From assembly GCF_026151205.1 (NCBI RefSeq), contig NC_087080.1, forward strand, positions 1,963,096 through 2,027,095: 64,000 bases of DNA. The letters run 5' to 3'. Source of the stretch: Bolinopsis microptera. Its lineage: Eukaryota > Ctenophora > Tentaculata > Lobata > Bolinopsidae. The translations under genes were made by a program, and so were the position numbers. Positions 1 through 64,000 of the stretch are shown one piece after another (position 1 is the first letter of the stretch; each line of letters starts with the position of its first letter). The notes under the pieces were generated by a model, which did no database searches, had not been told where the DNA came from, and saw only the letters and a list, made by a program, of their open reading frames with translations.

Positions 1-22
1 CTGAACCAAGTTCTCAACTTAG

Positions 23-3000
23 GTGACCGAATGGTCTGAGTGGTCTGAGTGTGACGCAGAATGTGGTCCAGGACAACAGACCCGAACTCGGAAAGTAGTG
101 GGAAGGATATGGGAGACAGTACCGTGTCCTGACCTAAAGGAACGTAAGGAATGTGGAGCAGGTTTGTTGTGACAGAGCAGGCCGTTTAATCTTATATTGA
201 GCAAGAATGCTGGATATAAAATTGACGGTACAGTGATATTATGCTATTGTTAGTATACCGTGTAGAGAGCCCAGAGAACACTGATTATGTTTGCTGTGTG
301 GTGCTGATAATATAGAATAATTATAATGAGATCTCGTGATATATATAATATGTCTTTAATGATTGAAGTTAGGAGATGCTAAAAGTGAAAGAAGTAGTGT
401 TATTTATTATCTGATTATGTGATTAAACCATCACCGTATAATGATGGTGTAGATTGTCTGTGTGTTTCACAACCTTCATGTAACCAAAGTATTTCACAAC
501 AATTTCAGTAGATCTAGTGGGCGTCTCCATGACCAGCCCGGACAGATACACATTCAGCATTAACAAAGGACGTCTAACAAAAGGTAGTGGGATCAAGATA
601 AAAGGAGCATTTTCTGGTAGATATCGCGGGGTTGTGGGAGTTAACCTTCTCACTAACTCTGGAGATACTGTCTGCAGGATTGCACTGAGGTAGGTTTATC
701 TTACTAGGGCTGGAAAATCGGTCTTCTTTATAATTATCCAAGCTTAGACGGTTGGTTTTATACTTATTTCAATATTTGTTGAACTCTAAGTCAGTAATTT
801 TGTGCAGATTTCAATGTGCAAATGTCATGTTTGATCTTTTGGTAAATTATTGCTGGAAACCATTTAATGCTATTTCAGATTCGATGGTTCGGAAGAGGAA
901 GTTAAAACCTTAGGAGAAAAGAAAATAGCTTTTTACACAGTTTACAGCGGAAAGAAGCAAGTAAGCAGCTAGTAATGTTTATAAAATCTCACTTTGTAGT
1001 TATATTAACTACATATTAAGGCCAGAGGGGGGGGGTAAATGGCACTTTTCTAGTTTTCACATATTTGATAATAGCTGCTATAGACGAACAAGAAGAAAAA
1101 AACCGGATCAAAATCTGACCTTGCGCAATTCTTAGCTATCGCGCGCTAAATTTTGAGGTTTACCTGTAATTACATGTTAAACTGGATCTTTAAACGGCTG
1201 TAATTTTTTTGACCTTTCGATTCCTTAGTTGAGAAAACCGGCCACTCCCTGATCTTGAGGTTTGGTACAGTGGTTCCTTGGACAATTATCCTCATTTATG
1301 GTGCAGCGATTTTTTTTATTTGACTCGGTTCTCGAATTATGAGGTTAACCATGTCAAAAATTCGGAAAATTTAATTGGTTAACCTCATAAATCGAGAAAC
1401 GAGTCGAATAAAAAAATCGCTGCACCTAATATCTAGATACTTGTCCAAGGAACCACTGTACCAAATCTCAATATCAGAGGGTGGCTGTTCTTCTCAACTA
1501 AGGAACTGAAAGTCACACAATGTGTTTTGAGATAGATGCAATTTAGTGTTTTCAAAATTTTGAATATTCACTGGAATGTATCACAGTTCGTTAGTTAGGA
1601 CTTTCTATACACTTAACAACGTTTGCTTGATCAGACCTAGCCATCCCCTTAATGATTTTAGCCACTTTCAGTAGTTAATATCCTTGTATTGTAAAAAATG
1701 AGGTTAACCAAGACTTCTTGTAAACACTTACTGCTTAAAAGTAGTAAAAAATTGGTTGTTAACCTCGCTTCAGACCATTTAACACTGAGATTGGTTTATT
1801 AATATGTTATTATATATGTAGTAAAACATTTCCACAGTGTAACGAATAAGTTTTTGAGGTTAACATGTATTTGACTGGTCAGATATTCAAAAAATGAGAG
1901 GTTAACCTCATTTTTTAGCCATTTACGGATAAAATCTTCTACTAAAATATTATTATTATTATTATAAAACAGGATCTTACCGACAAAAATGATTATTAAA
2001 AATACCTTAATGCGGTAAACTGTACCCTTGAAAAAGATTTTCCCAACATCTGTTGCATGCAGCTATATCTCTAATTTCGTTCAATTCATACAAGTTGTCC
2101 ATTTGCAAATTTCTATTATTTAAATCACTTCTTAAAACCGATAACAAGTTCATTCTAGGTCTCCCCAATCTTCCAATGAATAAATTATCTGATTCAATAG
2201 CAAATGAGAGAGCCGTTTGGGCTGGGGTGTTCTCCATACTCCTGAGAATGTGTCCAAACATCTTCCACCGCTGGTGTTCAATACGCTTGGATAACTTTTC
2301 AACTTTGCACCTTTCATACAATGCTTTGTTGCTTATCATACCTTTAGGCCATTTGATGTTTAAAATGGACCTGAGGTGTCTACGATGGAGTGTGTCCATT
2401 TTCTCCATGGTTGCTTTCTTAGGACTCCAACTATTTGAGTTGTAAATCAATACAGATACAACTTGAGCATCATATAACCTCAGCTTTCTTTCAAGGGATA
2501 TTTTCTTACCAGACAGCCAAATTTTTTCAAAGTTCTTAAAAGCAATCTCAGCTAGGATTCTTCTTCTTTGAATGTCCTTCTCAGTACACAGTAAGGAACC
2601 TACTACCTAGTGACTTGTTACTTCGCCATGGTTCGTTATTAGCTAATGGCTGACCGTTTGTATCTTTATCAGATTTTTTCGCTAGGTAGAAGGTACTGAA
2701 TTCAGTTTTACTTTCATTTACTTGGAGGTTCCAGTCTTTGAGAATCTCCTTCACTGTAGGAAGGAAAATTCTCAGTTTCTCGATGTCCTCGTCAGCAAAG
2801 TCACAATCGTCTGAATATTCCCACTCAGTTGGAAAACCTAGTTCTGATACTGGTGGGTTTGGTCTCCCAGATACAGCTCTGAGGTGGTGTAAGGCTGCTG
2901 CAAGAATAAGTGTGAATAGCTTTCCAGATAAACTGTCACCTTAAAAGGCTCCGAGTAAACTTTCAAACTCTTCCGACAGTGAGGAGTTAACACGAACTCT

Positions 3001-6000
3001 AAGGAGAGTATTCGATAGAAGGTATTGAACTAAACGAATGTCGTCCTCCGAACAACCAGCATCTTTCAAAACATTGATGATAGTGTCCCTTTTCACGGTA
3101 TCAAAAGCTCTACTCATATCAATACCCATTTTGCTAAATGTCCATTTCTTCCTCATCACAACAGATATGAGCATTCTCTGAGCCCACACAATGTCAGAGC
3201 AGCTCCTACCTCTCTTGTAAGCACTCTGCCATGGCATGGTGTAGTTGTCAATTCTACTCTCAACCCGTTTTAAGGCAATTTGAGTGAGCATCTTCCTCGA
3301 TCCGTTTAACAGTGTAAGTGGCCTAAGGCTTGTGAGGGGACCCTTAGGTTTACCGGGCTTTTGTAGAGGAGTCACAATACCTTGTCCTATCGAACTTATG
3401 TATTTTTTCCCACTAAATGACTCGTTAATTGCCTCAGCATACTTCTCAAAAGTGATTGGATGGGCGTACTTTATCAGCTCATTCTGGAGATTATCTGGAC
3501 CACTGGCACGGTTTGATTTGAGTTTACTTGCAGCAAGTTTAACTTCAACTGGTGTGATGGGGTTATCAAGTGGTTTTGGATCGCAGGTAAAAGGTTGCAG
3601 GCCAGCTTCAACTCCTTCTGTTAGTTGTTTTTCGAAGAAAGATTTCGCTGTGTTTGCTTTCCCTAAATCAGTACCAATAGGTATGGTCAGTTCAAATCAC
3701 CTTTGTCACGTGATTATAGTTGTAGGCATTGCGATACCAATAGATACCTCACTGCGATATTGTGGTACATTACATAAGTAAGAATCGTATTTATATTCCC
3801 TACGGTACCAAAATGTGATAGTTAACCTCATTTTTTCATTTTCCCAAGATAAAAGAAAGTCAATCAACACGTCATCTATTTAGATATATGCATACCGGAA
3901 ACTAACGATGAAAATAATAGCTCTATCATTTGATCTATTCTCGCTATATCTAAAAAAAGAGGTTAACCTCATTTAATCACGTTTGGAAATTACTTTTTCT
4001 GATAATTATGAACCTAAAATTTAGAGTTAACATTTGCTGACCGAAATAACAAAAAATTATGGAGTGTAATAAAATATTAACCTCGATTTTATTAACCTCA
4101 ATGTTGTATAGTCAATTTTGTGAAAATCGGTTAACCTCAATTATTAAAAAATTTAAGCAGCTACAAATATGTGAATAGCAGCAATGTTTTTGTCATCAAA
4201 AGTTATATTGATTTAGAAAATAATATTTTGGTCGAAGTTTTTGACCCCTTACCCCCCCCCCCCCCCCTCTGGCCTTAAACTTAATACATAAAACGTGCCA
4301 AAGATTGCTGGTCTCAACTAATTTCTAAACAAAATTAACAAACTTAAAACATAGTTTTAAAAACCAGCACTATAACACAAAACCTAAAAATCCATTTCAG
4401 CTTCTAGAACCCTCCTTCGACATGTTTAACTACAACAGGGGGGAGATGATCCTCAATCTTAAAGTAGAAGACACGTTCAGACTTGATATAGACCAGGATG
4501 GAAAAGTCAGGAGGATAATATCTCAGATACCCGCCTACAACTCCAATCTTGTTACCAAGATAGAACTAGAGCGCATACACCCTTTTACCTTGAATTGGGA
4601 GAATCACTTGAGCATTACCGGTAAGTCGAGGAAATGTGTGATTTGTTGCAGTCACATTTTATTCTGCCTGGCCTTATTCAGGATCGTCCTGAAAGAATTA
4701 AGCGTCGACCGTCGCGTCGAACTGACCACAAATCAATCTATTCTCACTGATTGTGCATGATTAATGGAAACGAAGTTTATCCGTTATCAGTATTGTCTCA
4801 GTAATTAGCAGATGAAAAGAGAATTTAGCAGCAATCACAGAATCACAGTGATGTTTTGACCTTAAGTTAGACAATCCTTAAGTAAAGATCTTTAGAGAAA
4901 GATATGACTTAACTTGTATTGTGCGTTGTTTTCACTATTATATAGTTAAGAATTGTTCCCAATAATACCCACTAATCAGATGCTAGATGCGAAGTGATAG
5001 ATTGCAAGGTAACAGAGTGGAGCGAGTGGGAACTGGTCTACGATACTAGAGTTCGTACTCGCCGTATAGAGGTGTACCCTACTCGTAGTGGACAGCAGTG
5101 TCCTCTACTTCAACAGGTAAGAGACAGCAGTGTCCTCTACTTCAACAGGTAAGAGATGATATTTTAATGCCACTCCGTACTCAAGTTATGTTCTGAATTT
5201 ATGAATAAATCAGGCTCCGCTCGCGCTGCCTTTAACACTGTACACGAATATAAGTGCGGAAATGATCTTTAAAAATGTGTGTGTACGTTGTTCTGATCAA
5301 ATACTTTGTCTTCATAATACAAATGTTTTGCTTATATTGGTGTTGACATTTCATTACAGTATTTATTTTCCACTATTTCAGGTAGTTCCCTGTTCAGATG
5401 GGTTGTGTCCTGGAAGAGACTGTGAAGTCAGTGAATGGACAGGCTGGAGTGAGTGCCCTGTCTCTTGTGTTGATCTGGAGACAGATATTATTAATGTAAC
5501 CAGGAAACGCGCTATCATCACTAGACCCGATCATAGTAAGTTATCAGAGTGATAATTAGCGTACAAGTGCTCAACGTAATAAATAAACATAACAATATGC
5601 TGATTGCTTAGTTTAAAAGCTTATGAAATTTTCTGTGAACTATATCTATTTACGTTTTAGGCTCATAAAATGTCCTTTTCTGAGGACAGTTATCAAAAAT
5701 GGCTAAAAAATAACATAAGTACATGACGATTAATGATTCAGAATGATAAGACTTAACCTCAGGAGGAAAAGAGTGCCCTGGACTAGTTGAAACTAAACCC
5801 TGTGATCCCGTACCCTTACCCTGTACAAGTAAAACTGACTGCAAAGTAAGAATCAAGTTACTTTAAACTTATTCAGCAGTTTATACATCTTAGTATCTTT
5901 AGGTATTATAAGGTGATTGTTGAATGTCGATAAATCGTTATATCATTGCTTTAAATACCATAATAATTTCATGCAATAAACTCACAAAACGTTTTAAATC

Positions 6001-9000
6001 TCAAATCACAAAATAAGCAATTGAATCTCGGTTAGAGCTTGTAAAATAGTCTCAATTCTTCAAACTAGGTCAGTGAGTGGAGCCCGTGGGCATTCGGGTT
6101 TGTTGAAGAAGGAGCTGTTATACAAGAAAGGATGCGGACGATTATTACTGAACCTGAAAATGGCGGGAAGATATGTCCAGATCAGTGGCAGGTAGATTTT
6201 TCGTTCGTTCGTTTGTTGGATTTTATGATAATCTGAAACAAAAGTTTGTTAAATGATAGCTTCTGGTTAATATTACGTTGATTTCTAAGTTAAAATCATG
6301 AAATGTAACCAAGATTCCGGAAATAATATATTACTCTTAAAATATAACCTTATCTTCTTTGTATTAAAATAACATCAAATGTACTGACTAGTTCCGAGAC
6401 TGTTCTGAAGAAACGTGTTTACTAGACTGCAGACTTTCCCAATGGACCATCTGGGGAGAATGTTCGGGAAGTTGTATCTCTGATGAGAATATACCAATCA
6501 CAACTAGAAGAAGAACGATAGTTCAACAGCCCATAAACGGTAAGTTGAGCGATATTTTCTTTGCGTATAACATAGATCTTAGATTTAAAAGCAATCTTGT
6601 GCTATTGAGATTTTGTGAAAAGTTTTTAAATGTTTTCAGAATAACTTATATAAACTGAAGTTGAATAATGAATATTACTGTAAGCATTAAATTGTTAACC
6701 ATTTTCTGAAATTTGTTCACTCTTTATTGTAAGTGGTTTTGCTGACGGCTCTGAAATGTCTGAACACTTTTGCTTTTCAAGCTGAATTAAGCATTATTTT
6801 ACACAACTCAGGTGGGAAACAGTGCGAAAAGACACTGGAAGAAACACAACATTGTGAAAAACTCTCCGAATGCGAGAAAGAGGAGGAAAAGGAAAATGAA
6901 AAGAAAAAGAAAGAAAACGAGGCAGAGGAACAAGAAAAGGAAAGGAAAAAGAAAGAGGAACAGGAAAAACAAAAGAAAGAAAAAGAGGCTGCTGACGAAA
7001 AGGAAAGGAAAAAGAAAGAGGAACAGGAAAAACAAAAGAAAGAAAAAGAGGCTGCTGACGAAAAGGAAAGGAAAAAGAAAGAGGAACAGGAGAGACAAAA
7101 TAAAGAAAAAGAGGCTGCTGACGAAAAGGAAAGGAAAAAGAAAGAGGAACAGGAGAGACAAAAGAAAGAAAAAGAGGCTGCAGACGAAAAGGAAAGGAAA
7201 AAGAAAGAGGAACAGGAGAGACAAAAGAAAGAAAAAGAGGCTGCTGACGAAAAGGAAAGGAAAAAGAAAGAGGAACAGGAAAAACAAAAGAAAGAAAAAG
7301 AGGCTGCTGACGAAAAGGAAAGGAAAGAGAAAGAGGAACAGGAGAAACAAAAGAAAGAAAAAGAGGCTGCTGACGAAAAGGAAAGGAAAAAGAAAGATGA
7401 ACAGGAGAGACAAAGAAAAGAAAAAGAGGCTGCTGACGAAAAGGAAAGGAAAAAGAAAGAGGAAAAGGAGAGACAAAAGAAAGAAAAAGAGGCTGCTGAC
7501 GAAAAGGAAAGGAAAGAGAAAGAGGAACAGGAAAAACAAAAGAAAGAAAAAGAGGCTGCAGACGAAAAGGAAAGGAAAGAGAAAGAGGAACAGGAAAAAC
7601 AAAAGAAAGAAAAAGAGGCTGCAGACGAAAAGGAAAGGAAAAATAAAGAGAAACAGGAGAAAGAAAAGAAAGAAAAAGAGGCTGCAGACGAAAAGGAAAG
7701 GAAAAGGAAAGAGGAACAGGAAAAACAAAAGAAAGAAAAAGAGGCTGCAGACGAAAAGGAAAGGAAAAAGAAAGAGGAACAGGAGAAAGAAAAGAAAGAA
7801 AAAGAGGCTGCTGACGAAAAGGAAAGGAAAAAGAAAGAGGAACAGGAGAAACAAAAGAAAGAAAAAGAGGCTGCTGACGAAAAGGAAAGGAAAAAGAAAG
7901 AGGAACAGGAAAAACAAAAGAAAGAAAAAGAGGCTGCTGACGAAAAGGAAAGGAAAAGAAAGAGGAACAGGAGAGACAAAATAAAGAAAAAGAGGCTGCT
8001 GACGAAAAGGAAAGGAAAAAGAAAGAGGAACAGGAGAGACAAAAGAAAGAAAAAGAGGCTGCAGACGAAAAGGAAAGGAAAAAGAAAGAGGAACAGGAGA
8101 GACAAAAGAAAGAAAAAGAGGCTGCTGACGAAAAGGAAAGGAAAAAGAAAGAGGAACAGGAGAGACAAAGAAAAGAAAAAGAGGCTGCTGACGAAAAGGA
8201 AAGGAAAAAGAAAGAGGAACAGGAGAGACAAAATAAAGAAAAAGAGGCTGCTGACGAAAAGGAAAGGAAAAGGAAAGAGGAAAAGGAGAGACAAAAGAAA
8301 GAAAAAGAGGCTGCTGACGAAAAGGAAAGGAAAGAGAAAGAGGAACAGGAAAAACAAAAGAAAGAAAAAGAGGCTGCAGACGAAAAGGAAAGGAAAAAGA
8401 AAGAGAAACAGGAGAGACAAAAGAAAGAAAAAGAGGCTGCTGACGAAAAGGAAAGGAAAAAGAAAGAGGAACAGGAGAGACAAAAGAAAGAAAAAGAGGC
8501 TGCTGACGAAAAGGAAAGGAAAAAGAAAGAGGAACAGGAAAAAGAGGCTGCTGACGAAAAGGAAAGGAAAAGGAAAAAGAAAAAGAAAGAGGAAAAGGAC
8601 CAGGACCAGGACCAGGACCAGGACCAGGACCAGGACCAGGACCAGGACAAGGATAAACAGGATGAAGAAGAAGATTGTCTGATAACTGATTGGTCGCAAT
8701 GGACGCTCTGCGATAAGCCTTGTGGCGACGGGGAACAGCGTCGATCACGTATCCACGAAGCTCATGAATCAAGCGATTGCAAAAAACAGACGGAAAAGAG
8801 ACATTGTCAAATAAAACAATGTGAAAAGGAAGGAGATGAGGAAAAGGAAAAGGAAAAAGAAGGGGAAAAGGAAAAGGAAGGGGATGAGGAAAAGAAAAAG
8901 GAAAAAGAAGGGAAAAAGGAGCAGCAAGCGTGTAAAGTTGGATATTGGGCTGATTATTCGTCATGCGTTCCCGAATGTGGATCGAACAGGAAAAAAACCA

Positions 9001-9387
9001 GAAGCAGGCCTGTAACAGTGCTTGTGGATGGTGCTATTTGTCCCCCGACAACCATGACCGTAGACTGTGAGTTCAAGAAATGTGAATCATGTCCTGTAAC
9101 GGACTGGGGGAAATTTGGACCTTGTGATTGTAAAACGAAGAAACGTGCTGCTGAAAGAATAGTAGAAAAGGGAGGGGTCTGTATATCATCAAAGCGTTTC
9201 AAAAAGTGCAAGGTATCTAAATTTGAGTTATCTTATCGTTAATTTTCCACCATATCAACTCGTGCGATTTTATATTGCATCAAACGAATTAGAGAATAAT
9301 AATTGTTTAAAATGGTATTGCTTTTCAATACTTGATAAACTGAATAAAATATTGATGTTGAAAATTTCCCAGGGTTTGGATTGCTAG
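23..9387 (+). CDS. TSP1-repeat / galectin-like / Lys-Glu repeat protein (5' end outside window)
   Basis: Eleven exons: 23-161, 509-689, 879-960, 4401-4620, 4980-5116, 5382-5535, 5763-5845, 6069-6191, 6392-6539, 6812-9212 and 9373-9387 (stop TAG). Every junction is GT-AG and phase-compatible. Order of domains: a TSP1 repeat (VTEWSEWSEC start); a galectin-like segment of about 160 residues over exons 2-4, with the strand pattern ...VGVNLL...IALRFD...; four TSP1 repeats; a Lys/Glu array of about 540 residues; a run of Asp-Gln pairs; then three TSP1 repeats. The last exon adds only GLDC-stop, which supplies the closing cysteine of the final TSP1 repeat. The galectin HxNPR and Trp-Gly signatures are not visible, so sugar binding is doubtful. 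TSP1 repeats with paired cysteines imply a secreted or cell-surface protein; the signal peptide would lie upstream. One base is missing from an A run near 7954, so the array changes frame once. I do not recognise a named orthologue. Confidence 0.85.
1211..1515. repeat. Foldback with roughly 130-bp arms
   Basis: The left arm (about 1211-1345) is the reverse complement of the right arm (about 1375-1515). Both contain a CCTTAGTTGAG end, the string GTGGTTCCTTGGACAA, a GTGCAGCGATTTTTTT run and the TTAACC motif at the loop side. It is part of the larger TTAA-flanked element. Confidence 0.7.
2007..3700 (-). pseudogene. Non-LTR (LINE) reverse transcriptase fragment, RTE-like
   Basis: Read on the minus strand from about 3697 downward, the frame gives a fingers region (VTPLQKPGKPKGPLTSLRPL), a palm motif A with IDMSRAFDTV, motif B GDSLSGKLF and motif C with YSDD. 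A thumb and C-terminal region follows, with the RLGRPR and HILR strings common in invertebrate RTE-like elements. An in-frame stop at 2941-2943 sits immediately before motif B, where Gln is normal (CAA to TAA). A frame change occurs near 2600. The endonuclease domain is absent. It is a dead 5'-truncated copy, antisense to the host gene and nested in the TTAA element. Confidence 0.85.
5091..5154 (+). repeat. Perfect 32-bp tandem duplication spanning a splice donor
   Basis: The 32 bases at 5091-5122 recur exactly at 5123-5154 and include the end of exon 5 and its donor CAG|GTAAGA. This creates two identical donors at 5117 and 5149. Use of the first keeps phase 0 into exon 6. Use of the second adds 32 nt and shifts the frame. 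Confidence 0.9.
6945..8570 (+). repeat. 63-bp coding minisatellite (Lys/Glu array)
   Basis: About 26 copies of a 63-bp unit encode a 21-residue repeat close to KERKKKEEQEKQKKEKEAADE; the last copy is shortened. Most changes are A/G in the Lys and Glu codons, or GCT/GCA in the Ala pair. In the predicted protein the array is highly charged and probably forms a long single helix or coiled coil between TSP1 blocks. It is followed by about eight Asp-Gln pairs (8598-8650). Confidence 0.9.
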
Positions 9388-10420
9388 GCCACGATGGCTT
9401 CATAAAGATGGAACTGTTCTGGTTTTTAACCACTATTTAAATGTTGGGGCGGTAACGTTTTTAAATCGTGGACATGACAGAACACGTTTATGTAACACGC
9501 GATAACAAAATTGTACAAAAAAAGATTTGTTTCACATTTACTGCGACAGAATTGCGCGCCGCGTCATTTCAACTGCGCGCGCGTGAAGCTGACTATCGAG
9601 TAGGTAAAATTAATTTTTTAACTAACTGATACCCTGATTACAGCCATGACTGAAAGACATTAAAGTGCATTTTTCCTCTACTATCAAATGATATTAGTCA
9701 TATTTATCAATTCTGATTTATGCTAATAATAGTTGAATAAAATCCCTAACATAGCATATTAGCTATTAAGATGCTTAAACAACCTACGATATATATACAT
9801 TATAACCTGCGACCCTCCTTTTTATAACTTTGAGTTTTTTTGAAAAATCGTACGAAACTTCCATCTGTTATTTCTCATTCTTCGTGTAATTCATATCTTG
9901 TTATTTCTCATTCGTCTTATTTTCATCAATATTATGGTTTGACTGCTTAAAGTGTAAATTTATAGTAAATTGAATAGTAGCTTTGATTCAGGATTTTGCG
10001 ACGCGCACCGCCATTTTGTGATAGTGAACAGTTGAAGTGGTCTACTCCGCAGTAGAAATAACTTTGCAGCGTACAACGCCTCTTCCACAGGTACTCCCTC
10101 AAGAAATTTGCTTGAATCCGATCTGCTTGTTCACTAACGAAAGTTCCCTTAAGTGTATAGAGATATTGATCATGTTTGTGCTAGGGTCAATCCACGATTT
10201 TGATAGCAATGTGGGACTCGCCTGTGAAATTTTGGCTGAATTCTCCCAAGCCATTTCCAATGGCGGTAAGACTTTACGGCAATATGTAGAGTGGTCTGTG
10301 AAAGAGGCGTTACTTTGGACCGTTGTGTAGCTGTATTCATCTCAAGTCACAATTTGCTTTGTATTGATCAAAATTATGTGCAGTTAAATCGCCGACTTCA
10401 GTTCAGTATTAGTTCGTAAC
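9388..10420. other. Spacer between the TSP1 gene and SERBP1-type gene
   Basis: This holds the 3' UTR of the upstream gene and the promoter and 5' UTR of the downstream one. A GC-rich patch with repeated GCGCGC lies at about 9554-9585. No further convincing gene is seen. Confidence 0.5.
10008..10017 (-). promoter_or_regulatory. YY1-like site near the SERBP1-type gene start
   Basis: The string CCGCCATTTTG matches the reverse complement of the YY1 core (AAxATGGCGG). It lies about 400 bp before the ATG in a locally GC-rich stretch. YY1-type motifs are frequent at transcription starts of translation-related genes. It is a motif match only; the transcription start is not known. Confidence 0.3.
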
Positions 10421-13400
10421 ATGACTATCGCAAGAGACACAACAATGGGAGAGGCCCCATCCTACGGTATTGCCACTGGCAACCGCTTTGCTATGGTAGA
10501 TATCGGTGACGATATCGAAGATCCGGCCGAGTTCTATAATCTTATAGAACAGTCGAACGCCGCCAAGAAGGCAGAAAGCAAGAAAAAGAAGGAGAAAAAG
10601 CCCGAGAAAAAGAAAGAAGAAGAGAAAAAACCTGAGAAGAAAGGTTTGTACTCAGTGCCTAGTGTTTTTTGAACTAAGTTTTCCTACCGTCCAAAATGCA
10701 TCGAAAAGTTTCGCCTTAAATTTGGAGTGCTATTAGAATTTGTTGTAGAATTTTTTATTAATAATGCTGGGACGATTATATGTATCGTCCGAATAAAGCA
10801 CTTGTTTAAAAATCCTCTTGCAACTTGTTCTAGCCTTCTCGAATCCCCAGCTTATGTCCCAACTTTAACATTCAGAATATCCTCATTCGTATTTGAACTC
10901 TCTTAAACCTCTCTTGTCCCCAATTAATTATGAACCCTGATACCTAGATACATATATTTATTGTCGAATATTTCATTCTACTATCTCACGTCGTCCTTGT
11001 CTGCACACTCTTTTGTGATATCACAATTTCGTGCCCTTGAATATTTTACATTTTCTCACCAACTCATTTGCAGAGGAAGAAGCTGCAAAAGAGAACACGA
11101 GAGGTCGTGGTAGAGGCCGAGGTGGACGTGGTAACAGTCGTGGTCGCGGGGGAGAACGTGACGGCAGCGCTGACAACCGCAGACGATATAACCGAGACAA
11201 TGACGATAGCAGACCCCCTAGAATGCAGGTTTGTACATGAAAATACTTTTGGTATTCATTATTGCTAACTTTTAATAGCTTATGGTAGAAATATTTATAG
11301 GACTTATTCTAATATTTTGTTCTACAATTACATCCAGCCTTCTGACAGGACAGTGGAGGTGGATCAAATTTGTAAGCTGTTTAAAGTCAATATAATATCT
11401 CTATTACCAAGTTTAGCTATATTCCAGTTCAATAAGAGTATGGTAGCAGAAATATTTTTATTTTGACCGAAAATAATGCCCATTTCGCCTACTTACTCTG
11501 ATGGCCTGGGCACTGATGGGGTTGCCCCCTGCCCTTGGACCGCAGACTATATACCATTAATATAAAAATATCTGTTATCCCAGGACGATGGAGGTGACTC
11601 AAAACCAGAGGACGGAGACCGGCCTCGTGGTGGATACCGAGGACGCGGCAACAACCGTGGTCGCGGCCGTGGCGGTTACCGTGGAAGCGGCAGACAATAT
11701 GACAGACACTCTGCCGATGGAAGAAGGTGGGTTGGGCTTATTTAAATAATGTTTTTAGATTATAGGCTCATATGAATAAAATAGATTCTAACATTTATTA
11801 CACGACCCGACATTGAAAACATACCCAAGAAAGATCCGGTATACGTACTCTAGTTCGACACGTACTATAGTTCGACAAACCCCAAGCTAAGCTAAGGTTC
11901 GACTCTGTCGAACTAAAGTGCGCTACCTGGACTCAAGTTCGACACGTACTAAAATTCGTCTAAAGAACTTCGACTGTCGAACTAGAGTTTTGGAATCTCC
12001 GATCTCAAGCGACGATCCTATACGAGCTTGAAGTCTATTCGTTTGCTTGTTTTCCACTTGTCTCATGATGTTCAGCTATGTGTGAATGTAATCTCTATAA
12101 TCCATATCTATGGACATTTAATTGTCCTCAAACTCAACTGTTAGTTAGCAGAATTGTAGACTTAGTGGAGAGATAAAAGACTATCGTGGTAACTCTTATT
12201 CCGTTTTATAGATTTAGATTGTAGAGTACGCCATATAAATATTTGCCACATGACATTCCACACTTTATATTATCACAAACGACTAGAATTACTAGTAACC
12301 GAGTACATAGTATCGGTCTAGAGATTTGGCTGCTGAACCGGAAACAGTCTGATATCAATCTATTTTCCTGTTTGATACTGTTAGACCAGAACAAAGTGGC
12401 AGGAGAATTAAAATTATACTGAAAGGTTCTGGAATTTCTAACCGCTGCACTGGTTGCTAGATGTCAGAAAATTGATTTATCTGCCATTGAACCTTGTGAT
12501 CCTATGATGAGGACCCGGCAATAGCCGTTGGATCACAAGCAAAAACTATTTGTCGAACTAGAGTACGTTTACCGGACTCTAGTTCGACACGAACCGAAGC
12601 TCGACAGGGGTGATATCTGGCGAACTTAAGTTGTCGAACTATAGTGCTTGTCTAACTAGAGTACGTAAACCGAAAGATCCAAGTCATTAATTTAAGTCTA
12701 GGGGGATATAAAATGTTTTAAGGTCATTCAAAAAACATTCAACAGTTGATAATGCAGTATTCACTCACTGAGTATAGTAGGGGTATTGAAAAGAAAACAC
12801 CCTTTTCATATTTCCTACGATTTCATTGATAAGAAAGATACCTTATCTAAAATCTTGCCCGACCCTTATCTTTATTGGCTTACTTTTTTGATTTTTCACT
12901 TTTCTATTTCCCACGATAAATTCTCTTTTTTGCGAATTAATATAATGATGCATGCATGATCTCAGTATGCATTGTGCTGTACAGGCTACAAGTAACCAGT
13001 GTTTCGATTAATGTAATACGTGAAATTCTGTGCAAGTGCAGTGTGCAAAATCTTAGTCAATATATTGACTACATCATTCTCGTGAATTTCATGGACGTCA
13101 ATATTTAGTCCTATAATGATCTGAGCTCTTTTTGCACCACAACCATGAGAGATAGTGATAGAACTGACCGCTGGAGCATTCTTTACCCCACCCGGTCTGA
13201 CCAAAGTGAAAATTAGAGGAAGTTTTGCGATAGTTCAACTAAGTCAATCAAAAGATTACATTATTGCCGTAAATCCAACTTTGTTTGCATACTTCTAGAT
13301 CTTCTTTACCGTAGTGTTGAAGAATTTGGGTGTACTCTACCAAGTTAACCAGCTTTTTAATTTTTAAACTTAATAACCTGTATAGTACACAAATTACCAA

Positions 13401-16400
13401 ATATTTGGTTAACTGCAAAGTGCGAATCTGCATTCAAAAGATTGCTCAGTATTTTACAACCCTGATGACTTACAACAATATTGATACTTAGACCCAGATA
13501 TATAGATACATTAACCCATACGGTGCTATCAATATTCAATATATATTCTTACTGTACTAAAAAGTAATACTCGAAATACTTCGACATCAGTATGTGCTTA
13601 ACAACTGTAGATTTAGATTGCCAATGTAATGTACTGCGATTAGTTTAAAGATGATAATCGTCTCTATAATCCTAAATTGACAAGGAAATGCTAACATACT
13701 TCATGTATTTGATCTTTGGGTTAGGGAATGAGGGGGGTGTAAATAACCACGATAGTATAGTCATCACTTTAACTTGAATATCCGGAAAGCTGATTAGTTT
13801 TATCGACTTATTTCTCGGGGGTGTAGTGTAAAAAATTATATAGTAGAAAAGTGACATTTTTTCTCACCAAAGAAAGTTTGCAAAACCCCTGTTTGGCCTT
13901 TGGATATGTACTATGTGAAGACTGATAGGAATATAATAGGAAAAAAGTGTAATCTAGTGTACCTTTTTTACTACACATTTTACTGTGTAGTGTAAAAAAG
14001 TGTAAAAATTTATATTTTCATTCATTGACATTATATTACCTTAAACGTTTCTAGATAAGCTTCAAATATATTTAGATGGATGTAACTTTAAGAAACAATT
14101 TGTATGCCAATAACAATTCGAAGTTTGTTCTGTAATTTTAGTCATTAACGGAAGAAAAAATATGTTTTGGCCTAATATTCGGCTATTCTCACTTCTCAGC
14201 TAAGAAAGAAGAGACTACAAAATAAAATATTTCGATTAGTTTTAGGGTGTATGTATACCAAGTCGACGGCCAATAATTTCTTGGTAAAAGAACAAATTAG
14301 CATAATTTCCTCTCAATACCAAGGTGGACACAAATTTCGACACTGGATGGAAAATTATTAATATATGAGAGAAAACTGCTTAGCTCGTTATATTTTAAAT
14401 TTAATCAGTGCCTTGTCCTTTTTCCAGGGACAAGATCAATTTGCACTGAATTTAAATTTCCAGCGTTTTAAAATTTGGGAAAGTGACTGCCCATTTATTC
14501 CTAAATTTTTGGTCAAATGAACATATATCGGCATTGCGGTTTTTTAGCCTTAAGAACAGCTAAAACATGAGTAATGATGAAAATGAACACTAACATCGTG
14601 TTCTCCGTCCTCTAATTAGCAATTACAGATATATTTCAGCACATTTAAGTATGCCATGGTATCAGATATATTTTTCTTTTGATGGGGTTTGAAATCAAAT
14701 AATTCATTTGAGAATCTATTGTCTAAGACTAAGGATATTGGAAGATACGAAGAGATGCTGATTTTTTATTCTCGATAATGGTGGCTGCAAATTCGTACCT
14801 AGTCCTAATATCCGATAACGGATAAGTTAACAAATATAAACCCAAAATATCAATCAAAATATTGATTAAAATATGCTAGTGTTGATTGGAAATTTGGTCA
14901 AATTAATTAGATTTCATAAATAGATTTTATAAATAAATTACAATTGTATTTATAAATACGCTACCCATAATTCTATTATCGACGATACGATACTAAAGTC
15001 TATTTTGATATTATCTACCTAAATTCGTGTATTAAACACTGATATTATACCGCCTAATTTGCTGATCTACCTCAACCACTCCCGCATTTGGTTAAATAAC
15101 CGATGTGGTGTGTGTATGTGTGTGTAAACTGTGTCAGACCTGATGTATTAATGTCATTAAGCTGTTCTGTTTGGAAGGAAGTTCGTTGCGAACTGAGGAT
15201 AAATTGTGTTAGAAATACAGTGTTATCAACTAATTGGTTGATTGATCGTGTAAAATGTAAATGTGTGGGCCAATGTGCACACAGTATTGTTCATTTGTTG
15301 TCCATTTTGAAAGAAACAGGACATTACTATGAACGTTCCCTAAAAACGTGTAGCAGGTTGCTATGTATTGTAGTCCAGCAGGTTGCCATGTAGCAGGTTG
15401 CATTACTGTGCAGCAAGTTGCCATGAAGCAGGTTGCCATGTAGTCTAGCAGGTTGCCATGCAGCAGGTTGTCATGTAGCAGGTTGCCATGTAGCAGGTTG
15501 CATTACTGTGCAGCAAGTTGCCATGAAGCAGGTTGCCATGTAGTCTAGCAGGTTGCCATGCAGCAGGTTGTCATGTAGCAGGTTGCCGTGCAGCAAGTTG
15601 CCATGTAGCAGATTGTTATGCAGCAGGTTGTCATGTAGCAGGTTGCATTACTGTGCAGCAAGTTGCCATGAAGCAGGTTGCCATGTAGTCTAGCAGGTTG
15701 CCATGCAGCAGGTTGTCATGTAGCAGGTTGCCGTGCAGCAAGTTGCCATGTAGCAGATTGTTATGCAGCAGGTTGTCATGTAGCAGGTTGCATTACTGTG
15801 CAGCAAGTTGCCATGAAGCAGGTTGTCATGTAGCAGGTTGCATTACTGTGCAGCAAGTTGCCATGCAGCAGGTTGTCATGTAGCAGGTTGCCGTGCAGCA
15901 AGTTGCCATGTAGCAGATTGTTATGTAGCAGGTTGCCATGTAGCAGGTTGCATTACTGTGCAGCAAGTTGCCATGAAGCAGGTTGCCATGTAGTCTAGCA
16001 GGTTGCCATGCAGCAGGTTGTCATGTAGCAGGTTGCATTACTGTGCAGCAAGTTGCCATGCAGCAGGTTGTCATGTAGCAGGTTGCCGTGCAGCAAGTTG
16101 CCATGTAGCAGATTGTTATGTAGCAGGTTGCCATGTAGCAGGTTGCATTACTGTGCAGCAAGTTGCCATGCAGCAGGTTGTCATGTAGCAGGTTGCCGTG
16201 CAGCAAGTTGCCATGTAGCAGATTGTTATGTAGCAAGTTGCCATGTAGCAGGTTGCCGTGTAGCAAGTTGCCATGTAGCAGGTTGCATTACTGTGCAGCA
16301 AGTTGCCGTTTAGCAGGCTGACATGTAGCAGGTTGCTATAGAGCAGGTTGTGATACAGTTTTTTAATCATTCTACACAATTATAATTCCTCTAAAACAGA

Positions 16401-19400
16401 TGCTTAGGGGGGGGAGCCAAGTGGATATTTGTAGATATTTGGATAATGTCATCCACTTGGCTCCCCCCCCCCCCCCCCCCTGCTTAACATTCCGCCCAAT
16501 GTAAAAACAAAAGCTCACCTCTATCGTATGTGCCTTTTCAAAGTCAGTGTAAGTACGTGACTAAGTCACAAAAAGTCACGTCGTGACTTTTTGTCGCCCT
16601 ATAACGATCCTCTGTTATATGTTCTCAAAAGCACTAGATTTCAATATGCCCCATATTTGGGCTAATAGCTTATTTCATGGCTGCTCTTGTGCCGTCATAC
16701 TTAGTCGTGCCCTGGGCAGATTATTTTCATTTACTGCTATTTTTATCTGAATCTACAGAGTACAGATGAAGTGTATTGTACACGATAAGGAGAAATTGGA
16801 TCAGCTGTTGGCAGGGTTGTTGCTGATTAACTTGGACGTCATGGCTCACCGATAAAAAGTGTGCTGTTTAGGATAGGAAATTTGGTTTCACTTTTGATCT
16901 CAGGTTGATCGTTTACCACATCTATAAAATAACCAATAACTTTGTAAGTAGCCTGGGTAGTACGGCCATGTGTAACTTTAAGTGTTTAAAACTAAGGAAT
17001 ACATGAGCCCACTTAATACCTAGTGAATATTTAGCTGTATTAATTCTCCCTATCCCTAATATTCGTATTAACACTAACAATGATCTGACGACACCTTCTT
17101 TCAGTGGCAAGCCCTCAGAAAAGAGAGACGGAGGCGGTGCACACAACTGGGGTACACCTGTGGAAGAAGCAGCCGCCCCTAACTGGAGTGCTGATGCTGC
17201 CGCCGGTGACGGTTGGACAGCTCCTGCTGAGACCCCTGCTGCTGATGCTGGTGGTTGGGGAGACGTGCAGTAAGTTGTTGTATATTTGGCAAATTGTAGG
17301 AATCCATTTTAAGTGAACTTTTTCCAAGGACACGACAAATTCAAAATATCATACTACAGTCTTTCTGTGACACGGCTTTTTACCCCAAAAACTAGGCCTT
17401 AAACCTACACACTTCGCCTAGCTATAACCCCACTAGATCCCCAATTCAATCACAACCCAGGAACCCCATTTAAATTGGTGGGGGTGGAATATGTGGCCCC
17501 TCCATTATGCATTATCAGAGTCACTACTTGTGTCTCTATGTGCAAGTAGTGCTATTTAATGCCAAATTGATATCCTCGCAATAATCAAGCCCAGAAAACC
17601 AAATCATGCTTGTTCTGGCACCCACTATTGCTACAATTTAACACTTTTCTCTCTTGGCTATTGGGATTGCCCCTTTTTAATCTGATCTAACTTGATGGCT
17701 GTTTCAGGCCTGCTGCCTCTACCGAACCAAGTGGATTTGACAACGTTCAGCCAAGTAGCTCCGATGCTGCTCCAGCAAGCGGATTTGACAATGTCCTGCC
17801 AAGTGGATCTGAAGTGCCCAGTGGATTTGATAATGTCGAAGGAGCCGGAGAAAAGTAAGTTAAGTTGTATAGTTGTCACATTGATAAGGACAATGGCTGT
17901 GTACTTATGGATTTGTGCCGTTGTATACACACCTGATTTCTAGACCCGCGTGTAAATTGTTAAGCGGGCCGTGGCGCGATGCAGTTTCACTTGAACCAAC
18001 CATCCCCATAGGCGCACAATTTATGAAAAAAGTGAGCCGCGCGGCATTGATTTGTTCACAGTCCATGCTATCCTTGTCCAAAGTTATGAGGATTTACGAT
18101 TACGTAACCTCTTTGTCTTAACAGACAGTTACTAACCTAAGACAACCCATACTTAATGTTAAGAATAGGTAGGTAAGAACGTATTACTTATTCTCAATGT
18201 AAGAAGGTTTGAAATTAAGCCGTTTGTGAGTAACAGCATTATTTGATTAATTTCTTGTCATTACAGCGCTGATGCGGGACCTCCTAAGGAAGAAGAACCC
18301 GACCAAATGACTTACGAGGAATATCTGGAGAAATGTAATAACGAAAAGAAAGAAACTGTCTTCAATGTCCGAAAGGTAACTATCTTAGTACGAATACTTC
18401 CAACTCATCGTGATAAAATGAGATATAAGTCAGTCTACTAGCAGCCGAGTCTCTACTCTCGTGTTCTTAATATTGACATCTTAACTCAACTAAGCTAAGT
18501 CTGGTATTTTAATTGTTCCTCCTCTTTAACTCGGATAACTCCACAGCCTGGTGAAAATGAAGACGGTGGTCAATGGAAGAACTTCGCTCCACTCAAAAAG
18601 GAAGACCAAAATGCCTATATGGGTGGAATGGTGCGTAATCTTTGCTTATTTAAACATCCCTCTAAATATTTTCTTATGCCCTAAAGAAAGGGTCAGGTTT
18701 TCTTACGATCTCCTTCTTGGCACCCAATTTCCTCTCAAATCCATAATTTTCTCTTAGTCAGACTGCCGTCGCGTGTTTCTGGATGTGGGCATCTCTTCTG
18801 TTTTTTGCATGTTGCAATTCAGTGCTGCTGGTGCCTTCATTATTTCAGATCTTGCTCGGATGACTTCACTTTCAAACTTCTGACCTTATCAACTGAAAAA
18901 GTCCCACATAAGGCCATTTAATTCCTGATTTCAGCCGTTTTATATGAACTGTGAAACTTCTTGTCTTAAATGTAAAATGTTTTTCAGGACGAGTATGAGA
19001 AAATCATAGTCCGTGGAGGAAGAAAGAAGAACCTAGTCGATGTGGATGTCAAGTTCTCCAACCCATCCAGACGTGGTGGAAGAGGCAGAGGTAAGATACT
19101 TCATACGAGTCACCTCATTTACTTGTATATATTATTGAATTTTGAGCAAGAAAATAAAAGTATTAATTATTATTATGCGATCTCCTCGGTCGACTCAGCC
19201 GAATGACTTGATTGAGGGTTAAATGAGGAGGGGTACCTGTTAAAGGTTCAAGAAACTTCCTAGGATACCTCTTCAGTGCATACTGTAAACATAGTACTAT
19301 TAACTATTACTATTATATTTTCTCCTCCTGATATCTAATGATCTTACTCTGTATCTCATCAGAGGAACGAGGTGGAAGCAGAGGTGGCAGAGATCGCCGT

Positions 19401-19520
19401 GAAGACCGAGGTGATCGCCGTGAAGACCGCGGTGATCGTCGTGATAACCGGGCTCAGGCTGCTCCCAAAGCACCCAACCTGGAAAGTTTCTCAGAAACAG
19501 AGTTCCCCTCACTATCATAA
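10421..19520 (+). CDS. SERBP1: SERBP1/HABP4 (Vig-type) RNA- and ribosome-binding protein
   Basis: Nine exons: 10421-10643, 11074-11228, 11584-11726, 17105-17269, 17708-17854, 18267-18375, 18547-18630, 18988-19090 and 19363-19520. They total 1287 nt, i.e. 428 residues plus TAA. The N-terminus (residues 1-45) has the family NRF motif and an acidic stretch, then a KKKEKKPEKK basic region. RGG/RG boxes span about residues 80-175. Next comes the hallmark SGKPSEKRDGGGAHNWGT at the start of the HABP4_PAI-RBP1 domain, followed by MTYEEYLEK, a second RG-rich tail with DRREDRGD repeats, and the family ending ETEFPSL. Orthologues bind mRNA and 40S ribosomes with eEF2 and can mark dormant ribosomes. A local oddity is three SGFDNV repeats in exon 5. 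The start ATG is the first in the exon and gives the conserved N-terminus. Confidence 0.95.
11838..12671. mobile_element. 834-bp MULE-like TIR element with 9-bp target duplication
   Basis: The direct 9-bp duplication GAAAGATCC (11829-11837 and 12672-12680) flanks ends that are inverted: GGTATACGTACTCTAGTT at left, and the reverse complement GGTTTACGTACTCTAGTT at right. Both subterminal regions are packed with GTCGAAC/GTTCGAC in both orientations. No coding region is seen, so it is non-autonomous. A 9-bp TSD with multi-copy subterminal motifs fits Mutator-like elements. It lies in intron 3 of the SERBP1-type gene. Confidence 0.8.
12681..15340. other. Intron 3 sequence without recognised features
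   Basis: This is AT-rich intronic DNA of the SERBP1-type gene. There is a locally repeated AGTGTAAAAAAGTG-like stretch near 13940-14010. I see no coding region, RNA gene or clear transposon here. Confidence 0.5.
15345..16350 (+). repeat. 1-kb minisatellite, 15-bp basic unit GCAGCAGGTTGCCAT
   Basis: About 60 variants of a 15-bp motif (GTAGCAGGTTGCCAT and relatives) are arranged in higher-order blocks. A recurrent 17-20 bp variant reads GCATTACTGTGCAGCAAGTT, and ATTGTTATG variants recur with it. The higher-order pattern repeats several times, so whole blocks were duplicated. The short open frames rich in Cys/Ala/Ser here are by-products of the repeat. It lies in intron 3. Confidence 0.9.
16407..16480. 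mobile_element. 74-bp poly-G/poly-C hairpin element
   Basis: TGCTTA occurs directly on both sides (16401-16406 and 16481-16486). Between them is a palindrome: GGGGGGGGAGCCAAGTGGAT, a short loop, then ATCCACTTGGCTCC and a C run. The duplication plus hairpin suggest a minimal MITE; G-run length is unreliable in assemblies. Confidence 0.6.
16490..17104. other. End of intron 3, nothing recognised
   Basis: Intronic sequence up to the acceptor TTTCAG at 17099-17104. A small dyad, AGTCACAAAAAGTCACG with ACGTGACTTTTTG, lies at about 16563-16590. Confidence 0.4.
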
Positions 19521-20428
19521 CGCCTCTGGCCTCTCTCGTTGGTTGTGTCTCTTGTTGAACACTGAACACAAACTCTCGGAACACCGTCCTCAGACTCGGT
19601 GTTTCTGATACTGATCCCCAATCAGCACCAGGTGTCATGCCATCTCGCACCCGGTGCTGTCACCTAGCACCTTCACCCACTTCCCCTGCTAATTTTTAGT
19701 AATTTATTTGTTACCCCGGGTCTGAGACGTGTTTTCGTTAGACTTCTCGTTTATTTTTATTTATAGAATGTGGAATATTTCATATTTGTTTTACACAAAT
19801 TGTGTTATTTTTCTGTAATTTTAGTTAAAGAATTAAGTATTATTTGCTATCAATGGACGATGATAGTTGAGATCATAATATCAGTACCTGCTGCAATATT
19901 ACAGGATCATTTAAACTCGTCATGTTTATCATTGAAGATAAATCAATTATGCCCGCAAAATCTCCAATGTTCACCATCTTCTTCAAACTTTCACCGAGTA
20001 AATTTCTTCCTTGGATGTGTAGGAATTACTGGTTAAAAGTTAGTCGGAAACTTTAAAACTGGATCAGTTACGGCACTCCATGAGCTATCATTGCATCTTA
20101 AACATAAAATTCCTGAAGATTCAAAACGAGCCATATAAAATCTGAACCAACTACATTGGTTTTTGGACAAAGACATTTATAGCATTTTCACATAAATTTA
20201 GTCTTGGCCCGAATCCAACGATCATGAAGACTGTAATGGTCTAAATATTCTTAGTTCTAAATCTTACAGCTCCACAATTTACTGAGAAAAATGATTCCGT
20301 AAATAGGACGAAGGGGAACTGCTCTTTGCAGGTAGAGAAAAGAGCAGTTTCCCTCTGTCTTATTTACGCAATAACCAACATTTTGAACACCTGCATGAAT
20401 TCTACGTCTGGCTACATTTTTCACGCAG
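19521..20428. other. 3' UTR of SERBP1-type gene and spacer
   Basis: The 3' UTR is T-rich. A 79-nt imperfect hairpin lies at 20294-20372. No complete gene is recognised. Confidence 0.4.
20294..20372. other. 79-nt imperfect hairpin (miRNA-precursor-like or mini-MITE)
   Basis: The left arm around GTAAATAGGACGAAGGGGAA pairs with the right arm around TTCCCTCTGTCTTATTTAC. There are four or five mismatches and a loop of about 8 nt. Arm length and mismatch pattern are compatible with a pre-miRNA, but small foldback transposons are abundant in this window. Confidence 0.3.
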
Positions 20429-20702
20429 AGTGCAGACTCGCTTCCAAAAAGTCAGAAACTCTGGGTTGATGCGCCTGTGTGAGACCGAGACTCTGGAGAA
20501 ATGGAAGCAGTCTCAGATCCTTGCCGTTTACAAATTGAAAAAAGTGAACTTGTCAAACGAAACTTTGGGGACCCGGCTGGTTGATATTACTTCGGACACT
20601 GAACAGCCTCCAATAAAACATCGACGCTTTAATATCTCTAATAATGAGTACAAATCCACTCTGATCCCTCCCCTGTATTCGATAGGAACGATATTATATT
20701 AG
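20429..20702 (+). CDS. Probable 3'-terminal coding exon, unrecognised protein
   Basis: An acceptor-like TTTTTCACGCAG (ending 20428) precedes 91 open codons with ordinary amino-acid use. These include RLCETETLEKWKQSQILAVY, and the frame ends with TAG. AATAAA follows at 20726-20731, 24 nt after the stop, as expected of a terminal exon. Phase would be 2. No upstream exon was located with confidence in the 900 bp after SERBP1, so it could be an orphaned or retrocopied piece. I do not recognise the family. Confidence 0.4.
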
Positions 20703-20984
20703 ATTTGGCCCAATCTGTCAAGTTTAATAAACGTTAATTTAATTTCGTTTTTATAGTTCAAGTTAGGTACAAACAGCTCACCTTTTCATACCTAACTACA
20801 AGCGATGCATCGTCCGACACTGCACACCCCTACTCCTAGTAATATAGTGCCAGTGGCCCCATATCTGAAAAATAGTTGAGATAAGGGGTCGTTCACTTAA
20901 TTATAATATCACGTTATCACTTACTGGCAAATCACGGGATTACGTTTAAAATCCTATAGATGGACAGTTCAAAAAACCTTTATC

Positions 20985-21090
20985 ATTCTTACTGTCATTC
21001 CGCCTAATCTCTATTCGGATATGATTATGAACATCAATATAATACTCAAATAGCCTGGGGTCCCCATACCAGGTAAGAATCATTCTAGTT
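20985..21090. repeat. CATTCCGCC...TAGCCTGGGGTCCCC repeat family
   Basis: A repeated module contains TCATTCCGCC, a TATTCGG string, an ATTATGAACAT stretch and AATAGCCTGGGGTCCCC followed by CAGGTAA. Other copies are at about 22905-22990, 24185-24300 (inverted), 24530-24590 and 44478-44550 (inverted). The ends carry GCCGATTA or GCCCAGTAA strings. It behaves as a dispersed non-autonomous element. Confidence 0.6.
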
Positions 21091-21314
21091 CTACTTTTGT
21101 AGCGCGATGCGTTACTGTGCGACCTGGCTAGATCGGCGAGATGCGCTACTGTGCCGCGCCGAGCTGCCATGAATTGACATCGTCAATTAAGTTCTACTTC
21201 TACTCTGACTTAACCTTAATCCTGACTGAACGTCGTTGGTTTGTTAAACACGAGTTGACCATGTTGACGCGACGAGAGATTCCTGGCTTCAGTGTTCATA
21301 AAAACCGATAATTG

Positions 21315-21410
21315 GGGGATAGGAGGGGTTGTAGGTTTATAACCTACCAGGACGCGCGCCGAGTTGGACTTGTGAAATAAATATTTAACGAGTATCACCC
21401 GTTAAGAGAG
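21315..21410. repeat. GTAGGTTTATAACCTACC repeat module
   Basis: The palindrome GTAGGTTTATAACCTACC is followed by a GACGCGCGCCGAGTTGGAC string and later CGAGTATCACCCGTTAA. Further copies are at about 22490-22585 and, partial, 24143-24192. They are always next to other mobile modules in this spacer. Confidence 0.6.
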
Positions 21411-21490
21411 GGGTGTCTGTAATTTAAAAAGTGTTCCTTTTTCCGTCTACACCATACACAAAAGAAGGCAAAAGTGTAGCAGACCTTGTA

Positions 21491-22347
21491 GTAGAGGCTC
21501 TTACGGGCAAAAAGACGTGTTTTCTGCAACGAGTTTAGAGACCTAACCGCTAATTGGACACAATAGTATGATGTCTAAGAATCGATAATATGTTAAGAAG
21601 TATAAATTTGGCCTTATTAGTCACGTGCTATACCAATGCGCGTTTTAAACTTTGACAGTCTATTACTCTAAGACAAATAAAGTAATTATATTCATATTTT
21701 GTCAGCAATAAGATTACATTGTTTTCTATTTGGTGTGAAAATATGAGCTAGAACGGACATAATCTCGCTGAGTTATAGCTGTTTGAAATTTATGATGAAC
21801 GCGCGGATGCCAATTGATAACAACTAAATGCTTTTGCGCGTAGTGCGCGTCGAAAATTTGGCAAAAACGCTTGCGGACTGACAATATTCAAACTTCGATA
21901 AAGTATATGAAGTGGGTACTTCTCGGAAAGGAAAAATTTAGGCAAACACGATGTAACTATTTTTGGGTTGATTTAATACAACTGCAAAAAATTATTCAAA
22001 CTTCAAGCAAAAAAGTCAAAATTTTTACCACTTTTTTGGATTTTTACCCCCAAAAAAATAGAGGGATTTTTCAAATTTTTAAACCATCTTGTGCGGCTGT
22101 GTTTTAGCTATCTCCATGCAAGTTTTGCCGACATACCAACAAAATTAACTTGTTCAAAATATCAAAAAACATGGTTTTTTGGCCTATTTTTTGCCCAAAA
22201 ATCGGTTTTTTGCGATTTTACCCCCAAAAAGTCAGTCCAATCATCTTAAAACCACTTTTAATCGATTCTACGGTCAAAAATACGTATAGTAAGGTGTATC
22301 TGGGGTCCCTAGCGTATCGAGCAGACAATGCCCGTAAGAGCCTCTAC
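21491..22347. mobile_element. 857-bp TIR element, TA-flanked
   Basis: The perfect 19-bp inverted ends are GTAGAGGCTCTTACGGGCA at 21491 and its reverse complement ending at 22347, with TA on each outer side. The interior is rich in CAAAAA/TTTTT strings and has no transposase. A TA border with short TIRs fits a Tc1/mariner-type non-autonomous element. Confidence 0.75.
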
Positions 22348-22426
22348 TATTGATACATGTTACGTATCACAAATATCAGAGATATTATGGATACACCAGG
22401 AAGGAGCAGCCCTGCGCCGCTCCTAC

Positions 22427-22884
22427 TAAATCGCTCGCCCAAATTTTAAGAAAATTCTTGTGAAAAGGCCCTTTAGGCATGAAAGTGATCTTGTAGGTTT
22501 ACAACCTACCAGGACGCGCGCCGAGTTGGACTCGTCGACGGTCCAATATATGGAACAGATATTTTACGAGTATCACCCGTTAAAAGTGATCTGGATCGGT
22601 GTATTATTGGACGCTGATTCCGAATCACCCCCTATGACGTAGGGTTAAAATGCTTCCCTGGAGAGTTATGGGCAAAAAACCGTTTTGGTCACGTGACAGG
22701 CTAGTAAAACGTGAATTCGATTATTTAGGGTTAGGGTTAGGGTTGTGGTTCATGGTTAAGATTATGGATAGCTTCGGGGTTATGGTTAGGGTTAGGGTCG
22801 GGATTAGGGTTTATGTAAAACCGTTTTGTACAGCTGCAAAACCAAAAAAACCAAAGTCACGTGAAATTTTTGGGCGAGCGATTT
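22427..22884 (+). mobile_element. MITE with telomere-like TTAGGG core, copy 1
   Basis: Ends read CTACTAAATCGCTCGCCCAA at left and the inverted TTGGGCGAGCGATTTA at right. The core has TTAGGGTTAGGGTTAGGG and more degenerate TTAGGG units at about 22726-22815. On either side of the core are GGTCACGTGACAGGCTAGTA and a GTCACGTGAAATTT end. Copies 2 and 3 share this whole plan. Confidence 0.75.
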
Positions 22885-23319
22885 ATTACTGGGCCGCGCT
22901 CAGCCTGTCATTCCGCCAAATCTTCATTCCGCCAAATCTTTATTCGGCTATTTATGTTAATGAACATAATAGCCTGGGGTCCTCAGGTAAGCGATTTAGT
23001 GAAAGCCCCTTTGCGCGGCGTCAGTAAATTTTCAAGTTCACGCGAAAAATAGTCTCATTTTCTGGCACTTTGTTCTCGCGACGGGAGTGAATCACTAATT
23101 AGCTCACTACTTACAACTTAACTCACAAGCCTTCGGCGGCGCGCGCGAAAAGTGGCATGCAACGTATGTCAAAGCAGACCGGAAGCATATACTCTGGCTC
23201 CTCACCTAAAGCTAACCATGTGCCTTTGGCGGGCGCGCGCTATACTATCAACTATCGACGGATGACACTCCATATATAAATTGTAAATACTCGTCTAAAT
23301 TTCTTCGAAGGGGGTTGTT

Positions 23320-23708
23320 CCGCTTCTACTAAATCGCTCGCCCAAATTTTAAGAAAATTCTTGTGAAAAGGCCCTTTGGGTATGAAATTGATCTTAATCG
23401 GTGTATTTTTGGACGCTGATTCCGAATCATCTCCCATGACGTAGTATAGGGTAAAAATGCTTTCCTGGAGAGTTATGGGCAAAAAACCGTTTTGGTCACG
23501 TGACAGGCTAGTAAAACATGAATTCGATTGTTTAGGGCTCGGGTTAGGGCATAGGGTTAGGGTTGTGGTAAGGGTTATGGTTAGCTTCGGGGTTATGGTT
23601 AGGGTTAGGGTTGGGATTAGGGTTTATGTAAAACCGTTTTGTACTGCTGTAAAACCATAAAAACCAAAGTCACGTGAAATTTTTGGGCAAGCGAATTAGT
23701 AAGAGCCG
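23320..23708 (+). mobile_element. MITE with telomere-like TTAGGG core, copy 2
   Basis: Same plan as the copy at 22427: CTACTAAATCGCTCGCCC at left, a TTAGGG-rich core at about 23530-23625, and TTGGGCAAGCGAATTAGTA at right. Divergence from copy 1 is low. Confidence 0.75.
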
Positions 23709-23799
23709 GGTTGTTCATATGACATATATTACGTATAACGTTATCAGCCGAGTAGAGGGGGGTTTCCAAATCACAAATGCTTACGGTTGATTATATTAC

Positions 23800-23800
<1 letters not shown>

Positions 23801-23834
<34 letters not shown>
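23801..23834 (+). repeat. Poly-G tract
   Basis: About 31 or more consecutive G. It is followed by TTGGTCGTTGATTACGTAAT, which resembles the TCGTTCACATATTACGTAAT end of the AGGGGTCGTTC family. The tract length is likely variable or an assembly estimate. Confidence 0.8.
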
Positions 23835-23835
<1 letters not shown>

Positions 23836-24589
23836 GGTCGTTGATTACGTAATCAACATTTTCTTTTTTACCCTCTACACTCTAGTCCAGAATAATAACA
23901 ATTTGAAAATACTTTAATTCAAATTCCACTCAACTTTATATTCAATATTACTCTGATTGTGATAAAATTTAGAAATTTATCGAATATCCGGATGATAATT
24001 AATCACTCTACACTCGACTGTCACGTGACTTTTTCAATCCGTTCTCTAGCTAGCCCTGAACAATTATTCGAAACCCTAACCACTAACCCTCTAATCTGAT
24101 TCTAACCCTAACCCAATCCCTAACAAAATGCAAAAGCATATGTTGTAGATTTATAACCTACCAAGACCAAAGACGTGCGCCGAGTTGGACCAGGCTATTA
24201 TGTTCACAAACATATAAAGATTCGGCGGATTACCTGAGGACCCCAGGCTATTATGTTCATTTGGCGGAATGACAGGCTGAGCGCGGCCCAGTAATCGGCG
24301 GAATGCCTTGTATCACGTTGTGACCCCCACGGTCGTTTCATATACAGGGGGAGCCGCGCACTCGTGCGCGGTGGGTCATACAACGTATGACAAGAAAATC
24401 CGGCTATAATAGTAAGTTAGTAAATATGAAATAGTTAATTCACCTAACCATGTGCTTTCGCCCAGGAGGCAGGCGCGCGCCACTGCAAGCGCAAGGGCTC
24501 TGGATAGAGTAAAGTAGTTAATAAAAAGTCTCTATTTATGAACATAATGATAAATATAATAGCCTGGGGTGATCCCCAGGTAAGCTCTG

Positions 24590-25880
24590 GTTAGAGCAAC
24601 TTTGACCCCAAACGTCATGAAGCAACCTTTACTCCCGGCTAAACCATTCGCTAAAATTAAAACCCAAAACCTAGACCTTTCCCTAACGAGAAATCAGACC
24701 AACTGGCACCGTTTTTGAATTATAAATGGTCATGTCACAATTTACAATTGAAACAGTTTTTCGCCAGATGAGCATTTTAACCCTATTCATGGCATTGTTA
24801 TGTGAAGTGATTTGGAATCAGCGTTAAAAAATTTATTAATTTGCAATTGAAGTTGATCTAAGCGTCACTTTTTTGTTTAAAAACAGTTAATAGTAATACT
24901 TACCTAGCTTGCTAGGTAAACATTGGGGGTTAACATTGTCCAAAATTGATCACATAATATGTGAACGACCCCTAAGCTATAAATCTACAATTAACAATGT
25001 GTTTATGACCACTAAAACTGGGGTCCCCTGGTCACAGGTAAAAATGTTTCGCCAACTCCTCAAGGTACGATTTTGGAATGGAGGCTTCCTTTAATTTCGA
25101 TGCGATCTCGGAAAGCAAACCTCCCCTTTGGAATACAAGATCAAAAATGAGCAGCTTGCTTTCAAAGTTGCCTCACTACTCACGTTGTGGGTGGGCGGCC
25201 GTATCGTGGTTTTCGCCACAGTAGTGGTACTGGTATATTCGGCATGAATAGTAATTATTATAGCATTGCCATTAGTAGTCCGCGGAATTGATACACGTTT
25301 GAACTTTGACGTTGATACACGTTTGACGTTGGTACACGTTTGACGCTGGCTGGCCGGGTTACATTGTGAATACTTCCCGAACTTCAGCAGACTTGATCCG
25401 TCGGCCGGCCAGCCGGCTAGGCTGGTTTGGATACTCCTGAGGCTTGATTCACCGTTATTTTATTCCTCTCCGTGAGAAGTAGGAATTGAGCAACCACCAG
25501 TACCACCCTCGAAGTTTTACTGTTAAACCACATCCAATTTATATAATCATTTAACTTGCCCGGGAAAGCAGATACTCAGGAACACGTGTTCAACTAAATA
25601 TTGTGTCGTCACATTTAGTCTGGAGACTTACCACATGGGAAGATGCTGCAAGTTTGGGCCTTACAGTTAAAAAGCTGATTACTGGGCCACACTAATATTA
25701 ATAATGAATTGTATTTGTTGTAATCTGTATAATACATATTTTGTTGATTATAATGTTATGCATTTTATGTAATTTATTGTAAATTTGTTGTATATTGCAG
25801 TAGTATGTAATGGGATTGGAGTGCTTTAAGTTTATCTAGGCGTAGCCAGTCCGTACGCCCTGGCTCCATAACATGAAGGA
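24590..25880. other. Spacer without recognised gene
   Basis: Short direct repeats of GATACACGTTTGA near 25290-25345 and a GCCGGCCAGCCGGC palindromic patch near 25402-25420. No gene recognised. Confidence 0.4.
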
Positions 25881-26264
25881 GGCTCTTAATTCGCTCGCCC
25901 AAAAATTTCACGTGACTTTGGTTTTTATGGTTTTGCAGCCGTACAAAACGGTTTTACATAAACCCTAATCCCAACCCTAACCCTAACCATAACCCCGAAG
26001 CTAACCATAACCCTTACCACAACCCTAACCCTAACCCGGGCCCTAAACAATCGAATTCGTATTTTACTAGGAGTAGGCTGTCACGTGACCAAAACGGTTT
26101 TTTGCCCATAACTCTCCAGGAAACATTTTAACCCTACGTCATGTCGTCATGGGGGATGATTCGGAATCAGCGTCCAAAAATACACCGATCTAGAACACTT
26201 TCATTCCCAAAGGGCCTTTTCACAAGAATTTTCTTAAAATTTGGGCGAACGATTTAGTAGGAGT
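25881..26264 (-). mobile_element. MITE with telomere-like core, copy 3 (inverted)
   Basis: Inverted copy of the 22427/23320 element. It starts GGCTCTTAATTCGCTCGCCC, has a CCCTAA-rich core at about 25965-26045, and ends TTGGGCGAACGATTTAGTAG. Confidence 0.75.
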
Positions 26265-26441
26265 GCATGAAGGACGTGCTTTAATCATAAATGAAAAGAT
26301 CGAATAAAACAGTTATTGGTAGTGCCAGTGGTAGACGGTAGTAGTGGTTCTGGTATCAGCTGGTTCCGAGATAACACATGGAAAAAGCGCAAAAGCTCGA
26401 CAATTCCATCCTTATAGTTATATGCTGTGCTTTTTTGCAGA

Positions 26442-26762
26442 CTGATTAGGCCAGACGAGGTAGATAGTTACATGGGACTCTGTAAGTGGTAGTGGTGAAT
26501 CTCATTTTACCACATTTTACCCGCGTCGACTTCTGATGCTACTCTTAATGACTTTCAAGTTTTAACTGGTACTATGGTCTATATAAACGAAAAGAAACTA
26601 GCGAAAGGAATTTGTGCGATGAAGTTGGCGAGATGTTTCTGCAGAATGCAGATTGATGAAAATCCACGTCTTGGAGTTGTCCGAAAATCAGACGATCAGA
26701 CAAGACCGATAAAAGTTCAACGTCATAAAACTGTTTTCATTTCTCCAGACAGATCACCCTAG
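26442..26762 (+). CDS. Two-exon 3' gene fragment, unrecognised
   Basis: Exon 26442-26480 follows TTTTTTGCAG and encodes LIRPDEVDSYMGL, ending with donor GTAAGT in phase 1. Exon 26560-26762 follows ACTTTCAAG and continues in phase with LTGTMVYINEKKLAKG and a basic, Cys-containing tail ending RSP-stop. An AATAAA follows near 26863. The phase match and poly(A) signal support a real terminal gene piece. Upstream exons were not found; a TTAGGG-core MITE lies directly before it. No family is recognised with confidence. Confidence 0.4.
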
Positions 26763-27070
26763 GATTGAGCTGTCCATCAACAGTTGGTCTTGGAGATGAA
26801 ACAGATTGCCAGAGAGGACAACATAAGTGTTTACAGTGTAATCTACTAGTTTTTAATGTCAAATAAAGTACTGATTTTAGATTCATTAATTGAGTATGTA
26901 GTTTTTGAAGCATATTTACAGGCCAGCCTCTTTGACATCGGCAATCTTTATTTACATTTGGATTGTTCATAAACACAAGATAAAAAATGCTGTATTTCAT
27001 TTCAAATTGAATCATCCTCAATAAAAATAAAATATCTGATCAAAATCAATAAAAAATATCACAAATTAAA

Positions 27071-30000
27071 TCAACTATGACCAAATATACCTTTTAGAGT
27101 TTTCTGAATGTTTCTATGCATGGTTCCGTAAATAATAACATTAATACATGCATTGAAGTAAACAAAACATACACTAACAAAAACAAAAGTGTGTGTTCTA
27201 AAAGACATGCGGTCGTCTCCAATGTAGCTGTAGATTATTAACACCAACTGAAAGGTTGACTGTCATTATACTGAATCTCAGAGATAGAATAAATTAGGTG
27301 TTTCAAAATTCACACTTGAGACAGATGCAGAGATATGGCATTGTCATTGGAACAAAATATTTAAAAGGATTTACTAATCTATAATTATATTAAAGTTGAT
27401 TGCAATTAAACGTACCTGGCTTGAAATATAAGGGATAAAACAGCAGAAAAAGGAGAGGTATACGATTAGTGTGGTTCTTGCTATCTTTTGCTGATACCTG
27501 AACGATTCATTAGTTAGCTGGGAATTCTGGGATTTTACAATCCAAAACAAATATATTAGTGATTCGCAAATCTAAAGCAAAAGCATTCATACCGAAGGTT
27601 CAGACTTTAATTATGCCTTCAAATGAACAATATTCTTCTCCAAAGAGAGCCTTCTAACATGAGCAAAAATGAGAATTAAGCACAGTACAAGAAATAACTT
27701 ACTTGCTCATTTTGCTGAACGCGGTTGAAGCGTGGGATATTCGTCTTAGCTGGGACATGACTGAATTTGTCAGAACACCAATAGACATCTTGCGGTTAGA
27801 GGAGTGCATGGAGTGGTTATCTACAGAACCGAATCTGAAAGAAATATATCGTTATTATCTTTATTAATGTTATTATCGTTATTAATTCCGGTTACTTGCT
27901 TAAATAAGGAAATTTACAGGAGTCAGGTGAGAATGCTATTTCTCAAGGAAATTAGAAGCCGTTGGAGGCTTATCTAAAACATGCGATAATTTCTTGGAGT
28001 TTGAATGCTCATTGATTTGCAAAACCGTTTGTTTGCTCACAAAATAAAACATTGTCCGCGATCGTGCGGTTTCTAACTTCCTCAAGAAAGCCCATTCTAT
28101 GTACCTAAATTAGGCGATTGTCCGGTTTATCTCAGACGGGTTGAGCTCTATAAATACTTTGATAATATAATAATAATATGGCAGGTAGTTTTATCTATAA
28201 CTGTAATCATCACACAAGTTCGTAGCTAAGATGGGCGAATATAAGAGATATAATTAGGGTCCGATATCAGATAAATATTATATATGTAATATGTAATTAT
28301 ATATAATCTATTTTGTCGACTGACAGTGCTCTATCGGAGAGCTGAGAGCTAAATATGCAAGCGACAGGTTAGAGTGCACTAATTAACATTTGCTAATCAC
28401 TAAATCCTATCACCATTTCAAATTTCAACAGTTTCTACTCGAATCTCGATGTTAAATCATATAAATCCTTCTAATTTTGACAGTACAGTTTAACTAGAGT
28501 CAGAAATACTCGAAGACTGAACCGCAGCATTGAGAATACTTTAAAATTGTAGCCAAAATTAGGGAGACAAAATTATGAATATTTCGACGTTCTTGACATT
28601 CCTATGTAGAACTATCAAAATGGAGGTTTCTGAAGAAAAATTTCGAAGCACACAGTAAAGGTAAAATATAATTTGGATCATCTAAACAAGGTGACTTCAG
28701 TAAACATTTTACAACTGACCTTGAAGTTTGAGGTATTAAGGAGAATCTCTTCGGAGCGTGTCGAGTAGGAGAAGCAGTCTGAGTGAGGCTGAGAGAGGAA
28801 GATTTGGGCATGCCAGACCTAAGATCAGCACCAGATGTCTGGTACTTGCTGTGATAAAGCTTGTGAGTTGGGGTGGAACAGGCGGACCTTGCTGAAACAG
28901 GAGAGGGAGTGTAATGGGATGCTGCTGCCCGGCTGTGTCGCCTCCCTGGATACGGTAATACTCTTTGAGTCGGGGTTGCTGGTTGCGATCTCCTGGAGAA
29001 ACATTGTCATTAAAACTTCAGTTATTGTTTTGAATTAAAACTTCAGTTAATGTTTTGAATTAAAACTTCAGTTATTGTTTTGAATGGGGATGAAAATTCG
29101 GAATGATTGTTTAAAAATATTTAATTTCATAGATGATATTTCATGTTAGAGCACCAAGGTTTAGAATGTCTAACAGTAACAAATGTTAATAAAGATAACG
29201 TACGGGGAAGTGTTGAGTGGACTATCTGAGCAGCCTCTCCCGCGGGGTGTTACTGCAGTAGAAGTGGGTCCGGACTGAGAGCGCACCTTGCTGCTCGACC
29301 TCAGCGGGTTGTGTTTATTGTGAAGGGGACTGCTGGACCTGGAGCATTTGGGACTGTTTGGGGGAATGTCTGAAATGTCAGTTATGTCTGAGACTGACGG
29401 TTTAGTTATGGCTGGGAGCTCTATGAAGTCCTCTGTTCCTTCACTGTAGTCGTCCATTGACTCGCACCCTTCTACCATTATGCCTATACCACTCTGAGGA
29501 GAGATCATGTGTAAATATAATGAAACTGAGGATATGTTTGATAAATATGATTAAGGTTATGTATCTGTGAAGTGTTTGAGATGAGTTAAATGTAACTGAT
29601 TTAAACCTCAAGGCTTGTTATCTCACTGTTATTCACTGATTGATTCAACTTACGTCTTTTGCGGTACTATTTCCGATAACTTCTCCGCCATCAGAGAAGG
29701 ATTTGCTCTTCCTGATTGTTAGGGAAGCGTGCCTCATGATTCGTTTCAACGTGTTCCCAACTCTGAAAGATTCATTAAATTTAGGATCAAATATATCGTT
29801 CCAAACGTTAAAAAGTTGACAAGTTTACACTGTCGTTTTCTGACAAATTTGCTTCTTTGGGCCAAGAACTATCCCTGAAAACCATCAGAAACCATCAGAA
29901 CCAATCGCCGGCCCCAAGAAACTCCCTTTTGAAACACCTCAAATGCAAAAATTTGTCAAAAAAGTGTTTATAAGCCTCGGATTTTTGAGTGGTCTTTAAA

Positions 30001-32273
30001 CTTTTGTCAGAAAACAGCCCCACATATTATTATGTATGTTTTTTATAAGAACAAATGTGGATCCGGAGACCATTATCCCAATCAAGCCATACAAGTTAAA
30101 TTTAGGAGGATGATAACTTACTGTTTTGGTTCGAGAACTTTCAGAGCTATTCTTAAGTAGCAAACTGTCATGACAGTGAGTGGTGCCACGAAATTCAGAA
30201 GTAGATCTAACACCAAGTAAGTCTGAAATATATTTAATTATAACAAGTGAAACTAACGGTAATTACAATAGATAGAATGTTATTATAATTGGAAGCTCTA
30301 AAAAGTATGTAGTAAATTGTGTATATTTCAGATTCAAGATATGTCATTATTACCAATACAAGGTAATTTTTCCATACCACGAAAAGAAAATTAACGGATA
30401 AAAGTGTTGAGAACTCACCCTATAAATAGGTCGAGGCAGCTTTTCACCCCCGGAGAAAATACAGAGATTATGGCTGTCATCAAATGTGTACACAGCTTTA
30501 TCGCCGGTCAGTGCACCCACGGCTACTGGCAGCTGAAAAAGTAAGTTTAAACAACCCTGTCAGAAAACAAATGTAAGTACAGTTTAACTTGATTAAATAG
30601 GGCGGAGATTCAGTAGCATATTTTACTGCATTTAAAATTTACTCAAACGACCAGTCTGCTGTATTAAAAAGTTCGATTAAATTAAAAGTGTCACCAAATG
30701 TCTGACTCACCAAACTCCAAAAAAGGCAGTAGAGCCAGATTAAGTACACCACAATGAAGGCCCTCTTTTCTGGCATTATAGCTGGGTACCTCACTGCATG
30801 TATTACAGCTAAATATCTGTCAACTGCAACTGCTATCATGCCTGGGTGAGGAAAGGGTTAGAAGAAGGAAATGAGAGGCTGTAAGGAAAGGTTACAAGGG
30901 TTATTTGATATACGGTGGGTTTTAGGACGTTTTGAAAAGGAAATTACTAGAAGAAATTACATTTTTTCTTTTTTTAGGGCATAAGAACATTTTTAGGGGG
31001 AACATTGGATTGCGAGGAAGTTTAAAAGCTTCTGAGTATGGGCCTTCGTTACAGATATTAATTATAAAATCACAAGACATTTCCCTGAACAAGTCGACAT
31101 CTTAATTAATATGTGGATCGAGACTGCTGTTTGGGGGCCCACCTAATAAATTGCTTACTGTTCCTTTATTACAAGAAATAAAATGGTGGTTGAGACATAG
31201 GGCTCATTATAATAATGGCATAATAGTACAATTCTCTAGGGTAACTAATCATGTCTGTAACGATTATGGGGCTTTACTTGAATTTACAGCACGATATGAT
31301 CGTACAGACAGGGCTGCTTTCTTAATCAATATTTGCAATTTCATTAATTTAAAATCCATCCTCACGAGGAATTTCTGCAGTAAACCCCTTTCCCAGCAAA
31401 CCCAGAATGTGATTAGAATATTGAATTTAAAGCCTCGTTATCTAGTTAAAGCTACGACAACTGACAAAATGTTGACATAATTTGGAGTGGTTAACTCTAA
31501 TAATGAGGTCTGATCGTCATCTTCTTACCATTTAAGTCCCATTACCTTAGTATTGCTGTTCCACTACTAAAGGTTAACTCTAATATTGAGACTAGACAGC
31601 TAGTTATAACTACAACAAGCTAACGACTGACCAGCAACTACGATCCTGAACGCGAAGGAATCAGCAACTCCGCTTATCAAACAAGCAGTGGGATCGGAGA
31701 AGATCCAGGCATTCTTGTGCCCCAGTGTCACCAGGAAGAAGACGGGCAGCTTCAGTCCGAGGATTAGATCACAGAGCGCCAGGTTGGTCAGGAATCTGGG
31801 GAAGTGTAATGGTTGGTGGGGTGTTTATCAAATACAGGGTGATTATGTATGGGAGTATGTGGGTACACTGCACAGACTTATAACTGTCAAAATCCTTGAG
31901 CAACCCTTGAAAATTGGAATACGTCAATCGTGGGTGGTAAATGGGAAGGTAGTCTTGAACAGTTAGGCAAAGTGAGGATTCGAATCAAATCCTTAACCAT
32001 TTGATCGACAATTCTTTTGCTATCTCTAAATATCATTTTGCCGTGAGGGTGGGGAAAAATCAAATATGATCACCTTACACAAACATAAAACAAGTCAGGT
32101 GTAACTTACATGTGAGGAGTGAGCCGAGCGATTCTCTTGATTTTCAAGAATAGGATGATGATGAGGAGGTTGCCAGCAATGGCAATGAGGGCTGCCAAGG
32201 ACATGATGCCCAGAGCAATGTTAATTCCCATTCCAGTGTCGGGGGAGTCCAGTTTCCATTCGTAATGTGACAT
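27071..32273 (-). CDS. Class A GPCR, amine-receptor-like, with long third intracellular loop
   Basis: Eleven exons (minus strand): 32273-32110, 31795-31632, 30841-30711, 30532-30419, 30222-30122, 29762-29654, 29493-29204, 28992-28720, 27834-27703, 27497-27416 and 27247-27071. Total 1737 nt, 578 residues plus TGA; all borders are GT-AG and in phase. TM1 is at about residues 17-43 with GNLLI (N1.50), TM2 has LALCD (D64), and TM3 starts at C93 with D100 (3.32) and DRY at 117-119. TM4 has W4.50; ECL2 has the partner Cys. TM5 has the P5.50 motif FVAPLTV, TM6 FCCFIP (Phe in place of W6.48), and TM7 Y550 (7.43) and NVIIY, with Val in place of P7.50. Asp3.32 with Tyr7.43 is the usual biogenic-amine binding pair. 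The third loop is about 275 residues, Ser/Thr-rich. It is a plasma-membrane receptor; ligand unknown. Confidence 0.92.
29034..29086. repeat. Short tandem repeat in GPCR intron
   Basis: Three close copies of a 26-bp unit beginning ATTAAAACTTCAGTTA, continuing from the inside edge of the intron. Confidence 0.7.
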
Positions 32274-32290
32274 TGCTATAGTCGCACTGA
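32274..32290 (-). other. Likely 5' UTR splice acceptor of the GPCR
   Basis: On the minus strand, CTAACACCTCAG ends at 32287, only about 14 nt before the ATG. This suggests that the first, non-coding exon and promoter lie further upstream (beyond 32.3 kb). Confidence 0.35.
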
Positions 32291-32299
32291 GGTGTTAGA

Positions 32300-34850
32300 A
32301 GGTTAAGGTAGGGCCAACTAGAAGAGAATTGTGGAGACAGATTTGCACGTGACAATTTTGCACGTGCATAAAAGGCTAGTTAAACGATGAGGAATAACGC
32401 ATTATAAATTGGGTGGTTTCTTGCACTGACAGTCTGCAAGTTATAACCAACCAGTAATGTCGTTCTCTGGAGTCTGGCCTAATCGTGGGAACACTATAAC
32501 TACTAATCTCTATTATACCACCCACCCTGTTCCTGCAATCCCCCTCACCCCCTCACCCCCAATCTCACCACTTTAAAAGGTATCATTGGTGAGTATTTGA
32601 CTTCCGCAATGATTATGGATCTCTATGGATGACGTTCCCGCGTCAAATACATGTATTGTCCAGGAAGATCAACAAGTAAACTCCCCAAAATACTCCCAGA
32701 GAGTGACATAAATACGGTTTAATACGGTAAATTTGGCAATCTGCCTTCAACGTCAGCAGCCACGCTTCCCAGGTTATAAATGCAATATCAATATCTATTT
32801 AAGAACTAAAATCCCAAAAACAAATACTGAAACAAGAATAACAAAATAGTCATAAAGTTAAAACAGAATATCAAGCACTACAACAACTAATAAGTGAGGT
32901 GAACGGAAAAAAAGTAAAGTATTCCGACCGTACGCACACTGCACAGCAATTCATTAACTGAAATCCTCAACATACTTAGGCGCTATCCCAGTTAGATGGC
33001 TTGACAAGATTTCATTTCATTATATTTGATCATGCACAAACAACATTTAATATTTAGCACGCAGAACCTCTCCTCGAGTTATCCCCGTGTATTAATATGG
33101 CCGGCTCACCTGAACACCTCTGATATTGTCGGGATGTGACAAAGATTCATATAGTCAGGAAAATCAATCGCTTGCTGCAGTCACTTCTTTTTTAGTAATT
33201 TCAGTTTGATTGGTTACGTCAAACGGCTTTGTAAGTATAATTGTCTGCCCATAAAATTAATGAAACGAGGTTAACTGTCAAGAGGCCAGAGTTACCGGCT
33301 ATTTTGAGGAGTTGGTTTGTTTTACGTTAAACAGCAGCAAATATTTATAATACAGGTGATGGTAATGCTTGGTAAGATGAAGTGCGAGCTATAACCAGGT
33401 CTTAAATTATTGTCACAAAGTTAAACAAGTTCATGGTTTGACAATGTAACCGTTTCCTTCAAAATATGTGAAGAAGACACATCAAAAAACCATAATTATA
33501 TTTCTGTCAATCACAGGAAATCCGCTCCTGATTTTCCCTGGGAATACTACATAGCTGTCTTAAAACTCAAATGTCAAAGTGAGAGTTGACAGTAATTAGT
33601 CACTCTCGAGGGAACACACCCACATATTTTACTTTTTTACACATATTTTAATAAATTGTACGCAAACTTTCCCTATTTTTGGTAGTGACACAAATGTTTC
33701 GCCCAAATATTTTCGACAATAAAATAATAAGCTGTCAAGTGATCGGCTATAGCATTGAAGTGATAGCTGTCAATGGTATGTGGCGTACTGAATCAGTATT
33801 ACTGATGCACTGGTAAAGCAACAAGATAATATACCTGCAACCTTTAAAGAATGTGAGATATTTAAAAGGAGGCACTAAACTGGCGACCGAAAATATTTAT
33901 AATTTTTTCAATCAAGCAAGCATGATCATCTCATATAATAGTGATGATATCTAAAATAAATAGTAGACTAAAAATATGAAGCGTGATGGAGTCAACTAAA
34001 TTCTCGTTACGAAGAAGTGGTGCAGATTTACAGCATTGCAGCAATCAAAACACACGGTTGCAACTCTGATGTACTCAACACTAAATGCATTTAGGATGAG
34101 ATTACAATTCACTCTTACTGCACTATTACTATTAGAACAAGAATCAATAGCGCAACTAACTTCACTGTGGAAACAGGAAATGAAAGCTTTTTATTAACAA
34201 AGTGAACAAGACAACGCTAACTCCTTAACTGGAGGTTGACGCAAATGAGATGTTGGCAGTTGGAATTGAGGCCATGTCACTCGAGACAATAAGATTATGA
34301 TGCTCATATTAACTACATGTCGCCTGTTGATACCGCCTTCTCTCGACTACTACTACCAGCACCAGTAAAGGTATGTAATGAGCTCGGGAGAGTTCCGCTA
34401 CCATATACGCGTGGTGGTAGTAGAACCATACTCTGAATTACCACTACCTAACCTGGTCATGGATACCTAAACTTTACTGGAGGGTTGACATGTGAACTTC
34501 AATTGAAGAGTTATCCAACTTGAACTGTGAACTTCAATTAAAGAATGAACCAACTTGACGGTGATTCCTGACGTTGTCACTTAATCAATCTTCACTAGCA
34601 CTAGCACTGATCACTGACGGTTTGACTTTGCTCGCTAGCACCAGATCCACTAATAAGAAGTGACTTTCATGCACTCCCAGTACCAGAACAGTAAAAATAA
34701 TTGTAAGCGTCCAGAGAGTTCCGGAGGGTAGGTAGAGGGCTCGGGTGGTTCTAGTACCACACCATACTCTTCATGACGTGAGCAGTGATACGCACTTTCT
34801 AATGTACCAGTACCAGGTTCTAGTTAGACAGGTTAGACGGTTCTAGTCAG
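32300..34850. other. Upstream region of the GPCR, no coding sequence seen
   Basis: AT-rich DNA with repeated GTACCAG/CTGGTAC-type strings at about 34340-34850, but no convincing exon. Confidence 0.4.
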
Positions 34851-34860
34851 AGTGTAACAG

Positions 34861-34926
34861 CACGTGTGATAACACGTGTGACAGCACGTGTGACAGCACG
34901 TGTGATAGCACGTGTGATGGCACGTG
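34861..34926. promoter_or_regulatory. Six CACGTG E-boxes at exact 12-bp spacing
   Basis: CACGTG begins at 34861, 34873, 34885, 34897, 34909 and 34921. The unit is CACGTGTGAYAG with small changes. CACGTG is the core site for bHLH-type factors such as USF, MYC/MAX and CLOCK/BMAL. It sits 2.6 kb upstream of the GPCR start codon, so it could act on that promoter. It could equally be a neutral minisatellite. Confidence 0.55.
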
Positions 34927-35389
34927 ACGACTAAATCTTAATCTCTACTACCAAGTCCAAACTGAGGCATACAGATTAAAGACTTGCAAGAAGACGATAA
35001 ACAGTTCAGTCAACTACGATAGTGCTAGACAGCGACGATTGATTTTACAAGCGCTCAAAATTTTACAGAATTACATTTAAATCGTGAGATTTATATATCC
35101 ATAAATTACATAGTTAGTAAGGCAACATTCTGATTAAGTTTAGAATGAATCAATCTATTTCAACTTGAGAGTGAATATAAAGCATGATCGTGCCGTTCAT
35201 TTTAAATCAAACTATCAACCAACGTAATGCAATATTGTATTCTGGCACTGCAGACTTGAATAGTAATTAAATTAAAAACCTGCCTAAATTTACCTGAAGA
35301 ACCTAATACTGCAATGATTTATACCGAATCCTATCAGGGGTTTATAAGTATAAACGGTGACTGAAAACCCGCTCGCGCGTTACACCCCA

Positions 35390-35407
35390 ATTATCACGCG
35401 TGATAAT
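35390..35407. other. Perfect 18-bp palindrome ATTATCACGCGTGATAAT
   Basis: An exact dyad with ACGCGT at its centre, in the spacer upstream of the GPCR. Possible protein-binding site; nothing else supports a role. Confidence 0.4.
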
Positions 35408-35607
35408 CATGAGCGGCAATAAGCAGTTATACTAAACACACTGTCAGATGTCAGGGTAACATGACACAGGAGGTTAGCTGTGACTGGACGGGGTGTGGTC
35501 ACGAGGCACCCCACGTGGTACATAGAGGTAATGCTCAGTCTGCAGCATCGGGAACTGCTGAAACTTGGAAGTAAGATCTCCGGTATAGTAATACCTATAG
35601 CTAAATA

Positions 35608-35629
35608 TCTCTCTCTCTCTCTCTCTCTC
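35608..35629 (+). repeat. (TC)n microsatellite
   Basis: Eleven uninterrupted TC units. Confidence 0.95.
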
Positions 35630-36121
35630 GGCTGATTACCAATAGCGGAAGACCCCTCTCTCTATTTCAGATTTATGTCTTCTGGTTTAGTAAAACCAGG
35701 GTGGAGCGGTGATTGGTGACAGTTTATAAATGCTTAATAAATACTCTTGCAGGTACCAGCCGTATCTTGCAGGTACCAGCCGTATCAGAATTGAGTTGGA
35801 TCATTTTCCGATACGAGACTGGGGACGGGTTCCGGGGTTCTATAACCAACCAAACCATAATACATGTTATACTCTGTTATCGAGTTTCATTTGATGAGTA
35901 GACTAAATGAAGGAAAATAGAGCAATCACGTATCAGAATTTCTACGTCATACTCATATTATGGAATTTTATTTTAATCAAGATTCACATTAAAATTTAAA
36001 CGAAGAATTTTATTTCAAACAAAATATAAAACCGTAAAATAGTTCAGCGAAATCGGAGCACATATAAACATAAAACTGATATATGGATATCAAATGTTAA
36101 AGCAATCAGTCATTACCTTGA

Positions 36122-36146
36122 TTCACGTGTTTAATAAACACGTGAA
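36122..36146. other. Perfect 25-bp palindrome containing two CACGTG sites
   Basis: TTCACGTGTTTA and its reverse complement are separated by one A. Both arms carry an E-box. Confidence 0.5.
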
Positions 36147-38795
36147 GCAGAAAAATTCAACAATTCAATTAGCGTTGTTAACCTAACGGTTGAGACAATG
36201 AGACAACCACCAAATCTGATTTTCTGACGATCTCATCATTATCCGCTCTGATATTTTGTATGATGACATTGTAACCTCTTTTTCAATACTTCCTCTTGGT
36301 TCCAAACCGTTTACTTTGCAAGTAACTTTACGACTAAATTTAAATGTTACAGGTAGGAGGTAAATACCGAGAGCTGGGAGTGTTGCACAATGCACACATT
36401 GCACAGTAACAATATTTCAGAAACTTAGCAATAACTTATTAAGTGACTTTGAAAAGAGGGAAACAAAAAGAAAATGCATGAAGATAAGCTCCAATAAAGA
36501 CTAAAATTTCAGAAAACGTAGAAAAGGTAAATAAAAGGTTGTGTGTCAGATGGCGCCATTATATTTAGATCGGGAATGCTGACCACTATTTACTTTCGTT
36601 AACGCTACGTAGTGGCTAGCTAAAGTGCACTAATTTACTCCCAAAAAGGCGAACCTTTGCGCCCAAAGGAACTTAAATACACTATGCACAACATGGAAAC
36701 TAAGTGCAATTGGAATTATAGGGCGACTTTTTACTTTTGTTGACTGGGAAAGTAAGAGAGGGCTGGGAAAGAATTCTGAAGAAAGCGAATCTGTGCTTTA
36801 AAGGGTTACACGTGGAATGGATCACGACAATGTTTCTATGATTTATTAATCGAGGAGCACTACCGAGATGCAGTACTCGGCACATAACGCCTTAAAATGT
36901 TTAATTACGATCAATTTAGAAATATACACACATGTTTATTGTATAAATATTATATAACACTATTTAATTAGGAAATGCAAATAAATTGTATCTCTTTAAA
37001 TACATTGAGAACAGTGAACGTGAGTCAAACAGTGAAGGCAGCAGTGAATGACCACTGAACAGTGTAATAATGTAATACCAACAGTGTACAGGCATAATGA
37101 ACAATGTTAAGTTATAAACTACAGTTCCAAAGTATAAAGTTAACACACTGGTCACTAGCAGTTAACACACTGGTCACACACTGGTCACTAGCAGGTGCAC
37201 ACCAACTCAGGGGGTTAAGGGCCCTCATGGGATAACTTTTAGGCAAGTGTTTTAGTCAATTTATTTACATTTTTAAAGTATAACATTAAGTCATTAACGT
37301 AATGTCGGTAATGATTTCTGTTATTAATTAGAACGCTGCTTTGATGAAGCAATGTTTATTCTCAGCAGTGTGATATAAACCCCGGAAACTAGTGGAAATC
37401 AATGATTGGCAAAAGCTGGCTCGAAATAAAACACTGCAAGTGCACACAATAAACATTGTCAGGATATCATTGAGCTTTAAACTTACTGGTTAGTGGTTAC
37501 AAAATAATTATAAATAAAGAACTCAAGAATAGTTTTCATGACTGTGTTTTCAACTGCTTGTGTCATAAACATTGTTTGACATTTCATGATTTTCGTGTTT
37601 CACTGAGAAGCGTTTAGCGTAGTAATAAAACAAACCAAAAACGAAATTACACCACCAGTGCGTGGTGCAATCTCGCCAAATTAATCTCGTGAGCTACCTA
37701 CTGACTTCACGGGCTTCTAGGTCCTAGGACGGACTGCAAGTAGCAGAGAGCGCTCTATACTGTTACCATAGTTACTACACTCTACATTTTACTGACGCTC
37801 GTAAACAAAGCACGTTTATTTGATAACATGGCTGATTATCAAGATTTATTTGCTCAGCTATACTGTGATTTCGTCCACTTAGATTAGTTTTGGATCGGAT
37901 AACCTCAACTTCCGCAGAAGTGATCGTTGATCCTCCCAAAAATCGAAGCAACGAAAGTTTTGGCTGTCTTTAAATGAGATTAACTAGTTGAACAGTAGTA
38001 ACTGCATTCTACAAGCTGATAGATTCAACAAAAATATACATTAAAAATATTAAAATATGATAATATAGCGTTCCTAGGCAAAACGTGTGGAGTTAAAGAG
38101 CGATAAAATGCTTCATTCGACTATTTCTCCTGTCAGTCAAAAATGAAGTAACTTCCTGAGGAGGGATCCCTCTTATATAAGAGGCCAATTTGAAACATCG
38201 CTGGTGGGCCGGCAACCACTTGTCGAGACTATAAAGCTAAACTGTTCGATGGTTAGATAGCAACTGCAAGAGCTCCACAACGAGTGGCATTTGACAGAAC
38301 ATTTTTTTCGATCATTTATGGATCTGATTAAGAGAGATTTAATCGGTTAGACCGTGCCGAGAAAATAAAGATAAAATATTTATAACTAAAGATCAATTTA
38401 ATTAAATTAAGGAGCCATATTAAAGTTTTTATTGTATTTAGGAAACGCTTGTCTGTAACTTGATTTATTCTAGAGTAAAGCAGAAGTAATGAAGTAATGT
38501 TTTTAAACTGCTTTGTTAAAGGTATAAAAAGAAATCATTTTATCAAAATCAAATGCATGTGGCAAATGGTAAGGGCTGACGGCTGCAAACACAGTTAACA
38601 CAATAGTAGGTAAAGTAAATGGTAAAGTAACCGATTGGATCAAGTACAAACTCGCAATGTAAGAGTAAATAAACAACAACTGAGTGCACAATTATAAAAC
38701 CACAAATTTACACGCTGTGCTACAGTTAGCGACTAGCGTAACCAAGATCTATTCGTATTATATGTAATTTATCGAGCCTTCCTTATTCTATTGTT

Positions 38796-38877
38796 ACTTT
38801 GTTGTACTAATTATTATACTTTGTTGTACTAATTATTATACTTTGTTGTACTAATTATTATACTTTGTTGTACTAAC
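38796..38877. repeat. 22-bp tandem repeat, about 3.7 copies
   Basis: Unit ACTTTGTTGTACTAATTATT plus AT, repeated without change except at the end. Confidence 0.9.
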
Positions 38878-41656
38878 TAACGGCGTTGCACGTGTTTGTT
38901 TTGTTAATTTATATATTGTCGTGTCACACGGAACTTGACAAGGTTACACAAGGGCCGCTAGCCTGCACGTTGGGGGTATACAGTTTAATTTTTGGCTTGT
39001 AAATTACAGTATTATAGTATTAATATAATAATATTATATTAGTACTACCCTGTATAGTAGGGTATATAATATATATATTACATAAACATGTTATAGAAAT
39101 AACGATTAAATTCGATACAAGATAATATTGCTGACATCGTCAAAATAAAATAAAATTCACGAACAGTTTTCTAGTTTCTGGATGGAAGATAATAATTCAG
39201 GAGTAAGTAAGACTCATTACAAAAGGGGCTAACTTTATCTTACGAGCTCTAATTTTCTCAACTGACTGCTGAAACGACTTAATAAAATAATATAATAAAT
39301 TAACTTAATATGTTAATATTATACACTATCTTAATATATCTTATATCAACATTATGTTAGGTTTCACATGAACACAACTAATTTACATTTCACAATGTCT
39401 AAACACATATTATATAAGTATATAATATATACCAGGATCATTTAAACTAACCAAGATTGAATATTACAACGTCTTGGTGAGTGATTATAACGTATTTATA
39501 CACAAAGACAGATCTTTACAGACTTTATCCCGATAGTACCACAAGCTGGAAACGTGGTGCAATCTCTGAGATGAAAATAAGAAAATTTAATGAAAATAAG
39601 AAAATATAATGTGTACCAGTGGTGGATCTGGCACTGGTCCCGTAGAGTCGTCCAATTTCCGGTTTACCCAGGTCTGGGAGCAAGCTTATGTTATTGTTAT
39701 TAGGTAGTATATGTTATTATGTAGTATATGTTATTATGTAGCAGTATGTGGTTAAATTGCGGTTACTTGCGGTTAAATTGCGGTTACTTGAATACATGTA
39801 TTATCTTATTATGTGAGCTGGGTCTCTGCCAGACTGTGGTTTACTGATCCATTAAACACTACCTAAAACATATGCAGGCGTTTGTGAACGATTAGTTTTA
39901 ACTGATTACAACACTACAAATCTATTATATTTATTGAGGATGTAATAGAAGGTATGTGTATAATGTTGATTTAGAGGGGTCACTCTGAGAAACTGTTGAA
40001 ATAGTTGTGGAGTGCAGAGCAGTAGGTACTGATTATGTTAAAAGCAGAAAAGCGAGCTCTGGTAGAGTCTATACGACACTGCACTCTCTGGAGTTGGGAC
40101 CTCCATGTAACATGGTTACCATGTTACCATGTAACCATGTAACCTGGTAACCTGGTAACCTGGTAGATTCTCTACCCATACCTACACACTATGGAGTGTT
40201 TCACAAGGCTTGGAGTTGTATGGTCTAGATATGCGTAAAAGAGCTAACTAGACAGGTGTCTAGTTGAAAGACAGGGTCAACCCACTCAAAAACTATTTAA
40301 CTCACGTCAGACTGCTATTTAAGCAACTGAAACTTTAACTTCGACGAGAAAGAGCGTTGTGGTCTATTATTTAGTTGGAATTGTGACGCTGATAACGCAT
40401 AATTGGGTCTCTGCATTCTGCAGCACCCAAATCAAATGCCACATGTCAATGTTGCACTGTCAGTTGTCAACTTTATTAAAATTAGATTTAGAGTTTAGTG
40501 GCTGAATCGTGACCCTGAAAGATTATACTATAAAGAAACTCCAAAACAAAAAAAGGCACACCAATATGGCCTGTATAAGGATTGCAGCATTAAAAGGGAT
40601 CTGTAAGAGATTGGACAGGTTTTGAACAAAGTGGAGAACAACATTAGCAGAGGGTTGTCAATACACTAATAAAAAGAAGGCAAAAGAGTAAGAGATAATT
40701 CAACAGGCAGTTCTATGGAGAAAGTGTAATTTGTCAATTGTTCAGAAGAATTGTTCCCAGAAGAACAAAAGACAGCTACAGAAACGTCAGAATTTCTCAC
40801 GCAAAGTATGAAGTACCAATCTGGTACTAAGAACTGGTCAACCAGATACAGTGCTTTGTTCTTTTACTCTTCTTTGTCTTGGTGTGATTAAATCTTGAGT
40901 CTTGTGAGCACAACAGCGTCTGTTAATCAATGAAAATTAAGAGAATAAAGGGATAAATAACCACAAAATCAAATATACCAGCTACAATGTAATGCACTGA
41001 ACATATTCAATTATTCAGCTGGCTACGGAGGCACAGGTTGCACACATAAGTTTTAGTGCCAAGTTGCCAGGTTTAATGCCAAGTCCTCAACCTGCACTCT
41101 GGCATTATGGTCTAAACTTCTCAAGGGGTCAATGTGGTGGGTATTAGACCATTTGCGTCATGTAAAACTAAAACTCTTAATTATAAAGCCACAGCAATTG
41201 GAACAACAATATCCGCTCATCTGGTTGTACGTGTTCAGAGCCACAGTAGTTAACTTTGCAGTTGACATTGTTAGTTAGATCTTGACACTAGAGGTAACCT
41301 AATTACACACAAATAAAAGGTGGAAGATACCAGCATCAGGTAGTTAAGCATGGTTAGCTCTGTATTAAAATATTAACACCTCCACAAGGGCACACTCTTT
41401 TAGTGGATTAACCTCTTCTTATGTATTTATATCCGGAATTAACCACTTCTGCTGGATTTGTATCCGGTTGGAATGTTCTTGCGTATATTGTGACGTGCGT
41501 TGTGACGTTTCTTAACATAAAATCGAGATTAGGGTAATAGACGACAAGTAATTTGTGTGGCGCATTTAATTTTAAGTAATTATGTAAGGAAAGCAAGCCG
41601 GACATTTCCCTCTGAGGGTGACACCGTTGGAGGGAAATTTTCGCCAGACCATAGTT

Positions 41657-41890
41657 CAGAATATATATTTTCAAAATGAGACACAAATACCAGATCTCAT
41701 TTCGATCCTAAATATCCAATCTTAAAGCATGATATTTTCCACTGCAATCCTAAACATCCAATCTTAAACAGAATATATATTTTCAAAATGAGACACAAAT
41801 ACCAGATCTCATTTCGATCTTAAATATCCAATCTTAAAACATGATATTTTCCACTGCAATCCTAAATATCCAATCTTAAAACATGATATT
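41657..41890. repeat. 112-bp tandem duplication with a shorter third piece
   Basis: CAGAATATATATTTTCAAAA starts at 41657 and again at 41769. A smaller internal unit ending ATATTTTCCACTGC occurs three times. Confidence 0.85.
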
Positions 41891-42641
41891 TTCCACTGCG
41901 AGCCAATGACAAGAAAGCATATTTACATCATTTGTCATATTCTCTTGTTACAAAACGGTTTTTAAGATTCCCAACGACTGAATATCTGCCACATGCTTAG
42001 TGTCAAAGGAAAATGTAGTAAAGTTGCGAAATCAAAACAAGTGCATATCAAGCTTAAAACCTGAATATTTAATCAAAAACAAATACTGGTAACCTTGGTA
42101 ACCTTCATTCTTCACGTCGATCATGATGAACTGGCTCAACTGGCCGTTTTCTGGTTATATAATCCCCCATTTCTTCATTTTAATTAGTGGGATATTATAT
42201 CCCGCATAACGTGGGAAACTCATGTGCGATATAAAATGCAGATGGGGAGTGTCTTGAAATGAGCTTCAAATCTTACAACTTTTATTCGCATAATCTATCC
42301 GCTCTACTATACTAGTAAATGTTACCAAAAACATTATCCTTATATATTCATGTTCTAAATCTATTTGGCAATGAACTTAGGGTGTCACTGAAAGTCACAA
42401 ACATGGAACAAATATGAGTCAGAGTGTTTGGACATTGCCTTATATGATTTAATGCGTTATACTGTGCGTGTCACAATGCGTCATACTGTGCGTGTCGCAA
42501 TGCGTAATTGCGTTAACTCGACGGAACTTAGTTAGAAATCCATGACATTTCAATTTCAATTTAATAGTCCAATTTCAAGGTAAGATTGAGTGAATCACAC
42601 TGTCAAGGGAACGAGATCTTCTAACTTGACTACCCACTGAC

Positions 42642-42684
42642 TATAATATTATGTAGTATACTATATACTACATTATATATTATG
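42642..42684. repeat. AT-rich palindrome
   Basis: ATGTAGTATA and TATACTACAT flank a CTA centre, extended by ATTATAT-type sequence on both sides. Confidence 0.6.
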
Positions 42685-44150
42685 ATATCTACCCTGCTGT
42701 TTACCAAGTAGTCGGCAAGTCAGCGAGCAATCCTCATTGATGTTACCAAACAATCCATTCCCCTGATAGTTTCCACTATGACATTAAAGTCCAAAGTTGT
42801 CATTCCACAATTATTGAGAGAGTAGCAGTACCGAAGCAGGAGGACAGGCGCGGCCTAGGCGATATTTGAGGTACCGATTTGAGGGTAATTGTCATTTGTC
42901 AGAACAGGTAATATCAGAGCACAGTTAATATATAAACGGGCAATTTCCACGAAATGAAGGCCAAAAGTTGCCTTCCTGTCCGGGTTGACAGTTGGCGGAA
43001 AATTAAACGGATTTGAGGAAATCACATGACACTATTATATATATATGCAGTGTCTGGGTCCCGGGCCTCCTACGCATCCTTTAAATGAAATATCCCTCAT
43101 GAACAACCCAACGCACCCTCATATTCAGGACACGTGATCATTTCAAACTCACGCATAACGTCATATTCACTAAAGCTTGCAGACAGATGCCACCAATATC
43201 CCCGTTATCCAATGTTCAAATGAGGGTTTTCACTCGAACAGCTTAAGTGCATCTTATTATAGGAGGATAACGGAAATGTCAGAGATTGGGGACAAACAGT
43301 CACAAACAGTAGCATATGTCAGGCGGTGACTAGTCACTATCGTCATAACTTTGACACAGCATTTAACCCACGGTTAAATTAGAGGGATCAGTTCAATGGT
43401 AAAAACATAAATATTCCTCTAGTTTTTCATGGAAGGATGTTTTGGTATATGAAAAAAAGGGAAAAAGATAAAGAAAGTTTGACATTACAAATACCAGAGA
43501 AAGTTGATAACTTGAAATACAACTATAACAAACCTAACGGACAATTAAGCTGGAAGTTGAAATTCCTGGGCAATGAACTAAAAATGAGAATTAACCACCA
43601 AGAAACAGATGCTGAATCAAACTTACAGTACTAGAAGTACTACAGCACGTAAAACGATATGATCTCCAAAAGTCAAAACTCAAAACAATGACCAATATGA
43701 TCTAGCTATTATAATCAAAACAATAAGAAGAGTGTAATTCAATATATAGTACCGAAGTAACCAGGGAGACAGTAACCAGTGTTACACACAGTCCCACACG
43801 AGCTCCATTTCCTATTAACTTGATCATTTGCCAACTTTACTTAGACCCCCCCGTACGTTAACGTAACTAAAACGCACTGTAGTTCATTAGGGCACGGGAT
43901 CCTACAGCTCCTGATAGGGCGTGAGTAATTATCACAATTAGGGTGATTAAATACAACGTGGTCTGGAAAGAAAGTGTGTAATTCCCAATTAGATGTTGGG
44001 AGCGCTTGCTAACACGTGAGTTTCAAGTTAAGAAACTGTCACATGTAAATATGAACCAGAGTTTCACAACTCATGTAGGTAAAATGTTCGCATATAGGTA
44101 TTATAATTTATATATCATAAAGTATACAAAGAGAAACGACGGGTTAGGTC

Positions 44151-44436
44151 CAGTGGTGTAACGTTGCCTGTTGGCGCCCCCTGCCGAAAAGGCGCCCCCC
44201 TGTTGGCGCCCCCTCCCCTTTTGGTGCCCCTCCCTAAAATTAAACAAATTAGGTGATTTTAGAGGATACGCCGGTAAAATCTCTAAAAAAGTGTGTATCT
44301 AGAGCAAAACGCGCAGTTTTGCTAGTACTTTAGTTAAGTTTTCGAAATTGTCCCACATTCAAACGACGATTTGGCGCCCCCCTAAGACGGCGCCCCCTGC
44401 ACAGCGGGGTCAGCAGGGCCCTTCGTTACGCCACTG
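44151..44436. mobile_element. 286-bp hAT-type MITE with 8-bp target duplication
   Basis: Ends are CAGTGGTGTAACG and CGTTACGCCACTG (inverted). The exact 8-bp duplication GTTAGGTC lies outside (44143-44150 and 44437-44444). The CAGTGGCGTAACG terminus and 8-bp TSD are typical of hAT elements. The interior repeats GGCGCCCCC strings. No coding region. Confidence 0.9.
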
Positions 44437-44863
44437 GTTAGGTCAAACAAATGCTTCGATCAAAACATGATCTCTTTTACCTGGGGACCCCAGGCGTACA
44501 CATATGAATAGAGATTCGGCGGAATGACAGGCTGACTTCCGCCCAGTAAGATCTCTTCAGTGACAACTGAAATAGGAACTCAAAGTTTTTTTGAATACAA
44601 AGCAGACGAGGCCACCCACAATAATATATTATAATATATTATATATAGTGTGTATACTGTAGAGGTGGGTAAAGGTGAGAGGTGGCACAACTTTGATTTG
44701 ACACGTGACAATATTAAATCAGCATCGACTGATATAATCTACAAATCACCGTAACGGGTCAAAACAAGCTCAAATCAACCTAATTATAATTAGTAATAAC
44801 CCACATTTACCTATATATGAGGTTTCTAAGGATTTAAGGAAGACCTCGTAACAAAGATCGCGA

Positions 44864-45160
44864 TCAGTCTTCTGAAGAATCATCAGTTGTTGACGAATTT
44901 CGTGATAACCGGTTCTTATAAATATGTATCACTGTTGGGGGCCGTTCTACCAAGTACCATATGATAATATTGTGCAAGGCTATGGGGCAAAATAACGTGC
45001 ATAGAAACAAAATTTCAGTGAGATCACAAGGAGCGATCGGATTTGTATTGGTAGATAGTATATTAACAACACCAAAATGCTTAAATGTTTCAAGTGGAAT
45101 AAAGAAAAGAATTCTTACAATTTCTCCTCGCATTAACTCTTGTTTTTCTTGGACTGTCAT
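44864..45160 (-). CDS. Possible small membrane-protein exon, unrecognised
   Basis: A 98-codon open frame with two hydrophobic stretches (ILFFIPLETFKHFG; FLCTLFCPIALHNIIIWYL), then a basic segment and a Ser/Thr/Asp tail RNSSTTDDSSED. The shape, a membrane segment followed by a polar tail, recalls the last exon of a GPCR. There is no NPxxY motif and no partner exon was found. It may be chance or a relic. Confidence 0.2.
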   Translation of the reverse strand: MTVQEKQELMRGEIVRILFFIPLETFKHFGVVNILSTNTNPIAPCDLTEILFLCTLFCPIALHNIIIWYLVERPPTVIHIYKNRLSRNSSTTDDSSED

Positions 45161-45189
45161 TTGTCAAACCAGAGACTGACTGGCCCACC

Positions 45190-47690
45190 TTTGGCCATGA
45201 ATAGTTTGTTCAGAAGCAATAAAGTTAGTCTACCTGGGCGTTATAGCCCACGAAGAATAACTTCAGAGTTCAACTTTAAATTTTATAAGCAGTTTTAGCC
45301 GAGCTGTCAAACTAACATCTACCTTCCATCCGTCCACGAATAGTGATTTCATGAGTTGGCAAATAAATTCAGGATTCCAATTTATTCGTGGAAAGGATGT
45401 TTATGAATTTTAAACTATGCCCAAATATGGGCATAGCATTGGCAGATCGGCCAAACTGTTTAATGCCTGGCAAATAAACTAAACGACTGAGCAACTCATT
45501 CGGTATTAGTTAAATATTCTCATAAAAAACTGTTTCATTTGAGCGAGATGTCAGAATATAAACTGCAGATCTTTAAAAATTAAACTAACCTAAGCAGGAG
45601 GAATGACGCGTTGTTCCCAGATGTTGCAGAAATAGTTACAGACGTTCGATAAACGTTTAAAGTTTCTTCACTCAGTAAACATTTATAAATTTATAAATTT
45701 TACTAGTCATGTGCCACTCGGTGGAATTAATAGTTCATTGGTAAATGAACTAATATTAAGAGAAGAAAAAGATAATGTTTTACGTCTTGCACTTATTAGG
45801 TACACATAAGGAAAGGGTGTTGGAGCCCCAATGGGGTGTGCCCCATGTGGAGTTACCCGTGCATATAATTATAAATTAACTGTATTTTGTCTATTGTGGA
45901 CACTGGGGTGTAACTTTGTTACTTTCAACGCTATTATTTGACAAATACAGCGGAACCTCGATTTACCGTGCCCCAACATGCCGCGAACATTGATTCCTCG
46001 AAACTTTTTCAACTCCCCCAAACATGATCAATTACACGTAACTGACGAAGCCAGTAATCTTCAATAGTTAAATCGTAGAGAAACGACCGACTCCCCTTTC
46101 CTGGCAATCAGCACTGCAGTCCAGACGAGACCGGTCCAGACAAGATACCAAACCAGACAGGAGGGTATCGGAGAAATATAGGCTATTACTAACCAGACCA
46201 GACTACCGGCCTTCTTGTATGTTAAAATAAATTTCTACTAAAATTAATAATATTATAGTGGAGAGATATTTTCCACCAGTGATGTTAGAAAAATATCTAA
46301 AACATTACGAAGAATGGTAACTGGAATATATTATATAATACGTCCGACAAAATCTCCAGGAGAGAAAAAGCAAATCTAATTTAGATAGAGAGAAAGTAAT
46401 TAATTGCTTAGCAACTAAATAAACTACAAGTTAAGCGTCACAACAGGAACGGTTAATATATAGGAGTTATTAGTTATTACAAAGAGAGTAAGAGAGATAG
46501 ATTTAAGGTTTAATATATGGAAAACACACATAAGTCTTACAGATCCCAGTATGGCGAGTATTAGCATTCAGCATGAGGTTGCAAATAAATGTGGTAATTC
46601 ATGGAGCATTCAAAAGTTTTCTTATGCTTTGTTGTTTTTAATTGCGTCCCGTCTGTCCCAAAATGTAAAAAGGAATAATTATGCAGTAACGGGTATGCAT
46701 GCAGCAAAACATTGAGTTCAGTTGAATTGAACACGCACCGCAATTTCTGATGGGATTTTGAATTTTTGTTGAGCCCTCGTCAAGATCAACTACCCGTATC
46801 TTCTGAAAGTGAATAAAAGTCGCAACGGCAAAAAGCACAGAAACCTGCTTAACTAAATATTAATTATTTGGTAGTTATAAGAATAACACGTGTTTAAATA
46901 ATTTAACACAGTTAACTTAAAATCCAGACTAACGTGTTAATTACATAATTTGGAAAAGTTATGTGCTTTGCGCGGTAGTATGGTTTATTTTGGTACATCA
47001 ACATGGGTGTCTCAAGACAGGTTTTCGTAATTCTTATTATTCAGATAATATTTGAAGGAGTTTAATAATAATCACAAGTAACCTTCCACGTGCAGAGGGA
47101 CCCGTCTTATTTTAATAAACAGGTTCAGGACTGTGGACAGGAAACGGACAAGTTTTGCAGAAGTTTGGACAGTGCAGGTTATGGGCAAGATGCGGATTAC
47201 AAATAATTTAGATATTGTACGTAGATCCGTTAAAAATAAAAGCGTCATGAAGTGGTAATAAGATTGAAGTGCTATAATTAGTTAGAGGGTAATATATACT
47301 ATTCATGCTATTATTAACCCTCCCGTACAATTTAGCCTTACAAGAGTGTATTAAAATGTATAACCAGCTATAGCTGTCTTATTATAAACAATAAACTAAA
47401 TTAAAATATTTCACAAACTAAAAAACAGCAAAGAGAATTTCACTCATATTTCAGTCTTGGCGAAAATTCCAAAAGCGTCCACTTTCGCAGATCCCTAGGC
47501 TCCCCTTAGTAAACATATGTATTATAATAATTATTATATGGCACGTAACCGTGATTAAAACTGTAAATTATACTATTACTATAAATTATACTATTACTAT
47601 ACAACTATTAAACCTTCCTACCTCGGGAATGTGGGACTTGTAATTACCAAACAAAGCTTCCAGACAAGAGCAGCTCATTATAGTTTAGTT
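45190..47690. other. Gene-poor spacer
   Basis: No supported gene. It ends with a poly-G tract at about 47693-47718, next to a repeated GTTACCAA/GTTAACCAA patch. Confidence 0.45.
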
Positions 47691-48495
47691 AGGGGGGGGG
47701 GGGGGGGGGGGGGGGGGGCCTTGGTTACCAATGTTAACCAAGTTAACCAATATAACTATAATAATATAAAGTTGTAAAGCTATTGTAACTGAAATAATGA
47801 CGTAATACAACAAAGTATTAATTGTACAACACAACTAAGTAAGGGAGGGGGGGGGGGGGTACCAATGGCATAAAATGGAGACAAATGGCATAAAAATCGT
47901 CAAATGGCATAGAAATTTCATGGCATAAATGGAAATTTAGCTTGGCCAATTCTCCATTTATGCCAATTTATGCCATTAATTTAGGTCTTCATATTTGACC
48001 TTTAGGATGACTTTAGATTCGCAAATACTATTAGTACTTGAATAAGAGACATGTTTCATGCTTTATAACGCTTGGAATGATCTTTAAAGATTCATATGAC
48101 AAATAAATAAAATAGAAATGTATTATATCAAACATATACCAAACATTTGACTATTCAAGAAAAGCAAATTCGAAAGTAGGACCCTAGAGCGGAGTCAAAT
48201 CGCCAGGGTAGGACTCTAGAGCGGAACCCCCTTACCTGACCCATACTATGAGGACCCTAGAGCGGAGTCAAATCGCCAAGGTAGGATTCTAGAGCGGAAC
48301 TCCCTTACCGGACCCATACTATGAAGACTCTAGAGCGGTACCCACATGCAAATTCTAGAGCGGTTAGAAATTTGAGAGTAAAGTTAGTTTTGAAGATTGA
48401 GCTATGTTTTTTAATCAATGATTAATAATAGTCGTCGCATAATGATGATAGAATTGATACAACTTATTATACATTAATACTGCGAATCAAATATC

Positions 48496-48941
48496 TTAAA
48501 ATAGTTCACTCAGTTCCTCGACCATCACGTTCCTCAACATGTCAAGGTGGGAGAGTGAGACAATGTCATGATCGTCGTAGACTTTTACTAAATGTGCCAG
48601 TCGGCTGTCCTTGGTACGCTGACGGGCTCGTTTTGCACGAGGAGCATCCCCGTACCTCTCCTTGAGGATCATCTCATCTGTAGTGGACTGTTCTATGTAG
48701 ACGGCTTGAAGAAAGGTCCAGATAGTTGGGTAAGAGTGTCCCAACATTGCTGCAAACTTTCTGTTAAAGGCCTCTGCGTAGTTGAAGTTGCAGGTAGTCC
48801 GGTCGACGAGGTTCCAGGATTGCGGAGGAAAGTGGGCAGGTTTGGTGTTACGACCGGTGGAAACTGTACCCAATTCGTCATGAAGTAGTTAAGGAAGTCG
48901 TCGAGGCCAAGGTGGGAGGGTATAATATCCAGGAGCTCCAT
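48496..48941 (-). pseudogene. C-terminal MULE transposase remnant
   Basis: The frame begins near 48941 (MELLDIIPSHLGLDDF) and continues after a single-base frame change near 48875. It then has TSTGRNTKPAHFPPQSWN, NYAEAFNRKF, HSYPTIWTFL and a basic KRARQR stretch, ending at 48496. The WN...NxxEAxxR...HPTIW arrangement is characteristic of the C-terminal part of animal FLYWCH/MULE proteins. The DDE core that should precede it is absent, so this is non-functional. Confidence 0.75.
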
Positions 48942-49090
48942 GAAAGAAAGGAATCGAATGTGATATACTAAACTAAATTCTCTGTGACATTAATACTGCA
49001 CTATCGAAATCACTAACAAGAACCGCTATGCGATGGGATCTGATCTGGAACATACCCTGTCACTAGACTGAACATGAGATACCTTTAGTA

Positions 49091-49293
49091 GATCACATGT
49101 CTGACAGGCCCCATAGCAAGCACTCCATGAGAGCCCCGGCTCAGATCATGTCATGATATTAGAACTAGTTAACTAAGATCAACTGGTAGGGATTGAGGTA
49201 CATTTTCGGATCGAATCCCTAACGGACTAAATCACTACCAGTAGTGATATTTGGGTGGTAGTGATTCCGTCCGTTAGGGATTCAGTCCTACAA
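49091..49293. repeat. 203-bp direct repeat, copy A
   Basis: This is nearly identical (one substitution seen) to 50227-50429, 1136 bp away, with no length change. The unit ends in a dyad: GGTAGGGATTGAGGTACATT, ACTACCAGTAGTG and GTCCGTTAGGGATTCAGTCC. The dyad part is continued by degenerate GGACTGAATCACTACC units to 49410. Confidence 0.9.
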
Positions 49294-49590
49294 GCGGACT
49301 GAATCACTACCGGACTGAATCCCTAACGGACTGAATCACTACCAATCACTATTGGTAGGGATTGAGGTATATTTTCGGACTGAATCACTACCGGACTTAT
49401 TCACTACCGCTAATATCTAGACCTAACCACTTTGATGTGATCCCCACTGAACTTTGCAATAAAGGCATAATTATTCGTATTTCATTAGTTAATTATTTTA
49501 TTTTTTGTTAATTATTATTAGATTTTTCGTGATAATTGACTAAGCAGAAATTTGGTCAAAGAATAATAGATAATATACTGATACAGTAAT

Positions 49591-50052
49591 TTAAATGTCA
49601 CCACCGGGAGAGGTCAGGTAGTTAGGAGGAATCACCAGGTCTTCTAAGGAGATGGGGTTGACAGGATGGGAGTAGGCTGCCAGTCTGGCTCGTCTGACTA
49701 GTCGTGCCAAGGACTTGGGATCACAGTTGAGCCGGGACGAGGCTTCGAAGGATAGTCCAGCGACAGAGTCTGCAACAATCTGCTTAGTTGAGTTCTCAGT
49801 AGTAGCTGCGAGGGTCTTCATTTTAGACTTGGAGCGGTGGGCTGCAATTTGTGCTGGTTGAGATTCGTGGTCATGAGGGGTAGCAGAACAGAAGGTGTCC
49901 TGGACAAGGATCAGGCGGGACTTGCACTTGTTGCACTTCCAGTAGGTCTTGTCTTCCTTCTTTCTGTTAAGGTGGTAGAGGTGACCATCGTAGAGGACGT
50001 TGCGGCTGCCTTTCTTTCTGCCAGGAATAAACTCGATGGATGAGGAAGACAT
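49591..50052 (-). CDS. FLYWCH zinc-finger N-terminal segment of a MULE-type transposase
   Basis: An uninterrupted 153-codon frame beginning MSSSSIEFIPGRKKGS. It shows the FLYWCH pattern: aromatic-x-x-G-R-K-G, then DGHLYHLNRKKEDKTYWKCN, Cys-x-x-Cys, then a His-Asp-His pair at about residues 58-60. A basic linker and a short Arg-rich region follow. FLYWCH fingers occur at the N-terminus of many animal MULE transposases and in genes derived from them. The catalytic DDE domain does not follow; a stop after SPGGDI ends the frame. The transposon context favours a remnant, but the intact frame leaves open a small DNA-binding protein. Confidence 0.65.
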   Translation of the reverse strand: MSSSSIEFIPGRKKGSRNVLYDGHLYHLNRKKEDKTYWKCNKCKSRLILVQDTFCSATPHDHESQPAQIAAHRSKSKMKTLAATTENSTKQIVADSVAGLSFEASSRLNCDPKSLARLVRRARLAAYSHPVNPISLEDLVIPPNYLTSPGGDI

Positions 50053-50226
50053 AGTGGTATAAGATAAACACAGGCGTTGCGGGTTTATATATTATTCCCG
50101 CTAGCTGATTGAGATACCGAGCATGTGAAGGTTCACATCACTGTATTGTCGTATAGCAGGTCATTATGGATGACTTGATCCGAACCAGTTCTCGTTATGG
50201 CTCCTCGTTGCGTACGTAAGTCTGTG

Positions 50227-50429
50227 GATCACATGTCTGCCAGGCCCCATAGCAAGCACTCCATGAGAGCCCCGGCTCAGATCATGTCATGATATTAGAA
50301 CTAGTTAACTAAGATCAACTGGTAGGGATTGAGGTACATTTTCGGATCGAATCCCTAACGGACTAAATCACTACCAGTAGTGATATTTGGGTGGTAGTGA
50401 TTCCGTCCGTTAGGGATTCAGTCCTACAA
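50227..50429. repeat. 203-bp direct repeat, copy B
   Basis: Second copy of the unit at 49091-49293. Together the copies bracket the FLYWCH frame, as if a 1.1-kb segment had been inserted or the unit had recently been duplicated. Confidence 0.9.
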
Positions 50430-51009
50430 TCGCTAAAGTGTCACGCGATGAGATCCTCATTCCTAAATGATCTGCTTGAGTGCACGTACTTGGTCGGTAT
50501 TTCGCTTAGCGAAATCACATCGACCAGTTCATAATTATACCTCTTTATCAAAGAATCTTTTTGCATTTTAGAGTAGCATCAGGATATTTCAGTCAAATGG
50601 AAGAAGTTTATACCGAACAATTGTCTAACGTATCTAAAAATTACAATATGATATCATGTATAATATAAATAATCTAGGACAATTTTCTGCTTCAACAACT
50701 CCATGAATTATTCTAATCTCACTATTATAATAATCAATCACGAGTTGTATCTAATCTGATTTCAATCTTCCGACCAAGTCGACTCTACAGTCCGATCTCA
50801 AATTTCTAACCGTTCCAAAATTTACATGTGGGTACCGCTCTAGAGTCCTCATAGTATGGTTTCGGTAAGGGAGTTCCGCTCTAGAGTCCTATCCTGGCGA
50901 TTTGACTCCACTCTAGGGTCCCCTTATAGTATGGTTCCGGTAAGGGGGTTCCGCTCTAGATTCCTACCCTGGCGATTTGACTCCGCTCTAGGGTCCTACT
51001 TTTGACCAA

Positions 51010-51745
51010 GTAAGCCATACAGTCCCCCGCTCTACAGTACTACAGCCCAAATTGTGAGATGTTCAAAATCCTACAATGATTATACTAGATTAACGTTATT
51101 ATAGAAAACTAATTAAAGAGTGCTATGTTGCCATGCAGCAGTGAATATGAAGATATTTAAGCAATATATTATGTCATCATAATTTTGTATAATAGGAAGC
51201 AAGTATTTCAGGTCATTTGGTGAACTGTTATGTAAGACTAATATACAGGTTCATCGAGATATCAATGAATATTATTTTTAAGAGGCTACCCATTCGAAAC
51301 ACAGATCATTATCAATCTTGTGAAAATGTTTAAATTTCAAAACATTCTACATGAACACGGTCCCGACACGATACATCTGTACACATCATTAACAAATAAT
51401 ATTTTAATCGAGTTGGTAATGTTACAGTTTTCCACTGTTAATTTGGATATCCGATTGACTGGGAGCATTCAGTCGACTGTCCTCTCTGCTATAAGGTGTG
51501 TAGCGTGTACTATGCCATACTGCCCGGTCACTTGTCCACAATCAACCAAATCATCATATCATATTGATATACATTGAACGTAATTATAATCAATAATGCC
51601 CATTGCTAGGGATATTTTGAGGAATTTAATGGGTGAAAATAGATGTTGTAGTACAATAAATAGAGATAAAGGTGGACAGTACTAGTGGGGTGCAGACAAT
51701 TCGTTAAATTAAATTCTCAGTTCAAAGTTTTAAAATTTCATATTT
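51010..51745. other. Unassigned interior DNA of the outer element
   Basis: AT-rich, no gene recognised. Confidence 0.4.
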
Positions 51746-52342
51746 CGAATGGCATAAAATGGAGACAAATGGCATAAAAATCGTCAAATGGCATAGAAAT
51801 TTCATGGCATAAATGGAAATTTTGCTTGGCCAATTCTCCATTATGCCATTTATGCCATTGGTACCCCCCCTAAGGGAGTAGTCTGAGAGTTGAAGTTTCT
51901 TCACATCAAAATGTTAAATTATAAGTGTTTAATAACAACTTAACAACAACTTGTTTAATAAAAACTTACTTAAACTATATACATCACGTGACCAAACTTA
52001 GCTGGATAAAAAGAAAAAAGACGAAAGTTATCGACAGGGGCCCAATCACAGTCATGTGTCTACTGAGGTATTGTAATGACGACATAAGCAATATAAATTA
52101 CACAACAATGAGCAAGGTTTGAGAAAACAATTACACGTGGAGCTTTGTTCTGATTCAAACTTGGGTCAAAGTCTGTGAGTTATTAAAGTCTAAAATAAGC
52201 GATATTAAAGGTAGGCTAAGGAGCTGAGTAGACTTGATAAATATACGCTAAACAATAACAATAATAATGGACTACATTATCATTGTTGTTGTTGAGACTT
52301 GTGACGGAGTCTTGTGACCTTGTTTAACACAGAAGGTCAGAA

Positions 52343-52525
52343 CACTGGTCTCGAAATAAAACAGATACACTAGTTTCAGAATAAAACAGAAATAGAAAGA
52401 GAAATACTAGTCTCAGAATCAAACAGAAAGAGAAACACTAGTCTCAGGATAAAACAGAAAGAGAAAAATTAGTCTCAGAATAAAACAGAAAGAGAAACAC
52501 TAGTCTCAGGATAAAACAGAAAACA
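52343..52525. repeat. About 31-bp tandem repeat, five to six copies
   Basis: Units of ACTAGTCTCAGRATAAAACA plus GAAAGAGAAAC, with increasing divergence at the left edge. Confidence 0.85.
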
Positions 52526-52529
52526 AGCT

Positions 52530-55500
52530 ACGAGACGTGATTGTGTATAGTGTATGTAACATATTCCTTATTCCGTGTCCCAAAATATCTCTGAATGTCT
52601 TCAAGCTCAAACTCAGCAACAATAAACTCATATATTCCATGTCTTCAAGTATTACAGTTAATTCAAATATTACAGCTTTGTAATGCAATGTCGTTTATCG
52701 TCGTTTAATGCTTCCAACGAAGCTAATTTATTATTGACTGAATCCAAACCAGACACAGCACAATACCAGCTGTTCTGGGGTAAGTTCCCAGAATTTAGTC
52801 GGTAAATTAAATAAAACGTGCGTCACTAAATCTGCTCAGATCAGATACCAAGACATTTGAGTTATATAATAACTTAATAATTATCCCAACATCTCAGTGA
52901 GATTGTTGATTATGATGCAGATATGTTAAGACTCATCGTACATAATACATATTTGATAATGATCGAATTTTAATATTATCTGTCTACAAATTGTAGGGGA
53001 GACAACCAGAAGAATGAAAATGTAATTGGGAAGCCAGCGCCCAGCACCATTCTCACTCATATTCTCATATTCACTAACTAGACGTGAAATCTTCCCTGGC
53101 AAATGATTAAAGATGTCTAGCTGTCTACCTCAACTATACGATAAATGTTTTAGAAGGTATTCTTAATATCATAAAATTTAAAAATTCAGGACAATTATGT
53201 TGCCTCTCCAACCAGAATTCGAGTTACTGAATATATTATGTTATGTAGTCTGTCTGCTAAATATTATTAAATGGTTATTTGAGTAGGTAGACTAACTATT
53301 GACTAACGTCATTATATATGGGAACTTACCGAATCTGGTAAAAAGTGGTGGTCACGGCACGCTCCTGTCAAATTAAGCTTATTAACTGGGGGTAACGAGG
53401 AAATGGAAGATTTGTGCAAGATATTAATCATGGATCATGATTATGAGTGATAGATGGAGATGACCACGAATCAGTCATACCACATGACGTGTATTATTTA
53501 AGATATATATGAGCTTTTAAACTTAAATGTTCTTAAAAAAACTATATAATAAGTTATTTGATAAGAACTGTGTATACTGTAGAGAGGATTCCAGCCGAGA
53601 AATATCTGGAGCAATGCCAATTTTAAAGCCTCCAATTTTCAACCAGCTCAACCCAGTAAACACTAAACAAGTATAAACGGCAACACAACAATATCATTAA
53701 ACTCAGCTAACAGCATAAAACCTTCAAGATGGGGCAAAGTAAATGGCTTTATGCAACCACGCAACATGGCATATATATTACTATTGCTGGGTCACGTGGC
53801 AAGGCCTTTATTAACCTCTCGCTACATGATCTGTCATAAAAGAAGTGTAAATTGTTCCCCAGGGGAAGCTCGTTTGATATATCTTAATGGAGTTCTGGTC
53901 AACAGTAGTGCTGTAACAGGTTGCGTTATCTAGTTTATATATTATTTACATCACTCAGTTTTACATCATCGTATTTAATCAGTTAAAGTGAAGGAACGGT
54001 CATTTGCTATTTTTATCTATTACTTAGTTACGTAGTGGTTGTGGAGGCAGTCAATTTGGTAACGCTGACAACGCTTCAATCTTTAGATGTAGTAAAGGGG
54101 GCAATGGTTAAAACTTAAATTTGTAATATTTATGAAAATAATGAGACATGTCCTTGAATCTTTTCATGAAGTAAAATTCCCCATTATCCCAACTATTATA
54201 TTAATTCACTATAAGTATTTATATATCCAAAAGAAAAAAGTAAAGTGAAGTAAGAGTCTGTAAATGTTTGTAACAATGTACTATTTAGTAAAGGTAGAGA
54301 CAGTCAAGCTAGTACCAGCAACAATACGCTACTGTCATAAGAGAGGGAGGGGTAATGGACACCGATAAAAACTTCAATTTGTAATATTTATTGCAATAAT
54401 GTTACATGTATCATTGTATCTAATCACGAATGTTTGCTAGCTAAATTGGCCATTTAACGTACCCATGAGAAATAAATTTAATTAAAATTAGCTGACACGT
54501 GGTGTCGGGTTGGCTCGGTGTCTGTGCATACTGCATATTATGCTTAACATGCAAGGTAAAATGCAGCGCTGGACCCATCCCGCAATTATGATACTGCATC
54601 CCATCTGTTCGGCGAAGTTTAGCGCGAAATTAACAAGGGCGGAGGACACAATGCAAGGGCGTAGGGCGCAAGGGCGGTACTTTCTTAAAAAGGTGGACAC
54701 GAGGGCGAATCACATGAATCACTTTAACATTGACAAACGGTTTTTTTGATGTTCTCAACAGTCAGGTTGACGTTAAGCTTAGACTTAGAGTTAGCTCGAA
54801 GAATTCGGTCTACTCACATATAAATTCGAAACGAAACATAGTGATGTGACAAATATTCATGATCACCCAGATTTACGCGAGCCAAAAATTAAGAGATTTT
54901 CCTTAAATATCTCAGCCAACTCAGCAGCAGATTTGGTAACGTGCTTAGACCAATTAAACATGTTCATGTGACAAACTTGGTCTTCAGAATATCGCAGGAC
55001 GGTTTTTGGTTCCGCATTCGTGTCAATGTTAAAATTAATCATGTGATTTGCCCTTTTGGGAAGGTAACTCCCTTGTGTCCTATGCCCTCGTGTCCTATAC
55101 CCAGCACGAACTGACCCTTCTCAAACACAGTAATGCCATGTCATAGGAGTACTGTCAAGCATCACAGCAGCAAACTGCAAAGGCGTTATACGAGAACTTT
55201 TCAGAAAAAAAAAACAAGTTTTGAAGAAAAATTCGGGGGAAAGGAAATACCCGCAGTAAATCGGGGTTTGCGGTAAATCGGGGCGCGGTAAATTGGGGTT
55301 TTCCTGCAAAAAGATTAAGACAGATCTGTAAATCAATTAAGGTAACCCTGACTGAATGCTAACGCTTGCACTTTTTGATTTAGGAGATAATCGGGCAGCT
55401 GTATTGGGTTTACTTCTATTTCTGGGATTTCTGAACTTTATTTGGGGATATGATCATAATGACATATGGGAGCTATTCTCAGGCCAAGTATTAAGTAATA

Positions 55501-56270
55501 CTAATACCTGTTACCCAGGGCGTCGTTTAGAACCAAGTAAATGGCCGTATATAATATATATACAGTATACTCATTTAAACAGTATGGTACTGGAAGGTGC
55601 AGCTATATCAAGAATATTTAATCAAAATTAAACGACCAATTTATTAAGATTAAACGGAGATATTTTAAGATTTTACGATGCTATTTGTGGTCAGATTACC
55701 AAGAAGTACTCATATTAAGTGTCAGATGACACATCTGTAACAATTTATATAGTGCGTCAGCGGCACTATTTAGCAACAGCACTGTTCTGCAGATTGCTTG
55801 TTTTGCAGAGAAATTATAATTATTATTGATAAGTGACAGAGAATGAGGCAGATTGAAGGCCGAAGGAGAATGCCGATCTAGACATAATATAACCAGAATT
55901 TCTCCGGGAAGTTAATAGTTATTAATTTGATTCGGGAAATTGTCGGGGAATTTGGAACTGCAATCGGATTATAAAAATATGATCATCTGTGAATGAGGAG
56001 TATACTTAAAGATAAAAGCGTATAAACTAAGAACTACAAACACGAGGGTCGTGATACTATAAGTATAACATGTAAAGTATAACTGTATATACTACAAGTA
56101 TACTATGTAACTCATGCTACAATTCAAATAGAAACATGCATAATTAACTCTTTAAGGGCCCTAGTGAATTATCACTTCAAAGAATAGTCACACCAGGTGC
56201 TCAGGGCTATTAAATTTACACACGTCCTCTACTAGTATAAGTGTCGCAATAGAGAGAACATTCTTTTAAA
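52530..56270. other. Gene-poor spacer
   Basis: No supported gene. The only curiosity is an internally repeated TAAATYGGGG string near 55255-55300. Confidence 0.45.
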
Positions 56271-56276
56271 TGAGTA

Positions 56277-56396
56277 AGGGGTCGTTCACATATTACGTAA
56301 TCAGCTGAGGGGGGGGGGGGGGGGGTTCCAAATGATAACGCTAGTGTAATTTTGACACAATAGCTATGACGTGTAAAACTGATATGAACGACCCCT
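56277..56396. mobile_element. 120-bp MITE of the AGGGGTCGTTCA family
   Basis: AGGGGTCGTTCA and TGAACGACCCCT are inverted, bordered by TA and AA. The interior has ATTACGTAATC and a poly-G run. It is the same terminal sequence as at 20884 and 24973. Confidence 0.75.
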
Positions 56397-56399
56397 AAA

Positions 56400-58124
56400 C
56401 AATATAATTCTTGTCACACGTTGTATAGCAGACCTGCCGTGCATGAGTGCGCGGCTGTATCGTGGCTTTCGCCACTTAGTGAAACGACAATGGGGGTCAC
56501 GACGTGATACAACATAGTTGTAGGTTTTAATGAATTTATATAAACATACAAAATCTTATTTAAGTGTTTCGCACTTTACGTTTCTTGGGGCTATTTTGGG
56601 CCAGATTTCATTTTAAAAAGCCACAAGATTACTCACCAATCGAAATCCTAAATATAGCCAGATAGAATTCAATTCTATAAGTATAATGTAGAATAATAAA
56701 GTATAATGTAGAGTTGGTCCGCTATTAGTATTAGTCATCGAAACATTAACAGAGCACTTTTCAAGATGACATTTTCTTAATTCCAATTCCTCATGCTATT
56801 AATAACATTTTATAATCATCATATAAATCGTCTTACATGGAAACTAAATCCTGAGCCATTGGCATTATGTATACTGAATACTCAGAAGATTGAGTAAAGA
56901 TTGCTCTACAAATACCAACCCGAAAATGAGTCCTTTAGAACTGACATGGCAACTTTATAAGTTATAAAACCTGTCACCACATACGTAGGCAGCAAAACCC
57001 TGTAGATGAACTAGTACTACTAGGGTGAAGTTGGTCCAGGTTGATTTAATTTCAGGGGTGATGTCTGTCATAGTTCTGCTTAATTTCAAACTTCGTGGCT
57101 GACATCTTATACGCTCCCAAGCTTATCACTTTAAATTGCAAAAAATCACTACTAGCTCGATTTTGTCATGCACTTTATATTTATTGAGATGGTCGAGCAG
57201 CAAAATCGCGCGTAGGTAATTACTCTCACAATTACGTGGTAGCAGAGAATTAGTTAGAAATGGTAACACGACTCCTGTCCGACAGCACTATTTTTTGTGT
57301 TTGAGATGATGTCTAAAATTTGGCACATCAAATTCACCCAAACTTGAACAGATTATTCGTTTTAAAGCTATCTCACTATCTGCAAAGTTTCAAGAAAATC
57401 GTATGGTTGGATCTCTAGAAATACCAGTTCCAAGAATCCATATTCAACCCGAAACTAGAAGTGAAGTTAACTGGCACGTCAATCTTGCACTCTAACATCT
57501 TAGTGAGTGACGCGAGCAAGAGACCAGCAAGCTAGGTAATACAAACGGCGGTTATTTGAAAGTTAACAGCAAAACTATCGAGAATTACCAGCACATACAG
57601 TTAAATGTCTTATGTTGACGGTGTGGCGTAGTGGAGTACTGGATCACAATTACTACTGTTACAGACTCAATCCCTCAATTTCAGTTCAGGGTTGCTGGGA
57701 TTGGGGGTTAACAGTAGGTAAATTATGGTTAGTGTTCAATACCATCCCATTATTCCCATAGTTATATAATTTCTGCACGAAAACTCAAGATTTTGGACAT
57801 AACAAGCACCCTGTGGATATACCAATAAAACTAATTTATTGACTCTGATCTCCAGTTGGTAATGCAAAAGCTCGACTTAGTGCCAACTGCACAATTATTA
57901 AATTATTATCAGCATTTTTTATACGAAGGCCTTACTCTAAATTGTGCTAAAAATAAATTTTCTAAATAGTGTTTAGTAAGTGCCTGCCAAGTTTTAAAAC
58001 CCTATGAGGAATAGAGGATCGAAGTTTGAAAAGTGGTAATTTTTAGTTGTTGGCAGTTGAAAATCGCATGCATAATACAAGGACCCATTACTTTATTGAT
58101 CAATCTTAAAGAATAATCTCAGAA

Positions 58125-58127
<3 letters not shown>
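56400..58127. other. Spacer; possible tRNA-derived SINE piece
   Basis: No gene. At about 57620-57720 the string TGGCGTAGTGGAGTACTGG resembles an RNA polymerase III A-box (TRGCNNAGTGG), as in tRNA-derived SINEs. No good B-box follows. Confidence 0.25.
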
Positions 58128-58217
<90 letters not shown>

Positions 58218-58222
58218 GTCTG
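58128..58222 (+). repeat. (TGTC)n microsatellite
   Basis: About 23 TCTG units with one TCTA interruption near the right end. Confidence 0.95.
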
Positions 58223-58602
58223 TGCGCGTGTAATTTCCGAGCGGCTTAATCAAGAAAACGGTTAAAGTTATGGGACTGATTTTTTCGGTATAGTGCCGAG
58301 AAAACTCTGACGAAGCCAAATGATAAAGGTTCTTCAAATCAGTCGGTGGTTAGTGGTTTAATTGATGGGTTTGTACCACAATGGTGACATAAAATGGATC
58401 ACTTTTTTCTCCCTCCTCGCTCTCTCTCCCATTACTGCATAGGCAGCGTTGGTGCATAAATCATAATTAGGTTAGCCTCGATATTCACTGTCATGTAATA
58501 CTATAAGCTTATTAGGGGAGGGAGCACTCATTGCGGTCTGTTTGGACTGTAAAGAGAGTTCATACTTTCATACGACAATGTTATGCGTGTTTTCAAATAT
58601 AC

Positions 58603-58765
58603 AGGCCCAAAAGTAACTACCCACACGCAACCCTCTAATAGTAATAACTCACGTATAGTAATTCTTCTTAGAATTGCACGGAAATTTCAGAGATTATAGA
58701 TATGGGTCAAACTTAGATTTCATAAAAGTTTCGTCAAATGTAATCTATTACAGTGGGTGTGTCCT
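58603..58765 (+). repeat. Truncated end of the mariner-like element
   Basis: Starts GGCCCAAAAGTAACTACCCA and follows the same sequence as 59301-59455. It breaks off at GTGGGTGTG, exactly where the 2-kb palindrome begins. Confidence 0.8.
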
Positions 58766-60773
58766 GTTCCCAGGTTTTTGGGATTCATGTATCAAGCAAC
58801 CTCATTATAGAGATCCCATTTCATATCCTTGTTTTTAAGAAAAATCATGACTTCTCGCAATATAGACATCTCCGGTTTCTTGGGGAGACTTTGCATTTTG
58901 TCAGCAAATAACCAGCAATTTAAATGGCAGACAGGAATACTTTATTTTAACCAGCAAATGCCAACAGTTTCAAGATCACTTACTGTTACTACCACCGCGC
59001 CGAGACAAGGTTTAATAAATACTGTTATAACTCGACATACTGACACACAGTGCTGTTAATTTGTGATGGTTATGTTGTTAGCTTCCGGCTTCACCTGAAT
59101 TTCTGGGAATTTTCATTTCAGCAGGGAACTTCTACTACCATAATATACTTAACCACCATCAGAGTCAATAAACTAGTTTAATAGATAGTTTATGTTATAG
59201 TAGTTGCGATCAACTAGCTAACTGGGGTGTCTACGCCCTACGGCCGGGACTTCACTATCGCAGTTGAAATTCAAAAGTGTAAACCCGCCTATTACAGGGT
59301 GGCCCAAAAGTAACTACCCACACGCAAGTCGCAACCCTTTAATAACTAACGTAATTCTTCTTAGAATTGCACATCAATTTCGGAGACTATCGATATGGGT
59401 CAAACTTAGATTTCCTAAAAGTTTCGTCAAATTTAATCTATTACAGTGGGTGTGGCACGCCACTCCCTCTTTTTCGCTAGTGTCACCATAAAGTGATAAC
59501 GCTTTCAGCTAGGAACTTCAAAATTTCTAGACACATTTGGTTTGATAATGGAAGTGCTTTCCCAAAATTTCAAGTTGATTGTTTACAATTTAAGCGAGTT
59601 ATGACCCTTTTAAGATATTGCAGATACGTGATCTCGGCACTTAATCAGTGATTTCGTCACCCAATCAGTAATCTCATCGGGAGCTATTCGCTAGCGAGCA
59701 ACAATGAGCCTCATTAGGCGGGATCGAGCATGTTGGTGGATGACGATCTGATCACTTTGAGTGAATACATATAGTGTCGTTCCTTAAAACCGAAGAAATT
59801 CGTGTTATAGCGCTTTGGTTGCTGTTCTATAACTAAGCAGTCTCCAACCAATCAGAGCATTGATTGAGTGAAGATATCACTGATTAGTGCTGGATCACGT
59901 ATCTGCAATATCTTAAAAGGGTCATAACTCGCTTAAATTGTGAACAATCAACTTGCAATTTCGGGAAAGCACTTCCATTATCAAACCAAATGTGTCTAGA
60001 AATTTTGAAGTTCCTAGCTGAAAGCGTTATCACTTTATGGTGACAATAGGGAAAAAGAGGGAGTAGCGTGCCACACCCACTGTAATAGATTAAATTTAAC
60101 CAAACTTTCAGGAAATCTAAGTTTGACCCATATCGATAGTCTCTGAAATTTATGTGCAATTCTAAGAAGAATTACGTCAGTTATTAAAGGGTTGCGACTT
60201 GCGTGTGGGTAGTTACTTTTGGGCCACCCTGTAATAGGCGGGTTTACACTTTTGAATTTCAACTGCGATAGTGAAGTCCTGGCCGTAGGGCGTAGACACC
60301 CCCAGTTAGCTAGTTGATCACAACTACTATAACAGACACTATCTTAAACTAGTTTATTGACTCTGATGGTGGTTAAGCACATAATGGTAGTAGAAGTTCC
60401 CTGCTGAAATGAAAATTCCCAGAAATTCAGGAGAAGCCGGAAGCTAACAACATAACCATCACAAATTAACAGCACTGTGTGTCAGTATGTCGAGTTATAA
60501 CAGTATTTATTAAACCTTGTCTCGGCGCGGTGGTAGTAACAGTAAGTGATCTTGAAACTGTTGGCATTTGCTGGTTAAAATAAAGTATTCCTGTCTGCCA
60601 TTTAAATTGCTGGTTATTTGTTGACAAAATGCAAAGTCTCCCCAAGAAACCGGAAATCTATATTGCGAAAAGTCATGATTTTTCTTAAAAACAAGGATAT
60701 AAAATGGGATCTCTAATGAGGTTGCTGGTACATGAATCCCAAAAACCTGGCACAGGACATCTGATCTCATCTC
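58756..60773. repeat. 2-kb palindrome, arms about 885 bp, spacer about 245 bp
   Basis: The left arm (about 58756-59640) is the reverse complement of the right arm (about 59885-60773), with scattered substitutions and small indels. The arms contain both the mariner-like foldback and about 530 bp of its flanks. Open frames within it occur as mirrored pairs and are not separate genes. Confidence 0.9.
59295..60231. mobile_element. Mariner-like foldback element, TA-flanked
   Basis: Ends are CAGGGTGGCCCAAAAGTAAC and its inverted copy, with TA outside (59293-59294 and 60232-60233). CAGGGTG(T/G)CCCAAAA ends with TA duplication are typical of Tc1/mariner elements. Arms of about 345 bp pair with each other; no transposase is encoded. 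Confidence 0.8.
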
Positions 60774-60774
60774 T

Positions 60775-61295
60775 GGAGACCCTTGCCATTCCACCTTCCT
60801 ACCTCTGATCAGCCGGTGAAGACTTCTACTTTGGGATTTTTGTAATACAACCTCTTTTAAACCTGTCCTAACAGTTCTCTCCCTGCCTCTGGTATTAGTG
60901 TCCAGTATGACATTTCACTCATTATCATTACATTTACATTACGCATCAACATATTAGCGATGTTATCTTTTCTCAAATTGCACTGGCTTGATCATTGATG
61001 ATAACGAAATGCCTAATTTTGAACATGACGCGCACTCCTGCTATTAAGCTGCAGGAATCAGACAATCATCAATCATATCCTGTCCTGTATGAATCAAAAT
61101 ATTCAGCTAGCCTTGAAATTGTAAAATATTACGTGATTTATAAAGCAAATTACATAAAATAAACGATCTCTCATCAATTTTCTGCCAGGCACTAACCAAT
61201 CCATATGACATATCCTGACAACCTTATTATAAGATTAAGATCCTACCGTATAAAAATCCGATTTTTCTGATGGGGCAATCTGAGTCTGACTATAA
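60775..61295. other. Spacer, nothing recognised
   Basis: AT-rich; no gene, RNA or repeat assigned. Confidence 0.4.
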
Positions 61296-61299
61296 AAAT

Positions 61300-61336
61300 A
61301 AAATTTATATCATCAATAATTGATGATATAAATTTT
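61300..61336. repeat. Perfect 37-bp palindrome
   Basis: AAAATTTATATCATCAAT with its mirror. It directly abuts the longer palindrome that follows. Confidence 0.9.
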
Positions 61337-61443
61337 ACGAAATTTTATAATTGAATTGTCTGTGTTTCTATATCTCATTATGATGATGATTCATCATCAT
61401 AATGAGATATAGAAACACAGACAACTCAATTATAAAATTTCGT
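61337..61443. repeat. 107-bp near-perfect palindrome
   Basis: Arms of 53 bp with a single mismatch and practically no loop; the centre is GATGATGATTCATCATC. The ends are ACGAAATTTTATAATTG and its inverse. No TSD is evident. Confidence 0.9.
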
Positions 61444-61844
61444 GATACGAAGGCATTTAATTACTAAAGCAGTGGTATGACTATGTCTCCTATCACACAG
61501 CTCGCGCTCAATGGATTTCAGGCGGAAATAGGGTGATTTGAAAATCGGACACAGAAATTGTGTGTAAAAAAGGGCTAATTGGTTTCCGGATTAACCCTAG
61601 TAGGTAGCTGGGTGAATAGTGAGCTTTCCGGGTGCGGTAACACTAGCCAACCCTAGCTGTGTGCTACTATATTCCTATATATAATTATAAAGCAAGACAA
61701 TTTTACTGACACCACGGCATCAACTTTAACGCGACTTTCCGCAAAAACCGTAAAATATATACAACTGAAACTTTTTTCACTGGGTCCAATGCTTTAATAG
61801 CCTCCAAAATTTGGAGTCCAAATCAGCATGAAAAAATAAAAAAT

Positions 61845-62326
61845 TTGTATTTACGTTGTAATAATAAAACTCCCGGAAATCATTTTACTCCTCAACTCAC
61901 GCATAAGGAAGACGATAACGCCAGAGACTTGGCTATAAAAACACTATGGGATTTGCTCGCTTATTTTAAAATGTATTACAGTGATGTTTGGATTGGTTTT
62001 CTCTGTAAAAATATAGTAAGACAGGTTGCTCAACTTAACAAACTACGATGTCCTGGATGTGAGGATGAGCTATTTTCCCCCTACTTCATCTACACGAACA
62101 GCTCTCTATGCTGGATAAGCTTCGAAAGTATTTTGAAGAGGTTCGGGGTGCCATACTTGCGACATTACCTGAACTTTACACCATATTTCAAGCCAAACTT
62201 TCACATTCAGACGATCTAGATCGCGATCAAGAATGTTACATTTCCATTGGCCACAACTTGCTGCTAACAGTAGGGGCTGACTCACTATATTACGGAAGGT
62301 ATCTGTCATCTGACAGATGGGTATAG
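61845..62326 (+). pseudogene. Frameshifted fragment of an unrecognised CxxC protein
   Basis: The first frame (from 61845) has NARDLAIKTLWDLLAYF, an aromatic-rich stretch and RCPGCEDELFSP. After a one-base loss in the TTTTCCCCC run at about 62075-62082, the sense continues in another frame. That frame has LLHLHEQLSMLDKLRKYFEE, LATLPELY and ISIGHNLL...DSLYYGRYL, and ends at 62326. The two pieces overlap and read as one protein with a CxxC pair and a helical C-terminal region. It is probably a piece of a dispersed, possibly mobile-element-linked family. The C-terminus stops right where a GC-rich TIR element begins. Confidence 0.5.
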
Positions 62327-62328
62327 GA

Positions 62329-62535
62329 CGCAGCGGCCGAAGTCACTGCGGCGGTGGACGGTACAGCGGAGGACGGTACAGCGGAGGACGGTACGGCGGT
62401 AGTTTCCAAAAAGGTTGTACGGTGCGGCGGATCACATGACACCCACTTTACTTTGGACAGTACGGCGGTACTACTACTACTGTCTTAGGTACAGTTTCTA
62501 CCGTCCACCGCCGCAGTGACTTCCGCCGCAGTGAC
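62329..62535. mobile_element. GC-rich TIR element with GACGGTAC repeats
   Basis: GAAGTCACTGCGGCGGTGGA at the left is inverted as TCCACCGCCGCAGTGACTTC at the right. The interior has three tandem units of GGTACAGCGGAGGAC type. Base composition is far above its surroundings. TSD not resolved. Confidence 0.7.
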
Positions 62536-62909
62536 CGGTTCCCGTCAGATCTCAATGATAGTTACATTAACGAAGGCTTCAAGATCCAGATTCCAGAAGA
62601 AGCGGAAGTCCGACGGCTGTCAGACAACAGGAAAAAGTAAACCAATTAAGAAGGGTAAAGCTAAAGTCTGACTGATGACTTCCTACGAACAAACCTTAAA
62701 TACCCTCACCCTCTACTATACAGAGAGTTAACCTCGTTTACAATAGTTTTTAGTAATGTCTCCTCCATCCGAAAGTGCAATTGTTAGTGTCGGCGGGATT
62801 AACCTCTCGTCCAGCTGAAGACGATTTACACATGTATTTTGAAAGCTCCTGCTAATACAATCTTTTCGTATCACTAATCACTTATATGTTTTAAATAATC
62901 CCCCTCCAG

Positions 62910-62986
62910 ACCTCTCGTCCCGTTTCATCTTGAAGGAGATGTCCATCCGGAGTGATAGTGCACCACCAGATATTCAGGGAAAAGAG
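62910..62986 (+). CDS. Exon-like segment A of the 555-bp unit
   Basis: The acceptor CCCCTCCAG and donor GAG|GTAGAT bracket 25 codons (LSSRFILKEMSIRSDSAPPD...). A second copy lies at 63467-63543. The end phase (0) does not match the start phase needed by segment B, so the two are not simply joined. Family unknown. Confidence 0.35.
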
Positions 62987-63070
62987 GTAGATCGTTGAAT
63001 TTATCGTGATCAATGTCTTCCTCCGACTGTTGAACTTTAAAGTCAGCATCTCCGTCTTCTTCTGCTTTAG

Positions 63071-63197
63071 ACTTCCTACTGGGTATTCTCGCTATTTTAC
63101 TTCATCTAGCAATGATAGTTACATTAACGAAGGCTTCAAGATCCAGATTCCAGAAGAAGCGGAAGTCCGACGGCTGTCAGACAACAGGAAAAAGTAA
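63071..63197 (+). CDS. Exon-like segment B (terminal) of the 555-bp unit
   Basis: After TTCTGCTTTAG, an open stretch encodes LPTGYSRYFTSSSNDSYINE and then a charged tail ending DNRKK-stop. The same tail and stop occur in copy 1 (stop at 62638-62640) and copy 3 (stop at 63749-63751). In copy 3 the acceptor reads TTTAA, so splicing there is lost. It appears to be the last exon of a protein I do not recognise. Confidence 0.4.
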
Positions 63198-64000
63198 ACC
63201 AATTAAGAAGGGTAAAGCTAAAGTCTGACTGATGACTTCCTACGAACAAACCTTAAATACCCTCACCCTCTACTATACAGAGAGTTAACCTCGTTTACAA
63301 TAGTTTTTAGTAATGTCTCCTCCATCCGAAAGTGCAATTGTTAGTGTCGGCGGGATTAACCTCTCGTCCAGCTGAAGACGATTTACACATGTATTTTGAA
63401 AGCTCCTGCTAATACAATCTTTTCGTATCACTAATCACTTATATGTTTTAAATAATCCCCCTCCAGACCTCTCGTCCCGTTTCATCTTGAAGGAGATGTC
63501 CATCCGGAGTGATAGTGCACCACCAGATATTCAGGGAAAAGAGGTAGATCGTTGAATTTATCGTAATCAATAGTCTTCCTCCGACTGTTTCCTCCGACAG
63601 CAGCTCCGTCTTCTTCTGCTTTAAACTTCCTACTGGGTATTCTCGCTATTTTACTTCATCTAGCAATGATAGTTACATTAACGAAGGCTTCAAGATCCAG
63701 ATTCCAGAAGAAGCGGAAGTCCGACGGCTGTCAGACAACAGGAAAAAGTAAACCAATTAAGAAGGGTAAAGCTAAAGTCTGACTGATGACTTCCTACGAA
63801 CAAACCTTAAATACCCTCACCCTCTACTATACAGAGAGTTAACCTCGTTTACAATAGTTTTTAGTAATGTCTCCTCCATCCGAAAGTGCAATTGTTAGTG
63901 TCGGCGGGATTAACCTCTCGTCCAGCTGAAGACGATTTACACATGTATTTTGAAAGCTCCTGCCGATACAATCTTTTCGTATCATTAATCACTTATATGT

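Follow-up and report, generated by a model that had tools for sequence, protein, structure and literature searches.

Gene model and exon layout

The 64,000-nucleotide stretch of Bolinopsis microptera DNA analysed here (the window) contains the 3′ part of a real animal gene, the 5′ end of which lies outside the window. Our splice model places 11 exons on the + strand between positions 23 and 9387, and these encode eight TSP1 repeats (TSRs). The model uses 11 AG acceptors and 10 GT donors, and the phases agree across the exons with a break in the Lys/Glu array of exon 10 as the sole interruption; exon 11 is in phase only if counted from the frame that follows this break. Exon 1 is preceded by an acceptor and is without the opening Cys seen in the seven other TSRs, so the window edge cuts the gene, and no signal peptide is in view in the part of the gene inside the window. 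The layout is as follows:

23..161, + strand: exon 1, phase 0 in and 1 out in the splice model; TSR1 from after its first Cys through its fifth (KEC-GA), TSP1_spondin E 1.8e-12; the gene extends upstream of the window
509..689, + strand: exon 2, phase 1 in and 2 out; first part of a 161-aa module, with weak galectin-profile similarity
879..960, + strand: exon 3, phase 2 in and 0 out in the splice model; middle of the module
961..4400, + strand: intron 3, containing a non-LTR reverse transcriptase remnant on the minus strand (about 2007-3696)
4401..4620, + strand: exon 4, phase 0 in and 1 out in the splice model; last part of the module
4980..5116, + strand: exon 5; DARC, with the proposed sixth TSR1 Cys (codon 4988-4990), TSR2 from 5003
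5382..5535, + strand: exon 6; TSR2 finishes at 5408, TSR3 begins at 5421
5763..5845, + strand: exon 7; TSR3 finishes at 5824, TSR4 begins at 5840
6069..6191, + strand: exon 8; TSR4
6392..6539, + strand: exon 9; TSR4 finishes at 6418, TSR5 begins at 6428
6812..9212, + strand: exon 10; TSR5 finishes at 6873, followed by the Lys/Glu region, TSR6, a Lys/Glu linker, TSR7 and most of TSR8
9373..9387, + strand: exon 11; GLDC, the last four residues with the final Cys of TSR8, then the stop codon

The remnant in intron 3 gives an RVT_1 match (E 2.2e-9, 2944-3696, minus strand). Searches of the window for RNA families at the gathering score and for tRNAs (bacterial code) returned none.

TSP1 repeats

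The initial annotation had proposed eight TSP1 repeats, to be checked with HMM profiles, and this proposal holds. Taken singly, all eight TSRs match Pfam TSP1_spondin (E 3.6e-14 to 0.0075), which is also the best-fitting family for each of them. The gathering score of this family is reached by five (TSR1, TSR3, TSR4, TSR5 and TSR6, the last exactly at the cut-off), and TSR2, TSR7 and TSR8 fall below it. Six Cys are present in five of the eight repeats (TSR3, 5, 6, 7 and 8) and four in TSR2 and TSR4, from which the Cys pair after the Trp motif is absent. TSR1 has four Cys in exon 1 and, if exons 2-4 are read as a cassette, one more in exon 5; its first would precede the window. WxxW, a typical TSR motif, occurs in six repeats and is absent from TSR7 and TSR8. 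The translation of exon 10 matches Pfam in three stretches (E 2e-15), and its downstream part is arranged as follows:

8676..8822, + strand: TSR6, TSP1_spondin E 2.3e-10
8823..8930, + strand: second Lys/Glu-rich linker, 36 residues, between TSR6 and TSR7, seen in sequence and translation
8931..9083, + strand: TSR7, TSP1_spondin E 5.1e-7, below the cut-off
9090..9212, + strand: TSR8, completed by exon 11, TSP1_spondin E 0.0075, weak and below the cut-off

Both this 36-residue linker and the apparent position of the 161-aa module within TSR1 had been overlooked in the initial annotation.

Lys/Glu array and frame break

The region between TSR5 and TSR6 is built largely of a tandem array, with two features of note:

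6874..8675, + strand: Lys/Glu-rich region, 1802 nt or about 600 codons, including the 63-bp/21-residue array and an Asp-Gln tail
7930..7991, + strand: array unit 16, 62 bp as opposed to 63, at which the assembly frame breaks

The array is marked by 26 anchors from 6985 to 8544, the 25 spacings of which comprise 23 of 63 bp, one of 62 and one of 48, and repeat detection returned 25.9 copies of a 63-bp unit at 95%. Its composition is E 0.334, K 0.333 and R 0.075. The Lys/Glu array described previously is confirmed, with a 21-residue unit, but it is not one open frame, as unit 16 has 62 bp; the earlier length of about 540 residues evidently includes units on both sides of the break, given that 26 units of 21 residues make 546. 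With the exons joined as assembled, a stop is met at 8680-8682 after 1045 residues, inside the Lys/Glu region, and TSR6-8 are left out. The claimed order of TSR, module, four TSRs, charged array and three TSRs is therefore recovered in the exon model but is interrupted by the frame break within the array. An open frame within the array carries little weight alone, since several frames of this purine-rich repeat, plus and minus strand included, are free of stops.

An apparent cassette inside TSR1

Exons 2-4 form a 483-nt cassette of phase 1-1 that encodes the 161-aa module, and the module appears to lie within TSR1, where it separates the fifth Cys from the sixth. Among six adjacent skip sets tested, the frame is kept only when exons 2-4 are all skipped. 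The product then reads ...KECGADARCEVIDCKV..., with a step of 6 from the fifth to the sixth Cys, a step that spans 5 to 7 in the seven remaining TSRs. When exon 1 is spliced directly to exon 5, the TSP1_spondin score does not rise (46.9 bits versus 47.8), and against TSP_1 the alignment of the joined exons reaches the end of the profile (34.2 versus 35.2 bits). By eye, the donor of exon 1 (gtttgt) is the weakest of the ten.

Alternative readings

The frame break and the charged array each admit a second reading. The shortfall of unit 16 could be real and fixed, in which case a basic frameshifted tail would end at 8682 and TSR6-8 would be a decaying remnant. The assembly as given does carry the 62-bp unit, and TSR7 and TSR8 are under the family cut-off and lack WxxW. 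However, TSR6-8 keep their frame downstream of the break with six Cys each, the last one missing from exon 10 being supplied through the splice acceptor of exon 11, and the block of units 15-18 repeats units 1-4 exactly apart from the one missing base, which makes the change either recent or a homopolymer sequencing error. We therefore consider a fixed shortfall quite unlikely, and infer that sequencing error or recent change, not a fixed protein end, accounts for the break. The array could also be an intrinsically disordered or simple-repeat expansion with no mechanical role. It is a low-complexity repeat of nearly identical units, and substitutions among them in the coding frame are synonymous at 0.36 observed versus 0.40 expected; with no such enrichment, there is no sign of selection on the array at the protein level. 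In addition, opposite charges at i+3 are not enriched (0.33 per residue versus 0.34 shuffled). Against this reading, opposite charges at i+4, one of seven spacings tested, reach 0.52 per residue compared with a shuffled-unit mean of 0.34 (2.3% of 2000 shuffles reach 0.52), and like charges at i+4 are at 0.10 compared with 0.31 in shuffles, a pattern that favours a helix. AlphaFold2 modelled five units (105 aa) as a single helix spanning residues 2 to 104 (mean pLDDT 96.2), although it readily calls charged repeats helical. A disordered or inert array is consequently somewhat unlikely in our view; the charge pattern and the model suggest that the 21-residue unit favours i to i+4 salt bridges and that the array is a single-alpha-helix rod, in support of the charged rod between TSRs that had been proposed.

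The nature of the module and the unity of the gene were weighed in the same way. Exons 2-4 had been annotated as a galectin-like domain that a Gal-bind_lectin HMM search should recover, but the 161-aa module matches no Pfam family at E<=10 and, with phmmer, no PDB chain at E<=10. A genuine galectin, strongly divergent and without the usual sugar-binding residues, would make the protein a TSR-galectin fusion, and this reading nonetheless has a measurable case. We built our own galectin profile from 12 sequences, with shuffles, a reversed profile and held-out galectins as controls. The module scores 20.4 against it in hhalign (reached by 2 of 300 shuffles), with GRLTKGSGIKIKG... correctly placed on the first strands of the profile, and 4.6 bits in hmmsearch with the bias term added back (reached by 5 of the 799 shuffles scored, 1000 having been given). 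Exons 2 and 3 alone score 20.1, which none of 150 shuffles reach. The similarity is limited to the first half, however, and is weak. Exon 2 alone has a score reached by 8 of 150 shuffles and matches the reversed profile better (16.2 versus 14.7 for the true profile), while the whole module scores 16.7 on the reversed profile and the reversed module 15.8 on the true one. To the eye the C-terminal half of the module looks galectin-like, but the shuffles do not bear this out, as 113 of 150 reach the score of exon 4 alone and 114 of 150 that of its core. With regard to the beta-sandwich fold of galectins, AlphaFold2 was uninformative for exon 4 alone (mean pLDDT 41.2). Four galectins held out of the profile score 97.4 to 155.6 where the module scores ~20, and they include galectin-10, which has altered binding residues. 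Galectins bind sugar through H-N-R...N...W-E-R; in the module alignment H and N are replaced, only R of the H-N-R core is kept, and the W-E-R part falls outside. We regard a divergent galectin as possible, with the balance tilting somewhat against it. The only NCBIfam hit of the module, to a single-stranded DNA-binding protein (E 0.009, 16.1 bits compared with a cut-off of 176), was taken as chance. Finally, two neighbouring genes or alternative exons may have been joined, with a TSR gene bearing the 161-aa module and a separate gene bearing the array and TSR6-8. The 5′ end of the gene is missing and the exon 1 donor is weak, and mispredicted domain architectures are a hazard described for animal genomes (PMC3927609). 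Yet exon 10 alone bears the second half of TSR5, the array and TSR6-8, and the phases agree, which makes such a join very improbable.

Discussion

The single gene described here most likely encodes an adhesion or mucus-type protein, large and extracellular, with multiple spondin-like TSRs. The full reading, including the single-alpha-helix rod and the phase 1-1 cassette in TSR1, stands in our judgement equally balanced between right and wrong. In this protein, TSRs at both ends would bind matrix, glycans or cells, and a rod of ~550-600 residues between TSR5 and TSR6 would keep the two TSR groups apart. With a helix rise of 0.15 nm per residue, the rod would measure about 80-90 nm if fully helical, and it could perhaps act as a low-force spring. 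Exon shuffling may have brought the 161-residue module into TSR1, between the fifth and sixth Cys, on a phase 1-1 exon cassette; the module would project from TSR1 as a side domain anchored at both ends, and the frame-keeping skip is compatible with optional splicing of the cassette. The most elaborate version, in which an exon-shuffled galectin-like side domain lies between two Cys of one TSR as an optional whole cassette and is combined with a ~600-residue extracellular single-alpha-helix constant-force spring, seems to us unlikely. If the full-length protein is made, it would show how one TSR can take up a foreign domain within its disulphide frame, and it would be an extracellular adhesion protein with a very long single-alpha-helix spacer that might work as a mucus or matrix spring.

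Several known systems share parts of this architecture. All eight TSRs fit the TSP1_spondin family best, but no other spondin domain is among the Pfam hits in the searched parts, the 5′ end being outside the window. Stable single-alpha-helix (SAH) domains, as described in PMC4183817, are rich in Arg, Lys and Glu, form i to i+4 and i+3 salt bridges and bridge two functional domains. The array shares this composition and the i+4 opposite charges but has no i+3 enrichment, and its flanking modules are TSRs, whereas the word "extracellular" is absent from the main text of that paper. Among TSR proteins, PMC4820225 and PMC3269628 describe Rhamnospondin (Rsp) of Hydractinia, with eight TSRs and one lectin module, and Tsrp2 of Hydra, with eleven TSRs and one lectin module. 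In the protein described here, TSRs are likewise combined with one inserted module, with a charged rod in addition; the lectin of Rsp is of the rhamnose-binding type and C-terminal, whereas the module appears to lie inside a TSR, and no rhamnose-binding (SUEL-type) lectin is among the Pfam hits at E<=10 for the three protein parts searched, all inside the window. An N-terminal Ser-rich domain also belongs to Rsp, and the corresponding end here lies upstream of the window. HyTSR1 of the Hydra head region has 48 TSRs and is expressed in granular mucous gland cells (PMC4820225). It and other Hydra TSR-only proteins have long TSR runs, as seen here, but are described in PMC4820225 as having no other predicted conserved domain, and the account given there does not mention a charged array. 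A matrix or mucus role would be in line with these mouth-region proteins (PMC4820225). Cnidarian nematocyst proteins include NSP1 (TSP1 and LamG), NSP3 and nematogalectin (galectin and a collagen domain), and thus use TSP1 or galectin modules, but in different proteins (PMC6134521). A protein combining TSP1 and galectin was not found in the open-access literature as searched.

Database relatives were sought with the 443-aa N-terminal part. Non-eukaryotic genome contigs gave one locus (L001, Pelolinea submarina, 27% identity), and viral contigs gave two (L002 and L003). As relatives of the architecture all three were rejected, because the significant matches begin in the TSRs and thus mark TSR proteins only; the module alone has a best match of E 0.99 to the three loci. 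One match to L001 (E 3.6e-7) extends from TSR1 into the module's first third.

Gene structure and TSP1 repeats

The gene under study encodes a multi-TSR protein (TSR, TSP1 repeat) and was assembled in 11 exons from stop-to-stop frames and splice borders. Its principal features are:

23-9387, plus strand: 11-exon gene model
509-689, 879-960 and 4401-4620, plus strand: exons 2-4, encoding the module discussed below
6874-8675, plus strand: Lys/Glu region of exon 10, between TSR5 and TSR6 (1802 nt)
7930-7991, plus strand: 62-bp unit 16 of the Lys/Glu array

The model has 11 AG acceptors and 10 GT donors, with phases that are consistent except at exon 11, whose phase fits only if the count starts in the frame that follows the array break. 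Exon 1 opens at an acceptor with V-T-E-W, exon 8 likewise opens with V-S-E-W and has Cys-Lys in the preceding exon, and only in TSR1 is the opening Cys out of view; the gene is already under way at the window start. A perfect 32-bp tandem duplication (5091-5156) lies across the exon 5 donor, and splicing from its second donor would put the reading out of frame and introduce a stop.

The eight TSP1 repeats claimed in the initial annotation are borne out, as Pfam TSP1_spondin matches all eight taken singly (best E 3.6e-14, for TSR3; worst 0.0075, for TSR8), with five reaching or passing the curated score. Joined parts of the protein matched Pfam at E 2.3e-50 (five stretches) and 2e-15 (three stretches), and at E<=0.01 a PDB search with TSR2-5 returned three sequences: two belong to thrombospondin-1 (best E 7.7e-5), the third to UNC5B. 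WxxW is present in six repeats. TSR2 and TSR4 have four Cys each, the pair that follows the Trp motif being absent from both. By global alignment, the nearest repeat to TSR2 is TSR4 (score 75, 44%), which is almost as near to TSR3 (74); TSR3 and TSR5 (107, 40%) and TSR1 and TSR6 (89, 36%) are mutually nearest. This pattern hints, and no more, at past duplication of a TSR pair.

The module of exons 2-4

Exons 2-4 total 483 nt, enter and leave in phase 1, and stand between Cys 5 of TSR1 (KEC-GA, in exon 1) and the DARC of exon 5. Their removal gives KECGADARC-EVIDCKV, with a fifth-to-sixth Cys step of 6, compared with 5 to 7 in the seven other TSRs. Among six adjacent skip sets tried, only skipping exons 2, 3 and 4 together keeps the frame. 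The exon 1-exon 5 join carries the TSP_1 match to the profile end (49 of 49) and raises neither the TSP_1 score (34.2 vs 35.2 bits) nor that of TSP1_spondin (46.9 vs 47.8 bits). Because the scores are unraised, the module's apparent insertion inside TSR1 depends on cysteine spacing and phase.

The module, 161 residues with one Cys, had been called galectin-like. No Pfam family or PDB chain matched it at E up to 10, and what stands of the claim is a weak similarity confined to residues 20-64. Against a profile of 12 galectin domains, its hhalign score was 20.4 (2 of 300 shuffles as high or higher) and its hmmsearch score, with the bias restored, was 4.6 bits (5 of 799 scored shuffles as high or higher; 1000 given). 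Exons 2 and 3 together scored 20.1 (0 of 150 shuffles as high); of 150 shuffles in each case, 8 did at least as well as exon 2 alone and 113 at least as well as exon 4 alone, so that exon 4 is at shuffle level. On the true profile the reversed module scored 15.8, and on the reversed profile the whole module scored 16.7; exon 2 alone scored 14.7 on the true profile and higher, 16.2, on the reversed one. Four galectins kept out of the profile scored 97.4 to 155.6. Of the galectin core, R is retained in the alignment and H and N are substituted. Taken together, these results leave a galectin fold possible but unproven, and make sugar binding through the usual galectin residues unlikely.

The charged array and its frame

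The predicted Lys/Glu array is present as a 63-bp array (25.9 copies, 95%), but not in one unbroken frame. The 25 anchor spacings comprise 23 of 63 bp, one of 48 bp (in frame) and one of 62 bp; this last, unit 16, alters the frame, the protein as assembled having 1045 residues within the window and a stop at 8680-8682. Units 15-18 repeat units 1-4 with the unit 16 shortfall as the sole difference, which makes it a recent change or a sequencing error. The composition of the whole 6874-8675 region, across both sides of the break, is E 33%, K 33%, Q 9%, A 9%, R 7.5% and D 6.5%. TSR6 and TSR7 are separated by a further Lys/Glu linker, 36 residues long.

The array has open frames on both strands. 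Across its 23 full 63-bp units (the 62-bp, 48-bp and last units excluded), substitutions showed no synonymous bias in the coding frame (0.36 observed vs 0.40 expected); the synonymous fraction was 0.13 vs 0.30 in frame 1 and 0.33 vs 0.18 in frame 2. The frame is thus proven by the flanking TSR halves and not by the array DNA itself.

Charge pairing in the consensus unit was examined at seven spacings. Opposite charges at i+4 occur at 0.52 per residue vs a shuffled mean of 0.34 (equalled or exceeded by 2.3% of 2000 shuffles), and like charges at 0.10 vs 0.31 (1.3% as low). Opposite charges are rarer than in shuffles at i+2 and i+8, and pairing at i+1, i+3, i+5 and i+7 is unremarkable. AlphaFold2 predicts a single helix over residues 2-104 of a 105-residue piece (mean pLDDT 96.2). 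Single alpha-helix domains are reported to extend at <30 pN with no unfolding peak (PMC4183817).

Comparison with known proteins

Hydractinia rhamnospondin is described as pairing eight TSRs with a rhamnose-binding lectin (PMC4820225, PMC3269628), and nematocyst proteins as either combining TSP1 with LamG or containing galectin, in some cases together with a collagen domain (PMC6134521). A survey that covered seven anthozoan species lists TSR proteins carrying astacin, von Willebrand A, trypsin, ShK and immunoglobulin domains; its main text does not contain the word "galectin" (PMC5446238). No TSP1-galectin protein was seen among the open-access papers listed, which speaks weakly against one having been described. 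Split 7tm_1 exons elsewhere in the window, together with the structure of the gene, indicate an animal source. By analogy with the known proteins, the multi-TSR protein most likely links matrix, mucus or cells at a distance set by the predicted helical rod of its charged region.

Other features of the window

1214-1512: fold-back element with 83% identity to its reverse complement
2007-3696, minus strand: non-LTR retrotransposon reverse transcriptase remnant in intron 3 (RVT_1, E 2.2e-9), with a DUF6451 match under its cut-off (E 1.2e-4)
~10388-19520, plus strand: likely SERBP1/HABP4-type gene, with weak matches under cut-off in two of four frames (IHABP4_N, E 0.0012; HABP4_PAI-RBP1, E 0.02), the other two being RG- or RD-rich
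22725-22811, 23532-23624 and 25961-26037: degenerate interstitial TTAGGG/AACCCT repeats
~27074-32294, minus strand: split class A GPCR, with 7tm_1 matching four of five exon-like frames tried (E 2e-10 over cut-off; 6.4e-5, 0.001 and 0.031 under)
49594-50091, minus strand: FLYWCH zinc finger (E 9.8e-10), perhaps transposon-derived
15377-16350: nested tandem array of 15-bp and 145-bp units, ~970 bp
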